Notes under the pieces: model-generated
The model's database searches: none
Seen by the model: only the letters and a program-made list of their open reading frames with translations
Told to the model about the DNA's origin: nothing
Program-made: the position numbers and the translations under genes
Source of the DNA: Thermoplasmata archaeon
GTDB lineage: Archaea; Thermoplasmatota; Thermoplasmata; Methanomassiliicoccales; Methanomethylophilaceae
Assembly (NCBI GenBank): GCA_015063125.1
Contig: SUTB01000001.1
Coordinates: 310,001 to 374,000, forward strand
DNA: 64,000 nucleotides
Reading direction: 5' to 3'
Shown: positions 1-64,000 of the stretch, piece by piece
Numbering within the stretch: the first letter of the stretch is position 1
How the letters are laid out: each line of letters begins with the position of its first letter

Positions 1-4
1 GGTT

Positions 5-196
5 TCAGTTCTTCTTGCAGCAATCGCAGTCTTCGATCTCCACGTTCGGAGATTTGCACGTAGTGGAGCGAGGGCATCCAGAACAGTTACAGCCGCAGCT
101 GTTTCTGCCCTTGCGATAGTTGTTCCAAAGCACCAGTATGGCACCGATCACCATGAGTGATATTACTGCAATCACTATGAGGTCGCCAGAGCTCAT
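5..196 (-). CDS. FeoB-associated Cys-rich membrane protein
   Basis: A 63-residue protein with one N-terminal membrane helix (about residues 5-24) and a short cytoplasmic tail rich in cysteine (CGCNCSGC, then CDCC near the end). This is the architecture of the small FeoB-associated cysteine-rich proteins found downstream of ferrous iron transporters. They are thought to help FeoB handle Fe2+ or sense iron at the membrane, but the exact role is not known. Its ATG overlaps the TGA of feoB by 3 nt, so it is the last gene of the feoA-feoA-feoB operon and is probably translationally coupled. The family call rests on context and composition. Confidence 0.8.
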   Translation of the reverse strand: MSSGDLIVIAVISLMVIGAILVLWNNYRKGRNSCGCNCSGCPRSTTCKSPNVEIEDCDCCKKN

Positions 197-2355
197 GCTG
201 TCGTTTTCTCCGTGTCTTTGCAGAATGGTTTCAACGGATCTTTAGCCACCAGGAAGTAGGCGATGATCATGAAACTTAAGACTGCGAACAGATATGAATA
301 CCAGGCCACGTCGCTCAGACCGCCAATCATGGCCGCATAGATCACATAGACTATGGTCGACACGAAGTACGCCAGTATGCACTGGTAGGCGAATGCGAAG
401 CCGGTCGCCTTCCATGTTCCCAATTCCCTGTGGATCGCACCTACAGCTGCGAAGCAGGGTGCACAGAACATGTTGAATGTGAAGAACGACAGGATCATCG
501 CCCCAGCGGCGGTTCCGGCTGTGCTCTGGGCCATCGAAACCAATGCATCAGATATGTCTGGCATGGAATCGGTAGTTATGAGCTGCTCCAAGGTTCCTAT
601 GAGGTCCTCCTTGGCGATGAGTCCGGTGATGGACGCTGCGGGAAGCTCCCAGTTGTCGCCCCATCCGAGTGGGATGAAGATGTAGCTCAATATGCCGCCA
701 ATGGTTGCCAATATGGATTCGTCCATATCCTCGACCATCTGAAGGCTCCAGTCGAAAGTTCTGAGGAACCAGACAAGGACCATCGCAAGAAGGATGATCG
801 TCGCCGCCTTCTTGACGAAGGCCCAGGACCTGTCGAAGACCGTCTTGGCGCTGCTGTATAGTCCAGGTGCGTGGTATGGCGGCAGCTCCATGATGAACGG
901 GGATGGTTTTCCAGCCATTCCTTTGAACTTCTTGATTATTATTCCAGAGATGATCACGAGGATGATTCCCATGACGTATGCGAACACAGCGACCCAGACG
1001 CTTCCTGCCAATGCTCCAGCGATAGCCGAAATGACCGGCAGTTTCGCACCGCAGGGCATGAATGTACAGGTCATCGCAGTGATACGGCGGTCGGACTCGC
1101 TCTCTATGGTCCTTGTGGACATGACTCCGGGCACTCCGCATCCTGTGCTGACGAGCAGGGGTATGAACGACTTTCCGGAGAGGTTGAAGTATCTGAATAC
1201 ACGGTCCATGACGAATGCGACACGGGCCATGTAACCTACCTCCTCGAGAATGACCAGACCGATGAACAGGACGACCAACTGGGGAAGGAATCCGATTACG
1301 GCGCCCACACCAGATAGGATACCCTCACACAATAGGCCGGTGAGGGCCTCGTTGACACCGTTTTCGATGCACCATTGTTCAACACCGGGAATGATCTCCT
1401 CGCCGATGAAGTCATTGAGCCACCCTGTGGCCCATGCTCCCGGGGATGTTCCCAGAGACCCGTCGTACATCGCGAGGAAGTAAACGAGTGCTATGATGCC
1501 CACGAATATAGGCAGACCGAGGATCCTGTTGGTAACTATCCTGTCGATACGGTCTGACAGTGTTCCCTTCTCATCCCTGGGGGCCTTGGTGCATGCTTCT
1601 CCTACGATCTCTCCGATCTTCTCGTACCTGCTGTCGGCTATGATGGAGTCGGCATCGTCGTCGAACTCCTTCTCCAGCGCCTCGATGGCATCCGATATGG
1701 ATTCTCTCGCACCGGGAACGTCTTCCATGACGGCGTTGTCGCCCTCGATCAGTTTGAAAGCATAGAATCTGATGCTCTGATCGGGGACTTTTCCCTTCAG
1801 TGCCGATTCTGCAGCGACTTCAACCTTCTCTATGGAATCGCTGTACTTCACGAAGGAGACTTTATCCTTCTTCTCCGCTGCTTCCTCGATCTTGCTGACC
1901 AGCGTGTCGATGTTCCTCTTCTCCTTTGCGGAGATGGGGACCACGGGGACGCCCAATCCAGCGGAAAGCTTCTCGATATCTATCTTGTCCCCGAGCTTCT
2001 CAATCTCGTCCATCATGTTCAGCGCCACGACGACGGGTTTACCCATGTCGATAATCTGGAGTGTGAGGAAGAGGTTCCTCTCCAGGTTCGTGGCATCGAC
2101 GATATTGATGATCGCATCGGGATCATCGTTCACTATGAAATTCCTAGACACTATCTCCTCGGGGGAATAGGGCGACAGTGAGTAGATGCCGGGAAGATCT
2201 ACGAGCTCCGAATCCGTGCCCTTGATCTTACCGACCTTTTTATCTATCGTTACACCAGGCCAGTTTCCTACACGCTGCGACGCCCCGGTCAATGCGTTGA
2301 ATAGGGTCGTTTTGCCGCAGTTGGGGTTCCCAGCCAAAGCTATTGTAAAACTCAT
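193..2355 (-). CDS. feoB: Ferrous iron transport protein B
   Basis: Inner-membrane Fe2+ transporter with an N-terminal G domain. The G1 motif GNPNCGKTT lies within the first 20 residues, followed by VGNWPGVT, DLPG and a NMMD guanine-specificity motif. A helical GDI-like spacer follows, then the C-terminal permease with the two Gate regions (for example GCGVPG and CAPC). The ORF is open up to 2397, but the ATG at 2355 is chosen because a strong GGAGGG site lies just upstream in the mRNA and because the longer start would overlap feoA. At 720 residues it is full length. It sits third in the operon behind two feoA genes and ahead of the Cys-rich partner. It is probably repressed by the DtxR-like boxes at 2896-2940. 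Confidence 0.97.
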   Translation of the reverse strand: MSFTIALAGNPNCGKTTLFNALTGASQRVGNWPGVTIDKKVGKIKGTDSELVDLPGIYSLSPYSPEEIVSRNFIVNDDPDAIINIVDATNLERNLFLTLQIIDMGKPVVVALNMMDEIEKLGDKIDIEKLSAGLGVPVVPISAKEKRNIDTLVSKIEEAAEKKDKVSFVKYSDSIEKVEVAAESALKGKVPDQSIRFYAFKLIEGDNAVMEDVPGARESISDAIEALEKEFDDDADSIIADSRYEKIGEIVGEACTKAPRDEKGTLSDRIDRIVTNRILGLPIFVGIIALVYFLAMYDGSLGTSPGAWATGWLNDFIGEEIIPGVEQWCIENGVNEALTGLLCEGILSGVGAVIGFLPQLVVLFIGLVILEEVGYMARVAFVMDRVFRYFNLSGKSFIPLLVSTGCGVPGVMSTRTIESESDRRITAMTCTFMPCGAKLPVISAIAGALAGSVWVAVFAYVMGIILVIISGIIIKKFKGMAGKPSPFIMELPPYHAPGLYSSAKTVFDRSWAFVKKAATIILLAMVLVWFLRTFDWSLQMVEDMDESILATIGGILSYIFIPLGWGDNWELPAASITGLIAKEDLIGTLEQLITTDSMPDISDALVSMAQSTAGTAAGAMILSFFTFNMFCAPCFAAVGAIHRELGTWKATGFAFAYQCILAYFVSTIVYVIYAAMIGGLSDVAWYSYLFAVLSFMIIAYFLVAKDPLKPFCKDTEKTTA

Positions 2356-2383
2356 TACAATCCCTCCTGATAATGATGATCGG

Positions 2384-2605
2384 TCACTCGACTTCAATCA
2401 TCTCAGCGTATTCCTTTCTGAGACTCAGCTCGTATCCGCGGACGGTGATCTCTACCGGATCCCCCAGCGGTGCGACCTTACGTACATAGATCTCGACACC
2501 TTTCGTGATGCCCATATCCATGATGTGTCTCTTCAGGCCTCCTTCCCCATTGATCTTCTTCACCTTGACGGTGGATCCAATGGAGGTTTCCTTCAAATTC
2601 GTCAT
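2384..2605 (-). CDS. feoA: FeoA, ferrous iron transport protein A
   Basis: A 73-residue SH3-like FeoA domain protein of normal family length, with the usual pattern GEGGLKRHIMDMGITKGVEI followed by a PLGDPVEITVRGYELSLR-type C-terminal strand region. FeoA is a cytosolic partner thought to bind FeoB and support transport. It lies 28 bp before the feoB start and 9 bp after the first feoA gene, in one operon. Two separate feoA genes before one feoB is common in anaerobes. Which paralogue contacts FeoB cannot be told from sequence. Confidence 0.95.
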   Translation of the reverse strand: MTNLKETSIGSTVKVKKINGEGGLKRHIMDMGITKGVEIYVRKVAPLGDPVEITVRGYELSLRKEYAEMIEVE

Positions 2606-2614
2606 GCTATCAGC

Positions 2615-2893
2615 TCATTGGGTGATGTGGATCTTCTGTCCCATTACCTTGTCAAGTGCGACCCTGGAGCCTCTGACATCCAAGATCAGACCGGTATTGT
2701 TGTTGCAGACAGCCTTCACCACAGTACCCTGCACAAATCCGAGCCCAGCAAGGAACTTCCTGACTTCGTCGTTGCCTGATATCTTCAGGACCGTGCCTGA
2801 TTCTCCTTCTTTGAGGAATGAAACGGGCAGCGACGGACCGACGCTTTTGGAAACTGCACCCGGAGGGATGTGCATACTGTTCGCTAGACTCAT
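2615..2893 (-). CDS. feoA: FeoA-family protein, first gene of the feo operon
   Basis: A 92-residue FeoA paralogue with about 20 extra N-terminal residues. The core shows FLKEGESGTVLKISG, FLAGLGFVQGT and a closing strand VRGSRVALD that match the SH3-like FeoA fold. It is the promoter-proximal gene of feoA-feoA-feoB. The ATG lies only a few bases after the predicted transcription start, so the operon mRNA is nearly leaderless. The divergence of this copy from the 73-residue one suggests a division of labour, for example one acting on FeoB and the other as a regulator. That is inference. Confidence 0.92.
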   Translation of the reverse strand: MSLANSMHIPPGAVSKSVGPSLPVSFLKEGESGTVLKISGNDEVRKFLAGLGFVQGTVVKAVCNNNTGLILDVRGSRVALDKVMGQKIHITQ

Positions 2894-2895
2894 AA

Positions 2896-2940
2896 TTAGG
2901 ACAACCTAAATTATCTATTTATAATTTGGCAAGACTAAAA
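2896..2940 (-). promoter_or_regulatory. feo promoter with two DtxR-like operators around the TATA box
   Basis: Two 16-bp boxes lie at 2896-2911 and 2925-2940, with starts 29 bp apart. In the direction of feo they read TTTAGGTTGTCCTAAT and TTTAGTCTTGCCAAAT, resembling TTTAGGNNNNCCTAAA. Exactly 13 bp separate them, and this spacer holds the TATA element TATAAATA (2924-2917). Transcription would start near 2896, inside the downstream box, so a bound dimer would block TBP/TFB or RNA polymerase. A DtxR-type repressor is encoded at 28958-29614. Confidence 0.75.
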
Positions 2941-2999
2941 TTAATTCGCAAAATCGAAAAATTAAGCATCCAGATAGTTGGATGTATGGGAACAAAAAC

Positions 3000-3258
3000 A
3001 TTCAATAGATATTGGCCGGGGATCCTTCGACCCCCGGCCAGAGGTTACTAATTATGGCCACATCCCATCCCTCGGGCTAAGCATTGGTTACATCCTACAG
3101 AGGTTATGCCCTTGTTCAGGTTTCTGCTGCCGTAAGAGGTTTGAGGTCATTGCCGGCCCCCCGACCGGCAATGTTGGTGTAAGGTGTTTGATCCCAAAGG
3201 ACCATCATAAGGTCGCAATCGCTCGCAGCCCTTGATGTAGCACATGGCTCAGTGCTTG
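3000..3258 (-). ncRNA. Candidate iron-regulated structured RNA between feo and fhs
   Basis: This 475-bp gap (2894-3368) has no convincing long protein gene but does have a promoter on the minus strand (see 3261-3305) with predicted start near 3258. The predicted transcript contains a 9-bp-stem hairpin at 3148-3173 (CATTGCCGG/CCGGCAATG) and ends in a GC-rich hairpin at 3013-3040 (GGCCGGGG/CCCCGGCC) followed by a short U run at 2998-2994. It carries ACCTC four times (plus-strand GAGGT at 3041, 3100, 3136 and 3143), complementary to Shine-Dalgarno sites. An alternative is a 32-codon ORF on the same strand (3147-3245, MCYIKGCERL...). It does not match RNase P, SRP RNA or a tRNA by eye. Confidence 0.4.
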
Positions 3259-3260
3259 AT

Positions 3261-3305
3261 TTTAGGAATGACTAAATCCTATTTAAATTTTTAGGAATAC
3301 CAAAA
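3261..3305 (-). promoter_or_regulatory. Second DtxR-like box-TATA-box promoter
   Basis: Read on the minus strand, boxes TTTTGGTATTCCTAAA (3305-3290) and TTTAGTCATTCCTAAA (3276-3261) flank the 13-bp spacer AATTTAAATAGGA with its TATA element. Box spacing and spacer length equal those of the feo promoter exactly, and the spacers share AAATAG. The orientation favours a minus-strand transcript starting near 3258. The AT-rich core could also serve fhs on the plus strand, which starts 64 bp past the boxes, and that would put fhs under the same metal control. Confidence 0.65.
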
Positions 3306-3368
3306 TTTACTTACCAATTTTGCCTTGTTAAGCGTATCCTTATTAGCGCAAAAGAACTGCCATCACTC

Positions 3369-5045
3369 ATGCAAGCAGATATCGATATCGCATATGATGC
3401 GAAACCGAAACCAATCAAGGAAATCGCGGCTAAGATCGGACTCTCAGAGGACGACATCAGCCCTTATGGAAAGTACATCGCAAAGGTACCCATCGAGAAC
3501 CTTGAGAGGCTCAAGGACAAAAAGGACGGAAAGCTCGTCATGGTGACCGCCATCACACCCACTCCCGCCGGAGAGGGAAAGACTGTCACTTCCATCGGAC
3601 TCATGGAGGGTCTCGGTGCACTGGGCAAGAACGTTGTCGGAGCGCTCAGGGAGCCTTCCCTCGGACCTACATTCGGAATCAAGGGTGGAGCAACCGGAGG
3701 GGGATACGCTCAGGTCTACCCCATGTGGGATATCGATCTCCACTTCACAGGAGACATCCATGCGGTCGCAGCGGCTCACAACCTGCTGTCCGCAATTGTA
3801 GACAACGAGCTCGTCAGGGACAATCCCCTGCAGATCGACCCCGCTCGTGTCGTGTGGAGGAAGACCGTGGACATGAATGTCCGTGAGCTCAGGAACATCG
3901 TCACCGGTCTTGGAAAGGATAAGATCAAGGGAGGAGTACCCCACGAGTCCGGATACATCATCACATCCGCCTCGGAGATCGCAGCAATCCTGTGTCTGGC
4001 CAAGGACCGTGCAGACCTTAGGGCGAGGCTCGAGAGGATCGTCGTCGCATATACGTACGACAACAAGCCCGTCACCGTAAAGGATCTGAAGTGCGTCGGA
4101 GCCATGATGGTCCTCCTGAAGGATGCCATCAACCCCAACCTCGTCCAGACACTCGAGGGACAGCCCGTGTTCGTTCACGGATTCCCCTTCGCGAACATCG
4201 CTCACGGAAACAATTCCATCATCGCCACCAGGACGGCGTTGAAGCTTGCTGATTACGTCATAACGGAATCCGGTTTCGCTTCCGACCTGGGAGGAGAGAA
4301 GTTCATGGATATCGTGTGCAGGGAGTCCGGTCTCAGGCCCTCGTGCGTCGTCATCGTCGCCACCGTCAAGGCCCTCATGACACATGGAGGAGGATTGCTC
4401 GAGGACGAGTCCACACTCACGCTCAAGGCCCTCGAGAAGGGAATGTGCAACCTTGACAAGCACATCGAGAACATGAGCTCCTACGGAGTGCCCGTGGTCG
4501 TCGGAATCAACCACTTCGTGCAGGACACTCAGGAGCAGATGGACTATATACGTGACCACTGCAAGAATATGGGAGTACCTGTTGCCTTCAACGACGGATT
4601 CATGAAGGGAGGAAAGGGGGCCATGGATCTGGCCCAGACAGTCGTCGACACGATCGAGAACTCCAAGACCGACTTCAAGTTCCTGTATGACCTCGACCAG
4701 CCCATCAAGGACAAGATCGAGATCATCGCAAAGAAGATCTACGGAGCGGACGGAGTAACATACGACCCGTTGGTCGACAAGAGGATCGAGGGATACGAGA
4801 AGGACGGATTCGGAAAGTTGCCCATCTGTATCGCGAAGACACAAGCATCATTGTCCGACGTGTCCACCCTGAAGGGAGTCCCTAAGGGATGGAAGCTTCA
4901 CGTAAGGGAGATTAACATCTCCGCAGGAGCGGGATTCATCGTCCCCGAGTGCGGAACATTGACTCTGATGCCCGGTCTGCCCAAGGTCCCCGCCGCCATG
5001 AGGATGGATCTTCAGGACGACGGAAGGATCGTAGGTCTCAAGTGA
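3369..5045 (+). CDS. fhs: Formate-tetrahydrofolate ligase
   Basis: Converts formate, ATP and tetrahydrofolate to 10-formyl-THF in the cytosol. The 558-residue protein is of normal length. It shows the ATP-binding segment TPTPAGEGKTVTSIGL at about residues 59-74, the family block EPSLGPTFGIKGGATGGGYAQV and a late PGLPKVPAA motif. It is monocistronic: promoter region upstream, strong terminator downstream. Most methanogens use tetrahydromethanopterin. An Fhs with the SHMT at 29718-31004 fits the folate C1 metabolism described for Methanomassiliicoccales, where it feeds purines and other C1 needs. Start chosen at the ATG that opens MQADIDIAYDAKPK. Confidence 0.96.
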   Translation: MQADIDIAYDAKPKPIKEIAAKIGLSEDDISPYGKYIAKVPIENLERLKDKKDGKLVMVTAITPTPAGEGKTVTSIGLMEGLGALGKNVVGALREPSLGPTFGIKGGATGGGYAQVYPMWDIDLHFTGDIHAVAAAHNLLSAIVDNELVRDNPLQIDPARVVWRKTVDMNVRELRNIVTGLGKDKIKGGVPHESGYIITSASEIAAILCLAKDRADLRARLERIVVAYTYDNKPVTVKDLKCVGAMMVLLKDAINPNLVQTLEGQPVFVHGFPFANIAHGNNSIIATRTALKLADYVITESGFASDLGGEKFMDIVCRESGLRPSCVVIVATVKALMTHGGGLLEDESTLTLKALEKGMCNLDKHIENMSSYGVPVVVGINHFVQDTQEQMDYIRDHCKNMGVPVAFNDGFMKGGKGAMDLAQTVVDTIENSKTDFKFLYDLDQPIKDKIEIIAKKIYGADGVTYDPLVDKRIEGYEKDGFGKLPICIAKTQASLSDVSTLKGVPKGWKLHVREINISAGAGFIVPECGTLTLMPGLPKVPAAMRMDLQDDGRIVGLK

Positions 5046-5059
5046 ATCAAAACCATTCA

Positions 5060-5087
5060 GAGGGGGGCAACCCCCTTCACCTTTTTT
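5060..5087 (+). terminator. Bidirectional terminator between fhs and a Sel1 gene
   Basis: Hairpin GAGGGGG-GCAA-CCCCCTTC at 5060-5077, then six T residues at 5082-5087. It lies between the convergent fhs and Sel1 genes. Confidence 0.75.
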
Positions 5088-5092
5088 GAAAA

Positions 5093-5770
5093 TCAGAATC
5101 TGGCGGCATTCCTGTTGCTGTCCGCCATATCGTACCAGCGGTCTGCTTCGTCATCGTCATGAGGGACGTCGTCCCCTGTACGATACATGTTGCCGAGGAG
5201 CACCTGTGCCCCCTGATGACCGTTGATCGCAGCCGTCATAAGCCATTTGACGGCCAACGGTGCATCCTTCTGGACTCCGGCACCTGTCTTGTAGAACTGT
5301 CCAAGGATGAACTGTGCCTCCACGTGACCGTGCTCTGCAGCCTGCTTCATCCAGTGTGCAGATACCTCAAGGTCTCTGGGGATTCCCTCATCCTTGAAAT
5401 GGAGGAGCCCCAGCTCATACTCGGCACGCACATCGCCTTTGCCCGCCGCCATCAGGAAATACTCCTTGGCCTTCTCCAGGTCCTTCTCAACATGCAGTCC
5501 GTTGAGGTAGATCATCCCCAGATAGTAGTTGGAACTGGGATGGCCTCCGTCTGACCCTTTCTCGAACCATATGCGGGCCGATTCGTAGTCTTTGGTGACA
5601 CCCTGTCCTCTGGCGTACATGAGTCCGAGGTAGTAATTGGCCTCCGTGCTGCCCTTCTTCGACTCGCGCATCAGTATGTTGTATGCGTCGAGATAATCCG
5701 AATCGGTGCCGTTGCGGATGATGAACTTCGCCCTCTCGAGAGGCTCCATCACATCCGTGTCGGAGAACAT
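5093..5770 (-). CDS. Sel1-like repeat protein
   Basis: A 225-residue protein built almost wholly of five Sel1-type TPR-like repeats of about 36 residues (for example ANYYLGLMYARGQGV, SNYYLGMIYLNGLHV, AQFILGQFYKTGAGV). It has no signal peptide or membrane helix, so it is probably a cytosolic protein-protein scaffold. It is divergent from the two Sel1 genes that follow, with a 135-bp shared upstream region. Two methionines near the start (5770 and 5749) are possible; a GGAGG site lies about 14 nt before the first. The binding partner is unknown. Confidence 0.85.
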   Translation of the reverse strand: MFSDTDVMEPLERAKFIIRNGTDSDYLDAYNILMRESKKGSTEANYYLGLMYARGQGVTKDYESARIWFEKGSDGGHPSSNYYLGMIYLNGLHVEKDLEKAKEYFLMAAGKGDVRAEYELGLLHFKDEGIPRDLEVSAHWMKQAAEHGHVEAQFILGQFYKTGAGVQKDAPLAVKWLMTAAINGHQGAQVLLGNMYRTGDDVPHDDDEADRWYDMADSNRNAARF

Positions 5771-5905
5771 ATTGCTGAAATGTTCCTCCTTCGATATAAG
5801 CGATTGGCCACTAGTTCCGGAATACTTACTAGCTTTGAGTCATCCTCAGTACTTGTCGTAATCGTGATATATCGCGCGTTACTAACCAGTAGCAGGTAAG
5901 TTCAC

Positions 5906-7351
5906 ATGGCTTCCGAACAGTCCCTAAAAGTACGGGCCCTCATGGACCGTCATTCAGACTCCTTCGACCTATCCAAGGCAGCCTCGGCCGCATCTTCTGC
6001 TTCATCCGATGCGGATGCAGGATACCTGTTCGCTCTCTTCCAGTATCTCGGAGAGGGCGGGGTCACCCAGGATAAGGAATCGGCCAAGAAGAGATTCATC
6101 GACGCGGCGGCAGCGGGATCCAAAGAGTCCGAGATCGTCGCCAAGGAATTCGAGAGGAATCCTCCGGAGGTCATGGATAGTCTTCTGGCGAAGAGGTTCC
6201 TGGGAGAGCAAAGGGACACAGTAGCATCCGAGGAACTCTTCAGGATGTATGACAAAGGGGACGACAAGGTCAAGAAGAGTCATGCGGAGGCCGTCAGATT
6301 CTACACCGCCTGCGCTGAGCAGGGGGATTCCGAGGCACAGGCCAAGATCGGATTCATGTATCTGATGGGAAAGGGAATCCCGAAGGACAAGGACCTCGCC
6401 CTGAAATGGCTCACCAAGGCAGCTGATGCCGGCGACGGCACCGCCATGTACCGTATAGGTCAGATGTACGACCAGGGATTGTGCAACACAGAGCCTGACG
6501 AGAAGAAGGCATTGGAATGGTACGAGAAGGCGGCCGAGGCGGGCAACAAGGATGCCCAGTTCGCCTGCGGTTGCATGTACATAGTCCCCAAGAAGAAGTA
6601 CACCGATGTCAGGAAGGCGGCCGTCATGTTCGAGAAGGCCGCGGAACAGGGTCATGCCGAGGCCCAATACCAGATAGGGATGTCCTATGCATACGGTCAG
6701 GGAGTCGACAGGGACCCTTCCCAGGCCGTGAAATGGCTGGAGAAGTCGTGCGAGAACGGATACCAGCAGGGAATGGTGGACTTCGCGAACATGTGCTTCG
6801 AGGGACAGCTGATCCCCAAGAGTTACGAGAAGGCGGCACATTGGTTCACAGAGGCCGCAAACAGGTGCAACGGATACGCGCAGTATGCGTTGGCATGCAT
6901 GTACGGCAATGGTTACTATTACGAGCAGAGCGACGAGATGGCTCTGAAATGGTTCAAAGAAGCGGCGGAGATGGGCGAGGTCAACTCGCAGTACTGTCTC
7001 GGATGCTTCTACTACGAGGGAAGAGGAACGGAGAGGAACCTCGACGAGGCTGCCATATGGTACACGGAGGCTGCCGAGAAAGGACACCCCGCTGCTATGG
7101 CGTTCCTAGGGATGTTCAAGGTCACCGGCTCGGGTGTCAAGCAGGATGTCCAAGAGGGACTGGAGCTGCTGGAGGCTTCTGCTGAGAGCGGCTACTACGA
7201 GGCGCAGTTCTATCTCGGAAAGATCTACTACGAGGGCAAGTACGTGAAGAAGAACGACATCCGTGCGAAGAAGTACCTCAACCTTGCGGCCAAGCAGGGC
7301 GATCCGGATGCCGCCGCTCTTCTGAATCTCATCAAATCCAAGAGAAGGTGA
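5906..7351 (+). CDS. Large Sel1-like repeat protein
   Basis: A 481-residue protein with about ten Sel1 repeats, such as AQAKIGFMYLMGKGIPKDKD, AQYQIGMSYAYGQGVDRD and AQFYLGKIYYEGKYVKKN, covering residues ~105-470. The N-terminal 100 residues are more divergent and alanine- and serine-rich. No secretion signal is seen, so it should be a cytosolic solenoid scaffold. A TATA-like GATATATC lies about 35 bp before the ATG. The next gene, another Sel1 protein, starts 20 bp after its stop, so the two are probably co-transcribed. Sel1 families are expanded in gut methanogens of this type; substrates or partners are unknown. Confidence 0.88.
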   Translation: MASEQSLKVRALMDRHSDSFDLSKAASAASSASSDADAGYLFALFQYLGEGGVTQDKESAKKRFIDAAAAGSKESEIVAKEFERNPPEVMDSLLAKRFLGEQRDTVASEELFRMYDKGDDKVKKSHAEAVRFYTACAEQGDSEAQAKIGFMYLMGKGIPKDKDLALKWLTKAADAGDGTAMYRIGQMYDQGLCNTEPDEKKALEWYEKAAEAGNKDAQFACGCMYIVPKKKYTDVRKAAVMFEKAAEQGHAEAQYQIGMSYAYGQGVDRDPSQAVKWLEKSCENGYQQGMVDFANMCFEGQLIPKSYEKAAHWFTEAANRCNGYAQYALACMYGNGYYYEQSDEMALKWFKEAAEMGEVNSQYCLGCFYYEGRGTERNLDEAAIWYTEAAEKGHPAAMAFLGMFKVTGSGVKQDVQEGLELLEASAESGYYEAQFYLGKIYYEGKYVKKNDIRAKKYLNLAAKQGDPDAAALLNLIKSKRR

Positions 7352-7370
7352 TTCCACGGGATTCGAGGAT

Positions 7371-8096
7371 GTGCTCAGGGCCGCCCAGGACGGAGATCCT
7401 GATGCACAGGTCGCCATGGGCTATCTCTTCTACAAGGGCGATGGAGTCGTCCAAGACCGCAGGGAGGCAGCCAGATGGTTCGGTCTGGCAGCCGATCAGG
7501 ATCATGCCGAGGCCATCTGCAACCTCGGTCATATGCGTGCCCACGGAATCGGCATGAGACTCGATCTGGAGAAGGCCATGGATCTCTACAAGAGAGCTGC
7601 GGACCTCGGCGATGCCAGAGCGATGTTCAATCTAGGATTCATGTACTCAGACGTCGAAGGCATCCAGCAGGATTGGGAGCAGGCGTACTTCTGGTATTCC
7701 AAATCGGCCGAGGCGGGCAATGTGCTCGCATTGTACAGGATGGGCGTCATGAACGAGGAGGGCAGGGGCATACCCGTCGACTATGACAAAGCGATGGATT
7801 GCTACAGCAGATGCCTTGATGCAGGCTACCCCAAAGCAGGCTACCGTCTGGGCCTGATGTACCTGGAGGGCAGGGGAGTCCAGGATAATGCGGATAAGGC
7901 CTCCAAGCTAATGATAAAGGCGGCAGACCTGGGTTCAGAGGATGCCATGTGCGAGCTTGGGAAAATGCATATTTCAGGTCACGGAATGACACACAGTTTA
8001 ACTAATGCAAAGAAGTGGTTAACCAAGGCAGCGAACCGCGGCTCACAGGAAGCCACGGAATTGCTGGAGAAGATCAACAGCGGTGAGATAAGATGA
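7371..8096 (+). CDS. Sel1-like repeat protein
   Basis: A 241-residue protein of about six Sel1 repeats (AQVAMGYLFYKGDGV, AMFNLGFMYSDVEGI, AGYRLGLMYLEGRGV, AMCELGKMHISGHGM). The start is a GTG at 7371 preceded by GAGG; no in-frame ATG lies upstream before a stop. It follows the larger Sel1 gene by 20 bp and overlaps the PaaK start by 4 nt (ATGA), so these genes form one transcription unit. The linkage of Sel1 scaffolds to a CoA ligase may only reflect operon packing. Confidence 0.85.
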   Translation: MLRAAQDGDPDAQVAMGYLFYKGDGVVQDRREAARWFGLAADQDHAEAICNLGHMRAHGIGMRLDLEKAMDLYKRAADLGDARAMFNLGFMYSDVEGIQQDWEQAYFWYSKSAEAGNVLALYRMGVMNEEGRGIPVDYDKAMDCYSRCLDAGYPKAGYRLGLMYLEGRGVQDNADKASKLMIKAADLGSEDAMCELGKMHISGHGMTHSLTNAKKWLTKAANRGSQEATELLEKINSGEIR

Positions 8097-9328
8097 GGAT
8101 GAACGAGTATCAGAAGGAGATGATCTTCAACGAGCTGTCGACCATCAAGGTCCACAGCAAGTTCTATGCCCAGAAGTACAAGGACATAGACGTCGAATCC
8201 ATAAGGACGCAGGAGGACTTCGAGAAGCTCCCCTTCACCGACAAGGCAGATCTCCGTGAGGCATATCCGCTGGGCCTCGCCGCTGTGCCGGAGAAGGACA
8301 TCGTCAGGATCCATTCCTCTTCGGGAACCACAGGCACTCCGGTCGTCATACCTTACACGAAGAAAGATGTGGAGGATTGGGCCATCATCTTCGAGCGCTG
8401 CTACGTAATGGCAGGCGTCACCAACAAGGACCGCATCCACATCACTCCCGGATACGGCCTGTGGACCGCCGGAATAGGATTCCAGGCGGGATGCGAGAGA
8501 CTCGGCGCGATGGCCATACCGATGGGTCCGGGCAATACCGAGAAGCAGCTCCGCATGATGGAGGATCTCCGTTCCACCGTTCTGTGCGCCACATCATCAT
8601 ACGCACTTCTCCTTTCAGAGGAGATCAAGAAGCGCGGCATCAGGGACAAGCTTTGCTTGAAGAAGGGAATCATCGGTTCTGAGCGCTGGGGAGACAAAAT
8701 GCGCCAGAGCATCGCCCAGGAATTGGGTGTCGACTTCTATGATATCTACGGACTCACGGAGATCTACGGCCCCGGAATAGGAATCAGCTGCGATTACCGC
8801 AACGGTATCCACATGTGGGACGACTACATCTATTTCGAGATCATCGATCCGAAGACCGGCAGGAATCTCCCTGACGGGGAGGTAGGTGAGCTGGTCATCA
8901 CCACACTGAAGAAGGAGGGAGCACCGCTCATCAGGTACAGGACGCATGACCTCACAAGGATCATCCCAGGAGACTGCCCATGCGGATCCAGGTTCCCCAG
9001 GATAGACATCATCATCGGACGCACGGACGATATGATCAAGGTCAAAGGGGTCAACATGTTCCCTGCCCAGTTCGAGGAGGTGCTGGCGACCATGAAGGAC
9101 GCTACCAGCGAGTATCAGATCATGATAGATCACCTCGAGGGAAGGGATATGATCACCGTCTACTTCGAGACCAAGGCCACGGGTGAGGAACGCGAGGCTG
9201 CGGAGAAGGAACTGGTCGAGAAGGTCAAGGCCAAGATCAACGTCACCGTTGTGCCGAAGGCCGTGGACATAGGATATCTGCCTAGAAGCGAGAAGAAGAC
9301 AAACCGTATCTTCGACAACCGTTACTGA
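8093..9328 (+). CDS. paaK: Phenylacetate-CoA ligase-type AMP-forming enzyme
   Basis: Adenylate-forming enzyme that activates an aryl- or acyl-acetate as its CoA thioester with ATP. The 411-residue length, the AMP-binding loop SSGTTGTPVVIPYT at about residues 76-89, YGLTEIYGPG, and a C-terminal domain with RTDDMIKVKGVNMFP match PaaK. In methanogens such enzymes work with indolepyruvate oxidoreductase, letting the cell make or degrade aromatic amino acids through arylacetates. No ior gene is in this window. The start overlaps the preceding Sel1 stop by 4 nt; a second in-frame ATG lies two codons later. Substrate is inferred. Confidence 0.9.
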   Translation: MRMNEYQKEMIFNELSTIKVHSKFYAQKYKDIDVESIRTQEDFEKLPFTDKADLREAYPLGLAAVPEKDIVRIHSSSGTTGTPVVIPYTKKDVEDWAIIFERCYVMAGVTNKDRIHITPGYGLWTAGIGFQAGCERLGAMAIPMGPGNTEKQLRMMEDLRSTVLCATSSYALLLSEEIKKRGIRDKLCLKKGIIGSERWGDKMRQSIAQELGVDFYDIYGLTEIYGPGIGISCDYRNGIHMWDDYIYFEIIDPKTGRNLPDGEVGELVITTLKKEGAPLIRYRTHDLTRIIPGDCPCGSRFPRIDIIIGRTDDMIKVKGVNMFPAQFEEVLATMKDATSEYQIMIDHLEGRDMITVYFETKATGEEREAAEKELVEKVKAKINVTVVPKAVDIGYLPRSEKKTNRIFDNRY

Positions 9329-9333
9329 TTATC

Positions 9334-10125
9334 ATGACTGGCGAACTCAAGGTATTGACGGATGCCATAAGGAAGGCATCGGAGATAGTCCTCAACGGCG
9401 ACCGTTCAGCGAAGGACAAATCCACCGTCATCGGCATGTACGATGTCGTCACAGGTTCGGACATACTGGCGGAGCAGTCCATCATCAAAGACATAACCGC
9501 AGCGTTCCCCGAGGATACGATCATCTCCGAGGAGACCAATCCAGACAAGGAGCTTTCCGAACGCTGCTGGACTATCGACCCCATAGACGGGACCATGAAC
9601 TACAGCAGAGGGATACCATTCTTCGGCATCCAGGGCTGCTTCATGGAGAATGGAGAGGCGAAGGCCTCAGCGATCTACCTTCCGGTGTTCGATGAGATGT
9701 TCACCGCAGACGAGAACGGTGCATATCTGAACGGCGAGAGGATCCACACATGTGAGCCCAGACCGTTGAAGCAGTGCCTCGTCTCCACAGGGGATTTCAG
9801 CAGGCGCTCCCAGGAATTCAGGGATGCCCAGGCGGCGATCTTCCACGACTGTTACTCCGACATCGCCAGATTCAAGGTGTTCGGAGCATCATCCGTGGAT
9901 TACACCTATCTCGCAGCCGGAAGGATAGACGTTCACGTTAGGTTCCTCAACAAGATATGGGATTTCAAACCGGGGATGCACATAGCGGAGAAGGCCGGTG
10001 CCGTCTACGATCACGGATTGGCAGATGAGCACGGCATCTTGGTGATGTGTTCCTCGCAAGAGGTTTTGGAAGAGGCCGTAGGGACGCTTGTCCCGAAGTT
10101 CATCTCGATTTTCCGCCGAGCATGA
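9334..10125 (+). CDS. Inositol-1-monophosphatase family phosphatase
   Basis: A Mg2+-dependent sugar-phosphate phosphatase of 263 residues. Metal-binding motifs are visible: EE of the first motif (IISEETNPD), DPIDGTMNY at about residues 82-90, and WDFKPGMHIAEKAGA near residue 210. Archaeal members often act on inositol-1-phosphate and on fructose-1,6-bisphosphate, so the call is kept at family level. It starts 5 bp after paaK and is probably in the same unit. Its 3' end overlaps the convergent rfcS gene by 26 bp, an unusually tight arrangement with no room for a terminator. Confidence 0.88.
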   Translation: MTGELKVLTDAIRKASEIVLNGDRSAKDKSTVIGMYDVVTGSDILAEQSIIKDITAAFPEDTIISEETNPDKELSERCWTIDPIDGTMNYSRGIPFFGIQGCFMENGEAKASAIYLPVFDEMFTADENGAYLNGERIHTCEPRPLKQCLVSTGDFSRRSQEFRDAQAAIFHDCYSDIARFKVFGASSVDYTYLAAGRIDVHVRFLNKIWDFKPGMHIAEKAGAVYDHGLADEHGILVMCSSQEVLEEAVGTLVPKFISIFRRA

Positions 10126-11059
10126 CCAGGTAGGCCAGCAGGGCTTCGAGCTGAATCCTTTCGTTGCTTCCTTCCACGATACGGAACTCTATCTCACCGG
10201 TCTTGTCCATGAACCTGACCTTCTCTGCATCCGTGATGCTCAGGTCGAAGAATGTAGAATGGATTTGCTTGATGATGTCCTGCCCGGAGAGTCCGAAGGT
10301 GATCATGATGTCGTCCAGCATGTCACGGGCCTTGATGAAGTTCCCGTCGAGCGCTGTCTCGATCATCTCCTTGACCGCCTGAGGGTTGGCCATTCCAGTC
10401 GTCTGGTAGATGACGTCGAGGTCGATCTTCTTTCCAAGGGATGCGGCCACCTGGAGCGAGTTGACGGCACGTCTCATGTCCCCTCTCGCCACGTGGATGA
10501 GCCCGGTCATCGCATCGTCGTCGATGTTCACGTTCTCGTTCTTCACGATCATCTCGAGGAACTCCTTCACATCATCGGATGTGAGGGGCTTGAACCTGAA
10601 CACCGCGCATCTGGACTGGATAGGGTCGATGATCTTCGATGAATAGTTGCATGAGAGGATGAAACGGCAGATGCCTGAGAACTTCTCCATGGTCCTCCTG
10701 AGAGCGGCCTGTGCATCCGAAGTGAGAGCATCGGCCTCATCCATGAAGATGATCTTGAATTCTGCTCCTCCGAGCGGAGCGGTCCTCGCGAACTCCTTGA
10801 TCTTTCCGCGGACCACATCGATTCCCCTCTCGTCGGAGGCATTGAGTTCGATGAAGTTGCCCTTCCACTCGTCCCCGAACATGGATTTGGCCAGTGCCAG
10901 AGAGCATGTCGTCTTCCCAGTTCCGGCAGGGCCGGTGAAAAGCAGATGGGGCATGTTCCTGGACTCGACATAGGCCTTGAGCCTCTCGGTCACATGCTTC
11001 TGTCCGACAACATCGTCCAGGTTCTTTGGCCTGTACTTCTCCGTCCAAATCTCATTCAT
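10100..11059 (-). CDS. rfcS: Replication factor C small subunit
   Basis: The AAA+ subunit of the archaeal clamp loader, which opens PCNA and places it on primed DNA. About 319 residues with EKYRPKNLDDVVGQ, Walker A GPAGTGKTT, Walker B IIFMDEADAL, sensor 1 LSCNYSSKI and the SRC arginine-finger motif (QSRCAVFRF). The ORF is open to 11068, but a TATA box near 11089 predicts transcription starting near 11064, so the ATG at 11059 is preferred. It is divergent from cdc6, as often seen for archaeal replication genes. The large subunit is not in the window. Confidence 0.96.
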   Translation of the reverse strand: MNEIWTEKYRPKNLDDVVGQKHVTERLKAYVESRNMPHLLFTGPAGTGKTTCSLALAKSMFGDEWKGNFIELNASDERGIDVVRGKIKEFARTAPLGGAEFKIIFMDEADALTSDAQAALRRTMEKFSGICRFILSCNYSSKIIDPIQSRCAVFRFKPLTSDDVKEFLEMIVKNENVNIDDDAMTGLIHVARGDMRRAVNSLQVAASLGKKIDLDVIYQTTGMANPQAVKEMIETALDGNFIKARDMLDDIMITFGLSGQDIIKQIHSTFFDLSITDAEKVRFMDKTGEIEFRIVEGSNERIQLEALLAYLVMLGGKSR

Positions 11060-11170
11060 CGGAATCATCTACCCATAGCAGAGCTTATAAAAGATTTTAT
11101 TGGGCGAAGGTATGGCAGAGCCAATATCAAAGTGGGTTCCTAGCAGCAACAAACCACGGAAAGGTGCAAA

Positions 11171-12358
11171 ATGTTCGAGAAATCCTCCACCATCATCAGG
11201 GATGCCTCTAAGTTCGATTATGACTACGTTCCAAAGAACCTGGTCAAAAGGGAGGGACAGATGCATGAGCTGGAGAAGCTCTACCGCCCCTTCGTGGAAT
11301 CCGGCCGTGCCTGCAACGCATTCCTGATGGGTACGGTGGGAACTGGTAAGACTGTCACCGCCAGGAAGTTCTGCCAGGAGATGACCGAGTACTGTAAGGG
11401 AAAGGGCATGCAGCTGGACACGATCTACATCAACTGCAGGAGCAACAACTCCGAGAACGCAGTCCTGCTGACGCTCATCCGCCATTTCGATCAAGGCCAT
11501 CCGGACAGGGGATTCTCCAACGAGGAGCTGGCCCGCACACTCAAGGTCCACCTCCTGAAGAACAAGAGGCCCATAGTTCTTATCCTGGACGAGGTAGACA
11601 TCCTTCTGAAGAAGGGCACCGTCGACCTGATCTATCAGATCACAAGGCTATCGGACGAGGTGGAGAAACCTGCGCCTGTGTCGCTGATCCTGATCTCACA
11701 GGAATCGATATTCCCGCTATTGGACGATGCCTCTGTATCCACATTCCGCCGTGCATCGACCGTCAAGTTCAACAAGTACGTCTACGACGAGCTCAGGCAG
11801 ATCGCATCCGAGAGGGCCGATGAGGCACTGTATCCCGGCAAGATATCCGATGATGCTCTCGACCAGATAGCCGAGAGCTCAGAGGACTACGGCGACGCCA
11901 GAATGGTGATCGAATTGCTGGAGAAGGCCGCGGTCATAGCTGAGGACGATTCCCTCGGAGAGGTCACGGTGGAGAACGTCCGTGCCGCCAAGGCCCTGAT
12001 ATACAGCGTCGTGTCGGAATCGAAGATCAGCACCCTGGACATCAATAGGAAGGTCGTTCTTCTGGCGGTCGCCCGTGCGATGAAGCAGAACGTATCCATC
12101 CCGATCACTGCCGCAGAGAAGACCTATGCCATCGTGTGTGAGGAATACGAGCTCACGGCCAGGAAGCACACCCAGTTCTGGATCTACATCCAGGACCTCG
12201 AGAAGGTCGGACTAGTTCGCACCAAGGTCTCTTCGGACGGAAAGAGCAGGACAACGCTGATCTCCCTGCCGGATATCCCTTCAAAGGCACTGGCGGCGAA
12301 GGTCGCTGAGATCATAGACTCCGAATCCGGAGGCCGCGGTGAATTCTATGAAATGTGA
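11171..12358 (+). CDS. cdc6: Orc1/Cdc6 replication initiator
   Basis: Archaeal origin-recognition ATPase of 395 residues: N-terminal AAA+ domain with Walker A GTVGTGKT at 54-61, Walker B LILDEVDIL near residue 140, sensor 1 LILISQES, then a C-terminal winged helix (about residues 300-395). It binds origin repeats and recruits the MCM helicase. It lies divergent from rfcS across about 110 bp. Origins often lie next to cdc6, but this gap shows no clear set of origin-recognition boxes. Translation may be coupled to the following ttuA-like gene, which overlaps its 3' end. Confidence 0.95.
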   Translation: MFEKSSTIIRDASKFDYDYVPKNLVKREGQMHELEKLYRPFVESGRACNAFLMGTVGTGKTVTARKFCQEMTEYCKGKGMQLDTIYINCRSNNSENAVLLTLIRHFDQGHPDRGFSNEELARTLKVHLLKNKRPIVLILDEVDILLKKGTVDLIYQITRLSDEVEKPAPVSLILISQESIFPLLDDASVSTFRRASTVKFNKYVYDELRQIASERADEALYPGKISDDALDQIAESSEDYGDARMVIELLEKAAVIAEDDSLGEVTVENVRAAKALIYSVVSESKISTLDINRKVVLLAVARAMKQNVSIPITAAEKTYAIVCEEYELTARKHTQFWIYIQDLEKVGLVRTKVSSDGKSRTTLISLPDIPSKALAAKVAEIIDSESGGRGEFYEM

Positions 12359-13268
12359 CCAGTGCAACGCCGAGGCCGTGACTTTCATCAGATACAACGG
12401 CATGCATCTATGTGCCCAGGATTTCTCCAGATTCGTCGAGAAGAGAGTTAAGAGGGAGATCCGCAAGCAGATCAAGGTCTACCCCGGGGACAACATCGCC
12501 GTAGCGGTGTCCGGAGGGAAGGACAGCATGGTCACTCTCAAACTGATCTCCGATGTCTTCGGTCCCCGCAACAAGGTCACCGTGCACGCAATAGTCATCG
12601 ATGAGGGCATAGATGGATATCGTCCTCCCAGCGTGGAGATCGTGAGGAAGTTCTGCGAAGGCACGGACATCCAATTCCATCAGCGTTCATTCTCGGAGCT
12701 GGGAGTCACAATGGATGCCATCGCGCCGCTGTCGAGGGACAGCAGCCCATGCACATACTGCGGGGTATTCCGCCGCAGGCTCATGAACGATGAGGCCAGG
12801 AAGATAGGCGCCAAGTATCTGGCGACAGGACATAACCTGGACGATATGGCCCAATCGATAATGATGAACTTCGTCAGAGGGGATGTCGAGAGGCTTGCCA
12901 GGATGGGCCCCCATGAGAGGGTGCAGCCCGGGCTCATTCCGAGATTCCTTCCGTTGAGATTGATCCCGGAGAAGGAGAGTCTCCTCTACGCTCTGGTCAA
13001 CGACATAGAGTTCTGGGATGGCGAATGCCCATACTGGCAGGAGGCGCTGAGGAATCAGTACAGGAGCATTGTGGATGAGCTGGAGGACAGGTCTCCCGGA
13101 TCCAGGCACAGCATAGTGTCCTCTTATGATACGCTGCGTCCGATGCTCTACAAGGAGTACACTACATCGAATCTGCACATGTGCAAATGCGGAGAGCCTA
13201 CCGTAGGTAGGAGATGCAAGTCATGCGACCTGCTGGCCGATGCCCAGAAGAAGATCGCAAAGCTTTGA
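12348..13268 (+). CDS. TtuA/Ncs6-family tRNA thiolation enzyme
   Basis: A PP-loop ATP pyrophosphatase that adenylates a uridine in tRNA for 2-thiolation. The protein has an N-terminal zinc finger (CDQC...), the PP-loop SGGKDS near residue 55, the conserved CTYCGVFRRR with catalytic cysteine, ATGHNLDD, and a C-terminal zinc finger (CKCG...CKSC). This three-part layout is the TtuA/Ctu1 pattern. The ATG at 12348 starts directly at the zinc finger and overlaps the cdc6 stop by 11 nt; an ATG at 12339 is also in frame. U54 versus wobble U34 as target cannot be decided here. Confidence 0.88.
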   Translation: MKCDQCNAEAVTFIRYNGMHLCAQDFSRFVEKRVKREIRKQIKVYPGDNIAVAVSGGKDSMVTLKLISDVFGPRNKVTVHAIVIDEGIDGYRPPSVEIVRKFCEGTDIQFHQRSFSELGVTMDAIAPLSRDSSPCTYCGVFRRRLMNDEARKIGAKYLATGHNLDDMAQSIMMNFVRGDVERLARMGPHERVQPGLIPRFLPLRLIPEKESLLYALVNDIEFWDGECPYWQEALRNQYRSIVDELEDRSPGSRHSIVSSYDTLRPMLYKEYTTSNLHMCKCGEPTVGRRCKSCDLLADAQKKIAKL

Positions 13269-13276
13269 ATCCGATA

Positions 13277-14707
13277 TCAGATCTTCTTCCACTTGGCCCC
13301 GTCCTTGGAATCCTCAAGGACCACGCCTGCATCCTTCAGTCTGTCACGGATCATATCGGCCAGATCGTACATCTTGTTCTTCCTGAGCTCTGCACGGAGG
13401 TCGATGAGGATGTTCATAACATCGTCCAGGGTACCGTCGTCAGCACCGTCTTCCGCGGGGATGATGTTGAGGATACCGTTGAACTCGTCCAGGAGCTTCA
13501 GGTGCCTCTCGGCCGCCTTCTTGCTAAGGGTCTTCTCGTTCATGGCCTTGTTCAAGGCCCTCACCATCTGGAAGATGACCTCTATCGCCTGGCGTGTGTT
13601 GAAGTCATCGTCCATGGCATCCTTGAATCCCTGCCTGTAGGACTCGATGGAGTCGCAGCAGTCATCCGCCTCGGCATCTCCTTCGGGAGCTGTCTTGATG
13701 TAGGATTTGAGATCCTTGTAGCAGTTGATGATCCTGGAGTCTGCCGCTTTGGCCTCCTCCAGCATGTCCTCTCCGTAAAGAAGGGGACTCATGTAGTGGG
13801 TGTTGAGGAAGTAGAACCTGATGGTCTGCGGATCGTACTTGGCCGCGACATCCTTGACCGTGAAGAAGTTGCCAAGAGATTTGGACATCTTCTCCTCCTT
13901 GGTCATGCCGTGTCCCTTGACCTGGAGCATACCGTTGTGCATCCAATAGTTGGCCAAGGGTTTGCCCGTCACCGCTTCCGTCTGGAGGATCTCGTTCTCA
14001 TGGTGGGGGAAGATTAGGTCGTTACCTCCACCGTGGATGTCGATCTGCTCGCCGAGATACCTGCCGATCATCGCAGAGCATTCGATATGCCATCCGGGCC
14101 TGCCCTTTCCCCAGGGGGAATCCCAGGAGCACTCTCCGGGCTTGGCAGCCTTCCATACGGCGAAATCCATGGGATTCTTCTTCTCCTCGTCCATCTGGAC
14201 GCGTCCAGAGGACGACATATCCTCGAGTTTGGATTTCACGAGCCTGCCATAGTCCTTGACCTTGTCGATTGAGAAGTACACGCTTCCGTCGCTGGTGACG
14301 TAGCCGAATCCGTTGTCGATGATCTTCTGGACCATCTCGATGATGTCTCCGATGCACTCGCTGGCCTTAGGATAGATGTCAGCCTTGTTGATTCCCAGCT
14401 TGGCTGCGTCCTCGAAGTACTTGTCGATGTATCTTGCTGACAGCTCCAAGGGATCGATCCCCTCCTTGGCCGCCCTGTTGATGATCTTGTCATCCACGTC
14501 GGTGAAGTTGGTGACGTGGGTGACCTGATAGCCCTGGTATCTGAGGTAGCGCACAACGGTGTCGAACACGATCATGCACCTCGCATGGCCCATGTGGATG
14601 TCGTCGTACACGGTGACTCCGCACACGTACATCTTGACCTTGCCCGGTTCTATCGTCTTGAACTCCTCTTTGGAGTTCGTCAGTGTGTTATGGATCATCA
14701 AAGACAT
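13277..14707 (-). CDS. cysS: Cysteinyl-tRNA synthetase
   Basis: Charges tRNA-Cys in the cytosol. Class I features are clear: MYVCGVTVYDDIHMGHAR (HIGH variant HMGH), zinc-ligand region around GWHIECSAM, and KMSKS in KEEKMSKSLGN near residue 272. At 476 residues it is full length. The ORF extends to 14794, but MSLMIHNTLTNSKEEF at 14707 fits the family N-terminus; the extra 29 residues do not. A direct CysRS means this organism need not use the SepRS/SepCysS route. The gene lies by a serine transporter and serine acetyltransferase, making a cysteine-centred neighbourhood. Confidence 0.96.
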   Translation of the reverse strand: MSLMIHNTLTNSKEEFKTIEPGKVKMYVCGVTVYDDIHMGHARCMIVFDTVVRYLRYQGYQVTHVTNFTDVDDKIINRAAKEGIDPLELSARYIDKYFEDAAKLGINKADIYPKASECIGDIIEMVQKIIDNGFGYVTSDGSVYFSIDKVKDYGRLVKSKLEDMSSSGRVQMDEEKKNPMDFAVWKAAKPGECSWDSPWGKGRPGWHIECSAMIGRYLGEQIDIHGGGNDLIFPHHENEILQTEAVTGKPLANYWMHNGMLQVKGHGMTKEEKMSKSLGNFFTVKDVAAKYDPQTIRFYFLNTHYMSPLLYGEDMLEEAKAADSRIINCYKDLKSYIKTAPEGDAEADDCCDSIESYRQGFKDAMDDDFNTRQAIEVIFQMVRALNKAMNEKTLSKKAAERHLKLLDEFNGILNIIPAEDGADDGTLDDVMNILIDLRAELRKNKMYDLADMIRDRLKDAGVVLEDSKDGAKWKKI

Positions 14708-14805
14708 CTGATCGATGTGGTATCCTGAAAGAGGTACATAACTCATTTGACGGCAGGAGATGGTTCCAGATACCGAATCTGTTATACCCGCCAACGGGGA
14801 AGTTT

Positions 14806-14814
14806 ATATTATAG
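14806..14814 (+). promoter_or_regulatory. TATA element of sstT
   Basis: TTTATATTA centred 24 nt before the sstT ATG, which fixes the start at 14834 and predicts a leaderless transcript. Confidence 0.6.
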
Positions 14815-14833
14815 CATAAGACCGTTACAATCC

Positions 14834-16072
14834 ATGGATTTCAAGGCTATTTGGGAAAAATGGACCTCTATCAGCCTTATTCTGCGTATCATCGCTGGAT
14901 TGCTGGTAGGTATCGCCTTGGGATTATTGATCCCCGGGCTCCCTTACATAGACCTTCTGGGAGTGGCATTCGTTCAGTCCCTGAAGTCAGTGGCACCGAT
15001 CCTCATCATGGCGATCATCATCACATCGCTGATTACCAGGAGCACAGGTCTCGGTTCCAGATTCAAATCTGTTATCGTATTGTATTTCCTCAGCAGCGTA
15101 ATAGCGGCAGCGGTATCGGTCATCGTGTTCTACATAATGCCCGTCGCGCTTCCTGTCATCTCTGAGGAACCTGTAGGAGCCGTAACAACATTCGAAGCAT
15201 TCCTGGACAGCATCATCAGGAAGATCCTGGTGAACCCCATCGATGCGTTGGCCAACACCAACTATCTCGGTATCCTGTTCTGGGCCGTGCTCATCGGTAT
15301 TCTCATGAAACCGATCGCGACCAAGCACACCGCTGATCTGAGTCAGAACATCACGGATATGCTGTTGAAGGTTATCTCAATCTTCATCCAGTTCGCTCCC
15401 TTCGGAGTACTCGGATTGATCTACGAGGCGCTGTCCAACAACGGACCCGAGCTGTTCGTCGATTACGGGGCATTGATCCTGATCATCGTACTGAGCATGG
15501 TCTTGGTCATGTTCGTGACCAACCCGCTGATCGTGGCAGTGGCTGGAAAGAGGAATCCGTATCCTCTTCTGCTCACCTGTCTCCGTGGAAGCGCAATCAC
15601 CGCATTCTTCACCAGGAGTTCTGCCGCCAACGTTCCCATCAACCTTGCACTCTGCGAGGAGATGAAACTCGACAGGGACTTCTATTCCACGTCGATCCCT
15701 CTGGGATCCGCCATCAACATGTGCGGTGCGGCAATCACGATCAGTATCCTGGCCCTCACGGCGGCATACAGTATCGGAATCGCAGTCCCGATCGAGCAAG
15801 CCATCGTCCTCTGTATCATCGCTACGCTTTGTGCATGCGGTAGTTCCGGAGTCGCAGGAGGATCCATCCTTCTGGTCCCGATGGCCTGTGCCATTCTGGG
15901 AGTGCCTGACGATGTGGCCGCTTACATGGTCGGAGTCGGATTCATCATCGGAGTCATCCAGGATTCCCTTGAGACCGCTCTCAACTCCTCTTCGGATGTT
16001 CTGTTCACCGCTACGGTCGACGCGAACAACAAGAAGAAGGCAGCCAAGGCTGAAGAAACCGCTATAGAATGA
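14834..16072 (+). CDS. sstT: Na+-coupled serine/threonine transporter (SstT-like)
   Basis: A membrane symporter of the dicarboxylate/amino-acid:cation symporter family, 412 residues with about eight membrane helices. The substrate-binding hairpin SRSSAANVPINL-like segment and the NMCGAAITISI block (about residues 255-305) match SstT rather than GltP. The ORF is open from 14747, but the ATG at 14834 sits 24 nt after a TATA element TTTATATTA (14806-14814), giving a leaderless mRNA. Serine imported here could feed cysE across the terminator. Substrate is inferred from motif similarity and context. Confidence 0.88.
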   Translation: MDFKAIWEKWTSISLILRIIAGLLVGIALGLLIPGLPYIDLLGVAFVQSLKSVAPILIMAIIITSLITRSTGLGSRFKSVIVLYFLSSVIAAAVSVIVFYIMPVALPVISEEPVGAVTTFEAFLDSIIRKILVNPIDALANTNYLGILFWAVLIGILMKPIATKHTADLSQNITDMLLKVISIFIQFAPFGVLGLIYEALSNNGPELFVDYGALILIIVLSMVLVMFVTNPLIVAVAGKRNPYPLLLTCLRGSAITAFFTRSSAANVPINLALCEEMKLDRDFYSTSIPLGSAINMCGAAITISILALTAAYSIGIAVPIEQAIVLCIIATLCACGSSGVAGGSILLVPMACAILGVPDDVAAYMVGVGFIIGVIQDSLETALNSSSDVLFTATVDANNKKKAAKAEETAIE

Positions 16073-16079
16073 TTAAACC

Positions 16080-16106
16080 GGCCTGCCAGCAGTCTGCTGG
16101 CGGGCC
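16080..16106 (+). terminator. Convergent hairpin between sstT and cysE
   Basis: A 12-bp stem (GGCCTGCCAGCAG with TGCTGGCGGGCC, one mismatch) followed by a T-rich stretch at 16109-16119. Placed to stop both convergent transcripts. Confidence 0.7.
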
Positions 16107-16124
16107 ATCTTATTGTTTTAGAAC

Positions 16125-16772
16125 TCACTTCTTGAGCTCGGCGATCTGCTTCTTGAGTTCCTCGATCTCCTTGCGGAGCATGACAATCTCATCCTCTTCC
16201 GGATCCGGAAGGTCGCCGTGCATGAGCTCGCAATTGACCTTGACTCCCTTGTGTCTGACCACTTTACCGGGAACTCCAACTACTGTACAGTCGTCAGGAA
16301 CGTCGCTGAGGACGACAGAACCCGCACCGATACGTACGTTGTCCCCGATGGTGATGTTACCGAGAACGGAAGCGTTGCACCCGATAACTATGTGGTTACC
16401 GAGGGTGGGGTGCCTCTTGCCTTTGTTGGTGGAAACTCCGCCCAGTGTGACTCCCTGGTAGAGGGACACATCATCACCGATGATGGTGGTCTCTCCGATG
16501 ACGACCCCGGTTGCATGGTCGATGAAGAACCTCTTTCCGATGGTGGCTCCGGGGTGAATGTCGCATCCCGTCAGCTGGTGGGCCTTGTAATTGATCTCTC
16601 TGGCCTTCTCCTTCTCGCCTTTCAGCCATAGCTCGTGGCTCTCCCTGTACATGCTGACTGCCTGGAGTCCAGTGTGGTATTTGATCGCGTCGTTCTCATC
16701 GATGAGAGCGGGATCATTCTCCATTGCCGCCGCAAGGTCGTCGGGGTCTACTTTCATGAACTGGTGTATCAC
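16125..16772 (-). CDS. cysE: Serine O-acetyltransferase
   Basis: Makes O-acetylserine from serine and acetyl-CoA, the first step of cysteine synthesis. A 215-residue protein with an N-terminal helical part and a left-handed beta-helix of hexapeptide repeats. It carries the hallmark [25 protein letters not shown] segment and LYQGVTLGG with the catalytic histidines, then [18 protein letters not shown]. The last ~25 residues form a charged coiled helix ([19 protein letters not shown]). The neighbours sstT and cysS make the local theme serine to cysteine to Cys-tRNA. No cysK is in the window. Confidence 0.95.
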
Positions 16773-16812
16773 GGTTCATATTATAACGTTTGATGGGCGA
16801 TTCCGACGGATT

Positions 16813-18384
16813 TCAACAAGAGGATTGCTGATCTCTGTAGCGGATAAGGTCCAGAATCTCTTTGGAAGGTATTCTCCTGAGGATGATGTCCGATGGTACG
16901 CTGGACACAGGACGGTCCCTGACCTCCATTGGACGGCGCGATCTTGCCGAATCGATGGCGCGGTTGAGTTTGGATTCGTTCTCCGCATAGATGCGGAACA
17001 GGACATCGCCTTCCTTGACCTCATCACCGATCTTGTGAAGTATCTCTATGCCGGCCCCTAGGTCCGCAGGTGCTCCTGCTCCTTTCGCGATTGCCACCAT
17101 GCTTGAATTGTCGACGAACTGGACACGGCCGTTCCTCTTGGCATGGACATCCTTGACGAACTTTCCAGGGGACAGGTCGTCTGTTTTCAGATCTGGGCGG
17201 CCCTTCTGTGCCTCAACGATCTCCAGGAATTTCTTGTGGGCGCGACCGGATCTGAGGATCTCCTCGGCCATAGCTCTTCCGTCCCTGCAGCCCTTCATCT
17301 CCATCAGTATGCCCGCGATGCCGCAGGCCTTCTCTGCAACCGATCCTTCGACAGTCCTGTCCTCGAGTACCTTGATGCACTCCTTGGCCTCCAGGATGGG
17401 GCCGATGCAGCTGCCGATCGGCTGGTCCGCATAAGTGATCGCGCACTCCACATGCATCCCCAGGATCGTACCGAGGTCGATCATATCTTTGGCCAGACTC
17501 TCCGCGGTCTCCATATCAGGGACCTTGGCTCCCTTTCCGGTCGGGATATCTGTGAGAAGATGCGTGGTGCCTATGGCGACCTTCTTGCTCATGATGGATG
17601 CCATCATGGTCGGTCTGGGGTCGATCCCCATGGGACGTTCGGCCTTGATGATGAAGTCGCCGACTGGAGCGTAGTCTTTGTTACCGCAGGCGAATACCCC
17701 GCCGGTCTTTGCCATAGCGGATTTCAGTTCCTCGTCATTGAGTTCTACGTCGCAGAATGTATCGACGTAATCGGATGTTCCGCAAGCGCTGCTTATGGAA
17801 CGCGATGAGAATTTGGGAATGATCATTCCGCTGCTGGCCACAATTGAAACCACTATGGGGGTGATCTTGTTTCCAGGAACCCCTCCCAGACTGTGGAAGT
17901 CAAAAACAGTCTTGGAACCGAGGTCGACCGTGGTGCCTGTGGCCGCCATCGATCTGGTCAGATAAGCTACCTCAGAGAGGTCCGAATTGTTGACGTTGAA
18001 TGATGAGACGAAGGCGATTATCTCCTTCTCCGAAAGGTCCCCGTCCATGATATCCTGGACGATGGAGTCTATCTCCTCCCTGTCCAGTTTTCCACCATTG
18101 ATTTTCTTGCGTATGGAGCGGGCGGATTCCGGCATCGGGGAGTAAACGACCTCCACCTCGTCTCCGTCCTCCGCATCGCATTTCTTCATGAAGGTCGCAG
18201 GCATCATGACTACGCCTTTCTGGATGTACGTGTCCGTGATGACGACGGATGTGACCACTGAACGGTTGCTGGTGATACGTACGCGGTCTTCAGGTCCGAC
18301 ACCGAGCTTCAGGCAGTCCTCGGAGTGCATCATCACGGTCGGTTCGGAGACCCAAATATCTGATGTGTGGGCGGTAAGCTTCAT
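16813..18384 (-). CDS. AMP phosphorylase
   Basis: Archaeal nucleoside-monophosphate phosphorylase of the thymidine phosphorylase superfamily, cleaving AMP and phosphate to adenine and ribose-1,5-bisphosphate, which enters the R15P isomerase and type III RuBisCO route. About 523 residues: N-terminal extension of about 85 residues typical for archaeal enzymes, then the helical DIMDGDLSEKEIIAFV domain, the glycine-rich HSLGGVPGNK phosphate motif and KVAIGTTHLLTDIPTGKGAK. The ORF opens at 18420, but ATG 18384 starts the family N-terminus and leaves a 7-bp gap to the upstream gene. Isomerase and RuBisCO genes are not in the window. Confidence 0.9.
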   Translation of the reverse strand: MKLTAHTSDIWVSEPTVMMHSEDCLKLGVGPEDRVRITSNRSVVTSVVITDTYIQKGVVMMPATFMKKCDAEDGDEVEVVYSPMPESARSIRKKINGGKLDREEIDSIVQDIMDGDLSEKEIIAFVSSFNVNNSDLSEVAYLTRSMAATGTTVDLGSKTVFDFHSLGGVPGNKITPIVVSIVASSGMIIPKFSSRSISSACGTSDYVDTFCDVELNDEELKSAMAKTGGVFACGNKDYAPVGDFIIKAERPMGIDPRPTMMASIMSKKVAIGTTHLLTDIPTGKGAKVPDMETAESLAKDMIDLGTILGMHVECAITYADQPIGSCIGPILEAKECIKVLEDRTVEGSVAEKACGIAGILMEMKGCRDGRAMAEEILRSGRAHKKFLEIVEAQKGRPDLKTDDLSPGKFVKDVHAKRNGRVQFVDNSSMVAIAKGAGAPADLGAGIEILHKIGDEVKEGDVLFRIYAENESKLNRAIDSARSRRPMEVRDRPVSSVPSDIILRRIPSKEILDLIRYRDQQSSC

Positions 18385-18391
18385 GTCACTT

Positions 18392-20323
18392 TCACTGCTC
18401 GAACTCCTCTCCCCTGGCAAAGTTCACCGAGGGGCATGGTCCGAAACATTCTCTGCAGAATATGCATTCGTCTTCGTGGATGTGGACCTTTCCGTCCTCC
18501 ATGTAGAGGGCTTTAGGTCTGCATCTGGCAGCGCACAGTCCGCATCCTACGCACTGCTCTCCGCGCATGATCAGCTGGAAGACGTGGTCTATCGTCCTCC
18601 TCGCATCGAGTTCGGATCCGGACTTGCTGATGATGGATCCTTCCGCGTAAAGGGTGGCCCCGCCGAGCTCCAGGTAGTCGCCCTCCACTTTGTCGGGGAC
18701 GATCCAGGTTATGGCGTGGCAGAACGGACGGACCTTCTCCAGGTCGATCGGTCTGGATAGCGCCGCCTCGATGCTGTATCCGATGACGCAGGGGGAGTAA
18801 CCGTCCTGCACCTTGATCGTTATGGGGCCCTTCTCGGGCGCCTTAGTCTGTTTGGTCAATTCCGATACCTCCTTTCCTGAGACCCTCTGGACTTCCTCCT
18901 TGATCGAGTTGGGGGCGCTCTTCCACCTCCAAAGACCGTACTCCTTCCATTCCTTGGGGAGGCCGCGGTCGTTCATGTACTCGTCCAGGTACTTGTCCCA
19001 CTCATCCCATCTTTTGCTGTTGCCCTTGACCGCATCGAATTCTGCAAGGTCCGAGGCTGGGCATAGGAAGCAACCTATCCTGTCCAATCCTCTGGTGTAC
19101 CATACGTTGTAGGGCTCTTTCTTGTAGAAGATGTAAAGCCATACGTGCATAGCGCTCCAGTTCTGGATCGGGGACGCTCCTACCTGTCCCGGAGTCCAGG
19201 GATTCCTCCAGACCCTAGGTTTGGAGTTCCTCTGTTCAGATTCGTATTTCCTCTGGCCGATGAAAGACAGGACACCGTCGGGATAGTGCTTGTTGATAGC
19301 GCCCACGGTGGGGCCGAGCTTGTTGGTCTTGCAGCACCATCTGTAGTCCTTAGCAGGAGGTCCGAAGTACACCAGGTTACCGAAGAAGGCATCTGTGGGA
19401 GCCTTCTCCTCGATCAGTTCGAGGCCGTGCCTATCGCAGACCTCGTGGACATGCTGTACGGTCTCGTCGAATTCGAGACCCGTGTCGACGAATAGAACCG
19501 GAAGCTTCAATCCGGCATCCAGTGTGAGCAAAAGCGATGCGAGGCTGTCCTTGCCTCCGGAGAACGAGACCATGGCGGGAAGGTCGTTCTTCTCGATGGT
19601 TTTCTTGATGAAACTCGTGGCCTCTTCGACTCTTCTCTGGATGACCCCTTCGTTAGCTTTGACCGCTGCATCCCATGAGTTGGATTTGTCGGTGAGGTCG
19701 CGGAATTCTTCTGGTCTGTACCATCTGGTCCTGACAGCCACACCTTTAGTGGACTCAACCATCTCAGGACCTGTCATCTTCGCCATTCCGGTGGCGATGA
19801 CCTCTCTGTCTGGTGTGACGATGATTATCTCGTCACCGAACTTGATATCGGGATCCGCATCGACCACTCCAGGCGCCATGAGGTTCTTGCTCTCCCTGAT
19901 GAACGGAACGGCCTCGGGATCGCATACGACGTATCCTTTGGAGTAATTCTTCCCGATGCGGTATGCGCCTTGCATCCTGGCAACGAACTTCCATCCGGAC
20001 CCCATGTCGTATCTGAACGATGCTATGACAGCACCGTCAATGACGACCTCATCCATCCTGTCCAGGGACGGGGCCTTGCTCAGGATAACCACATGTCCGT
20101 CAGGGATGACTGCCATGCCGCATCCCTGTCCGTAATCGCGATCCAGGATGCTCCTGAGAAGATCAATGTCATGCTGGAAGGCGGGTCTTGAATCCCCGGG
20201 GGGCGTGAGAACGACTTCTTCCGTGGCAGATCCGCAGACCGGGCATTTCTCCTTCTCCATGATGGGGAGGTTGCATTCAAAGCACCACCTAAGGTGGTTC
20301 TTACCCAGTCTGATCGCTGCCAT
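18392..20323 (-). CDS. PAPS-reductase-like fusion protein with zinc ribbon and ferredoxin domains
   Basis: A 643-residue archaeal fusion: N-terminal zinc ribbon (CFEC...CPVC), a PUA-like RNA-binding domain (about residues 110-200, VDADPDIKFGDEIIIV), a PP-loop adenosine-phosphosulfate-reductase-like domain with SFSGGKDSLASLLL near residue 255 and RWCCKTNKLGP, and a C-terminal 2[4Fe-4S] ferredoxin domain (CVGCGLCAARC, CIFCRECFGPC). Such proteins occur in many methanogens. The PUA domain and PP-loop suggest a sulfur-transfer or RNA-modifying role more than assimilatory sulfate reduction. Function is unproven. It lies 7 bp before the AMP phosphorylase gene. Confidence 0.82.
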   Translation of the reverse strand: MAAIRLGKNHLRWCFECNLPIMEKEKCPVCGSATEEVVLTPPGDSRPAFQHDIDLLRSILDRDYGQGCGMAVIPDGHVVILSKAPSLDRMDEVVIDGAVIASFRYDMGSGWKFVARMQGAYRIGKNYSKGYVVCDPEAVPFIRESKNLMAPGVVDADPDIKFGDEIIIVTPDREVIATGMAKMTGPEMVESTKGVAVRTRWYRPEEFRDLTDKSNSWDAAVKANEGVIQRRVEEATSFIKKTIEKNDLPAMVSFSGGKDSLASLLLTLDAGLKLPVLFVDTGLEFDETVQHVHEVCDRHGLELIEEKAPTDAFFGNLVYFGPPAKDYRWCCKTNKLGPTVGAINKHYPDGVLSFIGQRKYESEQRNSKPRVWRNPWTPGQVGASPIQNWSAMHVWLYIFYKKEPYNVWYTRGLDRIGCFLCPASDLAEFDAVKGNSKRWDEWDKYLDEYMNDRGLPKEWKEYGLWRWKSAPNSIKEEVQRVSGKEVSELTKQTKAPEKGPITIKVQDGYSPCVIGYSIEAALSRPIDLEKVRPFCHAITWIVPDKVEGDYLELGGATLYAEGSIISKSGSELDARRTIDHVFQLIMRGEQCVGCGLCAARCRPKALYMEDGKVHIHEDECIFCRECFGPCPSVNFARGEEFEQ

Positions 20324-20397
20324 ATCGCTCAGCGTCCCCTAGGGAATGGGGGTATAAAGCGTTTGCATGGTATCCTGGACCAGCCAGGATAACGTCT

Positions 20398-23154
20398 TCA
20401 AGCCCTACGGATATGCATCACGAGGACAGTCGATATAACGACCGCAACTATCGCGGCAGCGCCTATCGTCAAGGTTCCTTTGCTGACCCCTTCGGAGGGC
20501 GTATCGCTGAACACCGGCAATCCATCGTCGGAATCGGGTACGACCACCATGCTGGATCCAAGAGGCTCCCATACGGCATAGAGCTCAATATCGGAATCTA
20601 TCCGGAGCATGTCGTCCACGATCTCCCCGTCAGCTTCTGTGCTCCATCCCTTGAAGGCGTAACCCTCTTTCTCCAGTTCATCCAGCTGCACGGTTTCGTT
20701 CATCGGATGGTACTCGCTCTCGACATTGCTGCCGTCATGCAGCGTCAGTTGCATCATCCTCTCCCAAACGGTATAGAGGATGGTGTTCTGAGAGGGTGCG
20801 ACCGCGTCATTGATGGAGTATTCGGCAATCTCAGCTGTGCTGTCGCTGCTCCATCCCAGCAAACGGTACCCTTCCTTCTCGGGGACGAACACGGAGCTCA
20901 GCTGATAGTCCGAGCCGGATTGGACATTGGTGTTGCTCAGGGTTGTCCTGCCATCCATCAATCTCAGGGATACCGTGGTGATGACCGCGCTCTGCGGCAT
21001 TACAGGAGTCTCTGAAATCTCTGTCTGGGCTGCAACGGATGAGGACCGTACGGTCCATACGTCATAGAGGTCTATGCTTCTGTTGACGGCGATGGTGTCT
21101 CCCGCGACATAGTTGGAATCGCCTCCCGAAGTCAGTGACCATCCGTTGAAGGTCGCCTGTTCTCTGGCCATTCCGTTGGGAACGGTGTAAGATTCTCCGG
21201 GGCTGACAGATGTGGATGTGGTCCTGCCGTTGTAGTAATGCAACGTAACAGTGTATCTCCCGTTCTCAGTCCAGACTGCATACAGGTCGGTATCGGCTGT
21301 GATCTGCAGAGAGCTTCCATCCCCGACCTCCGCTGCACCGTTGAGGGTCCTCGACCATCCCGTGAGTGAGAAGCCCTCCTTCACCGCATTGTTCGTCCCT
21401 ACAGTGACCACGGTCCCCCACGCGACGCTGCTGTTCTCCAAGTACACATGGTGATAGGAGAGGCGGAGCATGACATTTCCCCAAACCGCATTCAGGTATA
21501 CATCTCCGCTGAGCGGGACGGTGTCGTTCTTGTAGTATTTCGTTCCTGTTTCCTCTGCCAGCCATCCCTGGAAGGTCTTCCCTTCCGCGGAAGGATTGTT
21601 CACCGTTATGACGATCGATCTGCCGTCGTATCCGGTTATAGTGTCCAGCACTTCTGGCCCATCCATGAATCTGACCGTCCACTCCGTCCTGTCCTCGAAT
21701 ATCGGGTACAGGGATGAATCAGAACTGATCGTCGGGTCTGAGGTCAGAACGGTCCCGTTTTCAGTGAGGCTCCATCCGAGCAGCCTCTTGCTCTCTGGTT
21801 CGGTCACCGAGAGTGAGGACAGCGATACAGTTGTGCCTGGGGACAGTGTCCGGGTGGATGATACGTTTCCGTCCGCAGACATGATATTCAGAGAGCAGGT
21901 GGTCGAATTCCATACGCTAATCGCTGTATGGTCGGAGTACGTGGTGATCGCATCTCCGGCACCGAAGAACACGCCGTTCACCTCCCATCCGGAGAACTCG
22001 TATCCTTCCATGTCATCCAGAGCGACATAGGCGTCACCAACGGTAAAGTCCATGCCTGTAGGCAGTGACGAAGCTGCAGCTGTTCCTGATACCTGGGTGT
22101 GGCTGTAGGAGACATGCCTGGTGGCGAACACAGGATTGAGCGTGAACTCCCTATCAAGTGTCTGGAAATCGGTCTCCTTTATCGTAGTGACCGCATCGGT
22201 ACCGTTACCGATCACCCATTTCTCCAGCATCCCCGCTCCAATAGAAGGTGCCGGGATAGTGTATGTGCCGGAACCGCTGATGTGCGTCACATCAGCCATG
22301 TTCAGCACGGGGTTGAAGTGTATCGTCGTAACGCGAGGTGTGATCTCGATGTCCTCCCCGTTGAGCGGTATGCTGCATCCCCTGTTCATAGCCGCCAGAC
22401 CCTGGAACGAACTCATCACTTCTGTTATCCCGTTGCTGTCAGTAAAGGTCAGCGTCGTACCGGAAGGAGCTTCGAGAAGAAGCTTGTGGTTATTGTTGAT
22501 TGATGTGTACAATATGGTGCCGGGAGTGAAACCGGTGAGGACTATAGAGGCGACACCGGCTACCTTGACAGTCTGATTCTTGTTGATTATCTGACCTACC
22601 AGGCTGGATCCGGAGAATGCGGAGTCTGTTATACTCGTCACGTTCCTCAGGTCCTCTACCAGCACGCCGCTGTTCTTGAATACGCCTTCTCCTATGGCCG
22701 TCACCCCGGTGCCTGTGAGCAGGGGTTCGGTCAGGTAGTTGCATCTCTCGAAGGCATACGCGCCTATCGATGTGAGTTTGCTGGAGAAATCAGCCGTCTT
22801 CAATTTGGATTGTTTGAACGCATAATCTCCGATGGAGGTGAGCTCCGTACCTTCGATGTACGTCATACTCGTGCATCCCTCGAAAGCGCTGTTGCCTATC
22901 GTCTTGACGTTGCCGCTGAGGTATACCTTGGTAATTGTGGTGCAACCTTTGAAGGCATCATCGCAGACACTTGCGCAGTCTATGTAGATCACGGTGCTGG
23001 TCAGATCCGAATCGGCATAGGTGTTGCTATCCGCATCCGTGATGGTCATAGACCCTGAAGGGGCCGCACCATCAGTGACATCCATGCCGACCAGATAGAA
23101 TGCCGTGACCATGCTTAGGACCACGGCTATCAAAGCCATTGTTTTATTCATCAT
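20398..23154 (-). CDS. Surface protein with leucine-rich and Listeria-Bacteroides repeats
   Basis: A 918-residue secreted, membrane-anchored protein. It has an N-terminal signal/anchor (MALIAVVLSMVTAFYLVG), BspA-like leucine-rich repeats at about residues 55-190 (TIGNSAFEGCTSMTYI, SIGDYAFKQSKL), and then at least six beta-grasp Listeria-Bacteroides repeats with the GW signature (GWSLTENG, GWSRTLNG, GWSSDSTAE, GWSTEADG). A C-terminal helix (TIGAAAIVAVVISTVLVMHI) is followed by RRA. The family is linked to adhesion in gut microbes. Repeat-rich architecture suggests frequent unit gain and loss. It stands alone, with upstream and downstream gaps of about 75-110 bp. Confidence 0.88.
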   Translation of the reverse strand: MMNKTMALIAVVLSMVTAFYLVGMDVTDGAAPSGSMTITDADSNTYADSDLTSTVIYIDCASVCDDAFKGCTTITKVYLSGNVKTIGNSAFEGCTSMTYIEGTELTSIGDYAFKQSKLKTADFSSKLTSIGAYAFERCNYLTEPLLTGTGVTAIGEGVFKNSGVLVEDLRNVTSITDSAFSGSSLVGQIINKNQTVKVAGVASIVLTGFTPGTILYTSINNNHKLLLEAPSGTTLTFTDSNGITEVMSSFQGLAAMNRGCSIPLNGEDIEITPRVTTIHFNPVLNMADVTHISGSGTYTIPAPSIGAGMLEKWVIGNGTDAVTTIKETDFQTLDREFTLNPVFATRHVSYSHTQVSGTAAASSLPTGMDFTVGDAYVALDDMEGYEFSGWEVNGVFFGAGDAITTYSDHTAISVWNSTTCSLNIMSADGNVSSTRTLSPGTTVSLSSLSVTEPESKRLLGWSLTENGTVLTSDPTISSDSSLYPIFEDRTEWTVRFMDGPEVLDTITGYDGRSIVITVNNPSAEGKTFQGWLAEETGTKYYKNDTVPLSGDVYLNAVWGNVMLRLSYHHVYLENSSVAWGTVVTVGTNNAVKEGFSLTGWSRTLNGAAEVGDGSSLQITADTDLYAVWTENGRYTVTLHYYNGRTTSTSVSPGESYTVPNGMAREQATFNGWSLTSGGDSNYVAGDTIAVNRSIDLYDVWTVRSSSVAAQTEISETPVMPQSAVITTVSLRLMDGRTTLSNTNVQSGSDYQLSSVFVPEKEGYRLLGWSSDSTAEIAEYSINDAVAPSQNTILYTVWERMMQLTLHDGSNVESEYHPMNETVQLDELEKEGYAFKGWSTEADGEIVDDMLRIDSDIELYAVWEPLGSSMVVVPDSDDGLPVFSDTPSEGVSKGTLTIGAAAIVAVVISTVLVMHIRRA

Positions 23155-23266
23155 TCATCACCCGCAGCCATTTTCATGGTCTGCGGGAATGATTCGGGAT
23201 GCGAATATTTGACCTATCGTCAGCTTTCTAGGCTCTATAGATTGCGACCCCTATTTTGTCCACAGG

Positions 23267-24529
23267 TCACAATTTAATCTTTTCGAACAGGGACCTATCG
23301 GCATCCATCGGGATGGTAGCATCGTAGCCGACCTTCCATGTGGTCTTGCCGTGGGAGCTCGGGTCCAGTGAGGATCCTGCCGCTCCGGGGATCTTGATGA
23401 TCCTGTCCGCCTGCATCCTGGTGGCCACTGCCCATTCGACCTCACGGTCGTTGAAGATATCCACGTCATCATCGACAATGATGACGCTCTTCATGGACGG
23501 GTGCCCTGTGAACGCCGCCAAAATGGCATTGACGCCGTCCCCTTCTTTGTTCTTCTTGATGGAGACCACTCCGTTAAGCCAGCAGCATCCGCCTTCCGTC
23601 AGACGGACGTTCTTGACCCTGGGTACCGCCTGTCTGACGGTCTTGAGGATCATCGGTTCCCTGGGAAGGCCCATGAGCATGAAGTGCTCATATCCTCCGG
23701 GAAGCAGGAGATGGAATACGGGATCCTTGCAGGTCCAGATCTTGTCAATCTCGATGACCGGCTGCTGTCTCTCGAAGTCGTATGTTCCGGTGATGTCGAC
23801 GAAGGGACCTTCCTTGGTCTCCTTCAGCGTGATCCTTCCTTCGAGAACGTAATCCGTGTCTGCGGGCACAAGTATGCCGTTGTCGCACTTTCCCACCTTG
23901 AGCGGGCTTCCATGGCCTTTGATGAACATGGCCGATGCGACCTCGAGCTCGTCTGCTCCGAAGTCCATCGAAGTCGCAGCTGCCAGCAGGACCTCTGCCT
24001 GGGCACCGATGCAGATGGAGATCTTCAGCTCCTCGCCTTTCTCCTTCGCCATGTTGAATATCGTGAAGAGATGTCTGGGGACCAACCTGACCGCGATATG
24101 TCTGTCATCCATAATCATCATGCGGTGGAAGGAAACGTTCTTCTTCCCTCCGTAGTCGGTCACTATCACGCCAGATGTCACATAGCGTCCTCCGTCGCCC
24201 GGGAAGTATTTCGGGATAGGGAGCTTCATGAGGTCCGTAGGGACTGTGCACTCCTTGAACGCCGGGTTGTCGACGGTCTCGCATCCCTTAGGAGAGTTGA
24301 CGGCATCCAGGAGATGTGTGACGATGTCCTCCTTGGGGATGTTCAGCGCCTTTGCGATCTTCTCTCTGGTGGAGAATATGTTGCCTGCGGCCCTTCCTCC
24401 ATTGAGGTCTTCGAAGACATATGTGGCGTTCTGGTCCTCCAAGAGTTTGGCTGTGGCGTCTCCCTTGTCGGGATCGATGTGTGACTCGACGGTTTTGATT
24501 TCGCCGAAAAGCGAATCCTTGACAGACAT
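23267..24529 (-). CDS. UbiD-family decarboxylase
   Basis: A 420-residue prenylated-FMN-dependent (de)carboxylase. Family signs include NGGRAAGNIFSTREK near the N-terminus, VTDYGGKKNVSFHRMMI and the EVEWAVATRMQADRI segment near the C-terminus with the acidic residues of the active site. In archaea a UbiD homologue of this size decarboxylates trans-anhydromevalonate phosphate in the modified mevalonate pathway for lipids, the most likely role in a methanogen. An aromatic-acid decarboxylase is the alternative. No ubiX is seen nearby. It is monocistronic. Confidence 0.85.
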   Translation of the reverse strand: MSVKDSLFGEIKTVESHIDPDKGDATAKLLEDQNATYVFEDLNGGRAAGNIFSTREKIAKALNIPKEDIVTHLLDAVNSPKGCETVDNPAFKECTVPTDLMKLPIPKYFPGDGGRYVTSGVIVTDYGGKKNVSFHRMMIMDDRHIAVRLVPRHLFTIFNMAKEKGEELKISICIGAQAEVLLAAATSMDFGADELEVASAMFIKGHGSPLKVGKCDNGILVPADTDYVLEGRITLKETKEGPFVDITGTYDFERQQPVIEIDKIWTCKDPVFHLLLPGGYEHFMLMGLPREPMILKTVRQAVPRVKNVRLTEGGCCWLNGVVSIKKNKEGDGVNAILAAFTGHPSMKSVIIVDDDVDIFNDREVEWAVATRMQADRIIKIPGAAGSSLDPSSHGKTTWKVGYDATIPMDADRSLFEKIKL

Positions 24530-24612
24530 GGAGAGGGGGATGGCGTTTCAAAATAATAACTTAGAGTCCGACTTTTGCCGAATGAAAAGGATGTTTGGGG
24601 GATGTCCCCCAT

Positions 24613-24897
24613 TCATTCGTTGAGTTTCTTCTTGTACTCTTCCTGTTGGCCCTTGAGCTCCTCGATCTTCTTGCGGGACTCGAGAATCTTGTTGTAGAGT
24701 TCCTTGATGGATTCATCTTCCACGGTCAAACCGTTGTCCATCGCCTCGACCATCTTCTTTCCGATGTCACGGGTGTTCTCGACTATCTTGACCTCTTCCT
24801 TGTTGATGTCGACTTCTGCTCTTCCGCCATCGACAACCGTTCCGAGTTTGTCATCTACCTTGTCGAAACCTTGTTTGAGCTGATCCATAAGACCCAT
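24613..24897 (-). CDS. Small coiled-coil protein of unknown function
   Basis: A 94-residue protein, strongly charged and helical, ending in a coiled coil (ELYNKILESRKKIEELKGQQEEYKKKL). No signal peptide, metal site or known domain was recognised. The ORF is open to 24924, but the ATG at 24897 (MGLMDQLKQGFDKVDDKLG) gives a natural amphipathic N-terminus. It lies alone between the convergent-side ubiD and the divergent gltX. It could be a small structural or chaperone-like protein; nothing in the sequence decides this. Confidence 0.7.
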   Translation of the reverse strand: MGLMDQLKQGFDKVDDKLGTVVDGGRAEVDINKEEVKIVENTRDIGKKMVEAMDNGLTVEDESIKELYNKILESRKKIEELKGQQEEYKKKLNE

Positions 24898-25058
24898 GTT
24901 CTCACTTCCTTGAGCTTGCCACATAATAGGTCGGTCGGGCTTAATTCTTTCCTTTGCCTGTTAGAACAAAACTGATCCTGCTGGAATCCCTGCCGTTCTT
25001 TCCCTAACGGGCGCGCCTGCGACGATATCTATATACTGCCTAAAGATTCGGAAGTCCC

Positions 25059-26738
25059 ATGTCCGACGAGATCGAGCAGACGATCAGAAAATTCGCACTG
25101 CAGAATGCGGTGTTCTTCAAAGGTACAGCCAATCCGAAAGCCGTCGTGGGAAAGATCCTGGGCAGTTGCCCGGAGCTCAGGCCGAAGGCAGGAGAGATCA
25201 CACCCTTAATCAACCAGATCGTGGAAGATGTCAACAAGATGGGTTTCGAGGCACAGAAGAAGGCCCTTGAGGAAATAGACTCGTCACTGCTCGTGAAGGA
25301 GAAGAAGGAGAGGAAATACGAGCTCCCTGACCTGGAGAACGTGAACGGCAAGGTCGTGATGCGTATCGCTCCCGGACCTTCTGGACCCCTTCACATCGGT
25401 CACACCCGTGTCTCAATCCTCAATGACGAGTATGTCAAGAGGTACGGCGGAGACCTCATCCTCAGGTTCGAGGACACCAATCCTGAGAAGATCGATCCCG
25501 ACGCCTACGATATGATCCCGGAGGATCTCGACTGGCTCGGCGTGAAGTGCAACAAGCAGTACATCCAGTCGGACAGGTTTGAGATGTACTACGATTACAC
25601 CAGAAAGCTCCTTGAGATGGGCCACGCATACGTCTGCACATGCGACGGTGACGACTGGAGGAAGAAGAAGGAGAACAAGCAGAAGTGTCCCTGCCACGAC
25701 CTTCCTGTGGAGACGCAGCTGGACAGGTACGACAAGTTCCTCGCCGGCGACTACCAGGACGGAGAGGCGGTCGTTGTTGTAAAGACCGACATCTGCCACC
25801 CCAACCCTGCGGTCAGGGATTTCGTCGCACTCAGGCTCGTAAGGACCCCCCATCCCCGTACCGGACAGAAGTACATCGCTTACCCCATGATGAATCTCTC
25901 AGTGGCCATCGATGACCATGAGATGGGAATGACGCACGTCATCAGGGGAAAGGACCATCTCAACAACACATTCAGGCAGGAGTACATCTTCGACTACTTC
26001 GGATGGAAGAAGCCCGAGTACTACCATTACGGTCTCGTCAACATCCCTGACACCGTTCTGAAGACATCGATCATCAAGCAGAGCATCAAGGACGGAGAGT
26101 ACACCGGATGGGACGATGTCAGGACCGGAACCGTCAGGGCCATGAAGAGGCGTGGAATAAGGCCGGAGGCCATCAGGAGATACTGGGTGGAATCTGGAAT
26201 CAAACCTGTGGACATAGAGTTCTCCTGGCAGAACCTGTATGGAATGAACAGGGACATCATCGACACCGATGCCAACAGATACTTCTTCGTCAGCGACCCG
26301 GTCTCGTTCGATATCGACGGAATCGATGTGATCGACGGAGCCGCACCCAAGCATCCCGACCATCCCGAGAGGGGCAACAGGGATTACAGGATCGCCTCGC
26401 CCAGGACCGTTTGCCTTGCGACAGAGGATTATGCACTGTTCGAGAAGGACGGCCAGATCAGGCTCAAGGATCTCTGCAATCTGCAGTTCGGAAAGCCCGC
26501 CAAGTACAATGGAAACGATGTATCGATCCTCAAGAAGGGCGTACGTGCTGTCCAGTGGGTAGGCGCTGACGGTCTTGATGCATCTCTTGTCATGCCTGAC
26601 GGCAATGTGCTCAACGGAAAGATCGAGACCGCGATCTCCGCCGAGGCCAACGATATGGTCCAGCTGGAGAGGATCGGTTTCGTCAGGGTCGAGAAGAAGG
26701 ATCAGAAGTCCGTATCGATGATCTTCTCTCACCGCTGA
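25059..26738 (+). CDS. gltX: Glutamyl-tRNA synthetase, archaeal type
   Basis: Charges tRNA-Glu, and in most archaea also tRNA-Gln, for the GatDE amidation route. The 559-residue protein has the archaeal/eukaryal extra N-terminal helical domain (about 1-95), the class I signature RIAPGPSGPLHIGHTR near residue 112, and a KMSKS-like KTSIIKQSIK before a beta-barrel anticodon domain, not the bacterial helical cage. A TATA element (TCTATATACT at about 25028-25037) lies 22-30 nt before the ATG, so the message is leaderless or nearly so. It ends at a strong terminator. Confidence 0.96.
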   Translation: MSDEIEQTIRKFALQNAVFFKGTANPKAVVGKILGSCPELRPKAGEITPLINQIVEDVNKMGFEAQKKALEEIDSSLLVKEKKERKYELPDLENVNGKVVMRIAPGPSGPLHIGHTRVSILNDEYVKRYGGDLILRFEDTNPEKIDPDAYDMIPEDLDWLGVKCNKQYIQSDRFEMYYDYTRKLLEMGHAYVCTCDGDDWRKKKENKQKCPCHDLPVETQLDRYDKFLAGDYQDGEAVVVVKTDICHPNPAVRDFVALRLVRTPHPRTGQKYIAYPMMNLSVAIDDHEMGMTHVIRGKDHLNNTFRQEYIFDYFGWKKPEYYHYGLVNIPDTVLKTSIIKQSIKDGEYTGWDDVRTGTVRAMKRRGIRPEAIRRYWVESGIKPVDIEFSWQNLYGMNRDIIDTDANRYFFVSDPVSFDIDGIDVIDGAAPKHPDHPERGNRDYRIASPRTVCLATEDYALFEKDGQIRLKDLCNLQFGKPAKYNGNDVSILKKGVRAVQWVGADGLDASLVMPDGNVLNGKIETAISAEANDMVQLERIGFVRVEKKDQKSVSMIFSHR

Positions 26739-26782
26739 TAATTTTCAATCCCGTCATCGACGGGTTCTTAACAAAAAAATAG

Positions 26783-26805
26783 CCGGGGGATCGCCCCCGG
26801 TTTTT
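26783..26805 (+). terminator. gltX terminator
   Basis: Hairpin CCGGGGG-ATCG-CCCCCGG (26783-26800) followed by five T residues. A smaller inverted repeat, CCCGTC-ATC-GACGGG, lies about 20 bp earlier. It separates gltX from the convergent surface-protein gene. Confidence 0.8.
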
Positions 26806-26810
26806 AGGTT

Positions 26811-28838
26811 TCAAGGTTTGTTGATCGGTCTGAGAGGAGTGACTCCGGTTTTACCGTTGCCACCGTTCTTCTTCTTTCCGCCAAAGCCTCCAGAGCCTCC
26901 GAGGGTTCCGGATTTCTTGAGGTAGAACACAGCTCCGATTGCGATCAGCGCCACTACGATGACCACTATGATGATTATGGTGGTAGAGCTCAAGACGCTG
27001 TCCGTGATGGTAACTGTGCAGGTTTTGGTGAATCCTCCGTCGACGGTCTCGGCAGTGATGATAACCTCGCCAGCCTTCAGAGCTGTAATCTGTCCGTTGC
27101 TATCGACTGTAGCGATGTCCGTATTGCTGCTGGACCAGTTGATGGTCTTCACATCTGCATCGGCAGGGGCAATCACAGCAGACAGTGTGAGCTTTCCGCC
27201 AGTGTTCATGCTAGCGGTGGCATCCATTGTAAGTCCTGTGACCCTTTTGGTAGCTACCGTGACGGTGCATGTCGCGGTCTTTTCACTGACAACGGTCTTG
27301 ACGGTGATTGTAGCGGTACCTGCGGCGACAGCTGTAACGACTCCGTTCTGATCCACGGTCGCTATGGTAGTTGCGCTGCTCTCCCATGTGACTGTCTTGA
27401 CATCGGCAGTGGTGGGAGTTACGGTCGGCGTCAGAGTTACTGTGTCCCCTACTGAAAGGATCGCGGTCGTCTTGTTCAGAGTCACGCTTTCGATGGGCAC
27501 ATGTTGGACAGTTACATCGCAGGTAGCGGTCTTTCCGCCGTCGTTAGTTGTGACGGTGATTCTGGCCGTTCCGGTCTTTACCGGAGTCACATTTCCGCTG
27601 TTATCTACGGTGGCGACTGTATTGTCGCTGCTGCTCCATACGACTGATGGATCAGTGGCATCCGCAGGTGAAACAGTTGCGTTCAGTTTAAGGGAACCGC
27701 CCATGTTGACGGTTGCCGATTCTTTGTCGAGTGTTACACCGGTTACTGATTTCGCTGTATCCCAGAGAGCATAGACAGTCTTGTTCTCGGTGAATACGGT
27801 GGAAGTAGAGATGATGGATCCGCCTGTGCTGGTCATGAACCATCCGTCGAAGTGCTTGGTGCCGTAAGTGGCGGTAGGCAGGGAAGGTAGTTTGCCTCCC
27901 ACGGTCGCCATAGTGGAAGCAGAGGATACTCCTCCCTGTGCATTGAATGTGATAATGAACTCTCCAGTAGAACCGGAAGCATACAATTTTCCATCACCGG
28001 ATCCCATCCAGGTTTTTCCCTTCAGGTTGGCAACTGTCTGTTCGACCTCTCCAGTGCTGGACATGAATTTGATTCCCGCGAATGTGCTGGGGTAGATCGT
28101 TGCAAGCACGCTACCAAAGTTGATCTGGGAGATCTTTGTACATCCAGAGAATGCGTGGTTACCTATGGTTGTGATTCCGGTCGGCAGGTATACGTTTTTG
28201 AGATTCGAACAACCCTCAAAAAGATCTGCGGGCAGTGCTGATATGCCCGAGGGGATAGTAATCTGATCAAGCGATATGCAGTTGTAGAAAGCTCCACTTC
28301 CCAGACCTGTCAGGGTTGCTGTGTTCAGATTGATGCTGTTGAGGGCAGAGCAATTACTGAATGTGTACTCTCCGATTGTTACGTTATCGCTCGTGGCCAC
28401 AAATGTGACGGTTCTAAGCGCTGTACATTTGGCAAACGCGTTATTTCCAATGGTGGCGATGCTGCTGGGGAATGTAATTTCCGTCACTGCGTTCATGCCA
28501 TTGAATGCATTGTTTCCGACGCCCGTGACACCAGTTCCGATGGATATGCTGGTTGCAGTGTCTTTGTATGCCGTGTACCAAGGCCTAGTCTGACTGTCAG
28601 TATAGTTTGGGATCGAAGTCACCGTGGATGACGATGAAGCATCGACCCAAACGCTCAGCTGATTTGTTGTACTTACTTCCCACTTGAGAGCCGTTCCTTC
28701 GATGCCGCTTGCTACTGCATCAACATCTTCTGAAACGGAAGCAGAAGGTACAACTGCAGCGATCAAGGCGAATGCGATAATCGCTAATGCTAGAGTGCCT
28801 TTGAGGCACTTTTTCGATGATGTATTATCGAGTTGCAG
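26811..28838 (-). CDS. Surface protein with leucine-rich, Listeria-Bacteroides and Big2 domains; apparent CTG start
   Basis: A secreted protein anchored by a C-terminal helix (TTIIIIVVIVVALIAIGAVFYL) with a Gly/Lys tail. Order: BspA-like leucine-rich repeats (GNNAFNGMNAVTEI, GNHAFSGCTKI), one GW-type repeat (KHFDGWFMTSTGG), then three Ig-like Big2 domains (VTLDKESATVNMGGSL and similar). With standard starts the frame begins at a TTG (28766) and lacks a proper signal peptide. Extending 24 codons to CTG 28838 adds a basic region and a hydrophobic core (GTLALAIIAFALIAAVV), a complete signal peptide. No ATG, GTG or TTG lies upstream before a TAA. GAGGG sits 7 nt before the CTG and a TATA box lies at about 28880-28889. 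About 675 residues. Confidence 0.85.
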   Translation of the reverse strand: MQLDNTSSKKCLKGTLALAIIAFALIAAVVPSASVSEDVDAVASGIEGTALKWEVSTTNQLSVWVDASSSSTVTSIPNYTDSQTRPWYTAYKDTATSISIGTGVTGVGNNAFNGMNAVTEITFPSSIATIGNNAFAKCTALRTVTFVATSDNVTIGEYTFSNCSALNSINLNTATLTGLGSGAFYNCISLDQITIPSGISALPADLFEGCSNLKNVYLPTGITTIGNHAFSGCTKISQINFGSVLATIYPSTFAGIKFMSSTGEVEQTVANLKGKTWMGSGDGKLYASGSTGEFIITFNAQGGVSSASTMATVGGKLPSLPTATYGTKHFDGWFMTSTGGSIISTSTVFTENKTVYALWDTAKSVTGVTLDKESATVNMGGSLKLNATVSPADATDPSVVWSSSDNTVATVDNSGNVTPVKTGTARITVTTNDGGKTATCDVTVQHVPIESVTLNKTTAILSVGDTVTLTPTVTPTTADVKTVTWESSATTIATVDQNGVVTAVAAGTATITVKTVVSEKTATCTVTVATKRVTGLTMDATASMNTGGKLTLSAVIAPADADVKTINWSSSNTDIATVDSNGQITALKAGEVIITAETVDGGFTKTCTVTITDSVLSSTTIIIIVVIVVALIAIGAVFYLKKSGTLGGSGGFGGKKKNGGNGKTGVTPLRPINKP

Positions 28839-28957
28839 GTTCCCACCCTCTTATTATTAAAAAGGGTATGGTTTAGAACATTTTTAAATACTATCTGAGC
28901 CAGTAATGCTGATTTCGCTAAAATAAAAGCTATCAGCTAAAGCTAGATAAAATCGGA

Positions 28958-29614
28958 TCAGACCACGTCTACGAAAACCGCAGAAGCAAGGTCGTAACTC
29001 AGGGCGATCATGTTGTCGCCGATTTTCACGACCCTGTCGCCGCCGTCCTGCAGTATCGATTCGATCTTGATTTCCCTTCCTGGAACGAATCCGATAGAGT
29101 TGAGCCTGCGGATGGTCTCGCTGTCTTCGCTCTTGATGTATGCGATGGATCCGGCCTTGTTCTTCGCCATCTTGTTCAACTGGACGATATTGGTGGATCC
29201 CTGACTGTAGCGCTTGCAGGGCTCGGAGCAGTAGGCGCAGTCCTCATCGACAGGGTTGCCGATCATGTTGCAGATCCTGATGCTGGTGTTGTCAGATATG
29301 GAATGCTCTATCTTGTGGGCCTCTTCGTGAGCATCCTGATGATCCATTCCGAGACAATCTGTCAGAAGGTGCTCGATGACATGGTGCTTTTTACGGAGCT
29401 GACGGGCCACGGTCGCTCCCTCTTCGGAAAGGCGGATGCCCTTGTATCTCTCGTAGATGACCAGGCCGTCGTTGGCCAATGTCTTGGTCATCTCGGTGAC
29501 GCTCGCGGGGGAAACGTTCATGAACGAGGCAAGCTCGGTGGTCTTGACGTTCCTGTCGCCATCGCTCAGCCTCAGGATGCTGATGAGGTAGTCCTCGCGG
29601 TTGTCAGATGTCAT
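28958..29614 (-). CDS. DtxR-family metal-dependent repressor with FeoA domain
   Basis: A metal-sensing transcription factor of 218 residues. The N-terminal winged helix (EDYLISILRLSDGDRNVKTTELASFMNVSPASVTEMTKTL) is followed by the metal-binding and dimerisation region with MDHQDAHEEAHKIEHSISD. A CAYC...C cysteine cluster comes next, and then a C-terminal SH3-like FeoA domain (EDSETIRRLNSIGFVPGREIKI). The ORF is open to 29764 but the ATG at 29614 starts at the domain boundary. It is the best candidate to bind the TTTAGGNNNNCCTAAA-like boxes at 2896-2940 and 3261-3305. No such box is seen in its own promoter. Metal could be Fe2+ or Mn2+. Confidence 0.9.
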   Translation of the reverse strand: MTSDNREDYLISILRLSDGDRNVKTTELASFMNVSPASVTEMTKTLANDGLVIYERYKGIRLSEEGATVARQLRKKHHVIEHLLTDCLGMDHQDAHEEAHKIEHSISDNTSIRICNMIGNPVDEDCAYCSEPCKRYSQGSTNIVQLNKMAKNKAGSIAYIKSEDSETIRRLNSIGFVPGREIKIESILQDGGDRVVKIGDNMIALSYDLASAVFVDVV

Positions 29615-29684
29615 CGTAGCCTGTATGGGCTTGGCATTATTAAAAAAAGCACTCTGAATTCCACAGACTGACCGAATGATAAGT

Positions 29685-29707
29685 CCAGGCAGGGACTCCC
29701 TGCCTGG
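29685..29707 (-). terminator. Hairpin after glyA
   Basis: Perfect 10-bp stem CCAGGCAGGG/CCCTGCCTGG with a 3-nt loop, just after the glyA stop on the minus strand and before the DtxR gene. It lacks a long T run. Confidence 0.55.
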
Positions 29708-29717
29708 TTTGATGGTT

Positions 29718-31004
29718 TCAGAAGTCCACGAGGTCGTGGTAGCTGTATGCAGGCTCGCCCGCATTGAAGCAGTATTGGATGGTGGTGAAGTTCTTCTTGA
29801 GCTCCTTGACGTCCTCCTTCACCTTCGCGGGATCCTCCTTCTTCTTGACTACCCTGGCGATGAGTTCGGCGACCTCCATCATCTCGCTCTCCTTCATTCC
29901 GAGACGGGTCATCTCCTGTGATCCGAGCCTCAGTCCTGACGGGTTGACGGCGCTGGTGTCCTTGGGGAGCATGTTCTTGTTACAGATCAGGTTGGCATCC
30001 TCGAGGAGCTGGGCGCACTTCTTTCCACCGCCGAATTCAGACACGTCGACGGCGATTGCGTGGGATCTCGTGAATCCGTGGTCCGGGCACAGCACAGGTA
30101 CTCCGAGCTCGTAGAGGGCCTCACCGAGAGTACGTGCGTTCTTGCATGCCTGTGCTGCGTAATCCTTCGCGAAGACCTCCATCTCTGCAAGCGTGATTCC
30201 CAAAGCGGCCATCGCATGGAGGTGGTGGCTGGAGGTGACTCCGGGGAATGCTGCGTGCTGAAGCTTGCTCTGCTCCTCCTCAGTGATGTTCTGGCCCAGG
30301 AGGATTCCGTGGTTAGGTCCGGGGAACGTCTTGTGGGTGGAAGCGGAGATGATGTTGACTCCTTCCTTGAAGGGGTCCTGGAATTTCTTTCCGGCTATGA
30401 GTCCGAGGACGTGCGCGCAGTCCTCCCAAACGAGGCAGTCGATCTCGTTGAACGTGTCCTCGAGCTCTTTGAGCGGTGGGGGGAACAGGAAGACGGAGAG
30501 ACCGAACTGTGCGACCTTGGGCTTGGCTGCCTTGAGCACCTTGATGGTTCCGTCGACATCCAGGTTCATGTCGTACTCGTTCCACGGGTAGTTGACCGAG
30601 TGAACTCCCCTCTGTCCGAAAGCACCGAATTCGCAAGTGGAGATGTGCGCACCCTGGTCCAGAGAGCAGGTTGTTATGATATCTCCAGGCTTGGCGAATG
30701 CCATGAGGACCGCCATGTTTGCGACCGTACCGGATATAGGCCTGACGTCAGCGAATCCACACTCAAACACCTTCTTGGCCAGTTCGAGCACTCTCAGTTC
30801 TACCTTGTCAACGTAGATGTTTCCCTGATAGTAGCGCTTGCCAGGTAGGCCCTCTGCGTACCTGTCTGCGAAGTCTGAGATCAGCATCTCCTTTGCCAGA
30901 GGGCTCATCAGGTTCTCGGATGCGATCATGGGGATGCACTCCTCGAACCACTTGTTGTGGGCCTTGACGTTGTTTCTAATGAATTTGGCGTCCTCTAGTG
31001 CCAT
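29718..31004 (-). CDS. glyA: Serine hydroxymethyltransferase
   Basis: PLP enzyme interconverting serine and glycine with C1 transfer to a pterin. About 428 residues with RYYQGNIYVDKVE, the cofactor region GAHIS...FGAFGQRG and the PLP-lysine motif STHKTFPGPNHG near residue 224. The ORF opens at 31154, but the family N-terminus MALEDAKFIRNNVKAHNKWF begins at 31004; the extra 50 residues look like translated promoter sequence. With fhs in the same window, it supports a tetrahydrofolate C1 pool. It is transcribed alone, divergent from ribB. Confidence 0.95.
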   Translation of the reverse strand: MALEDAKFIRNNVKAHNKWFEECIPMIASENLMSPLAKEMLISDFADRYAEGLPGKRYYQGNIYVDKVELRVLELAKKVFECGFADVRPISGTVANMAVLMAFAKPGDIITTCSLDQGAHISTCEFGAFGQRGVHSVNYPWNEYDMNLDVDGTIKVLKAAKPKVAQFGLSVFLFPPPLKELEDTFNEIDCLVWEDCAHVLGLIAGKKFQDPFKEGVNIISASTHKTFPGPNHGILLGQNITEEEQSKLQHAAFPGVTSSHHLHAMAALGITLAEMEVFAKDYAAQACKNARTLGEALYELGVPVLCPDHGFTRSHAIAVDVSEFGGGKKCAQLLEDANLICNKNMLPKDTSAVNPSGLRLGSQEMTRLGMKESEMMEVAELIARVVKKKEDPAKVKEDVKELKKNFTTIQYCFNAGEPAYSYHDLVDF

Positions 31005-31195
31005 GTTATCGGTTGACCGTATTGAGATGCGGATAATAACTAACTTCCGTTTAAATAAGGTACAGAACAGCTCCGTTTTGTCAGCTATTGTCGAATATTT
31101 ATCAAAAAATGAGTAGATTTGAATTATTCTACCAAAATAATTGTAGATGCCCACCCTATATTAAAGCCTCCAAAGATTCAAACCGCAGTGTTCAC

Positions 31196-31903
31196 ATGGA
31201 ATTCGAGAGTATCCTTGAGGATATCAGAAAAGGAAAACCGATCCTCGTCTACGATTTCGACGATAGGGAGAGGGAATGCGACCTCACAGTCGCCTCACAG
31301 TTCGTGACCCCTGAGATCATCCAGATGATGAGGAAGGATGCAGGAGGGCTCATATGCGTGACGACGCCCTACAAGACCGCGATGGATGTGGGGCTGCCCT
31401 TCATGTCCGATGTCTATTGGGACGATTGCGAGAAGTACCCGCTCCTCAGGGCCATGGCGCCTACGGACATCCCCTATGACAGGACCAAGTCGTCCTTCGG
31501 TCTGACGATCAACCACAGGAAGACCTATACGGGAATCACAGACAAGGACCGTGCCTTGACCGCCAGTGAGTACGCCAACATCCTGTTCTCCGGAAAACCC
31601 ATCGAGGAAATAAAGAAGGAGATCGGAGTGAACTTCAGGGCACCGGGGCACATCCACCTCCTGAATACCTCGGAGAAGATCCTCGAGTCCCGTTTCGGCC
31701 ACACTGAACTGTGCACCGCCCTGATGTACATGGCGGGAGTGAAGCCGTCTGCAACCATCTGTGAGATGATGGGGGACGATTTCGGCTCGAGACCCAAGGC
31801 CAGTGTCAAGGAATATGCGGACGCCCATGGAATCCAGATCATCGATGGCGATGAGGTCATCGAGAAGTGGAAAGAGTTCAAGAAGGATCATCCGGAGCTT
31901 TGA
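31196..31903 (+). CDS. ribB: 3,4-dihydroxy-2-butanone-4-phosphate synthase
   Basis: Converts ribulose-5-phosphate to formate and dihydroxybutanone phosphate, the four-carbon donor for riboflavin. A 235-residue archaeal-type enzyme with ILVYDFDDRERECDLTVAS (acidic Mg2+ site), GLICVTT and RAPGHIHLL. The ORF is open from 31088, but MEFESILEDI at 31196 is the family start and a TATA-like CTATATTAAA lies about 35 bp before it. It is the first gene of ribB-ribL-ribC-ribH. GTP cyclohydrolase and the reductase/deaminase steps are encoded elsewhere. Confidence 0.93.
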   Translation: MEFESILEDIRKGKPILVYDFDDRERECDLTVASQFVTPEIIQMMRKDAGGLICVTTPYKTAMDVGLPFMSDVYWDDCEKYPLLRAMAPTDIPYDRTKSSFGLTINHRKTYTGITDKDRALTASEYANILFSGKPIEEIKKEIGVNFRAPGHIHLLNTSEKILESRFGHTELCTALMYMAGVKPSATICEMMGDDFGSRPKASVKEYADAHGIQIIDGDEVIEKWKEFKKDHPEL

Positions 31904-31904
31904 A

Positions 31905-32797
<893 letters not shown>

Positions 32798-32802
32798 TAG
32801 AG

Positions 32803-33213
32803 ATGAAAAAGTACAAGATCGGAGCAGTGATCGCTGAGTTCAACTACGAGGTCACATCGCTCATGCTGGAGAGGGCCAAGGCCGAGGCGGATTTCCTGGG
32901 AGTCGAGATCACTAAGCAGATCAAGGTCCCCGGATGCTTCGAGATCCCTATGGCGACGAAGAAGCTCCTGGAGATGAAGGACATCGATGCTGTCATCACG
33001 CTCGGTGCAGTCATCACCGGAGAGACCAAGCACGATGAGGTCGTGATCTCACAGGCATCAAGGAAGATCATGGATCTTGGACTGGAGTACGGAAAGCCCG
33101 TCGGATTCGGTATCACCGGACCCGGAATGACCGAGCTCCAGGCAATGGACAGGATCGAGAAGGGCAGAGATGTCGTCGATGCTGTCGTGAAGATGCTCCA
33201 GAGACTGGAGTGA
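32803..33213 (+). CDS. ribH: 6,7-dimethyl-8-ribityllumazine synthase
   Basis: Condenses the aminopyrimidine and dihydroxybutanone phosphate to lumazine. A 136-residue protein with KIGAVIAEFNYEVT, ITLGAVITGETKHDEVV (catalytic histidine) and PVGFGITGPGMTELQAMDR, all family motifs. A GTG at 32794 is in frame, but the ATG at 32803 places the usual MKKYKIG N-terminus. It is the last gene of the operon and is followed by a clear hairpin terminator. Product passes directly to the neighbouring RibC. Confidence 0.95.
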   Translation: MKKYKIGAVIAEFNYEVTSLMLERAKAEADFLGVEITKQIKVPGCFEIPMATKKLLEMKDIDAVITLGAVITGETKHDEVVISQASRKIMDLGLEYGKPVGFGITGPGMTELQAMDRIEKGRDVVDAVVKMLQRLE

Positions 33214-33223
33214 AAACATTAAT

Positions 33224-33255
33224 TCCCCGGGTTTTCCGGGGAGATTATTTTTTTT
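33224..33255 (+). terminator. rib operon terminator
   Basis: Hairpin TCCCCGG-GTTTT-CCGGGGA at 33224-33242, then a run of nine T residues at 33247-33255, before the convergent zinc-ribbon gene. Confidence 0.8.
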
Positions 33256-33266
33256 GATTAGCGGAT

Positions 33267-33668
33267 TTACATCCTGGGTTGACGGCCGTCGCATACGGCT
33301 ATCTTGACCACATCTATGACGCTGGACAGCGCTACACCGGTACTCATGGCGATCGATACGCAGCCCTTTCCGTGAAGGTACATGTCGATGATCGTCTTGA
33401 CATTGCTATCCTCGGTGTCGATGCTCTTGGGGTTGAACCTCCGGGGTCCGTTCTGCCAAGAACGTGTTTTGCATTTCGGGCACCTCATAGGCGTCCTAGT
33501 AGTGCGAGAGAACCAAGTGTGTCCGCAAACGAAACAGTTGTAGGATGTGGATTCGCCGTACCAGTGATAAGTGCCGCAGTGAGGGCATCTTGCAGGCATG
33601 TCAATTCCGCTTGTCCATTCATGCCCGCACCTTCCGCAGCGTTTCTCTGTCAGTTCCTTCGCTTGCAT
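33267..33668 (-). CDS. Multi-zinc-ribbon protein, probable DNA-binding
   Basis: A 133-residue protein with three CxxC pairs arranged as zinc ribbons (CGRC, CPHC; CFVC, CPKC) over residues 11-66, and then a C-terminal helix-turn-helix-like stretch (CVSIAMSTGVALSSVIDVVKIAV). The layout suggests a small archaeal transcription factor. Its upstream region contains the inverted repeat TTGGAT-TATAC-ATCCAA (33680-33696), a possible autoregulatory site. No specific family was recognised. Confidence 0.75.
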   Translation of the reverse strand: MQAKELTEKRCGRCGHEWTSGIDMPARCPHCGTYHWYGESTSYNCFVCGHTWFSRTTRTPMRCPKCKTRSWQNGPRRFNPKSIDTEDSNVKTIIDMYLHGKGCVSIAMSTGVALSSVIDVVKIAVCDGRQPRM

Positions 33669-33679
33669 ATCTCACACCA

Positions 33680-33795
33680 TTGGATTATACATCCAACATC
33701 ATTTCCAAGTATATAATGAAAATGTACGCTGGTGGCAAAAAGAGAATTATCCAAGGCAAATTTTGAACAAAAATATTCATCTATTGGATATCCAA
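33680..33795. promoter_or_regulatory. Two related palindromes between the zinc-ribbon gene and mntP
   Basis: TTGGAT-TATAC-ATCCAA at 33680-33696 lies 12 bp before the zinc-ribbon gene start, and the perfect palindrome TTGGATATCCAA lies at 33784-33795. They share TTGGAT half sites with different spacing. The 258-bp gap is AT-rich; a TATA-like AATTATAAC about 25 bp before the mntP ATG predicts a leaderless mntP message. Confidence 0.5.
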
Positions 33796-33926
33796 CGATG
33801 GATAAAATTGCTGATAATGGCGGTGACATTTTCCTATTTTATATTGTCTTTTTTCATTACGGTTCGTCATATTCTTGACGAGTTTTCTCCGACAATCAAT
33901 TAATTATAACCTCTCCATTTCGGCCT

Positions 33927-34487
33927 ATGGACCTACTCACGGTGACCCTAATCGGTATCGGGCTCGCTATGGATGCCTTCGCCGTCTCTATCTGCAAAGG
34001 GCTCGCTATGAGGAAGCCAAGGGCCTCTTCTGTGATCATCATAGGTTTCTGGTTCGGATTCTTCCAGTTCATCATGCCGATAATCGGCTATTGCCTTGGA
34101 GAATCGTTATATTCATACATCTCCGAGGTCGATCACTGGATCGCATTCGGATTGCTCATATTGATCGGTCTCAACATGATCCGTGAATCGATGTCGTTGG
34201 ACGAAGAGAAGATCGACGACAGCTTAGGTTTCAGGATAATGTTGCTGTTGGCCATCGCCACGAGCATAGATGCATTGGCTGTTGGGATATCTTTGGCCAT
34301 GGACGGTTCAGACATCCTGATGGATGCCGTGCTGATCGGAGTGATTACCTTCTTCATATCGGCAGCCGGAGTCAAGCTGGGCAGCGTGGTCGGCGACCGT
34401 TACAGCAGCAAGGCGGAGCTCTTCGGCGGAATAATACTGATCGTGATAGGCACGAAGATACTTTTGGAGCACTTAGGCTTCCTTTGA
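33927..34487 (+). CDS. mntP: Manganese efflux pump, MntP family
   Basis: A 186-residue membrane protein with six helices in two repeats. It carries the paired family motifs GLAMDAFAVSICKG (helix 1) and ATSIDALAVGISLAM (helix 4), with the membrane-embedded aspartates expected to bind Mn2+. It exports excess Mn2+. The start is supported by a TATA element at about -25. Its 3' end overlaps the convergent gene by 15 bp. A link to the DtxR-type regulator would make sense, but no DtxR-like box is seen here. Confidence 0.92.
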   Translation: MDLLTVTLIGIGLAMDAFAVSICKGLAMRKPRASSVIIIGFWFGFFQFIMPIIGYCLGESLYSYISEVDHWIAFGLLILIGLNMIRESMSLDEEKIDDSLGFRIMLLLAIATSIDALAVGISLAMDGSDILMDAVLIGVITFFISAAGVKLGSVVGDRYSSKAELFGGIILIVIGTKILLEHLGFL

Positions 34488-35477
34488 CAGGTCGTTCCCA
34501 TCCTTGTCCAGAAGCAGGAATTTCCTTGCGTAATCCTCAACAGCCTGGTCAAGGTCGTAGCCTTCCTTCTCTGAAGACACGAGGTCGTGGAGCTTCTGAA
34601 GCAGGCTGACATCCTCCAGGGAATCGATGAGCTCGGTCATCCAGTACTCCAGCTCATACATGTTCTCGTCATTCCAGTGCCTGAAGATACGGGTGATGTG
34701 CTCATCGGAGAAATCCTTTGACAGGGTCAGATATTTCTGCCTGAGGAGGTCCGAGAGATGCAGCTTGAGGTTATCATCCTCTATGTATGTGTCCGGGTTG
34801 TAGTGGAAGTCCTCCAAGGCCTCCTCTATGATGTCACATACCGTACGGAAGTTGCGGCCGTAAACAAGGATCCTTCCGATCAGTTTGGATATGATCGTGC
34901 TGTAGACATCATCATCGTTCTCCAGAGTTCCTCCCTGGATGGCGATCCTGAAGACCCTGTAGGTCGTGATGTAGAATATTCCCCTTGTAGGCGCTTCGCA
35001 CTTCAGTGAGAATTCCGTGGAGATTGAATCGATGTATTCGCGAGGGTTGAATTCGATGAATTCCGTTTCCTTCAGGTACATGATCTCCATTATGCTCTTG
35101 CACACGGGGATGATGTACGCATCGATGAAGCGTACGTCCTGGAGGAGCTCGAGCCCTTTCTTCCAGTCTATGTGGGCCTTACCATCCTCTCCGAGCTTCG
35201 CGAATACGAATCCGCGGGTGAAGAACATATCCGCGTCCGGTTCCTCAGCTTCGGTGATGATCTCTTCGATCATATCAAGGGCCTTCTCAGCACTGATGTC
35301 GGCCGTATCGAGGATTTTCTTGTAGTCTTCCTCGTATGGCTTGTTGAGAAGATACGCCATAGAATTGGTCCTGGACCTGTACGTACGCTTCTCGCACTCC
35401 TCGCAGACGTAGTAGCCTGCCTCGTCGGAGTTGATGGCTCCACCACAGTAGGGGCAGAGTCTTATGCTAAAGGCCAT
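34473..35477 (-). CDS. Zinc-ribbon protein with helical (TPR-like) body
   Basis: About 334 residues. The N-terminus holds a zinc ribbon (CPYCGGAIN...CEEC, residues 8-30), and the rest is helical with TPR-like segments (FTRGFVFAKLGEDGKAHIDWKKGLELL). No signal peptide or catalytic motif was recognised. A GTG at 35492 is in frame, but the ATG at 35477 is preferred because a TATA-like element (TATTATAG) lies about 25 bp upstream. It overlaps the mntP 3' end by 15 bp. Similar zinc-ribbon plus TPR proteins are common in this lineage; role unknown. Confidence 0.75.
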   Translation of the reverse strand: MAFSIRLCPYCGGAINSDEAGYYVCEECEKRTYRSRTNSMAYLLNKPYEEDYKKILDTADISAEKALDMIEEIITEAEEPDADMFFTRGFVFAKLGEDGKAHIDWKKGLELLQDVRFIDAYIIPVCKSIMEIMYLKETEFIEFNPREYIDSISTEFSLKCEAPTRGIFYITTYRVFRIAIQGGTLENDDDVYSTIISKLIGRILVYGRNFRTVCDIIEEALEDFHYNPDTYIEDDNLKLHLSDLLRQKYLTLSKDFSDEHITRIFRHWNDENMYELEYWMTELIDSLEDVSLLQKLHDLVSSEKEGYDLDQAVEDYARKFLLLDKDGNDLSKEA

Positions 35478-35567
35478 GTGATGAGGATTCACCGCCCGCT
35501 ATAATAGGGTTGCTGGTGAATTCTGTACCAACCCAATTAATGTTAAGCTATGTGCTTAACTTGAAGG

Positions 35568-36782
35568 TCACTGCATGGAGGCAACTATGTCCGCTGCCAA
35601 CTTCTCCAAATCGGGAATCTGTTCCGGTTTAATCGATGATTTTATCACGAAAGTTTCCCCGACCTTGGTCATGTCTTTCATGGCCAGCAGTCTTTCCTCG
35701 ATGATCTTTGGAGACTGAGGTGCCCATGATCCGTTGCCGATTACCGAGAACTTCCTGTTCTGGACGGTCATAATATCCATGTCCTCGAGGACTGCGGACA
35801 TCGTAGGGTGCAGATTGTTGTTGTATGTGGGAGCGGCAAGGACGATGTTGCTGAACCTGAAGGCATCGCCTACTACATAGGACGGGTGTGTCCTGGTGAC
35901 ATCGTACATGTTCACCTTCTTGACACCCTTGCCTTTGAGGAGTATCGCCAGGCGTTCAGCTACTGCAGCTGTGTTGCCATACATCGATGTGTAGGCGATG
36001 ACCACGCCCTTCTCCTCCGGCTCGTAGGAGCTCCAGATGAAGTACTTCTCCATGATGTATCCGATGTGCTCCCCTCTCCAGATAGGTCCGTGGAGCGGGC
36101 ACACCATATCGATGGGGACGCCATCCAGCTTTCCGAACACCGCTTGGACCTTGGAACCGTACTTTCCTACGATATTGGCGTAGTATCTCCTGGCTTCGTT
36201 GAGGTAATCTTTGTCAAAATCCACCTCATCGGCATACAATGCGCCTGAGAGCGTCTTGAAAGTTCCGAAGGCATCGGCAGAGAATAGGATCTCGTCAGTC
36301 TTGTCGTAGGCGAACATGACCTCTGGCCAGTGCACCATGACCGCGAATATGAACCTGAGCGTGTGCTTTCCGAGGCAGAGTTCTTCCCCCTCTTTGACCT
36401 CCAGCTTGTTCTTCGGACTGAGCTGGTAGAAGTTCTGGAGCATGTCGAAGGTCTTGCTGTTGCCGACGACCGTTACGTCAGGATACGTCTCCAGCACCTG
36501 GACGATGGCAGCGCCGTGATCGGGTTCCATATGGTCGATCACAAGGTAGTCCAGCGGTCTGCCGCCAAGGACGTGGCGCAGGTTCTTCCAGAACTTGGAT
36601 GCTATGGATGCATCGCAGGTGTCCATAAGACAGGTTTTCTCATCCATTATCACGTACGAGTTGTACGACACACCTTCTGGTATGGGGAAGGAGCCCTCGA
36701 ACAGTCCTGCTGTTCTATCGTCTCCGCCTATCCAGTATATGTCGTCCTTGATCTTGATCTCATTCTCGTTCGCGATTGCCAT
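35568..36782 (-). CDS. fprA: A-type flavoprotein (F420H2 oxidase-like FprA)
   Basis: A cytosolic diiron-flavoprotein of 404 residues: metallo-beta-lactamase-like domain with the diiron motif HMEPDHGAA (H-x-E-x-D-H, near residue 80), then a flavodoxin domain starting near residue 258 with the FMN loop TSMYGNTAAVAE. In methanogens FprA reduces O2 to water with reduced F420, protecting the cell from oxygen; NO reduction is an alternative for the family. It is divergent from an EFR1-like flavodoxin-ferredoxin gene that could supply electrons. A GGGAG site lies just before the ATG. Confidence 0.93.
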   Translation of the reverse strand: MAIANENEIKIKDDIYWIGGDDRTAGLFEGSFPIPEGVSYNSYVIMDEKTCLMDTCDASIASKFWKNLRHVLGGRPLDYLVIDHMEPDHGAAIVQVLETYPDVTVVGNSKTFDMLQNFYQLSPKNKLEVKEGEELCLGKHTLRFIFAVMVHWPEVMFAYDKTDEILFSADAFGTFKTLSGALYADEVDFDKDYLNEARRYYANIVGKYGSKVQAVFGKLDGVPIDMVCPLHGPIWRGEHIGYIMEKYFIWSSYEPEEKGVVIAYTSMYGNTAAVAERLAILLKGKGVKKVNMYDVTRTHPSYVVGDAFRFSNIVLAAPTYNNNLHPTMSAVLEDMDIMTVQNRKFSVIGNGSWAPQSPKIIEERLLAMKDMTKVGETFVIKSSIKPEQIPDLEKLAADIVASMQ

Positions 36783-36870
36783 GCTCCCGTCATCGTTTTC
36801 TTAATAAAAAGTACTTCTTGGCGGGCCAGGATGACCGCATGGTTATATCCGATGACCCTATAGTACGTTC

Positions 36871-37686
36871 ATGATTTTCGTCTTCTCCGGGACAGGCAAC
36901 TCGTACCACGCGGCAAAGCGCATAGCAGCGGCTTTCAAGACCGACATGGTGGACATCGCAGCCGCAGTCAGATACAAGCGCAACTTCTACAATGCTGAGG
37001 GCGGCGATGTGGGATTCGTGTTCCCAACTTATTTCGCAGGTCTGCCGACGGTGATGGAGGAGTTCCTCCAGACAGTTGAGATCAGGAACCCTGGTTACGT
37101 GTACTGCATCTCCACCTGCGCAGGTGGATCCGGAAGGGCATGTGACCAGGCTCAGGAAGTCCTCGGCAAGAAGGTGAAGATCGATGCATGCTTCGATGTC
37201 CTGATGCCTGAGAACGCGGTGTTCTACGAGGATGTGCCCAGCAAGGAGGAGGCCAAGGAGATCAATGATGCAGCCGACAAGAAGATCGACAGCATCATAG
37301 AGTCCATCAGAAAGAAGGAGAAGGGCGATTTCCGCACGATGGCATCCCAAGAAGGCTTCGAGGAGGCCAGGGAGGCGTATGAGGCGCTCAGGGACACCGA
37401 GGGATTCTGGGTCGACGAGAACTGTATCGAGTGCAGGATATGCGAGAACGTATGTCCGGAGCAGGTCATCAAGGTATACCACAGGAAGCCTGTATGGGAC
37501 GAGGCGCAGTGTTCTTTGTGCATGAGCTGTCTCAACATGTGCCCCAAGAAGGCCCTTCACTTCGGTGAGAGCACAAAGGGACGCGGAAGATACTTCCACC
37601 CGGAGTACTACATGTGGAGCCTTGGGGTGAACCCGCCTTACAAGCATGAAGATTTCGAGAAGTATGATAACGGGATGAGGTACTGA
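36871..37686 (+). CDS. EFR1-type flavodoxin-ferredoxin protein
   Basis: A 271-residue electron-transfer protein. The N-terminal flavodoxin-like domain begins FVFSGTGNSYHAAKRIA, an FMN phosphate loop, and runs to about residue 165. The C-terminal part has two [4Fe-4S] motifs (CIECRICENVCP and CSLCMSCLNMCP). It probably links low-potential ferredoxin to flavin acceptors. It is divergent from fprA with an 88-bp shared promoter region. A TATA-like GGTTATATCC about 25 bp before the ATG gives a leaderless start. Partners are inferred from position. Confidence 0.88.
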   Translation: MIFVFSGTGNSYHAAKRIAAAFKTDMVDIAAAVRYKRNFYNAEGGDVGFVFPTYFAGLPTVMEEFLQTVEIRNPGYVYCISTCAGGSGRACDQAQEVLGKKVKIDACFDVLMPENAVFYEDVPSKEEAKEINDAADKKIDSIIESIRKKEKGDFRTMASQEGFEEAREAYEALRDTEGFWVDENCIECRICENVCPEQVIKVYHRKPVWDEAQCSLCMSCLNMCPKKALHFGESTKGRGRYFHPEYYMWSLGVNPPYKHEDFEKYDNGMRY

Positions 37687-37690
37687 TAGC

Positions 37691-38080
37691 ATGGCAGTCT
37701 TGGGATTCACAACGGTCGGAAGCTTGCTGAAGGACCAGTCAGAACTGGTCAAGGCCAAAGACATAGAGGCCTTCGGAGTCACGGTCATAGATGATGCCGA
37801 GGGAAAGCACGATGTCATCAAGACCAGCAACGCACAGCTCCACCTCTTTATGCAGCTCAAGAGGGGCAACGTCACCCACATGCTCTTCCAGTCTGCGGAG
37901 CAGGTCGACATCTTCTTCGCAAACATCGAGGCATACTACGGGAAGGAGAAGGCAGACGGCATCATGGAGAACGTGAAATACATGTCTCTGGGGGATGCAA
38001 GATCAGCGCTCGAGTCCCGCGGTATCAAGGACATAACCGACTCGCAGACCTTCGAAGATGCTGTTTCATCCGTAAATTAA
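37691..38080 (+). CDS. Conserved-looking hypothetical protein
   Basis: A 129-residue soluble protein with mixed alpha/beta composition (LGFTTVGSLLKDQSELVKAKDIEAFGVTVIDDA). It lies 4 bp after the EFR1-type gene and so is in the same operon. No cysteine, metal or nucleotide motif stands out and the family was not recognised. Operon position suggests an accessory role in the redox function, but nothing in the sequence proves it. Confidence 0.75.
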   Translation: MAVLGFTTVGSLLKDQSELVKAKDIEAFGVTVIDDAEGKHDVIKTSNAQLHLFMQLKRGNVTHMLFQSAEQVDIFFANIEAYYGKEKADGIMENVKYMSLGDARSALESRGIKDITDSQTFEDAVSSVN

Positions 38081-38132
38081 GTCAGTCAGATTATTAACCA
38101 GTAATTCCATTCAGGGTTCAGAGGTAATTCTA

Positions 38133-38612
38133 ATGGAAGTTATTGCCTACCAGGACAAGACAACTGCGATGATCTACTCAGCTCTGATGATCATCGTCGG
38201 TCTCTTGTTCGTTCTGAATAAGGATCTGGCCCTCTCCTGGGGATTCATCATCGCAGGAGTATTCCTGATCATTGCGGGAATCATCCCCATGGTTGCGGCC
38301 AAGAGCATCGATCTGATGGGACTCATCATGATCGTGCTTGGAATAATCTTGATTGCTGCTCCTCAACTCTTCGCAGGCATCACGGTTCTGCTCATCGGAA
38401 TCATCGCAATCCTGCTGGGAGTCGTGTGGATCTATGGTGCTTCTACCAACCCTGACGGCAAGGCAAGAACCATCGGCATCATCGTCGGTATCGTCATTCT
38501 CGTTGCAGGTATCGCAACCTTCATGGGCAATGACTTCGTGTTCATCGTCTTCGGTATCCTGCTTATCGTTGCAGGTATCATGAACATTGCCGGTGTGACA
38601 AAGAGCAGTTGA
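38133..38612 (+). CDS. Small multispanning membrane protein (DUF308/HdeD-like)
   Basis: A 159-residue membrane protein with six hydrophobic helices in a repeated pattern (GLLFVLNKDLALSWGFIIAGVFLIIAGI, GIILIAAPQLFAGITVLLIGIIAILLG, GIATFMGNDFVFIVFGILLIVAGIM). The short paired helices with glycine turns resemble the DUF308/HdeD family. Function unknown; bacterial HdeD is linked to acid stress. It lies 52 bp after the previous gene and ends at a strong terminator. Confidence 0.75.
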   Translation: MEVIAYQDKTTAMIYSALMIIVGLLFVLNKDLALSWGFIIAGVFLIIAGIIPMVAAKSIDLMGLIMIVLGIILIAAPQLFAGITVLLIGIIAILLGVVWIYGASTNPDGKARTIGIIVGIVILVAGIATFMGNDFVFIVFGILLIVAGIMNIAGVTKSS

Positions 38613-38620
38613 AATCCTTT

Positions 38621-38650
38621 ACCGGCCCAACGGCCGGTCATATCTTTTTT
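38621..38650 (+). terminator. Terminator after the membrane protein gene
   Basis: Hairpin ACCGGCC-CAAC-GGCCGGT (38621-38638) with a run of six T residues at 38645-38650, between convergent genes. Confidence 0.8.
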
Positions 38651-38661
38651 AGAATCGGATT

Positions 38662-39546
38662 TCAAAAGAACAGGCGCTCTATGAGACCTTTGAGCCCATT
38701 GTCGTAATGCCTAGGAGTGAATTCGACTCCAGTGGCGCCCTCTTTATCTTTGATCTTCTTGAGCAGCCCATCTTCATAGGTCTGCTGCCTTGCGATGTGT
38801 AGGTTCATCGTATGGATGGACCAGACGGCAAAAATGAATGCATAGATGGTGAGGGTCACCACTATGAGTATGAGGTGGGGCCAGAGCTTTCTGTGCTTAA
38901 TGCCGGTCTCCATCGGTTCCACTTCAAGATCGTACTTCATCAATTCCGACCATACGGTTGTGTATTCGCACTGCAGACGGTCATGCTTGCGGATACAGAC
39001 GAATACGTAGGATCCCCCGATGCAGAGCAGTATCGTTACGGAGAAGGAGATTATGCTGGAAGCCGTCGCGACCACTTCTGTAGTCAAAGAATTGATGCTG
39101 AGGAAGAATGCCTGGAGGGAGTTGATTACCAGTATGAGGAGGAACAATGCACCGAAGGCCCTGGAGAGCACTTCTGCCTTGTTGTTGACCATCTCCTCGC
39201 TGATTTCTTCCAGCCTGGCGGTTTCATGCCCGTAGGATTTCGCATATTCCGTCAGGGACAGCGTCCATTCGGTATCACGCAGCTGGTGTTTGTAATAGCT
39301 TTCCACCATCCTGAAGACGACAAACGCCTCCAGGATGCCCAAGAACAGGATGATTCCTACAAGATCATTACCGTCTATCACGATGTCTCCGACATCCAGC
39401 AGGATCAATAAAAGAAGTAGGAAACCGATGACGGACATAGGAACGATGGCGACAACCAGAAATACGCTACCTACACGCATGATCTTGTCTTTCTCGGTAC
39501 GCCTCATGATGCAGGTAAGGAATCTGTCAGCGGCCTCGTTTCCCAT
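38662..39546 (-). CDS. Unrecognised membrane protein
   Basis: A 294-residue protein with about five membrane helices: two near residues 28-75, two near 128-180 and one near 222-245. A charged loop lies between (TEYAKSYGHETARLEEISEEMVNNKAEVL), and there is a soluble C-terminal tail. No family was recognised. It is divergent from another membrane protein across a 38-44-bp gap holding a perfect 16-bp palindrome, so the two are probably co-regulated. Confidence 0.7.
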   Translation of the reverse strand: MGNEAADRFLTCIMRRTEKDKIMRVGSVFLVVAIVPMSVIGFLLLLLILLDVGDIVIDGNDLVGIILFLGILEAFVVFRMVESYYKHQLRDTEWTLSLTEYAKSYGHETARLEEISEEMVNNKAEVLSRAFGALFLLILVINSLQAFFLSINSLTTEVVATASSIISFSVTILLCIGGSYVFVCIRKHDRLQCEYTTVWSELMKYDLEVEPMETGIKHRKLWPHLILIVVTLTIYAFIFAVWSIHTMNLHIARQQTYEDGLLKKIKDKEGATGVEFTPRHYDNGLKGLIERLFF

Positions 39547-39559
39547 ATTCGAGCAATCG

Positions 39560-39575
39560 TTTTTATCGATAAAAA
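39560..39575. promoter_or_regulatory. Palindrome in a divergent promoter
   Basis: Perfect 16-bp palindrome TTTTTATCGATAAAAA placed 13 bp from the minus-strand start and 15 bp from the plus-strand start. AT-rich arms could serve as TATA elements for both genes, making this a symmetric bidirectional promoter or operator. Confidence 0.5.
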
Positions 39576-39590
39576 TAATTCGTAGTGACG

Positions 39591-40151
39591 ATGTTCAGTC
39601 TCGAGAGCAAGGATGAAAAAAGGCTCAGAAGCATGAAGCCACCAAAGATTCTGTTCTTCAGTCAGCTGTTGCTGTTCCTCATCCTGTTCCGTTACGCTAT
39701 CAACTTCCTGTTCATCACGTATCCTGAGGATGTCGGGATGTTCAAGCTGATCCTCAATTTCCTGAACATAGGATATATGACGATCATGGGAATTCTGGCG
39801 GTTGAAGCGCTCCTAGGATTGACATCGGCGAAGCCCCAGTCTTGGCGTAAGGTTGTCAGATCGGCATTGATCATGACGCTGAGCGCGATATTCGTAGAGG
39901 TCCTGAAATACTTCGAATTGTACATGTCCTCATTAAATTTCGGTCTGCTGATTTCCGTAGCAATGACGGTGATGGTGCTGCTGATAATGTTCCTCCCGCA
40001 TGTCAGGAGATTCTACATACCGTCAGAGATGGATGTCCCTCCAGTGAAGGATTGGATCATGTTCATCTTCGATAGGCCGATCGTCACCGCCGAGACATAC
40101 AGATTCACATACGATGGGGATCAGAGAGCAGAGGCTGAATCGGAACAATGA
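39591..40151 (+). CDS. Unrecognised membrane protein
   Basis: About 186 residues with four hydrophobic helices (ILFFSQLLLFLILFRYAINFLF, FLNIGYMTIMGILAVEALLGL, LIMTLSAIFVEVLKYFELY, LLISVAMTVMVLLIMFLP) and a short acidic C-terminal tail. A GTG at 39585 is in frame, but the ATG at 39591 is chosen. Function unknown. The divergent gene at 38662-39546 is also a membrane protein of unknown function, so they may act together. Confidence 0.7.
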   Translation: MFSLESKDEKRLRSMKPPKILFFSQLLLFLILFRYAINFLFITYPEDVGMFKLILNFLNIGYMTIMGILAVEALLGLTSAKPQSWRKVVRSALIMTLSAIFVEVLKYFELYMSSLNFGLLISVAMTVMVLLIMFLPHVRRFYIPSEMDVPPVKDWIMFIFDRPIVTAETYRFTYDGDQRAEAESEQ

Positions 40152-40201
40152 TCTGTTCAGATCATGAGGTCTGATGATAGAAAGACCGGCCTTATGGCCG
40201 G
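40148..40201 (+). terminator. Paired hairpins after the membrane protein gene
   Basis: ATGATCTG-TT-CAGATCAT (40148-40165) overlaps the stop codon, and CCGGCC-TTAT-GGCCGG (40186-40201) follows. No T run follows, so termination is likely but not certain. This marks the end of the housekeeping region. Confidence 0.5.
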
Positions 40202-40295
40202 AAGATGATCATTTCTGATCGTTTATCAGGATGATGTGTAATGCGAACACCGTCTGAACTGAACTGCCGTCGACTCAACTTCCAGAGTTGAGACG

Positions 40296-40634
40296 ATGGG
40301 ACAGACACATGTCGAATTTAGAAAGAGAGTACAGCTGAACGAATACAGGGCCGACCACGATGAACAGGAAAACGTTACATTCGTGGGAGGGTTCTCACAG
40401 GACCGTCCTCTGCCAGAGGACAATTCCGCCTTCTTCTTCGATCCTGCACCGAATGTTTTCGAAGCGGAATCATTCGCAACTGAGAGCGCCAGCGTTCTTA
40501 CCACACGGCTCTTTATGGTCTTCGGGGCATTCGACCTCGTATCCGTCTCTGCCGATGAATGGTCGGTGGAGAGGCCTGGGGAGATCCTCGGAAAGGTGAA
40601 GGTCTATTGCCGTGCAAGTGGGGTAACCGCATGA
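40296..40634 (+). CDS. Small hypothetical protein
   Basis: A possible 112-residue protein (MGQTHVEFRKRVQLNEYRADHDEQ...). The composition looks protein-like, with acidic and aromatic residues mixed, and it ends 178 bp before the HTH gene. An antisense frame of 92 codons (40226-40504) overlaps it but is serine- and cysteine-heavy and looks like a shadow. No family recognised. It may be a remnant at the edge of the mobile region. Confidence 0.4.
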   Translation: MGQTHVEFRKRVQLNEYRADHDEQENVTFVGGFSQDRPLPEDNSAFFFDPAPNVFEAESFATESASVLTTRLFMVFGAFDLVSVSADEWSVERPGEILGKVKVYCRASGVTA

Positions 40635-40655
40635 TCGCCGGCAGGAAGCACCTGT

Positions 40656-40779
40656 TGGCACGCGTGCCATATACTACGTATATGGGCCGTCAGGCGAAGC
40701 ACCCCCTGGTTCCCGTGCCAAAGACCCCTGCATTATACCTATGGTATAATGGTCGTAGAACGGTGGCACGCCTGTGCCA
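40656..40779 (+). promoter_or_regulatory. Cluster of palindromic operators before the HTH-PIN pair
   Basis: Three inverted repeats: TGGCACGCGTGCCA (40656-40669), ATTATACC-TAT-GGTATAAT (40732-40750) and TGGCAC-GCCT-GTGCCA (40764-40779), plus a lone GTGCCA at 40715-40720. The repeated TGGCAC/GTGCCA half sites and the TATA-like central palindrome suggest binding by the downstream HTH protein and autoregulation, as in toxin-antitoxin operons. Confidence 0.6.
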
Positions 40780-40812
40780 AAAACATGGCATTTTGTTGGA
40801 TGTGTGGGGTCT

Positions 40813-41823
40813 ATGAGCAAGACCCGGACGAAGGTCACGCTGCAGATGAAGGACGAGCTCCACAAGCGCGTGCTGAAGCATGAGAAGGTCGAGGACATCG
40901 CCAAGAAGATCGGGGTGTCCAGACGCACAGGCTACAGGATCCTCAAAGAGCTCATCGATGAGGGGAAGATACAGAACATCGGATACACATCGCCGGGATT
41001 CTTCGTCTCCGCAGAGGACGACAAGGCACGGAGCACGGGGGGTGGTGCATACGGCACGGCACCCCTTGAGCACACCTTATCGGAAGCCCATCTCTCGGGG
41101 AGCTTCTACACGGCTGTCCTGAGGCAGGGCGATATGGAAGACATCCGCGATGCGAGGGGGTTCTGCTACGGATACTGGTCGAAGGATGTGAAGCATCCGA
41201 CCGGTTCAGACGAGTACTCCGCTGACATCAGGATATTCGATACTCCGGTGATCCTGCGCTATCGCAGAGGCAACCGCGGGAGCATGTCGGTGAGGATGAA
41301 CATCGGACGTATTGCCTTGGATCCTTTGCAATACGACAGTTCCGAACAGGTCATCGACGTGTTCGTCCAGCGTGCCAAAGCCGTCTTCAACATCCTGGAG
41401 ATGCACGGCTGGTCCTTCTCCGAGGAGGTCAAGCTGAAGGGGAACATCCACTTTGCCTGGCCGGACCATCCTTGGGGGGAGTTCCTGGACAGAGTGTACA
41501 AGATGGCCGATGACCAGATTGTCGCAGACCATTCCAACGGGAAGCTGGAGGTGGAGATCGAGAACGGCGAGACGCCCGACGGATTATCGAACGCGCAGAT
41601 TCTCGCCCATGCCGGTGCGCATATCGAGGCCCTGCACCAGCAGGAGACGGATAATTCCCTATCCATCTACACATTGCAGGAGCTGGCCAGGCAGAACGCC
41701 GTACTTTTCCAGGAGATCCTCGAGAACCAGAAGCTGATCGGGCAGATATTCATCGAGCAGCAGACGCCCAAGGCGCCGGCCACGTACGATTTCGTCAAGG
41801 GGAAGCTGGAGGGATACCAATGA
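40813..41823 (+). CDS. Helix-turn-helix protein paired with a PIN-domain gene
   Basis: About 336 residues. The first 60 form a helix-turn-helix (KVEDIAKKIGVSRRTGYRILKELIDEGKIQNIGY), like a winged helix with wing. The middle part is beta-rich and unrecognised; the C-terminal 70 residues are helical (LQELARQNAVLFQEILENQKLIGQIF). The ORF is open from 40774, but the ATG at 40813 starts the basic N-terminus. The stop overlaps the PIN gene start by 4 nt. Upstream palindromes suggest it represses its own operon. It could be the antitoxin/regulator of the pair. Confidence 0.7.
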   Translation: MSKTRTKVTLQMKDELHKRVLKHEKVEDIAKKIGVSRRTGYRILKELIDEGKIQNIGYTSPGFFVSAEDDKARSTGGGAYGTAPLEHTLSEAHLSGSFYTAVLRQGDMEDIRDARGFCYGYWSKDVKHPTGSDEYSADIRIFDTPVILRYRRGNRGSMSVRMNIGRIALDPLQYDSSEQVIDVFVQRAKAVFNILEMHGWSFSEEVKLKGNIHFAWPDHPWGEFLDRVYKMADDQIVADHSNGKLEVEIENGETPDGLSNAQILAHAGAHIEALHQQETDNSLSIYTLQELARQNAVLFQEILENQKLIGQIFIEQQTPKAPATYDFVKGKLEGYQ

Positions 41824-42323
41824 CCCCGGGAAGAAGAGTCACGCTCGACACATGCGTACTGATATCCTATATCATTTCGAAGAAGGACGGTTCGGTCGTC
41901 AAGAAGGTCGTGAACAAGGCCAAGGAGGACGATGAGCTGATGATCACGGATATAATCCGTGACGAGCTTCTCAAGTATCCCGAAAAGAAAGGCTCCAGAT
42001 TGGGGAAGAAAGACATCGAGGATGCCCTGAAGAGGCTGGATGTCCCGATAATGGTGGTGGGTCCGTCGCCCTCTCTGGAGGAGCTGGTGGAAAGATACAG
42101 TATCCGCGACGTGGCCGATCTGCCGATCCTGTATTCGGTGGACCTGTCCCGCTCCACGATACTGGTCACATATGACGATGATTTCTTCGACGGTTCCGTT
42201 CAGGGCGTGGAGGCGGAGATAATGGATCCCCTGGCGTATCTGCGCGAGGACGATATCTGCTCCGGCAGGTTCGTTCCTAAGAACGGAAAGACCGGAAGGA
42301 TCGTGAAGTCGAGGAGGTCCTGA
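41820..42323 (+). CDS. PIN-domain ribonuclease-like protein
   Basis: A 167-residue PIN-domain protein. The first conserved acid is D10 in VTLDTCVLISYII; further acids lie in MITDIIRDELLKYP and in DVADLPILYSVDLSRSTILVTYDDDFFD (late D-x-D cluster). PIN proteins cleave RNA and often act as VapC-like toxins. ATGA overlap with the HTH gene supports a two-gene module. It is longer than typical VapC (~130), with a basic C-terminal tail (PKNGKTGRIVKSRRS). Toxin activity is inferred. Confidence 0.8.
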   Translation: MTPGRRVTLDTCVLISYIISKKDGSVVKKVVNKAKEDDELMITDIIRDELLKYPEKKGSRLGKKDIEDALKRLDVPIMVVGPSPSLEELVERYSIRDVADLPILYSVDLSRSTILVTYDDDFFDGSVQGVEAEIMDPLAYLREDDICSGRFVPKNGKTGRIVKSRRS

Positions 42324-42324
42324 T

Positions 42325-42606
42325 ATGTTTATATCGTTGGAGGACCTCACATACAGTGACCGTGGCGAAACATCCATTCCTGGATGTCACGCCATACGGA
42401 GAACGGCGGCTCCGCGTCACGGCCACTTCTACGATTCATTGACCTCGGACGCGGTTATTAATACTCGTATATCGGGTGGCGATCCGTACCGCATTGGTCT
42501 TGGGACGTATGTGCCCTTGATGTTCGACCCTACAGGCGGAGGAGCGTGGTGCGCCGCCCTTTGCGGTACGCTTCTTCTTCAATCATCTGATGGGGTGCTC
42601 CCATGA
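42325..42606 (+). CDS. Doubtful small ORF before the overlapping gene chain
   Basis: A 93-codon frame beginning 1 nt after the PIN stop and ending with a TGA that overlaps the next ATG by 4 nt, the same spacing as the following genes. Its sequence (MFISLEDLTYSDRGETSIPGCHAIRRTAAPRHG) is rich in Thr, Arg and Gly and has no recognised features. A TATA-like TTATTAATA at about 42453 suggests that the downstream chain may have its own promoter inside this stretch, so a shorter product from ATG 42520 or none is possible. Confidence 0.3.
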   Translation: MFISLEDLTYSDRGETSIPGCHAIRRTAAPRHGHFYDSLTSDAVINTRISGGDPYRIGLGTYVPLMFDPTGGGAWCAALCGTLLLQSSDGVLP

Positions 42607-42758
42607 AGCGGAGGGCCGAGAGGCTAACCCCGTTAACGGAGAAGCCCACCACGGAGTACAGGTGCGAGGAATGCGGATGCCTCTTCAGGACCATCCCGTT
42701 CCCCCCCTGCACCAAGCCGTTATGCGATGCTTGCATCTCGAGGAGGTGCTGGGAATGA
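42603..42758 (+). CDS. 51-residue zinc-ribbon protein
   Basis: A small basic protein with two CxxC pairs, CEECGC at residues 22-27 and CDAC near residue 42, forming a likely zinc ribbon. It opens a chain of four genes, each overlapping the next by exactly 4 nt (ATGA), that ends in a serine recombinase. Small zinc-ribbon proteins of this kind are typical of archaeal viruses and integrated elements. Its role may be DNA binding or assistance to the recombinase. Confidence 0.65.
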   Translation: MKRRAERLTPLTEKPTTEYRCEECGCLFRTIPFPPCTKPLCDACISRRCWE

Positions 42759-42913
42759 GCTATGTCTGCAAAGGATGCGATGTGCATTGCAGAAGGACGA
42801 GGGCACAGATGGAGGATATCGGTGTCCTGGGGCTGCATTCCGACGACATCACCGATATCATGTGCCCCAATGCCGGCTGGATGACACAGTTCTCGAAGGA
42901 GGTCGGGGAATGA
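42755..42913 (+). CDS. 52-residue cysteine-containing small protein
   Basis: MSYVCKGCDVHCRR... with CxxC and CxxxC-like spacings at the N-terminus and a lone cysteine later (DIMCPNAGW), possibly another small zinc-binding protein. It is held on both sides by 4-nt ATGA overlaps. A longer in-frame extension exists upstream but would run through the 51-residue gene and is not favoured. No family recognised. Confidence 0.6.
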   Translation: MSYVCKGCDVHCRRTRAQMEDIGVLGLHSDDITDIMCPNAGWMTQFSKEVGE

Positions 42914-43152
42914 TCGAGATCACCGTCGAAGGGGATCTGGAGGAATGCAGGCATGCGATCTACCAGCTGAGGCTGCTGTCCGATCTGCATATCAGCACGA
43001 TCTACGAACAGTGCATCCCTTCTAAGGTACGGGCGAGCTACTACGTCATTCTTGACGTGGTAGGGGATCCGAGATGGTCTCTGGAATCGCTGCCGGACCC
43101 GGACGGCTTCTTCAAAGCTGTCCATAGGTACTCATGGGGTGATTTGGAATGA
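42910..43152 (+). CDS. 80-residue hypothetical protein
   Basis: MIEITVEGDLEECRHAIYQLRLLSDLHISTIYEQC..., a compact alpha/beta sequence with no recognised motif. It is the third gene of the ATGA-overlap chain and directly precedes the recombinase, so it may be a recombination-directionality or accessory factor. That is inference from position only. Confidence 0.6.
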   Translation: MIEITVEGDLEECRHAIYQLRLLSDLHISTIYEQCIPSKVRASYYVILDVVGDPRWSLESLPDPDGFFKAVHRYSWGDLE

Positions 43153-43931
43153 ACGACGAGACTTACTCCGTAGTGCTGTATGCGAGAGTGTCAACTGACG
43201 ACAAGGGTCAGACCAACGAGACGCAGATCCGCGACATGAAGGCGTACTGCCAGAGGAACGGCTTCATCATAGCCGATAACGGCACAGCCATCTACCAGGA
43301 CGAGCAGACGGGGAAGAACGACAAGCGCCCGGGATTCAGGGAGATGAAGGGCCGGATATCCGAAGGGGACATCGACTATGTGATAGCGAGGAACCAGGAC
43401 AGGATATCGAGGGAGCCCGTCGATTATCAGAACTTCATCGACTATGCGAGGACGTTCAGGGTCAGGGTAAGGTATGTGGACAATTCGGCAACGCCGGAGA
43501 CGGTGGACGGAGTGATACTCGATTCCGTCCAATCCGGTTTGGCCAAGGCCGACAACATGAAGCGCTCATCGACTACCAAGAGCGGGATGATGACGGCGAA
43601 GCTCAACGGGGTGCACTGCGGCAGGCCCATCAGGTTCTGCTGGTCCGACGAGGTCGTGGCCAACAGCGCTAGGATCCGCACCGAGGGGAGAGGGAGGACT
43701 GTGATCCAATCCGTGGACACTGTGATGGACTTCGCCCGGCAGGGGATGCTGAGGTCGGAGACGTCGAAGGCGATCGGAGTATCCGAGATGACCCTCACGA
43801 GGGCCCTGCGCTCAAAAGGGATACTCGAGGAATTCGAGAGGATCTCTGCGGAAAACCGCTCAAAAGGGATACCGCTCAAAAGGGTTGTAGAAGACGGGGA
43901 AAACTCGCTCAAAAGGGAGGAGGAGATATAA
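43149..43931 (+). CDS. Serine recombinase (resolvase/invertase family)
   Basis: A 260-residue site-specific recombinase. The N-terminal catalytic domain has YARVSTDD with nucleophile Ser15, DEQTGKNDKRPGFREM and the arginine motif ARNQDRISR. A long helix links to a C-terminal helix-turn-helix (TSKAIGVSEMTLTRALRSKGI). It is resolvase-sized, not a large integrase. The 3' end of the gene contains four GCTCAAAAGGG repeats that are translated in two frames (see 43810-43979). It is the last of four ATGA-overlapping genes. Confidence 0.9.
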   Translation: MNDETYSVVLYARVSTDDKGQTNETQIRDMKAYCQRNGFIIADNGTAIYQDEQTGKNDKRPGFREMKGRISEGDIDYVIARNQDRISREPVDYQNFIDYARTFRVRVRYVDNSATPETVDGVILDSVQSGLAKADNMKRSSTTKSGMMTAKLNGVHCGRPIRFCWSDEVVANSARIRTEGRGRTVIQSVDTVMDFARQGMLRSETSKAIGVSEMTLTRALRSKGILEEFERISAENRSKGIPLKRVVEDGENSLKREEEI

Positions 43932-43979
43932 GGCTCAAAAGGGAACCCTATTGCGCGGGGAAGGAACCCTTTTGCGCCA
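43810..43979 (+). repeat. GCTCAAAAGGG repeat cluster in and after the recombinase gene
   Basis: Five exact direct copies of GCTCAAAAGGG at 43810-43820, 43858-43868, 43874-43884, 43907-43917 and 43933-43943. Two inverted variants follow, CCCTATTGCGC (from 43946) and CCCTTTTGCGCC (from 43967). Copies 1-2 are read as RSKG and copies 3-4 as LKR, in different frames, and copy 5 lies beyond the stop. The sequence is therefore probably conserved as DNA, for example as recombinase binding sites or a crossover site. Confidence 0.75.
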
Positions 43980-44001
43980 GGAGCTCGAACCTAGAGCCGC
44001 T

Positions 44002-44396
44002 GTGCATTGTCGCGATGCTCCTCATCGTCTTCCATCACGTGTTCTATTGGGGGGGATGAGCTGCCGGATTCGCCCGACCTCAATACGGCGGTGAATGCTA
44101 CCGAGAGGCTGGGGGGTAGGTTGGGGTATTGGCGTTCTTCCTCATCACCGGGCACTTCATGATTCTCCAGAAATTCACGGTGAGGAAGCTCGTGAGGATG
44201 GTGCTCGAGGGCGGATCTGCTGGTGTCGGTAATGTGCATGTTCCCGCTGTGCGCGGTAGGGTGCATGTTGCTGGGGTTCTCAGTGTGCATCGCCATAGAC
44301 AAGCTGAGGATAGCTCTGGTGTTCAATCCGTTGAAGGAGAGGATAAGCAAGATGACTGAGAAGGTGGAGAGGCATCTGGAGGAGGTGATGGGATAA
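44002..44396 (+). pseudogene. Remnant of a membrane acyltransferase (acyltransferase 3 family)
   Basis: Fragments in different plus-strand frames join into one family-like sequence. The first is AMLLIVFHHVFYWGG from 44002, with the typical HH motif, ending at a G7 run. The second is AFFLITGHFMILQKFTVRKLVRMVLE from about 44129, after a G6 run. The third is MCMFPLCAVGCMLLGFSVCIAIDKLRIALVFNPL... at 44232-44396, which looks like the C-terminal helix and tail. Frameshifts at G runs and missing middle helices mark it as a decayed O-acyltransferase of the OafA type. Sequencing errors in the G runs could account for two shifts but not for the lost length. Confidence 0.6.
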
Positions 44397-44429
44397 TCGG
44401 GGTGTCCCTCACGGAACACCCCTGTGGGT

Positions 44430-46595
44430 TTAGAAATCGAAAAGTGTCTTCACAACCCAGGTCTTGTCCTGCTGGATACCGAGGTCCGAATCCGTTTTTT
44501 CCTCGTCTTCATCGGGGGAGTAGTCTTCGATATCCTGTATCCTCTCGTATTCGTGAAGATACTTTATCGGGTATGGGACGACTGACCCGCGATGCAGCCT
44601 CACGAACGGGACCAGCATCATGTTGAACATGTACTCGGGCACAGGGATTCCGTCCTCCGAGTCCACGACCTTTATCTTGTGGAGGTTGCACGCCCAATTG
44701 ATCTCACGATTATCCGCATCTACCCTCTCCCCGACGAAGTAGTATGTGTCTCCCGTGTTGAAATCCACATGTTTCCTGATATTGGTGCAGGCCTTGATGT
44801 AGAGATCGCGATTCTTCTCTGTCCTGAGCGTGGGCATCTTATCTCCAGGGTGGAGCCTGTCATAATCCTCCTTCGCCCTCAGATCGTTGCGGATCTTATC
44901 TATCTCGGGAATCATTTTGACATCCGTGGGCAGAAGCGAATAAACGTTGTCACCGTCGGAGATGACCCCTTTGATTCCCTGATTCTCTTTCGAGAATTGG
45001 CTCCAGCATAGGCGCAGCACGGGATCCTCTTCGAGTTCGGATTCCTGGTATATCCTGAAATCGATGTCGCCGTCCCTTGAGAGGTGCATGCAGGTCATGT
45101 TGCCATACACGACCTCCCTCTTCTTCCTCTCCCAGTCGTCGGCCGACTCATCCCCTTTGGGCCTGATGCGCGGACGGCTGTAGAAGTACCAATCACGGTC
45201 CTGCCAGTTAGAGGTCCCGTCCATCAGGTTATCGTTGAACCATCCGAGGAAGCTCTGTTTGCCTGCGATGACATCGTGTTTGACCATCAGATCGATAATT
45301 ATGTTCTCAACGGCGCTCCTGAGGCCAGCGTTCTGCTTCTTGTCAATGTCCTCTCCCTCGATTACCTTGGGGTTGACGGCTTCCGTACCGTCGTCGTTCT
45401 TTCTTTCCTTATCCTTGGTGTAATAGAGCTTTCCTTGTGTGGATATGGCCAGATGCTGCAGGGGGACATCATTGCGGGGGCAATGGTTCTTGTCCCCTTT
45501 AGCTGTCTGTATGATCTAGATGTTGAACCCGTCGGTACGGACCTCGTCCGATGGTTCGGCCTCGATGCCATAACGGTACCCTATCACCTTTGACAGTGTA
45601 TCTGAGATGATCCTCGACCTATCGTTGCCGACTTTGTCGATGATGTTGATTCTGATTCCTTTGTAGCATCTCACCAGCTCGTTGAAGAACGAATTGTCAA
45701 TGGGTTTCTTGACCCCCAAAGAGTCCCCATCGAAGAGATATGTGCGTTCGAATTCCAGCCCGGCACCGACATCCTTGTAGGCTTTGCGGAATTTGCGCAT
45801 GGAGTTCCTGAGCCTACCCATCTTGCTGGCATCGAATTCCTCTGACTTGTCGATGTTTATGAAGGGGATCGAGGCTTTATCCATCCCTTTGTATCCGCGG
45901 GCAACATATCTCTCTCCGTGGCCCATGAGGTCGCCGAAGCTATCGGCCATATTCAACTGGCTGTTAGATGCAACATACGGGATGTACCTGTCCAGGGTCT
46001 TGGCGGCCTTGGGATCCTCGGCGACTTTCTTCACATTACCGAAAGATTGGGCATTGAAATCGACCCTGTTGTCACCGAACAGCCTGCACGAACCGTCGGC
46101 TTTGTGATACGAGACTTTGAACGCGGTCACCTTATCTTTCGTGATGTCCCCGTTCTCATAGGTGTAAATGGAACCCTGGAGGTTGGAATAGGTCATCCTG
46201 TCCTCGGCGTCCTCATCCTTGTTGATCCTCGCGCTGCCGATGTTCAGCAGATCGATGATGAGAGTCACATCACCCACCATGTTCAATGAATCAATCTTCC
46301 TGCAGACATCCATGGTAACATCGACCGTGTTGAGCTTCTGGATGATCTTGTCGCGTTCCGATTTCCCATCCAGAAGGACGAAGAAGGAGTCGGCCCCCAT
46401 CTCGTACCTGATGGCGAGGACTGTCTTGAAAGGCTTGAGGAGCCTCGCCGCCTCGTTTCTCTTCTTGATATCGACGTATTTTGTCCTCAGAATCACGAAT
46501 CTATCGAAGAAAAGGTCCTCGTCGAACTCGAGATTGACCCTGTTGACTAGTATCCCTTTCGTCTCCTGTTTCTCACCGGCATCCGTTCTGCTCAT
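44430..46595 (-). CDS. Partner of the helicase-nuclease; 721 residues with in-frame TAG codon
   Basis: An unrecognised soluble protein. A frame of 359 codons from 46595 meets TAG at 45516-45518 and continues in the same frame, fully open, to TAA at 44430. The 76 codons between the TAG and the next ATG (45287) look normally coding (IIQTAKGDKNHCPRNDVPLQ...), so two independent genes are unlikely. Codon 360 would be pyrrolysine or a suppressed amber. Without readthrough, a 359-residue protein results. Features seen: IDLLNIGSARI near residue 120, a Lys/Asp-rich centre and an acidic tail (YSPDEDEEKTDSD). The C-terminal stretch SVVPYPIKYLHEYER vaguely recalls the PIWI-domain end, a weak likeness only. 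Its ATG overlaps the helicase stop (ATGA). Confidence 0.75.
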
Positions 46596-49500
46596 AGATA
46601 TCCCTCCCTTATAGTGCTGAAAAACGTTTCATTGGCTTCCATCCCCTTCTTTCCAACCTCGTAGAGGTACGGCACGGCGATTATCTCCTTGCCATCCTCG
46701 GTGGGGTATCTTATGACCGGGTTGAACTTCCTGGAGCCGTTGGTCACGATGTTGATGACGTAGACTATTCTACCGTCGCATTTGTTCAGTTTCCTGCTGA
46801 TGTGGTTTATAAGGCGCTTGGTGGCCAGTTCGTCCTCGTAGTAGTTCTCGTTCCAGTCCTTGAAATCGACGAATACCCCGTCAACGAGCATGTAATCGAA
46901 TTGTTCGTACAGGTGGTGGGGCATCTCCCTTAGTCTTATCCCGGTCATTTCCTCGATGATCCTTGAACCGACGAGCTCGCCGAGTCCGCCCATGTAGATG
47001 TTCCTGAATATCGGCGGCGACATGAGCTTCTGATTGGGCTCGAAGGACAGCGGGATGCCAAGGCTCCTGAGATACTCTTTCACATATGGTATCCTGCACA
47101 TCAGGTCCAGCTTGGCGGTCTCTGGGGATACGGAATACCAGGTCTTGTTCAGGTCCTTCCTGTTCAGTTTGGCCGGGATGCCGTCGAAGGAGATCTCTAG
47201 ATCGTCCGTTCCCAGGCTGTCGAAATCGTTCTTCAGCGTGAAGTGGTATGAATCCATCTCCGATGGGGGCTTTACGTAGCCATATCTGTGAATGGTCTTC
47301 TCAATCCCGGCGAGGTCCGGCATCTCTAGAGAGCATGTGGGGTTCGCGAGGACGAAGTCTCTGATGTCCCTCCATTTGATTATGGCGGTCTCATCACCGC
47401 CGTACACGGCATAGCGTAGGTCGTCCAGCATACCGACGATGCTGTGGGATGAACGGAGAGCGTTGTTGATGATGAGCTCAGGGGTGAATTTCGACTTAGC
47501 CTCGCCATGCTTGTGCGCCTCTTCATACAATCTCTCGAACTCATAGCTGTGGAATCTGCCATAGCACGGTTTCTCCAGGGCGAAAGTGCCGCTGTAGGAT
47601 ATTTCGCTGTCGTAGAAGATGTAGCTGTTCTTTCTCTTCCATCCTGTCCTGCACATACGGCCGACTGCCTGGATGATTATCTGTGCCTTGGCCAGAAGAT
47701 ACGCTTCTGAATTCCTGTAGTGGCTGACGCTGACGTTGCTGTCCTGCGTATAGCACTGCCTGAACGCGACCTCGGTCTGTTTCTTCTTCTCGTTTATCTC
47801 GATCTGGCCTATGGCATCCATGGACTCGTTGTAGAACAGGTAGTCGTCAAGGGAGGATTTATCCCCGTATTCTATGAGGGGTGCTACGCTTCTAGGGTCG
47901 TCCAGGTATATGGCATCGAAATCTTTCCTTCCATCCAGCATCTCGTAGTCGTTCATCCCGTCTCTTATCCAGACGAATTCGTCCGGTTCATTGGATTCGG
48001 GCAACTTGTACTGGAGATTCTGTCCCGCCCCCAGCGTCTTGTAGGCGGTGATAACCAGTACCTTCTTGCCTTCGGACAATCTACTGATCACCTCGTCTTT
48101 CATGACGCTGTAATTGCTACCGTTAATCTGGATGATGGAGATGGATGGTCTGCCGGATTTTTCGTTTATAATCTTCTCCACGTCGCCATTCCACCAGACG
48201 TTGATGGAAATGTTGTTCCTGTTTGCTATCTTTTTGAGCAGATATTCGAGGTTCTTGGTGTTGAAGCGCGATTCCTTCGAATCCTTGACATGTGGTGTGA
48301 AGAATGCTATCATGGACTGGATGTCCTGATGTTTTACGAAGGATTCGATGACTGAGAATGCGTTGATGTACCTCAATCCATAGACCTTATTGCCCTCCTC
48401 CGAGTCAATCTCCAAGTATGAGAAGATCTGATCCGAGAGATCCTCATCACCGGTCACCCTCTCCCAGGCTGAACGGGAGTAGGTTTCGAACCTATCCAAT
48501 TCCACGACATTCAACTTGGATTTACCCTCGTAATAGCCCTCGTTGTTGGCCTTTATGCGATCTTTGACCCCTTCAATCTCCTCTTCGTTGAAATCATGGA
48601 AGTGGACCCCTACATCCTTCAGGTACTGCAACGAGAAGTTGCTGGCAGGGGAATCGATATCCCCTGTCGCAGATAGACCGATGACCTTCGTTGTCTCGCA
48701 CATGTGGCGGAGGATCAGTTCAGGAGTCATGTCGTATTCCGTGTAGTACATGTGTGTTTGGAGCTGACGGTTGGTGCTGTCCCTGAGACCTATGTATGAG
48801 AAGCCCCTGCTGAATATCGTGGGCTCCAGTAGCTCCAGTTTCCTTTGGCTGTCGGTCTTGACACGGTTGTGAACAACCTTGTAATGGACGAATTCCGCCA
48901 TATCGGGCTCCATGTCGAGAGCATCGATGATAGAATCGACGCAGTTCATGAAGGATTTCTTCTCAGAATCCTTCTTCCTGTCCTCCTCGGCCTTCTTGTC
49001 ATCCTGTGTGTACAAATAGTTGAAAGCTAGGTCACGAACGAGTCTGCATACCATGTTGAACAGGGAATTCAGTTCTTTGAAAAGGGAACTGATCCTCGAT
49101 CTGGTGGAAGTGATGTTCTGGTTCGAAAGGATGACGTTGTATCTCTCGGATTCGTCGGTTTTGATGGTGAATGCCGTACCTATGCTGTACGGTTCGTAAT
49201 CCTGGAACATGAACGAGGCAGACGGCGGGTCCGTGTATTCGCCGTTGGGTTTGACACCGTACTGCTTGAACAGGTATTCCATGTGGTACCTGTTCCTGAT
49301 CTCGACCGTCCTGTCGATTATGTTCTCGAAACGGGACCTGATGGTCTCATTCCTGTTATTGGCCCACCAAGGGCCCTCCTTGATCATCAATTCCGGTAGG
49401 TGACTCCATCCAGGCAACCTGAGGTATAGGTTCCTGAAAGCACGTACGGCATCCACTTGATTCTTTCTTTCCTCTATCAGGGTGTCCTTGATGACGTTCT

Positions 49501-50311
49501 TGAAAGTGTCGAACTCATCGATCACGATGATATGCTCGCTTAGGCGTGAGCTCTCCTCCCCTGTTTCCTTATCGTGCCTGAGATCGGTCTCGCTCCATAT
49601 CGTGAAGTTCGCACTGACTAGGTTGTCGATGGGATACATGAATTTTTTATCCGACATCAGTTTGATTGGAAATTGGTCGAAGAAAGTCACAGGATACAGT
49701 TTACCCATCCATTTGTATCTGGGGTCGTTGCGTATCTTCTCCGTGCGTTTTGCCGGGCTTTGCAGCGGTTTCAGTATAGCGTTGATGGCTTTTCTGAAAT
49801 CGTGCTCGGAGCTCCTGAACTTATCTGCCCTGTCCCTGAGGTGCTCGGAATCCGACTTGATCTCAACGGCCTTGTTGTATAGTTCCATGTCCCTGAGGAC
49901 CTCGGACAGCACCCTTTTGCTGATATTGAATTCTGTGAAGAGATCGAGGATATCCTTCCTCATGGACGGGTCGTAATTATGCCTAAAGGAGTCTATACTA
50001 GATTCAACAGGCAGCACGTATTTTTCCCAAAGTTCTTTGGGATCTCTTTTGTATATCTTGGTCCAGACCTCCTCCATCTCCTTGATAGGGAGGTTCTTCG
50101 TCTGTTCAGTGATGAAAATGAACAGCAGTTCCGGGTGCTTGATAGCCATCCCCAGGAGAGATATGCAGGCCTCGTAAGTCTTCCCTAGTCCTGTGGGGTA
50201 GCCCTCTATGAAAATGCCGTGCAATGACTGGGCCTTATGGATGTCTGACAAGTCTTTGTAGCTACCTTCGATAAACCTATCGGTAACCTGGGCTATACTG
50301 AATTGAGCCAT
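46592..50311 (-). CDS. SF2 helicase with nuclease-like C-terminus
   Basis: A 1239-residue protein. Walker A GYPTGLGKT is at residues 37-45, a DEAD-box-like VIDEFD near residue 267, and motif VI QAVGRMCRTG near residue 878, giving a split SF2 helicase with a long insertion between the two ATPase lobes. Near residue 1147 the sequence FDYMLVDGVFVDFKDWN has the D-(x)n-D-x-K pattern of a PD-(D/E)xK nuclease, with GLGELVGSRIIEEMTG before it. Function is inferred as nucleic-acid unwinding and cleavage in defence. It is the first gene of a two-gene operon with the amber-containing partner and was not matched to a named defence system. Confidence 0.8.
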   Translation of the reverse strand: MAQFSIAQVTDRFIEGSYKDLSDIHKAQSLHGIFIEGYPTGLGKTYEACISLLGMAIKHPELLFIFITEQTKNLPIKEMEEVWTKIYKRDPKELWEKYVLPVESSIDSFRHNYDPSMRKDILDLFTEFNISKRVLSEVLRDMELYNKAVEIKSDSEHLRDRADKFRSSEHDFRKAINAILKPLQSPAKRTEKIRNDPRYKWMGKLYPVTFFDQFPIKLMSDKKFMYPIDNLVSANFTIWSETDLRHDKETGEESSRLSEHIIVIDEFDTFKNVIKDTLIEERKNQVDAVRAFRNLYLRLPGWSHLPELMIKEGPWWANNRNETIRSRFENIIDRTVEIRNRYHMEYLFKQYGVKPNGEYTDPPSASFMFQDYEPYSIGTAFTIKTDESERYNVILSNQNITSTRSRISSLFKELNSLFNMVCRLVRDLAFNYLYTQDDKKAEEDRKKDSEKKSFMNCVDSIIDALDMEPDMAEFVHYKVVHNRVKTDSQRKLELLEPTIFSRGFSYIGLRDSTNRQLQTHMYYTEYDMTPELILRHMCETTKVIGLSATGDIDSPASNFSLQYLKDVGVHFHDFNEEEIEGVKDRIKANNEGYYEGKSKLNVVELDRFETYSRSAWERVTGDEDLSDQIFSYLEIDSEEGNKVYGLRYINAFSVIESFVKHQDIQSMIAFFTPHVKDSKESRFNTKNLEYLLKKIANRNNISINVWWNGDVEKIINEKSGRPSISIIQINGSNYSVMKDEVISRLSEGKKVLVITAYKTLGAGQNLQYKLPESNEPDEFVWIRDGMNDYEMLDGRKDFDAIYLDDPRSVAPLIEYGDKSSLDDYLFYNESMDAIGQIEINEKKKQTEVAFRQCYTQDSNVSVSHYRNSEAYLLAKAQIIIQAVGRMCRTGWKRKNSYIFYDSEISYSGTFALEKPCYGRFHSYEFERLYEEAHKHGEAKSKFTPELIINNALRSSHSIVGMLDDLRYAVYGGDETAIIKWRDIRDFVLANPTCSLEMPDLAGIEKTIHRYGYVKPPSEMDSYHFTLKNDFDSLGTDDLEISFDGIPAKLNRKDLNKTWYSVSPETAKLDLMCRIPYVKEYLRSLGIPLSFEPNQKLMSPPIFRNIYMGGLGELVGSRIIEEMTGIRLREMPHHLYEQFDYMLVDGVFVDFKDWNENYYEDELATKRLINHISRKLNKCDGRIVYVINIVTNGSRKFNPVIRYPTEDGKEIIAVPYLYEVGKKGMEANETFFSTIREGYL

Positions 50312-50665
50312 TTTTTCACCTTCTATCCGAGATCAACCAGTTGCCTTAACCGAAGCTAAGGGCCGATGCGAATCGGATGGAGGAGTGAAGGAATACTGAT
50401 TGATAAGCCTATTGAACAGAAGGGTTTGACCAAAAAGATGCAACGCAGTTTGAGAATCGCCCGTGGGAGAAGAGGGATATCGGACGATACCTCCATTTCC
50501 ACTGTCCTATTCTTATACTACCGACCGCTACGCCGTCCCAAGGAAGACAGAATAGCTCTGTGCCGAAGACACGGTCCCCGATCCTGAACCGACAAGCAGA
50601 TCCCGTATACGCCTTTTTCATCGATCTGCGAAGGAATTCCCATAAATCAAAAGGACGAGGACATA
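50312..50665. other. Gene-free divergent region
   Basis: 354 bp between the helicase start and a Sel1 gene. Only short non-convincing frames are present. A TATA-like CCATAAATC lies about 25 bp before the Sel1 ATG. No tRNA, repeats or clear operator were seen. Confidence 0.5.
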
Positions 50666-51385
50666 ATGACATCATCAATAGATTTCCCGAAAGCACCAGC
50701 GAACGCGAGCGAGGACATCGTACAGGCCTACATCGATGCGGCCGACGGCGACATGGAGGCCCTGTTGGACCTGGGGCTGTTCAGTGACGACAGTGACGGC
50801 ATCCCCATGGCCCACAGGCTGTTCTTCCTCACCAAGGCGGCCGAGGTCGGCAGCATACATGCGATGAGGGGGCTCACGCACGCCTATCTCGAGCCGGGGG
50901 AGCTCCATGACTTCGACAAGGCGAGGACCTGGTGCACCATAGCGGAGGAGCACGGCGACCCCTGCGCGAACTGCTGCGGCAGGATCCTCGACGTTCTAGG
51001 CGACGAGGACTGCGGGATGCTCTCCGACGCGTACGAGGAGCTCTATCAGATAGGCTCCGAGAACGAGTTCAACCCCGTTGGCCTGGGGGATTCGTTCTTC
51101 ACCGGTACGGAAGTCGTAGAGCAGGACATGGGCGTGGCGTTCAGGTTCTACATGGCCGCCGCAGCCGAGGGGGATGCCGAGGCGAGGAGGAAGGTCGGGT
51201 ACATGTACGAGCACGGGCTCGGCGTGGAGAGGTCATTGGACGATGCCGTGGGGTACTACGCGCTGGCATGCTGGGATGACGACGAGGCCGGATGGCTGTT
51301 CCGCTCGCTGATCTACCGCGAGGGGGACATCCGCATACCTGATTGGGCGCTGGAGATGGAGCGAGCGTCCCGCGATACGCTTTAA
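50666..51385 (+). CDS. Sel1-like repeat protein in the accessory region
   Basis: A 239-residue protein with three or four Sel1-type repeats (AYIDAADGDMEALLDLGLFSDDSDG, AMRGLTHAYLEPGEL, ARRKVGYMYEHGLGVERS) and a strongly acidic composition. GC-rich codon use sets it apart from the flanking helicase and type III genes. No signal peptide. It stands alone with a hairpin (CCGCC-GAT-GGCGG, about 51391-51403) just past its stop. Role unknown; other Sel1 genes of the window are in the housekeeping part. Confidence 0.78.
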   Translation: MTSSIDFPKAPANASEDIVQAYIDAADGDMEALLDLGLFSDDSDGIPMAHRLFFLTKAAEVGSIHAMRGLTHAYLEPGELHDFDKARTWCTIAEEHGDPCANCCGRILDVLGDEDCGMLSDAYEELYQIGSENEFNPVGLGDSFFTGTEVVEQDMGVAFRFYMAAAAEGDAEARRKVGYMYEHGLGVERSLDDAVGYYALACWDDDEAGWLFRSLIYREGDIRIPDWALEMERASRDTL

Positions 51386-51580
51386 TCCCGTCCGCCGATG
51401 GCGGTACGAATTTTCATTCAATATACGGAACCGATCGATCGGGGGAGCCTGGGCCCTTTCCGCGTCCAGGGTGCCTCGGACCGGCCCGTTCCGTCTATTG
51501 CATGAAACTTTCAAACGAGTTTAGCTCCCACCTTTATTGTCCATCCAACCATTAAATCCTTGTAAAACAATATGGGAATC

Positions 51581-52026
51581 GTCCGGGAACGGATTTTAGC
51601 GTCATCCGCGCGAAGTCTATCCTATCCCAAGAAGTGCGCATCCTACTACACCGCACTGTAGTCTTCTCCGTTCTCAGACCCTTCTTCTCAGAAAGGCGGG
51701 CATCCCATAGGGCCCTCTATCCTCAGTATCTCCAGTTCCTCCTCGGAGAGCTCGTCCCTGTCGGCGTAGGCGTTGTAGTATGTGATACGGTCGAAGGTAA
51801 GCACGGGCTCGCCGAAGCCCGGGAAGACCCATTCCACAACGCAGTCCTTGGAATGCTTCCTGTGCTTCAGTTTGCGGAACCTTGCGAAGTCCTCCTCGGA
51901 GTAGATCATGCGCATGTCATCGCAGAGCGCGCATAAGAAACCATCAAAGAAATGTGTCCGGGGACGGCGTCATCCGCGCCTATCCCGATGGTGCGCAACA
52001 CTGCGCCCCTCTGTTCTCAGACCCTT
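51581..52026. repeat. Imperfect direct repeats flanking a small gene
   Basis: Copy A (51581-51684) and copy B (51956-52026) share, in the same order, GTCCGGG-ACGG, CGTCATCCGCGC, CTATCCC, GTGCGCA and TTCTCAGACCCTT; copy B is shorter by several small deletions. They flank the 75-codon gene on the minus strand. They may be a decayed duplication or ends of a small mobile unit. Confidence 0.6.
51688..51915 (-). CDS. Small hypothetical protein between direct repeats
   Basis: A 75-residue protein (MRMIYSEEDFARFRKLKHRKHSKDCVVEWVFPGF...) with a basic N-terminal helix and an acidic C-terminal helix (RDELSEEELEILRIEG). No family was recognised. It is bracketed by the two imperfect direct repeats at 51581-51684 and 51956-52026, which suggests that gene and repeats form one unit. 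Could be a small toxin or antitoxin; there is no direct evidence. Confidence 0.55.
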   Translation of the reverse strand: MRMIYSEEDFARFRKLKHRKHSKDCVVEWVFPGFGEPVLTFDRITYYNAYADRDELSEEELEILRIEGPMGCPPF

Positions 52027-52087
52027 TCGCGGAACATGTCCAGGCATCGGAGCATCCTACCTCTCCGGGGCCCTTCTTATGTTCTTA

Positions 52088-52126
52088 GTACCAAATGTAT
52101 TTTTACCATTAAAAAGATATTGGTAC
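52088..52126 (+). promoter_or_regulatory. Inverted repeat around the promoter of the CARF regulator
   Basis: GTACCAA (52088-52094) and TTGGTAC (52120-52126) form a perfect inverted repeat with 25 bp between. The gap contains an AT-rich TATA-like TTAAAAAGATA, and the second arm ends 1 nt before the ATG. Binding would block a leaderless start, consistent with autoregulation by the encoded winged-helix protein. Confidence 0.6.
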
Positions 52127-52127
52127 G

Positions 52128-52748
52128 ATGAGCAGGGAGATACACCTGTACATCGCCGGAGGGGACGACTCCAAGCTGTTCCCCGTGCTGTCCAGCGGCC
52201 TGGCGATGGACAGGCTGGTCGTCCTATGCTCCGGCCCGGATGGGACCATCGGACTGGTGGAGGGTCTGGAGAGGATAGGATTCGGAGGAATCGATGCGAT
52301 CCGGACTGACCTAACGGATTATCAGAGGGTCTACGACAGCGTACGCTCGGTCTGCTCGAATTATTGCAAGAAATACGAGGATGCGCACTTCGACGTGAAC
52401 ATATCGTCGGGGGGACCTGTGGCGGTGGCGGCGATGGTGAATGCCGTCCAATCGTTCGATGCCGATCTGTATTACATAAGGGAAGGGGAAGTCGTCAGGA
52501 AGAGGTCCGACGATCTGGAAGGGCTGGCGGAGCTGAGGGGCAAGCGCAGGGTGCTGGAGACGTTCCTCAGGTTCAGGGACTCCAGTTCGTACACCAATAG
52601 GGAGCTCATGGGGAGTCTGTCCAAGCAGGGCCTCGTCCATCATACCAAGGAGCTGTCGAGGATGGGGCTGATAAGGAGGGAGGGCTCCGTGAAGTACCCC
52701 GTGTGGGTCCTGACCGATAAAGGGGAGCAGGCGCTGAGAAGGCTCTAA
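52128..52748 (+). CDS. CARF-winged-helix regulator (Csa3/DUF6293-like)
   Basis: A 206-residue two-domain protein. The N-terminal Rossmann-like half resembles a CARF domain, with the ligand-loop motif NISSGGPVAVAAMVNAV near residue 90 in the place of the N-x-T/S-G-G-T-x motif. The C-terminal half is a winged helix (RRVLETFLRFRDSSSYTNRELMGSLSKQGLVHHTKELSRMGLI). Such proteins are regulators that may sense cyclic oligonucleotides made by CRISPR or CBASS-like systems. No cas gene or CRISPR array is in the window. It may control the type III RM locus or the helicase operon next to it. Confidence 0.75.
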   Translation: MSREIHLYIAGGDDSKLFPVLSSGLAMDRLVVLCSGPDGTIGLVEGLERIGFGGIDAIRTDLTDYQRVYDSVRSVCSNYCKKYEDAHFDVNISSGGPVAVAAMVNAVQSFDADLYYIREGEVVRKRSDDLEGLAELRGKRRVLETFLRFRDSSSYTNRELMGSLSKQGLVHHTKELSRMGLIRREGSVKYPVWVLTDKGEQALRRL

Positions 52749-52781
52749 CGCAGAACAGTCGGCGAAGTTCATTTGTCCTTA

Positions 52782-53042
52782 TCATCTACTTCCAAATAGC
52801 AGAAAAATACCTAACCCAAAGCCTAACAGAAAGAGGAATTCTTTGGCCACGATGTGGGCAATAAGTTCTTGATAATCGCTTACGTCGTCGGAAAAGGCTA
52901 TGAATAATGCCACTAACGCTCCAACGACCCCACATGTAAGGAGCACGTCAGACATTGCATCTATAACTGCGTCTATGACATATGCTCCTACCGCGGCAGC
53001 TATGCCGTCACCTAAGGAAAGCCTATTCCCTGTTTTGCTCAT
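52782..53042 (-). CDS. Small membrane protein at the end of the type III RM operon
   Basis: An 86-residue protein with two or three hydrophobic segments (AAAVGAYVIDAVIDAMSDVLLTCGVVGALVALFIAF and EFLFLLGFGLGIFLLFG). It starts 1 nt past the Res stop and is the last gene of the Mod-Mod-Res run. It is not a usual type III RM component. It may be an added membrane effector or an unrelated passenger; no family recognised. Confidence 0.6.
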   Translation of the reverse strand: MSKTGNRLSLGDGIAAAVGAYVIDAVIDAMSDVLLTCGVVGALVALFIAFSDDVSDYQELIAHIVAKEFLFLLGFGLGIFLLFGSR

Positions 53043-53043
53043 A

Positions 53044-55791
53044 TCAGGGTTTCAATCTGCTGAGATATTCCTCTAGTTTCTCAGAGGATATGGATCCTTT
53101 TGCCTTTTTCTCTTCGAATTCGAAGACCATATAGTATTTGAAAGCAGAACCGGCGCATCTCTCCCATTCAGAACCGATCTTCATCTTCAGTTCCGTATCG
53201 GGGTTATCCAACTGCGATCCTTTGGCCTCAATCAAGACTGTCACGCCGGTCTTCGTCCTTACTATGAAATCTGGATAGTGGCCTATTGGACCGTTGAGTG
53301 AGAACTCATCCACGCCTCTTGAGACAACACGATGCCACCAAAGGACGTTATCGCATCTATCAATGACATGGAGGATCCTCTCTTCAAGTCCTGATACGCC
53401 CTGACAGCGCTCATACAGCGATTTGGCGTAAGATATGCTTGATTTTACACTATCATGCGGGTCTATCTTTAGCGGGAAAGTGTAGTAGCCGTCCTTGTTT
53501 TTCAAATCACATAGGATATCCGAAGACGTGCACTTCTCATCGAATTGTTTGACACGATAGTCTTTTGCTAGAGATTCGATCTTTTGTTTGATTTTTGCAG
53601 CAATCTCCTTCGGGTTCTTCCTTGCACTATTGAGCGTATCAAGGGACATATCCTCGATAAGCAAAGCTACATATCTCTTGATCTCAGAGGTCTCTATGTC
53701 GTCCATACGGTTAAGGAGGGTGATTATCTCTGAGGTGAATTTCTGTACTTCTGCATCGTCCTTGGATTCGACTTCTCTGAACCTGTTGCGCTGCTGTTCC
53801 ATCTCTTCTTTTGAAAGGACAGAATACTTCAAGACCTCGTCTCCGCCACGCAGTTCCCATTTTCCGGCGTTGATATCTGTCAAAGAGTAGTTTATCTGTC
53901 TGTCCATCTTGGATAGTTTGAAGCCTTCTGTCAGAGCCTTATCTGACAGGACTGCTACATAATCTCCGAATAATGATGAGGAACCGCGATACATGAATTT
54001 CGGGATCTTAATCGTCTTGGCATCCTCTTCAAATTCAGATTTCATCTTGGCCTTTCTGCTGTATTCCGTAAAATCGCCCCCTTCCTCGTCGTCATCGCCC
54101 TCATGTTCCTCGTTATACTCCCCACCAAGTTTCCTGGCTTCATCAGGATCTATTTTGGAACCGGATTCTCCTTGATCATGACCGCCAGATTTTCCAGAAT
54201 CAGAGGTGACCTGATTTGTTCCACTCCCTGACGTATCTTCTGGAGCTAGTCCGGGAGTTGTGCCCTGCCCGTTTCCATTAAGACCTGCTACAACAGTTGG
54301 GTCGAAATAATCTCCTTCCGTATCTCCGGATTCTTCACCACCTTTATCGTTACCGTTCTCCTGTTTATCGATAGCGCTTTGATCTCCCTCAGAGCCCTCG
54401 TCACCCCCACCCGTGTAATCGTCAAGCGTGGGGGTCGAACCTACGCGATAGTCTTTTTCGGTGAATCCAGCGTCTTTGAGTCCCGTAGAGACACCTTGCA
54501 ATGTTTCATGGAATACCTTTGAAGAGGTGATGATGTATGACATGTTCAGAATCGGATCCTCGAATCTTGCGGCCCCAGGTTGTCTTAGAACACGTCCGAC
54601 TATCTGTTCTACTTCGGTTTCTGACGACCTTCTCGCTATTGAAGCAAGAATGTATGCAAACGGACAATCCCACCCCTCTTTGAGAGCATTAACCGTGATG
54701 ATGTAACGAATCTGGCAATCCTTATCTTTAAGATCTATGCCCTTCAATTCATCTTTAGTGGATACTTTGATGGCAATCTGATCCTCTGGTATGCCTGATT
54801 TAACTAGAAGGGACTTTATACTCTCAAAAGTGACCGACTCCTCATCATTCTTAGGTTGGGCCTGAATCAATGCGATTGGACGGACATATCTTCCGGACTT
54901 CTTGTATTCCAATTCAGCTGCCTTTTCCAGGGTATTGCGGTAATCCATTGTCGTGTATATGACGTGTTCAACATCTGGTCTACCGTAGACGATCATCGGA
55001 ATCTTGACCATGTTCTCCTTTTTCAGAGTCCCCGCTGTAACAATCGAGATGATATTGCTGTCCTTTTTCGGAGTAGCTGTCAATTCGAGAATGAATGAAG
55101 GGTTCATGGAAGACAACGCTTTCTTAGTTAAGCTGGAGCCTGCATTGTGACTCTCGTCAAGAACGATTACTGGCGAGAGGGCATTTATCACGCCCATCAA
55201 AGATGGAGGTATGCCAAGCTCTTCATCCTGGCCTTTGGTAAAGTCCATGAATGTTCCAAGGGCTCCGTTCTGACGATACATCCTCCTGTTGTCGGGATTC
55301 GATGTTCTCATGGAACTGTAGCTCAAAACACAGATCGAGAGCTGGTCCTGTAAAACCTGGGGGTTGAAGTTCTGACCGTTGAGCAGTTCTTCGATGTCAT
55401 AGACAGTAACACGTCCTGAGAAGTCTGCATTGAGTCTCTGACGATACGGGTGGTCCGGATTCTTTAGAGCATCCTTGGTCTGTTGCAATATGGCGGAAGA
55501 TGGTACTAACCATATCACCAGTTTGTTATCACGAGGCATTCCAGAGAATATGGTTTTCAAGGCCGCACAAGCAATGAAGGTTTTTCCTCCACCTGTAGGG
55601 ACCTTTAGACATACATCTGGAGTTCCTTCAAAAGTGCGCCTGTATGCACGAACTCCATCTTTCCCGATGTTGTAGCCCTTCGAGTCCCATAGCTGATCGT
55701 AGGCTTTCGAACAGTCCTTTGTGTCAGAAAGGGCTTCGATATAATTCGAAACATCTTCAAGCACAGTTTTCTGATAATTCTTCAATTCCAT
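53044..55791 (-). CDS. res: Type III restriction enzyme, Res subunit
   Basis: ATP-dependent restriction subunit of 915 residues. SF2 motifs: PTGGGKT at 65-71, VIVLDESHNAG near 212 and VEQIVGRVLRQPG near 400. Between about residues 455 and 575 lies a Gly/Asp/Glu/Ser-rich low-complexity linker. The C-terminal endonuclease has PDFIVRTKTGVTVLIEAKGS, the PD-(D/E)xK motif. Together with Mod it cuts DNA that has two unmethylated head-to-head sites. The ATG lies 2 bp past the Mod stop. The long linker is unusual, as the motor and nuclease are normally joined by a shorter spacer. Confidence 0.92.
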   Translation of the reverse strand: MELKNYQKTVLEDVSNYIEALSDTKDCSKAYDQLWDSKGYNIGKDGVRAYRRTFEGTPDVCLKVPTGGGKTFIACAALKTIFSGMPRDNKLVIWLVPSSAILQQTKDALKNPDHPYRQRLNADFSGRVTVYDIEELLNGQNFNPQVLQDQLSICVLSYSSMRTSNPDNRRMYRQNGALGTFMDFTKGQDEELGIPPSLMGVINALSPVIVLDESHNAGSSLTKKALSSMNPSFILELTATPKKDSNIISIVTAGTLKKENMVKIPMIVYGRPDVEHVIYTTMDYRNTLEKAAELEYKKSGRYVRPIALIQAQPKNDEESVTFESIKSLLVKSGIPEDQIAIKVSTKDELKGIDLKDKDCQIRYIITVNALKEGWDCPFAYILASIARRSSETEVEQIVGRVLRQPGAARFEDPILNMSYIITSSKVFHETLQGVSTGLKDAGFTEKDYRVGSTPTLDDYTGGGDEGSEGDQSAIDKQENGNDKGGEESGDTEGDYFDPTVVAGLNGNGQGTTPGLAPEDTSGSGTNQVTSDSGKSGGHDQGESGSKIDPDEARKLGGEYNEEHEGDDDEEGGDFTEYSRKAKMKSEFEEDAKTIKIPKFMYRGSSSLFGDYVAVLSDKALTEGFKLSKMDRQINYSLTDINAGKWELRGGDEVLKYSVLSKEEMEQQRNRFREVESKDDAEVQKFTSEIITLLNRMDDIETSEIKRYVALLIEDMSLDTLNSARKNPKEIAAKIKQKIESLAKDYRVKQFDEKCTSSDILCDLKNKDGYYTFPLKIDPHDSVKSSISYAKSLYERCQGVSGLEERILHVIDRCDNVLWWHRVVSRGVDEFSLNGPIGHYPDFIVRTKTGVTVLIEAKGSQLDNPDTELKMKIGSEWERCAGSAFKYYMVFEFEEKKAKGSISSEKLEEYLSRLKP

Positions 55792-55793
55792 GT

Positions 55794-57524
55794 TTAGAAC
55801 CTCCCCAGGTCGCGTGGTATTTTCTTGAAAATGATGTTGTTTTTCTTAAGATAATCATCAGGCAGATAGCAAACATCCGCATAGATGACATAGCTGTCAA
55901 AACCGCCTTTGATTGTTTTGAGCAATTCGTTGTTTAAGGCCACAGATTTCTCTTTTTCATAACAGAAATAGTATGCTACCGAATCCTTGCTGCCAAGATA
56001 GTATTTTGAGTCGCACACGGGCGCATATGCCGATTTGGTCTCGGTGTAGAATACAAACTGGCGGATCGATTCCTCATCCACCTCTTCATTGATGAGGTCA
56101 TTCTTCAACAGCTCGCAACCGATTTCATAGAATGTAAACGAAGAGGGGATTCCTTCGTTTTGCTCATACCCTTCGATGACTGTCTTGATTCTTTTTGCAG
56201 TTATGGTCTCAGCATAATCCAACATCTCCACACAGATGTAACGTCTGTTTCCACCATCTTCGGAGTTTAGTTTCATTACAGCATGTGCTGTTGTCCCTGA
56301 GCCCGCAAAGGAGTCAAGGACGATTGAGTCTTTATCGGTTGCGATCTTCAGTATTTGTGTGATAAGACGTACAGGCTTGGGAGTATCAAATACATTAGAT
56401 CCCAGAATTGCATTGATTTCTTTCTTTGATTCGTCTGTATGCCCGACATCCTGATACAACCATAGATTTGTGGGAAGCCTACCCGATACATCAGTTAAAT
56501 GTTTTTTACGACGGATGCCCCCACAGCCACCATTTGTAAAATATAGAGTTGGCCAGACCCCTTCGTTATACCTTTTCAAAAATAAAGCTCTAGATTCTTC
56601 AACCGGTAGTGCTAAAACAAGGGCCTCTACATCTCTTCTCACTTCATCAGTAGAAATACCACAGACCTTTGCACGCTCAGAGTAATCGTGAATATCTTCA
56701 AACTTGTAAGGGCACCACTGATTCATTATTTCTAGAACTTTTTTCTGATCAAGTCTCCAATGAGAACCTCCATAGGGGTAAATCATTGTGCCTGTGAAGG
56801 GGTGTTGAACACCATACACCATACCTTGGTGGTCAGCTGAACCTGGAGCAAAAGCATCACCACTAGTCCAAAGGTCGGGGTCTTTATCTGGAGACTTATA
56901 GCCTTTGTTCATTTCATCAGTACGTGGTAGCTTTTTTGGACTCCAGAATCCTTTAGAATAAACCAAAATATGTTCGACTTCTACCGCAATACCCTTAGAA
57001 TCGTTACGAGGAGAATATGTACGCTGCCACGATATGTTGGAAACGAATTTATTCTGTCCAAAGATCTCATCGCAAATGCTCTTCAGATTGTAAAGCTCGT
57101 TATCATCTATGCTTATGAAAATGACTCCTTTTTCCGAAAGAAGCTTCTGAAGAAGCTTAAGACGAGGATACATCATGCATAACCACTTATCATGGCGTGA
57201 CAGATCCTCTCCATCCTTCCCCACAACTTGACCCAACCATTTGAGTATCTGTGGATCGTTTACATTGTCGTTGTAAACCCATTTCTCATTGCCGGTATTG
57301 TATGGGGGATCGATGTAGATACAATCAATTTTGCCCTCATATTTCGGTAGCAATGATTTGAGGACATACAGATTGTCTCCATGGATGACCATGTTTTCTG
57401 AGCTGTTATCTTCCTCATGCTGGCCGGCAGAATCAAAACTGTATTTGCGATTGAGGACGCAATAGGGGACGTCCTTGTGATGGTTGATGATCCTTTCCCT
57501 TCCGATCCAGTTCAAAGTAGGCAT
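55794..57524 (-). CDS. mod: Type III DNA methyltransferase, Mod subunit 1
   Basis: N6-adenine or N4-cytosine methyltransferase of the beta class, 576 residues: catalytic DPPY (IDPPYNTG) at 72-75 before the AdoMet loop FAGSGTTAH near residue 405. The central part, about residues 165-370, is the target-recognition domain. The N-terminal 110 and C-terminal ~150 residues are closely similar to those of the neighbouring Mod, but the centre differs and is longer. It lies between the other mod gene (no gap) and res (2 bp). It should give both methylation and specificity for Res. Confidence 0.93.
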   Translation of the reverse strand: MPTLNWIGRERIINHHKDVPYCVLNRKYSFDSAGQHEEDNSSENMVIHGDNLYVLKSLLPKYEGKIDCIYIDPPYNTGNEKWVYNDNVNDPQILKWLGQVVGKDGEDLSRHDKWLCMMYPRLKLLQKLLSEKGVIFISIDDNELYNLKSICDEIFGQNKFVSNISWQRTYSPRNDSKGIAVEVEHILVYSKGFWSPKKLPRTDEMNKGYKSPDKDPDLWTSGDAFAPGSADHQGMVYGVQHPFTGTMIYPYGGSHWRLDQKKVLEIMNQWCPYKFEDIHDYSERAKVCGISTDEVRRDVEALVLALPVEESRALFLKRYNEGVWPTLYFTNGGCGGIRRKKHLTDVSGRLPTNLWLYQDVGHTDESKKEINAILGSNVFDTPKPVRLITQILKIATDKDSIVLDSFAGSGTTAHAVMKLNSEDGGNRRYICVEMLDYAETITAKRIKTVIEGYEQNEGIPSSFTFYEIGCELLKNDLINEEVDEESIRQFVFYTETKSAYAPVCDSKYYLGSKDSVAYYFCYEKEKSVALNNELLKTIKGGFDSYVIYADVCYLPDDYLKKNNIIFKKIPRDLGRF

Positions 57525-59105
57525 TCAGAACCTCCTGAGGTCGCGCGGGATTTTTTTGAATACTATGTTGTGCTCCTTCAAGTAAGCGTCAGGAATGTAA
57601 CAGACGTCTGCATAGACGACATAGCTATCAAAACCTGGTTTCAGTAAGTTCAAAAGGCCATCATTTAACGAAACTGTCCTGTCCTTTTCGTAGCAGAAGT
57701 AGTATGCTGTTGATTCAGCACTGCCCAGGTAATACTGTTCACTTTTGCAAGGAGAATAGGCTGCGCCTGTTTCAGAATAAAAAACATATTGGCGTATTAA
57801 TTCGGCGTCAATTTTTTCGTTAATTAAACCATCAATTAGAATTGGTTGACCTAATTCATAATACGAAAACGCACCCATGGACAATCCCTCTACATCATCA
57901 TATCCATTTATGACGCGTTTAACACGCTCTGCGGTGACCGTTTCTGCATAATCCATCATTTCAATACAGATGAATTTTCTATCGCCGCCGTCGAGGGCAT
58001 TCTGTTTAAGAACTGCATGAGCTGTTGTTCCAGAGCCTGCGTATGAATCCATAACTATCGATTCGGGACCGGTTGCGATGTGTATGATGCGCTCTATTAA
58101 CGTAGAAGGCTTGGGCGTAATATTGTGAACTTGTCTTCCAAGTATCTTCATAATTTCTTTTTTTGCGGCATCTGTATGGCCAACTTCATCCTGAGGCCAC
58201 CATGTCCAGGGCACAATTCCATCCACTTCTGATAGATATCTTATCAGATTTGGTTGGCTGTTATTATTTTTTCCAAAGTAGATCCTGCCCTCAGATAGTA
58301 GCTGTTTGTACGTATCTTCCATTATGCTCCAGCACCTTCCCTCAGGAGGATAGTGCACCTTTCCTCCAGGGGCCGTTATGGGGTAGAATTGGTCTTTTGT
58401 AGCATGTCCTGCTTGTGCTGTGAGTGGGACAGGCCTCCAACGTCCCCTAGGGTCGTTATTGGGGTTCTTGTAAACTTTAGCCTGTTCTTCTGTCATCTCG
58501 ACGAGGTTTCTGACCTCTTTAAAAATAGTTTTATTCTTAACGTAAACCAAAATATAGTCATGTGCATCTCCGATGCATTCTCTGTTTTCACGTGAATAGC
58601 GTTTTTGCCATACAATTGTACAAAGAAAATGAGTGGAACCGAATATTTCATCACATATTTGCTTAAGATTAGAATACTCGTAATCGTCAATTGATATGAA
58701 GATCGCGCCACGTTGAGAAAGAAATTGTGAAAGAAGCTTCAGACGAGGATACATCATACAAAGCCATTTATCGTCTCTTGTAAAGTCCTCTTCTGGTGTC
58801 CCAACAACCTGTCCAATCCACTTTTTGATTGTAGGATCGTTGACATTATCGTTGTAAATCCAGTTTTCTTCTCCAGTATTATAAGGCGGATCAATGTAGA
58901 TTAGGTCAATTTTGTCTTGGTATTGGGGAAGAAGTGCTTTCAATGCTGCAAGGTTATCCCCATGGATAATCATATTTTGTGAACTGTTATCATCTTCATG
59001 TTTGCCTCTTGAGTCGTAACTGTATTGTCTATCGAGAACGCAAAATGGGACGTCTTTGTGATGATTGACTATCTTCTCTTTCCCGATCCAATTAAGTGTG
59101 GGCAT
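57525..59105 (-). CDS. mod: Type III DNA methyltransferase, Mod subunit 2
   Basis: Second beta-class methyltransferase, 526 residues, directly abutting Mod 1. It shares the start MPTLNWIGKEKIVNHHKDVP, IDPPYNTGEENWIYND, SYAGSGTTAHAVLKQN and the end NIVFKKIPRDLRRF, but its target-recognition part is shorter and unrelated in sequence. AT-rich codon use in the middle (AAAAATAG-type runs) suggests that this domain was acquired separately. Two Mods with one Res would let the cell methylate, and perhaps restrict, at two sequences. Confidence 0.92.
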   Translation of the reverse strand: MPTLNWIGKEKIVNHHKDVPFCVLDRQYSYDSRGKHEDDNSSQNMIIHGDNLAALKALLPQYQDKIDLIYIDPPYNTGEENWIYNDNVNDPTIKKWIGQVVGTPEEDFTRDDKWLCMMYPRLKLLSQFLSQRGAIFISIDDYEYSNLKQICDEIFGSTHFLCTIVWQKRYSRENRECIGDAHDYILVYVKNKTIFKEVRNLVEMTEEQAKVYKNPNNDPRGRWRPVPLTAQAGHATKDQFYPITAPGGKVHYPPEGRCWSIMEDTYKQLLSEGRIYFGKNNNSQPNLIRYLSEVDGIVPWTWWPQDEVGHTDAAKKEIMKILGRQVHNITPKPSTLIERIIHIATGPESIVMDSYAGSGTTAHAVLKQNALDGGDRKFICIEMMDYAETVTAERVKRVINGYDDVEGLSMGAFSYYELGQPILIDGLINEKIDAELIRQYVFYSETGAAYSPCKSEQYYLGSAESTAYYFCYEKDRTVSLNDGLLNLLKPGFDSYVVYADVCYIPDAYLKEHNIVFKKIPRDLRRF

Positions 59106-59114
59106 TGATTCACC

Positions 59115-60041
59115 TCATGCATACTTGTTGAAGACCTTCTTGATCCTCACAGCCTTCTCCATCATCCAGTCGAACATCGATTCGAGAGATTCGGATTCAT
59201 CAACATCCTTTCTGATATCGCAGTAGGAGGCCTTTTTGTTCTCTTTGTAGTTCCATTCCATTTTAAATCCGAGATCTTTCTCGATATCTTCTTTGTGCTC
59301 CTCGAACCTCTTGAAGAGCTCCTTATCCTCATCGATCCACATCTGGGCCCCGATGGCTGTTATCGTGGCATCCTTGGAATATACATTGAGGGGGATGTCG
59401 AAGCCCTTGCAGCCCTTCATCATGGTCATCCAGTGGCTCCCGCTAGGTTTACGCCTATCTGTACCGGGGAATTCCTTCAGGAAGATCTTGTTGGTGCTGG
59501 TGTAGTCGATGAATCTGCTCCAGTAATCATATCTCATCTGCCTCCGGGGGCTGGTCTCGTTTTTGGTAGATTGAATGTACTCATTGGGCTTCTCGATGAT
59601 GGTGAATGTGGGTGCGGGTAACGAGTTACCAATCCTTATGACTTCGATTTGCACTAGGAAGAATCCCTTGTCAGTCATGTTATTGTTCAACCACTCAATC
59701 GCGGAAGCATGTTCTGAACGTGCATCCTCCACAACCCACACTATAATCGAAGCGTCCTTACCTGCCGCATATGTGATGATCTTCCCCAGATGGTCGTGGT
59801 CGCTCTTCTCGAACTGATTCTCGATAATGACTTTCCTGCCTGTATCGGCCTCCTCTCCGACGATGTCGGCCCTGAATCCCCCCACCTTGTCCTCACGGAT
59901 CTCGGTCTGTATGGTTCCTAATCCAAGGGTCTCGGACAGCAGTTCTATGTTCTCCTCGCTGAACAGCCAATCGGAGAATTCGTTCTCGTTGGGCCAGATA
60001 TCCCTAATCTTGCAGTGTGAAATGCGCCCCAGCTCCTTCAT
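59115..60041 (-). CDS. DUF4268-like nuclease-fold protein of the RM locus
   Basis: About 308 residues. The N-terminal half resembles a PD-(D/E)xK-type fold: GFRADIVGEEADTGRKVIIENQFEKSDHDHLGKIITYAAG, with D and E...Q in place of E-x-K. The C-terminal half (RMRYDYWSRFIDY, then GSHWMTMM and IGAQMWIDEDKELFKRFEEHKEDIE) matches the DUF4268 pattern. Such proteins often lie with restriction systems. The ORF opens at 60095, but the ATG at 60041 (MKELGRISHCKIRDIWPNE) is the natural start, with GGGAT upstream. It is the first gene of the type III RM operon, 9 bp before Mod 2. Confidence 0.8.
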   Translation of the reverse strand: MKELGRISHCKIRDIWPNENEFSDWLFSEENIELLSETLGLGTIQTEIREDKVGGFRADIVGEEADTGRKVIIENQFEKSDHDHLGKIITYAAGKDASIIVWVVEDARSEHASAIEWLNNNMTDKGFFLVQIEVIRIGNSLPAPTFTIIEKPNEYIQSTKNETSPRRQMRYDYWSRFIDYTSTNKIFLKEFPGTDRRKPSGSHWMTMMKGCKGFDIPLNVYSKDATITAIGAQMWIDEDKELFKRFEEHKEDIEKDLGFKMEWNYKENKKASYCDIRKDVDESESLESMFDWMMEKAVRIKKVFNKYA

Positions 60042-60177
60042 GATTATCCCAATCGTACCAGTAATCCCGTGCGGACTTTTTAATCTAACGAACAAAAGGG
60101 TACTATGATTTGCAACCTAGCTACTGTCCACAGGGGTCCATTGGAAGGTATTTACTGTAACAACTACATGCCCCAGC

Positions 60178-60777
60178 ATGGTCTACGCCGATTCTGAACA
60201 ACTGAAGAAACTAATTGCTGAGGACATCAAGAAATGTGATGACTTCCTGAATCAGGAGAAGGTCGATCCAGAATAGTTAAAGGACTTCATGGTCGGCATG
60301 TATTCAAAGTACTCCATACTAGGCTATGATGATACTCTCAAATACCGCTTGTTCTACAGTTTCTTAGATGATCCAAAACCAAAGCCTTTTCAAGATGTTA
60401 GATCGACCGTTATATTGTTCAAGGGATTCCTGCAGAGCAGTCAAGCTGTCGCCCATACGATGCTGTCTTCTAAGCTTGGCGATAAGAACGTGACCAACAC
60501 CTCCTTGACAGCGAATCTGAACAACAGCGTCGACATCGATATTTCGATAGATGCCCAGATCGAACAACTCATGGGCGACATAGAGAACAACGGATATCTG
60601 GATGATAAAACAAAGGCAGAGATCCTGGAAAATATTCAAGAGATTGGAGCAATTCTCAATTCTACCGATTCTAAGAGTGAGAAGTGGTCCAGACTCAGGG
60701 ACAAGGTTCTATGGGCAGCTAACCAGGGTGTGGAAATCGGGGCGGCCGTGCTGAAAATAATAACCAAAGTTATCTAA
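60178..60777 (+). CDS. Small helical protein with in-frame TAG codon
   Basis: A 199-residue frame with ATG at 60178, TAG at 60274-60276 (codon 33) and TAA at 60775-60777. Both sides are coding-like: MVYADSEQLKKLIAEDIKKCDDFLNQEKVDPE, then LKDFMVGMYSKYSILGYDD. A restart at ATG 60289 would lose the N-terminal helix. The middle holds NNSVDIDISIDAQIEQLMGDIENNGYLDDKTKAEIL and the end is an amphipathic or membrane-active helix (NQGVEIGAAVLKIITKVI). This layout recalls small effector proteins of defence loci. It is the second gene in this window with in-frame amber, possibly read as pyrrolysine. Confidence 0.7.
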
Positions 60778-60930
60778 ATACATCGATAACTTGGTCAGTT
60801 AGTTAATTGTATTGAATTATAACGACGAGATGAGGTTCAGCAGAATTCAGAATTCATTCTAAACATCCATTGGTAGCCTGCGAGGGCAGATAGATGATGA
60901 GGTCATAATATGGGAATAGTAGGTAGTGAA

Positions 60931-60957
60931 TAGGTCGACCTACCCCTTATATTTAAA
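60931..60957 (+). promoter_or_regulatory. Palindrome and TATA box before the 165-residue gene
   Basis: Perfect palindrome TAGGTCGACCTA at 60931-60942, 3 bp before the TATA-like CTTATATTTAAAAC (60946-60959), with the ATG at 60978 about 25 nt on. A candidate operator for the CARF-type regulator encoded just downstream. Confidence 0.5.
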
Positions 60958-60977
60958 ACTCCTATTTTCATAGAGCG

Positions 60978-61475
60978 ATGGATGAGTTCATCGCTACAAC
61001 CAAGCAGCTGAAGAGGGGCGGCCACACCAAGATCCTTTACATGACCGACGAGTCCAAAGCGTTCGGTCTCGACGAGGATGATGAGATTTTCTGCGTGTTC
61101 ACAACGGTCAGGAACAAGGAGTTCATCCTCTCCAGATTGTACAACACCGACCGCAACATGTTCTTCGTAATCGCCTGCATCATCGACGGTAGGCTCAGGT
61201 TCCACATCGAGAAGGCAATATCGGAATACCAGATATCCTCCGATAACAAGGATGTCATCGCCATACTCGGCCCCGTCGATACATGCGACGATGCACACGA
61301 TCTCATGCTGTATCTGGAATCCACCGACTGCGATCCCACCGAGACGTCCCTCAAGCTGAAGTTCAGGGACTTCAGGGAATCCAGGAGGTCCCGATATGGG
61401 GAAGAAGTACAAGGCGATGATAGCATGCGTGACCGTCGATATCAAGACAGTCACGGAGCCCATAAGATTCTATAA
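60978..61475 (+). CDS. Hypothetical protein overlapping a CARF-type regulator gene
   Basis: A 165-residue protein of mixed alpha/beta type (ILYMTDESKAFGLDEDDEIFCVFTTVRNKEF, then MFFVIACIIDGRLRFHIEKAI). The family is not recognised. Its last 27 codons overlap the start of the next gene in another frame, and that part (RYGEEVQGDDSMRDRRYQDSHG) looks like shifted sequence of the neighbour. A natural end near 61400 may have been lost by a frameshift. It has its own promoter and probably works with the downstream regulator. Confidence 0.65.
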   Translation: MDEFIATTKQLKRGGHTKILYMTDESKAFGLDEDDEIFCVFTTVRNKEFILSRLYNTDRNMFFVIACIIDGRLRFHIEKAISEYQISSDNKDVIAILGPVDTCDDAHDLMLYLESTDCDPTETSLKLKFRDFRESRRSRYGEEVQGDDSMRDRRYQDSHGAHKIL

Positions 61476-62250
61476 GCCCGACGAGGTCCATCTCTGTTAC
61501 CCTCAGGACTCCCCCTCACCGGTTCTCTGCAAGCTGTGCAGGGACCATCACGACCAAGTTATCAAGGAGATCGCCGAGTTCGATCCGCAGATAAAGGTCG
61601 TAGAGCACAACACCAGCGACATTTACAGCTTCAGGGAGATGGCGCACCGTCTGGGGCAGATCAACCAATCCATTCTGAATGAGCATCCCGATGCCATAGT
61701 ATATGCGAACGTCTCCTCCGGGGCCCAGGAGTTCTCCGTTGCTCTCGGAGTCTTCGGATCCCTGCATCCGAACGTCGTGATGTTCAGGGTCATGCCGGTT
61801 CAGCAGCGTCTCAGCGAGGAGAAGATCGCCGAAGTGTTCTACGACGAGGACGGCATCGCCAGGGGCCTGTACAGCAAGGTTAGCAAGCCTGAGGAGCTCG
61901 TGAGGGTGCATGTCGAGGGACCGGACGAGGTGCTCGTCAGATCCCTCAGGATATACATCAGTGTCATCGACAGGGGAGGGAAACCGAGCAGCGCCACGCT
62001 GGTTCCGATACTCAAGAAGCATCATCTCTGGACACATGAGCTTGACTCGACCCGCGGTCTGACGGATGACTGGACGAAGGAGAAGATGTACTTCGACCGC
62101 CACTATCTAAAACCATGGGCGGAGCTCGGCTGGGTCGAGAAAGGGGCGAGGTTCTATACGCCGACCGAAGCGGGTAGGGATGTCATCCACATGTTCTACC
62201 GCGGAGGAGAGCATGAGCAACACCAAAAGACTATTTCCGAATCGAATTGA
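61396..62250 (+). CDS. CARF-type transcription regulator (DUF6293-like)
   Basis: A 284-residue two-domain protein: N-terminal Rossmann-like half (MIACVTVDIKTVTEPIRFYKPDEVHLCYP) with the ligand-loop-like motif VYANVSSGAQEFSVALGVF near residue 98, and a C-terminal winged-helix region (SATLVPILKKHHLW...KPWAELGWVEKGARFYTPTEAGRDVI). This is the layout of HFX_2341/DUF6293 regulators. It is the second such gene in the defence-like region (the other is at 52128-52748). Start ATG 61396; ATG 61417 is also possible. Ligand unknown. Confidence 0.75.
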   Translation: MGKKYKAMIACVTVDIKTVTEPIRFYKPDEVHLCYPQDSPSPVLCKLCRDHHDQVIKEIAEFDPQIKVVEHNTSDIYSFREMAHRLGQINQSILNEHPDAIVYANVSSGAQEFSVALGVFGSLHPNVVMFRVMPVQQRLSEEKIAEVFYDEDGIARGLYSKVSKPEELVRVHVEGPDEVLVRSLRIYISVIDRGGKPSSATLVPILKKHHLWTHELDSTRGLTDDWTKEKMYFDRHYLKPWAELGWVEKGARFYTPTEAGRDVIHMFYRGGEHEQHQKTISESN

Positions 62251-62421
62251 AACATTTAAATTCCTTATAAACTATCCTGTTTCAGGAAAGTTCAGCTGTA
62301 ATCTGCTTTCTGTCAGGGGCGTGTGCCTGCTGGTATCCCATCCCTATCCGGCATGCGCCCTACCAACTCGATTTATATCCAAAAGTCTATTCGCTAATCA
62401 ATATGCCGAGCAGAGGGGGAA

Positions 62422-62679
62422 ATGGGCCGCTTATCGTACGAGATCACAGACGACAACAGGAGACGCTTGGAGATACTCAGGGCGTTCTCCGTCATCAACA
62501 GGCAGAGCCCCACGCTGCAGGACCTCGTGAACGAGTCGATAGAGGAGTTCTTCATCGATGCCTACAACAGGTACTGCGAGCAGTGCTCCCCCAACGATTT
62601 CCTGAAGGCCGCGATGGAGGAGATGCTGCCGGAATACATCCATACAACGGCCGACACTCCTCTGATAGCATTAAAATAA
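62422..62679 (+). CDS. Small ribbon-helix-helix-like DNA-binding protein
   Basis: An 85-residue protein with RLSYEITDDNRRRLEILRAFSVINRQSPTLQDLVNESIEEFF, a strand-helix-helix pattern like ribbon-helix-helix repressors and antitoxins. Start at ATG 62422 is supported by GGGGGAA directly upstream and a TATA-like TTTATATCC at about 62369. An ATG at 62403 belongs to another frame. It lies before an unrecognised 404-residue gene; the pair could be a regulator and its target. Confidence 0.65.
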   Translation: MGRLSYEITDDNRRRLEILRAFSVINRQSPTLQDLVNESIEEFFIDAYNRYCEQCSPNDFLKAAMEEMLPEYIHTTADTPLIALK

Positions 62680-62701
62680 GGTTTTCACGTGCTTTTTCCT
62701 C

Positions 62702-63916
62702 ATGTCAGAAGAAAAGAAGGTGTCCGAATGGGAGGAATTGGGGAAGCTGTCCCATGAAGAACTGGTGATAGAGTGCGCCCATCAGAGGTATCTGATGGAA
62801 AGCCTGAAGGCCAATCTCACTATGCTTGCGTACGACGAGGGCAACTGGTACGACAAGGGGGATGTCAAAGTCGCACCCGATGAATGGGCCAGATGCATCC
62901 TGAGGTATCTTCTGGACAGGCCCGAGAGATACAAGTGCGTCGATGCCGCGGAGATGGAGGTCCTCGGACTGGATTACCGCATTTGCGACCACACATTCGA
63001 GGAATACTGCAAGGCCACGGGATACCTCCCGGATTACACGGACGAACCGATAGAGCATCCCCGCATAACCGTATGGGAGGAGATGGATATGCTGAGCGAT
63101 GAGGAACTGATCATCCAGATCGTGAAGACGAAGAAGGGGCTGAGGACTCTGAGAAACCTGTTCCCTCGTCTCTACGACGATACGACATGCTGCGTGTATC
63201 CCCAGTATCCTCCGAAGAGATGGTTGATGCTCATCATCGGCTATCTGCGCAGAAAAGGGATGAGCGACGGGGAGATCGAGGACAGGTTGGCGACATACGG
63301 GGTCATGGAATACAATTTCAGGGACTATACCGAAGATCCGGAATACGACATCTCCGAGCTATTGGAAGATGATTACGAAAGCCCTAAGCAGGAGGGTGTC
63401 AAGCACATCCTCGGGAAACCGCTGGTCAAGGTCACAGGCTATCCGGACATCCCCATCCCGGAAGATATAGCCGTCATGGGACACGACGACATGGTGGTGG
63501 AGATCGTGAAGCTGGCCAGGTACAGGTCGGATATCAGGCATATGCTCAGGGGAAAGGATAGGGAGGAGAACCTGTCCTCGTACGATTGGAACCTGTTCCC
63601 CCCGCACGACCGTTGGTACGGCTTGATAGAGTCCGGGCTGGATGGCGATGAGAAGGTGACGCATTACGGCGTCAGCAGCGGAACGTACTATGCGCATCAT
63701 CCAGAGGAGGAGAGATCGTATTTTGAGGACGGACTGGACAACGGTTTTAACGAGTACAGGGACATTGAGAGGGAGTTCTCCGCCGACCCTTGGAGGTTCC
63801 TCGACATGCAGGACGACGGTTTCCTGAGATACAAGATGACGGAGCTGAGGGAGCAGACGGATTCGATGAAGGAGCATATCAGGGCGATCGTCGGATACGG
63901 ACGTCTGTCTGAATGA
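62702..63916 (+). CDS. Unrecognised protein with three internal repeats
   Basis: A 404-residue acidic soluble protein made of three diverged repeats of about 130 residues. They begin WEELGKLSHEELVIECAHQRY, WEEMDMLSDEELIIQIVKTKK and PEDIAVMGHDDMVVEIVKLARY; each then has a W-containing helix (PDEWARCILRYLL, PKRWLMLIIGYLR, HDRWYGLIESGL). No catalytic motif or family was recognised. It starts 22 bp after the small ribbon-helix-helix-like gene. The repeats suggest a scaffold or nucleic-acid-binding solenoid. Confidence 0.7.
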   Translation: MSEEKKVSEWEELGKLSHEELVIECAHQRYLMESLKANLTMLAYDEGNWYDKGDVKVAPDEWARCILRYLLDRPERYKCVDAAEMEVLGLDYRICDHTFEEYCKATGYLPDYTDEPIEHPRITVWEEMDMLSDEELIIQIVKTKKGLRTLRNLFPRLYDDTTCCVYPQYPPKRWLMLIIGYLRRKGMSDGEIEDRLATYGVMEYNFRDYTEDPEYDISELLEDDYESPKQEGVKHILGKPLVKVTGYPDIPIPEDIAVMGHDDMVVEIVKLARYRSDIRHMLRGKDREENLSSYDWNLFPPHDRWYGLIESGLDGDEKVTHYGVSSGTYYAHHPEEERSYFEDGLDNGFNEYRDIEREFSADPWRFLDMQDDGFLRYKMTELREQTDSMKEHIRAIVGYGRLSE

Positions 63917-64000
63917 TCGGTGCACCTCGTCAAGACCGCTCCAGTCATCAGCTTCTTCGAAGAACTCGCAATCGTCCCTCTGATCGACCAGAGCCATCGT

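What the first reader, a model, noticed from the sequence alone, without database searches (positions are those of the whole stretch)
44430..46595. In-frame amber codon splits a 721-residue defence-operon protein
TAG at 45516-45518 lies between two frames that are in phase, and the 76 codons after it before any start are plainly coding. No gene in this window ends in TAG, so TAG appears to be avoided as a stop. In a Methanomassiliicoccales-like organism with pyrrolysine, this gene may encode a Pyl-containing protein outside methylamine metabolism, or be controlled by amber readthrough.
Basis: partly seen in the sequence, partly recalled or inferred. Interest (0 to 1): 0.85.

Follow-up and report, generated by a model that had tools for sequence, protein, structure and literature searches.

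The report
Amber-containing DdmE Argonaute in pyrrolysine archaeon
A gut-type methanogen that reads the usual stop codon TAG as the rare amino acid pyrrolysine carries that codon in the middle of an Argonaute-like anti-plasmid protein (DdmE), most likely because TAG is simply an ordinary sense codon in this genome.

Summary
On the minus strand, 46595-44430 is one 721-codon frame broken only by TAG at 45518-45516 (codon 360). It is not two genes. Profile and fold searches identify the read-through product as DdmE, an Argonaute-like protein, directly downstream of ddmD (4-base overlap). The 64 other aligned homologues carry no stop at this position; they have R, V, C, I, Q, L, K, D and others there. 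The first start codon after the TAG would delete conserved positions. The genome has complete pylTSBCD, and TAG interrupts mtmB (two), mtbB (two) and mttB. In 464 kb sampled, at most one of 371 confident genes could end at TAG. All 13 in-phase TGA/TAA cases are simply followed by a neighbouring gene. Two core genes carry TAG here but a Glu codon or TCG in a same-species genome, so TAG arises by point mutation and is tolerated. Best reading: TAG360 is decoded as pyrrolysine, a probably near-neutral substitution at a variable strand position. Pyl prediction in defence proteins has precedents (Cas1 in 'Ca. M. alvus', Cas3 in ISO4-H5), so this is a new member of a known kind. Regulated read-through is not excluded; a hairpin 3' of the codon is only suggestive. 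No protein evidence exists.

The parts
44430..46595 (-). ddmE: 721-codon frame read through one TAG; Argonaute-like DdmE protein
   Evidence: Profile of 33 homologues (A2) vs PDB DdmE 9iw3 E=9.8e-64 and V. cholerae DdmE E=3e-41; Foldseek of the AlphaFold model: top six hits all DdmE, then Argonaute/Piwi; PADLOC DdmE, weak, 0.0037
45516..45518 (-). in-frame TAG, codon 360, on a predicted beta strand (356-362) of the MID-like region
   Evidence: homologue residues at this column R30 V10 C7 I4 Q4 L3 K2 D2 S1 A1 (window row left out)
45450..45509 (-). predicted RNA stem-loop starting about 7 nt 3' of the TAG (weak evidence)
   Evidence: z -2.4 and -3.05; 1 of 166 control windows as low; no Rfam match
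46592..50311 (-). ddmD: helicase-nuclease partner, overlapping ddmE by 4 bases (ATGA)
   Evidence: PADLOC DdmD 6.2e-23; PDB DdmD 9ix4 2.1e-33, 8u0u 1.1e-20, Walker A-like PTGLGKT
45285..45287 (-). first possible internal start (ATG, 76 codons after the TAG); starting here would drop near-invariant Q380, H381, T383, E435
53044..59105 (-). neighbouring type III restriction-modification genes (Res, two Mod)
59115..60095 (-). PDC-S11 candidate defence protein (DUF4268)
43149..43931 (+). serine recombinase (resolvase) next to ddmE
40256..64000 (.). strain-specific region not found in a same-species genome (left edge at 40256; right edge not found)

Best explanation
The gene is an intact ddmE of a DdmDE anti-plasmid system. 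In this archaeon TAG is essentially a full-time sense codon for pyrrolysine, so the ribosome, using tRNA-Pyl(CUA), inserts Pyl at residue 360 and makes the whole 721-residue Argonaute-like protein. The TAG most likely arose as a point mutation at a substitution-tolerant strand position, often a long side chain in homologues, in the MID-like region, and was kept because it is nearly neutral. As a side effect, function of this defence system depends on the Pyl cassette. Shown by sequence: one frame, homology across the codon, complete pyl genes, near absence of TAG stops, strain-level sense-to-TAG differences in two core genes. Inferred: actual Pyl insertion, its efficiency, neutrality, and DdmDE function.
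For: pylS over cut-off, tRNA-Pyl with CTA anticodon, pylB, pylC and pylD adjacent (identified from gene order and sequence). TAG interrupts MtmB x2, MtbB x2 and MttB in this genome, with Pfam matches running through. Of 371 confident sampled genes only one could really end at TAG. Control: 13 TGA/TAA genes with in-phase coding downstream all have a start codon 0-8 codons after the stop, i.e. a next gene, versus 76 for ddmE. All homologues recovered full-length are single frames without a stop at the site. Fold model mean pLDDT 77.5, 93 in residues 351-360, best PDB matches DdmE. FMN reductase codon 103: TAG here, Glu in the same-species genome G150; ThiF-like codon 171: TAG here, Ser TCG in G150.
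Against: No protein or expression data. TAG360 is unique among homologues, so no conservation of Pyl supports it. The DdmE is divergent (34% to the nearest relative, a fragment), so selection since the mutation could not be measured. A sequencing error at this codon cannot be excluded without reads.
Confidence: 0.87

Rival explanations
1. Regulated or partial read-through: TAG360 is both stop and Pyl codon, so the ratio of a 359-residue N-terminal fragment to full DdmE follows Pyl supply (methylamine availability), perhaps helped by a local RNA structure.
For: A stem-loop begins a few nt after the TAG, z -3.05, lower than 165 of 166 control windows. One archaeal release factor aRF1 is present and could still act at UAG.
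Against: Eight other TAG genes in this genome show no consistent structure; ddmE has another window equally low far from the TAG; no Rfam PYLIS match; after testing nine genes the hairpin is marginal. TAG termination is nearly absent in the sampled genes.
Confidence: 0.07
2. Nonsense mutation or sequencing error: ddmE is a recent pseudogene or the base call is wrong.
For: No homologue has TAG at the site; the region is strain-specific.
Against: No other stop or frameshift in 721 codons; interrupting codons in the sample are TAG only, never TGA or TAA, which random nonsense mutation or error would not produce; the genome has a complete Pyl cassette.
Confidence: 0.05
3. Two separate proteins: an N-terminal half ending at TAG and a C-terminal half from an internal start.
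For: An ATG at 45287 opens a 285-residue frame.
Against: Homologues recovered full-length are single proteins; residues 361-436, including near-invariant positions, would be lost.
Confidence: 0.01

Closest known systems
Predicted Pyl-containing non-methylamine proteins of Methanomassiliicoccales (Cas1 of 'Ca. M. alvus', PMC4153887; Cas3 among 46 amber genes of ISO4-H5, PMC5011839)
   Same: In-frame amber in a defence gene of a Pyl-decoding gut methanogen with rare TAG stops (1.6% in 'Ca. M. alvus'); Cas1 homologues lack the amber
   Different: Here the protein is DdmE, an Argonaute-family protein of DdmDE; same-species sense versus TAG differences are shown in two core genes
Archaeal code with all TAG as pyrrolysine (Science 2025; recalled from memory, paper not held)
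   Same: TAG behaves as a sense codon across the sampled genome
   Different: Only about 28% of this genome was sampled and no proteomics exists for it; one gene might still end at TAG
Pyl in tRNA-His guanylyltransferase of Methanosarcina acetivorans (appearance by neutral evolution; recalled from memory)
   Same: Isolated amber in a protein outside methylamine metabolism, read as neutral
   Different: Different protein; one case in a genome that keeps more TAG stops
DdmDE of Vibrio cholerae and Lactobacillus casei (PDB 8u3k, 9ezy, 9ixm)
   Same: Homologous DdmD and DdmE, Argonaute fold
   Different: Archaeal, about 16% identity in the structural alignment, ddmE carries an amber codon; the aligned L. 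casei residue is Gln

Membership tests
Pyl-encoding UAG gene | Complete pylTSBCD in the genome | tested here: met
Pyl-encoding UAG gene | Homology continues in phase across the TAG | tested here: met
Pyl-encoding UAG gene | TAG rare as terminator, and only TAG interrupts genes | tested here: met
Pyl-encoding UAG gene | Pyl residue found in the protein | not testable with these tools
   needs mass spectrometry
PYLIS element | Rfam match or conserved structure 3' of UAG | tested here: inconclusive
   No Rfam match, but mtmB in L014 does not match either; hairpin z about -3; covariation not testable without close homologues
DdmDE | DdmD helicase-nuclease homologue | tested here: met
DdmDE | DdmE homologue by profile and fold | tested here: met
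DdmDE | ddmD and ddmE in one operon | tested here: met
   4-base overlap at 46592-46595; same order in G034 and G059
DdmDE | DdmE lacks the Argonaute catalytic tetrad | not tested
   -
DdmDE | Plasmid elimination | not testable with these tools
   -

The most novel reading that the evidence does not exclude
Pyl360 in the MID-like region, or its supply-dependent decoding, has been selected to couple DdmDE anti-plasmid activity to the cell's pyrrolysine (methylamine) state, with the 3' stem-loop as part of the control.
Probability: 0.05. Interest if true: 0.8.

Novelty: new member of a known kind. Interest (0 to 1): 0.45.

Why it matters
It adds, as far as I could find (no held paper joins the two topics in a relevant way), the first Argonaute-family protein predicted to contain pyrrolysine. 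It also gives within-species examples of sense-versus-TAG differences in core genes, evidence that TAG drifts as a sense codon in this lineage. Practically, standard gene callers split such defence genes in two, so they can be missed in defence surveys; neither half alone matched DdmE in PADLOC.

Tried and rejected
Single-sequence scan of genome contigs found nothing; the alignment-based scan found 71 loci. Viral contigs held no relative and no copy of the site, so an independent read of the codon from another record was not obtained. The whole genome was not available as a file, so a 464-kb sample of stretches was used. PYLIS: no Rfam match. RNA structure at eight other TAG genes showed no common signal. 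The right edge of the island was not found in the stretches held. Two-gene and pseudogene readings were rejected for the reasons given. An original structural paper on DdmDE was not held.

Full report
What is there. On the minus strand, an ATG at 46595 opens a frame that runs to TAA at 44430, with a single interruption, TAG at 45518-45516, codon 360. Coding potential, from a codon model trained on long frames of the same genome, is 0.40 per codon before and 0.36 per codon after the TAG. The first possible start after the TAG is 76 codons away.

What the protein is. Neither Pfam on the read-through protein nor PADLOC on the separate halves recognises it. The upstream gene, 50311-46592, overlapping by four bases, is DdmD (PADLOC 6.2e-23; PDB DdmD 2.1e-33 with a Walker A-like motif). 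The read-through protein itself hits DdmE in the PDB (1.4e-5), and a profile of 33 homologues hits L. casei DdmE at 9.8e-64 and V. cholerae DdmE at 3e-41. An AlphaFold model (mean pLDDT 77.5, pTM 0.82) finds DdmE structures as its six best PDB matches, then Argonaute and Piwi proteins. DdmE is an Argonaute-like guide protein that recruits DdmD, a helicase-nuclease, to plasmids (general knowledge; the review PMC12904381, describes the mechanism but appears to swap the two names in its text, while its table names DdmD as the unwinding and nicking part).

The codon among homologues. Seventy-one loci were found. Those recovered full-length are single frames, mostly about 580-750 residues; a few loci are cut by contig ends or look truncated. 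In an alignment of 65 sequences, including archaeal ones from Methanosarcina and Methanolobus, the column of codon 360 holds R30, V10, C7, I4, Q4, L3, K2, D2, S1, A1, leaving out the window's own row. It lies on a predicted strand (356-362) in the region that, by order of elements, should be the MID domain (inference), next to near-invariant N358 and conserved I362. The position is variable and often carries a long side chain, so a bulky lysine derivative is plausible there. A start at 45287 would delete Q380, H381, T383 and E435, all near-invariant, so two proteins are not plausible.

The genetic code of this genome. pylS scores over its cut-off; tRNA-Pyl with anticodon CTA lies beside it, with pylB, pylC and pylD in a row. 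Twenty-one stretches (the window included), 464 kb or about 28% of the 1.65 Mb genome, were sampled. Of 371 confident genes, 328 end in TGA, 35 in TAA and 8 at TAG; seven of these eight continue as coding sequence, and the eighth (L022) has a TGA five codons further on. The read-through set includes MtmB twice, MtbB twice, MttB, an FMN reductase and a ThiF-like protein, whose Pfam matches cross the TAG; for the FMN reductase the crossing match is the flavodoxin-like one. As a control, 13 TGA or TAA genes have in-phase coding sequence downstream, but each has a start within 0-8 codons, i.e. a next gene. So in this sample only TAG interrupts genes, and TAG hardly ever terminates them.

How the TAG arose. 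A same-species genome (G150) is 99% identical over the FMN reductase and has Glu where this genome has TAG, and has Ser TCG where this genome has TAG in the ThiF-like gene. Relatives in the genus also have sense codons at both sites. TAG thus appears by single base change in intact core genes, as expected if it is a sense codon. G150 lacks ddmDE: no DdmE match, identity stops at window 40255 and nothing from 47000-64000 is found. ddmE therefore lies in a strain-specific region with a serine recombinase, a PIN protein, type III restriction-modification genes and PDC-S11. Its own TAG cannot be dated, because the nearest relative with the site (same genus, 34% identity) has Val GTT.

Regulation. 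A stem-loop shortly after the TAG is more stable than shuffles (z -2.4 and -3.05) and than 165 of 166 control windows. It is not seen at most other TAG genes, another ddmE window is as stable, Rfam finds no PYLIS, and a gathering-threshold search does not find one at mtmB either. It is recorded as suggestive only.

Comparison with the literature. Borrel et al. (PMC4153887) found 16 amber-containing genes beyond the methyltransferases in 'Ca. M. alvus', Cas1 among them, with 1.6% TAG stops, and argued that in-frame ambers become stable mutations there. ISO4-H5 has 46 amber-containing genes including Cas3 (PMC5011839). A 2025 report of archaea with all TAG codons as Pyl is recalled from memory and could not be read here. 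This finding is a new member of that kind, in a protein family for which I found no earlier report.

Verdict. Observation confirmed; Pyl-containing DdmE is the best explanation (0.87); regulated read-through 0.07; error or pseudogene 0.05.

Noticed in passing
window 60178-60777 (+): A second possible in-frame TAG (codon 33 of the extended frame, 60274-60276) upstream of the ATG at 60289 of a small gene with a weak DUF4404 match; coding score before it is good. The gene may start earlier and contain Pyl.
   Followed up: partly
L016:12931-13560 (-) and L109: FMN reductase with TAG at codon 103 here but Glu in a same-species genome.
   Followed up: yes
L027:9524-10231 (-) and L118: ThiF/HesA-like protein with TAG at codon 171 here but TCG in a same-species genome.
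   Followed up: yes
window 40256-64000: Strain-specific defence region (DdmDE, type III RM with two Mod genes, PDC-S11, PIN, serine recombinase); right edge not found.
   Followed up: partly
window 55794-59105 (-): Two tandem type III Mod genes next to one Res, perhaps two specificities sharing one nuclease.
   Followed up: no
L014:16637-17386, L017:17050-17526, L029:677-1006: Further candidate genes with in-frame TAG, of unknown function.
   Followed up: no
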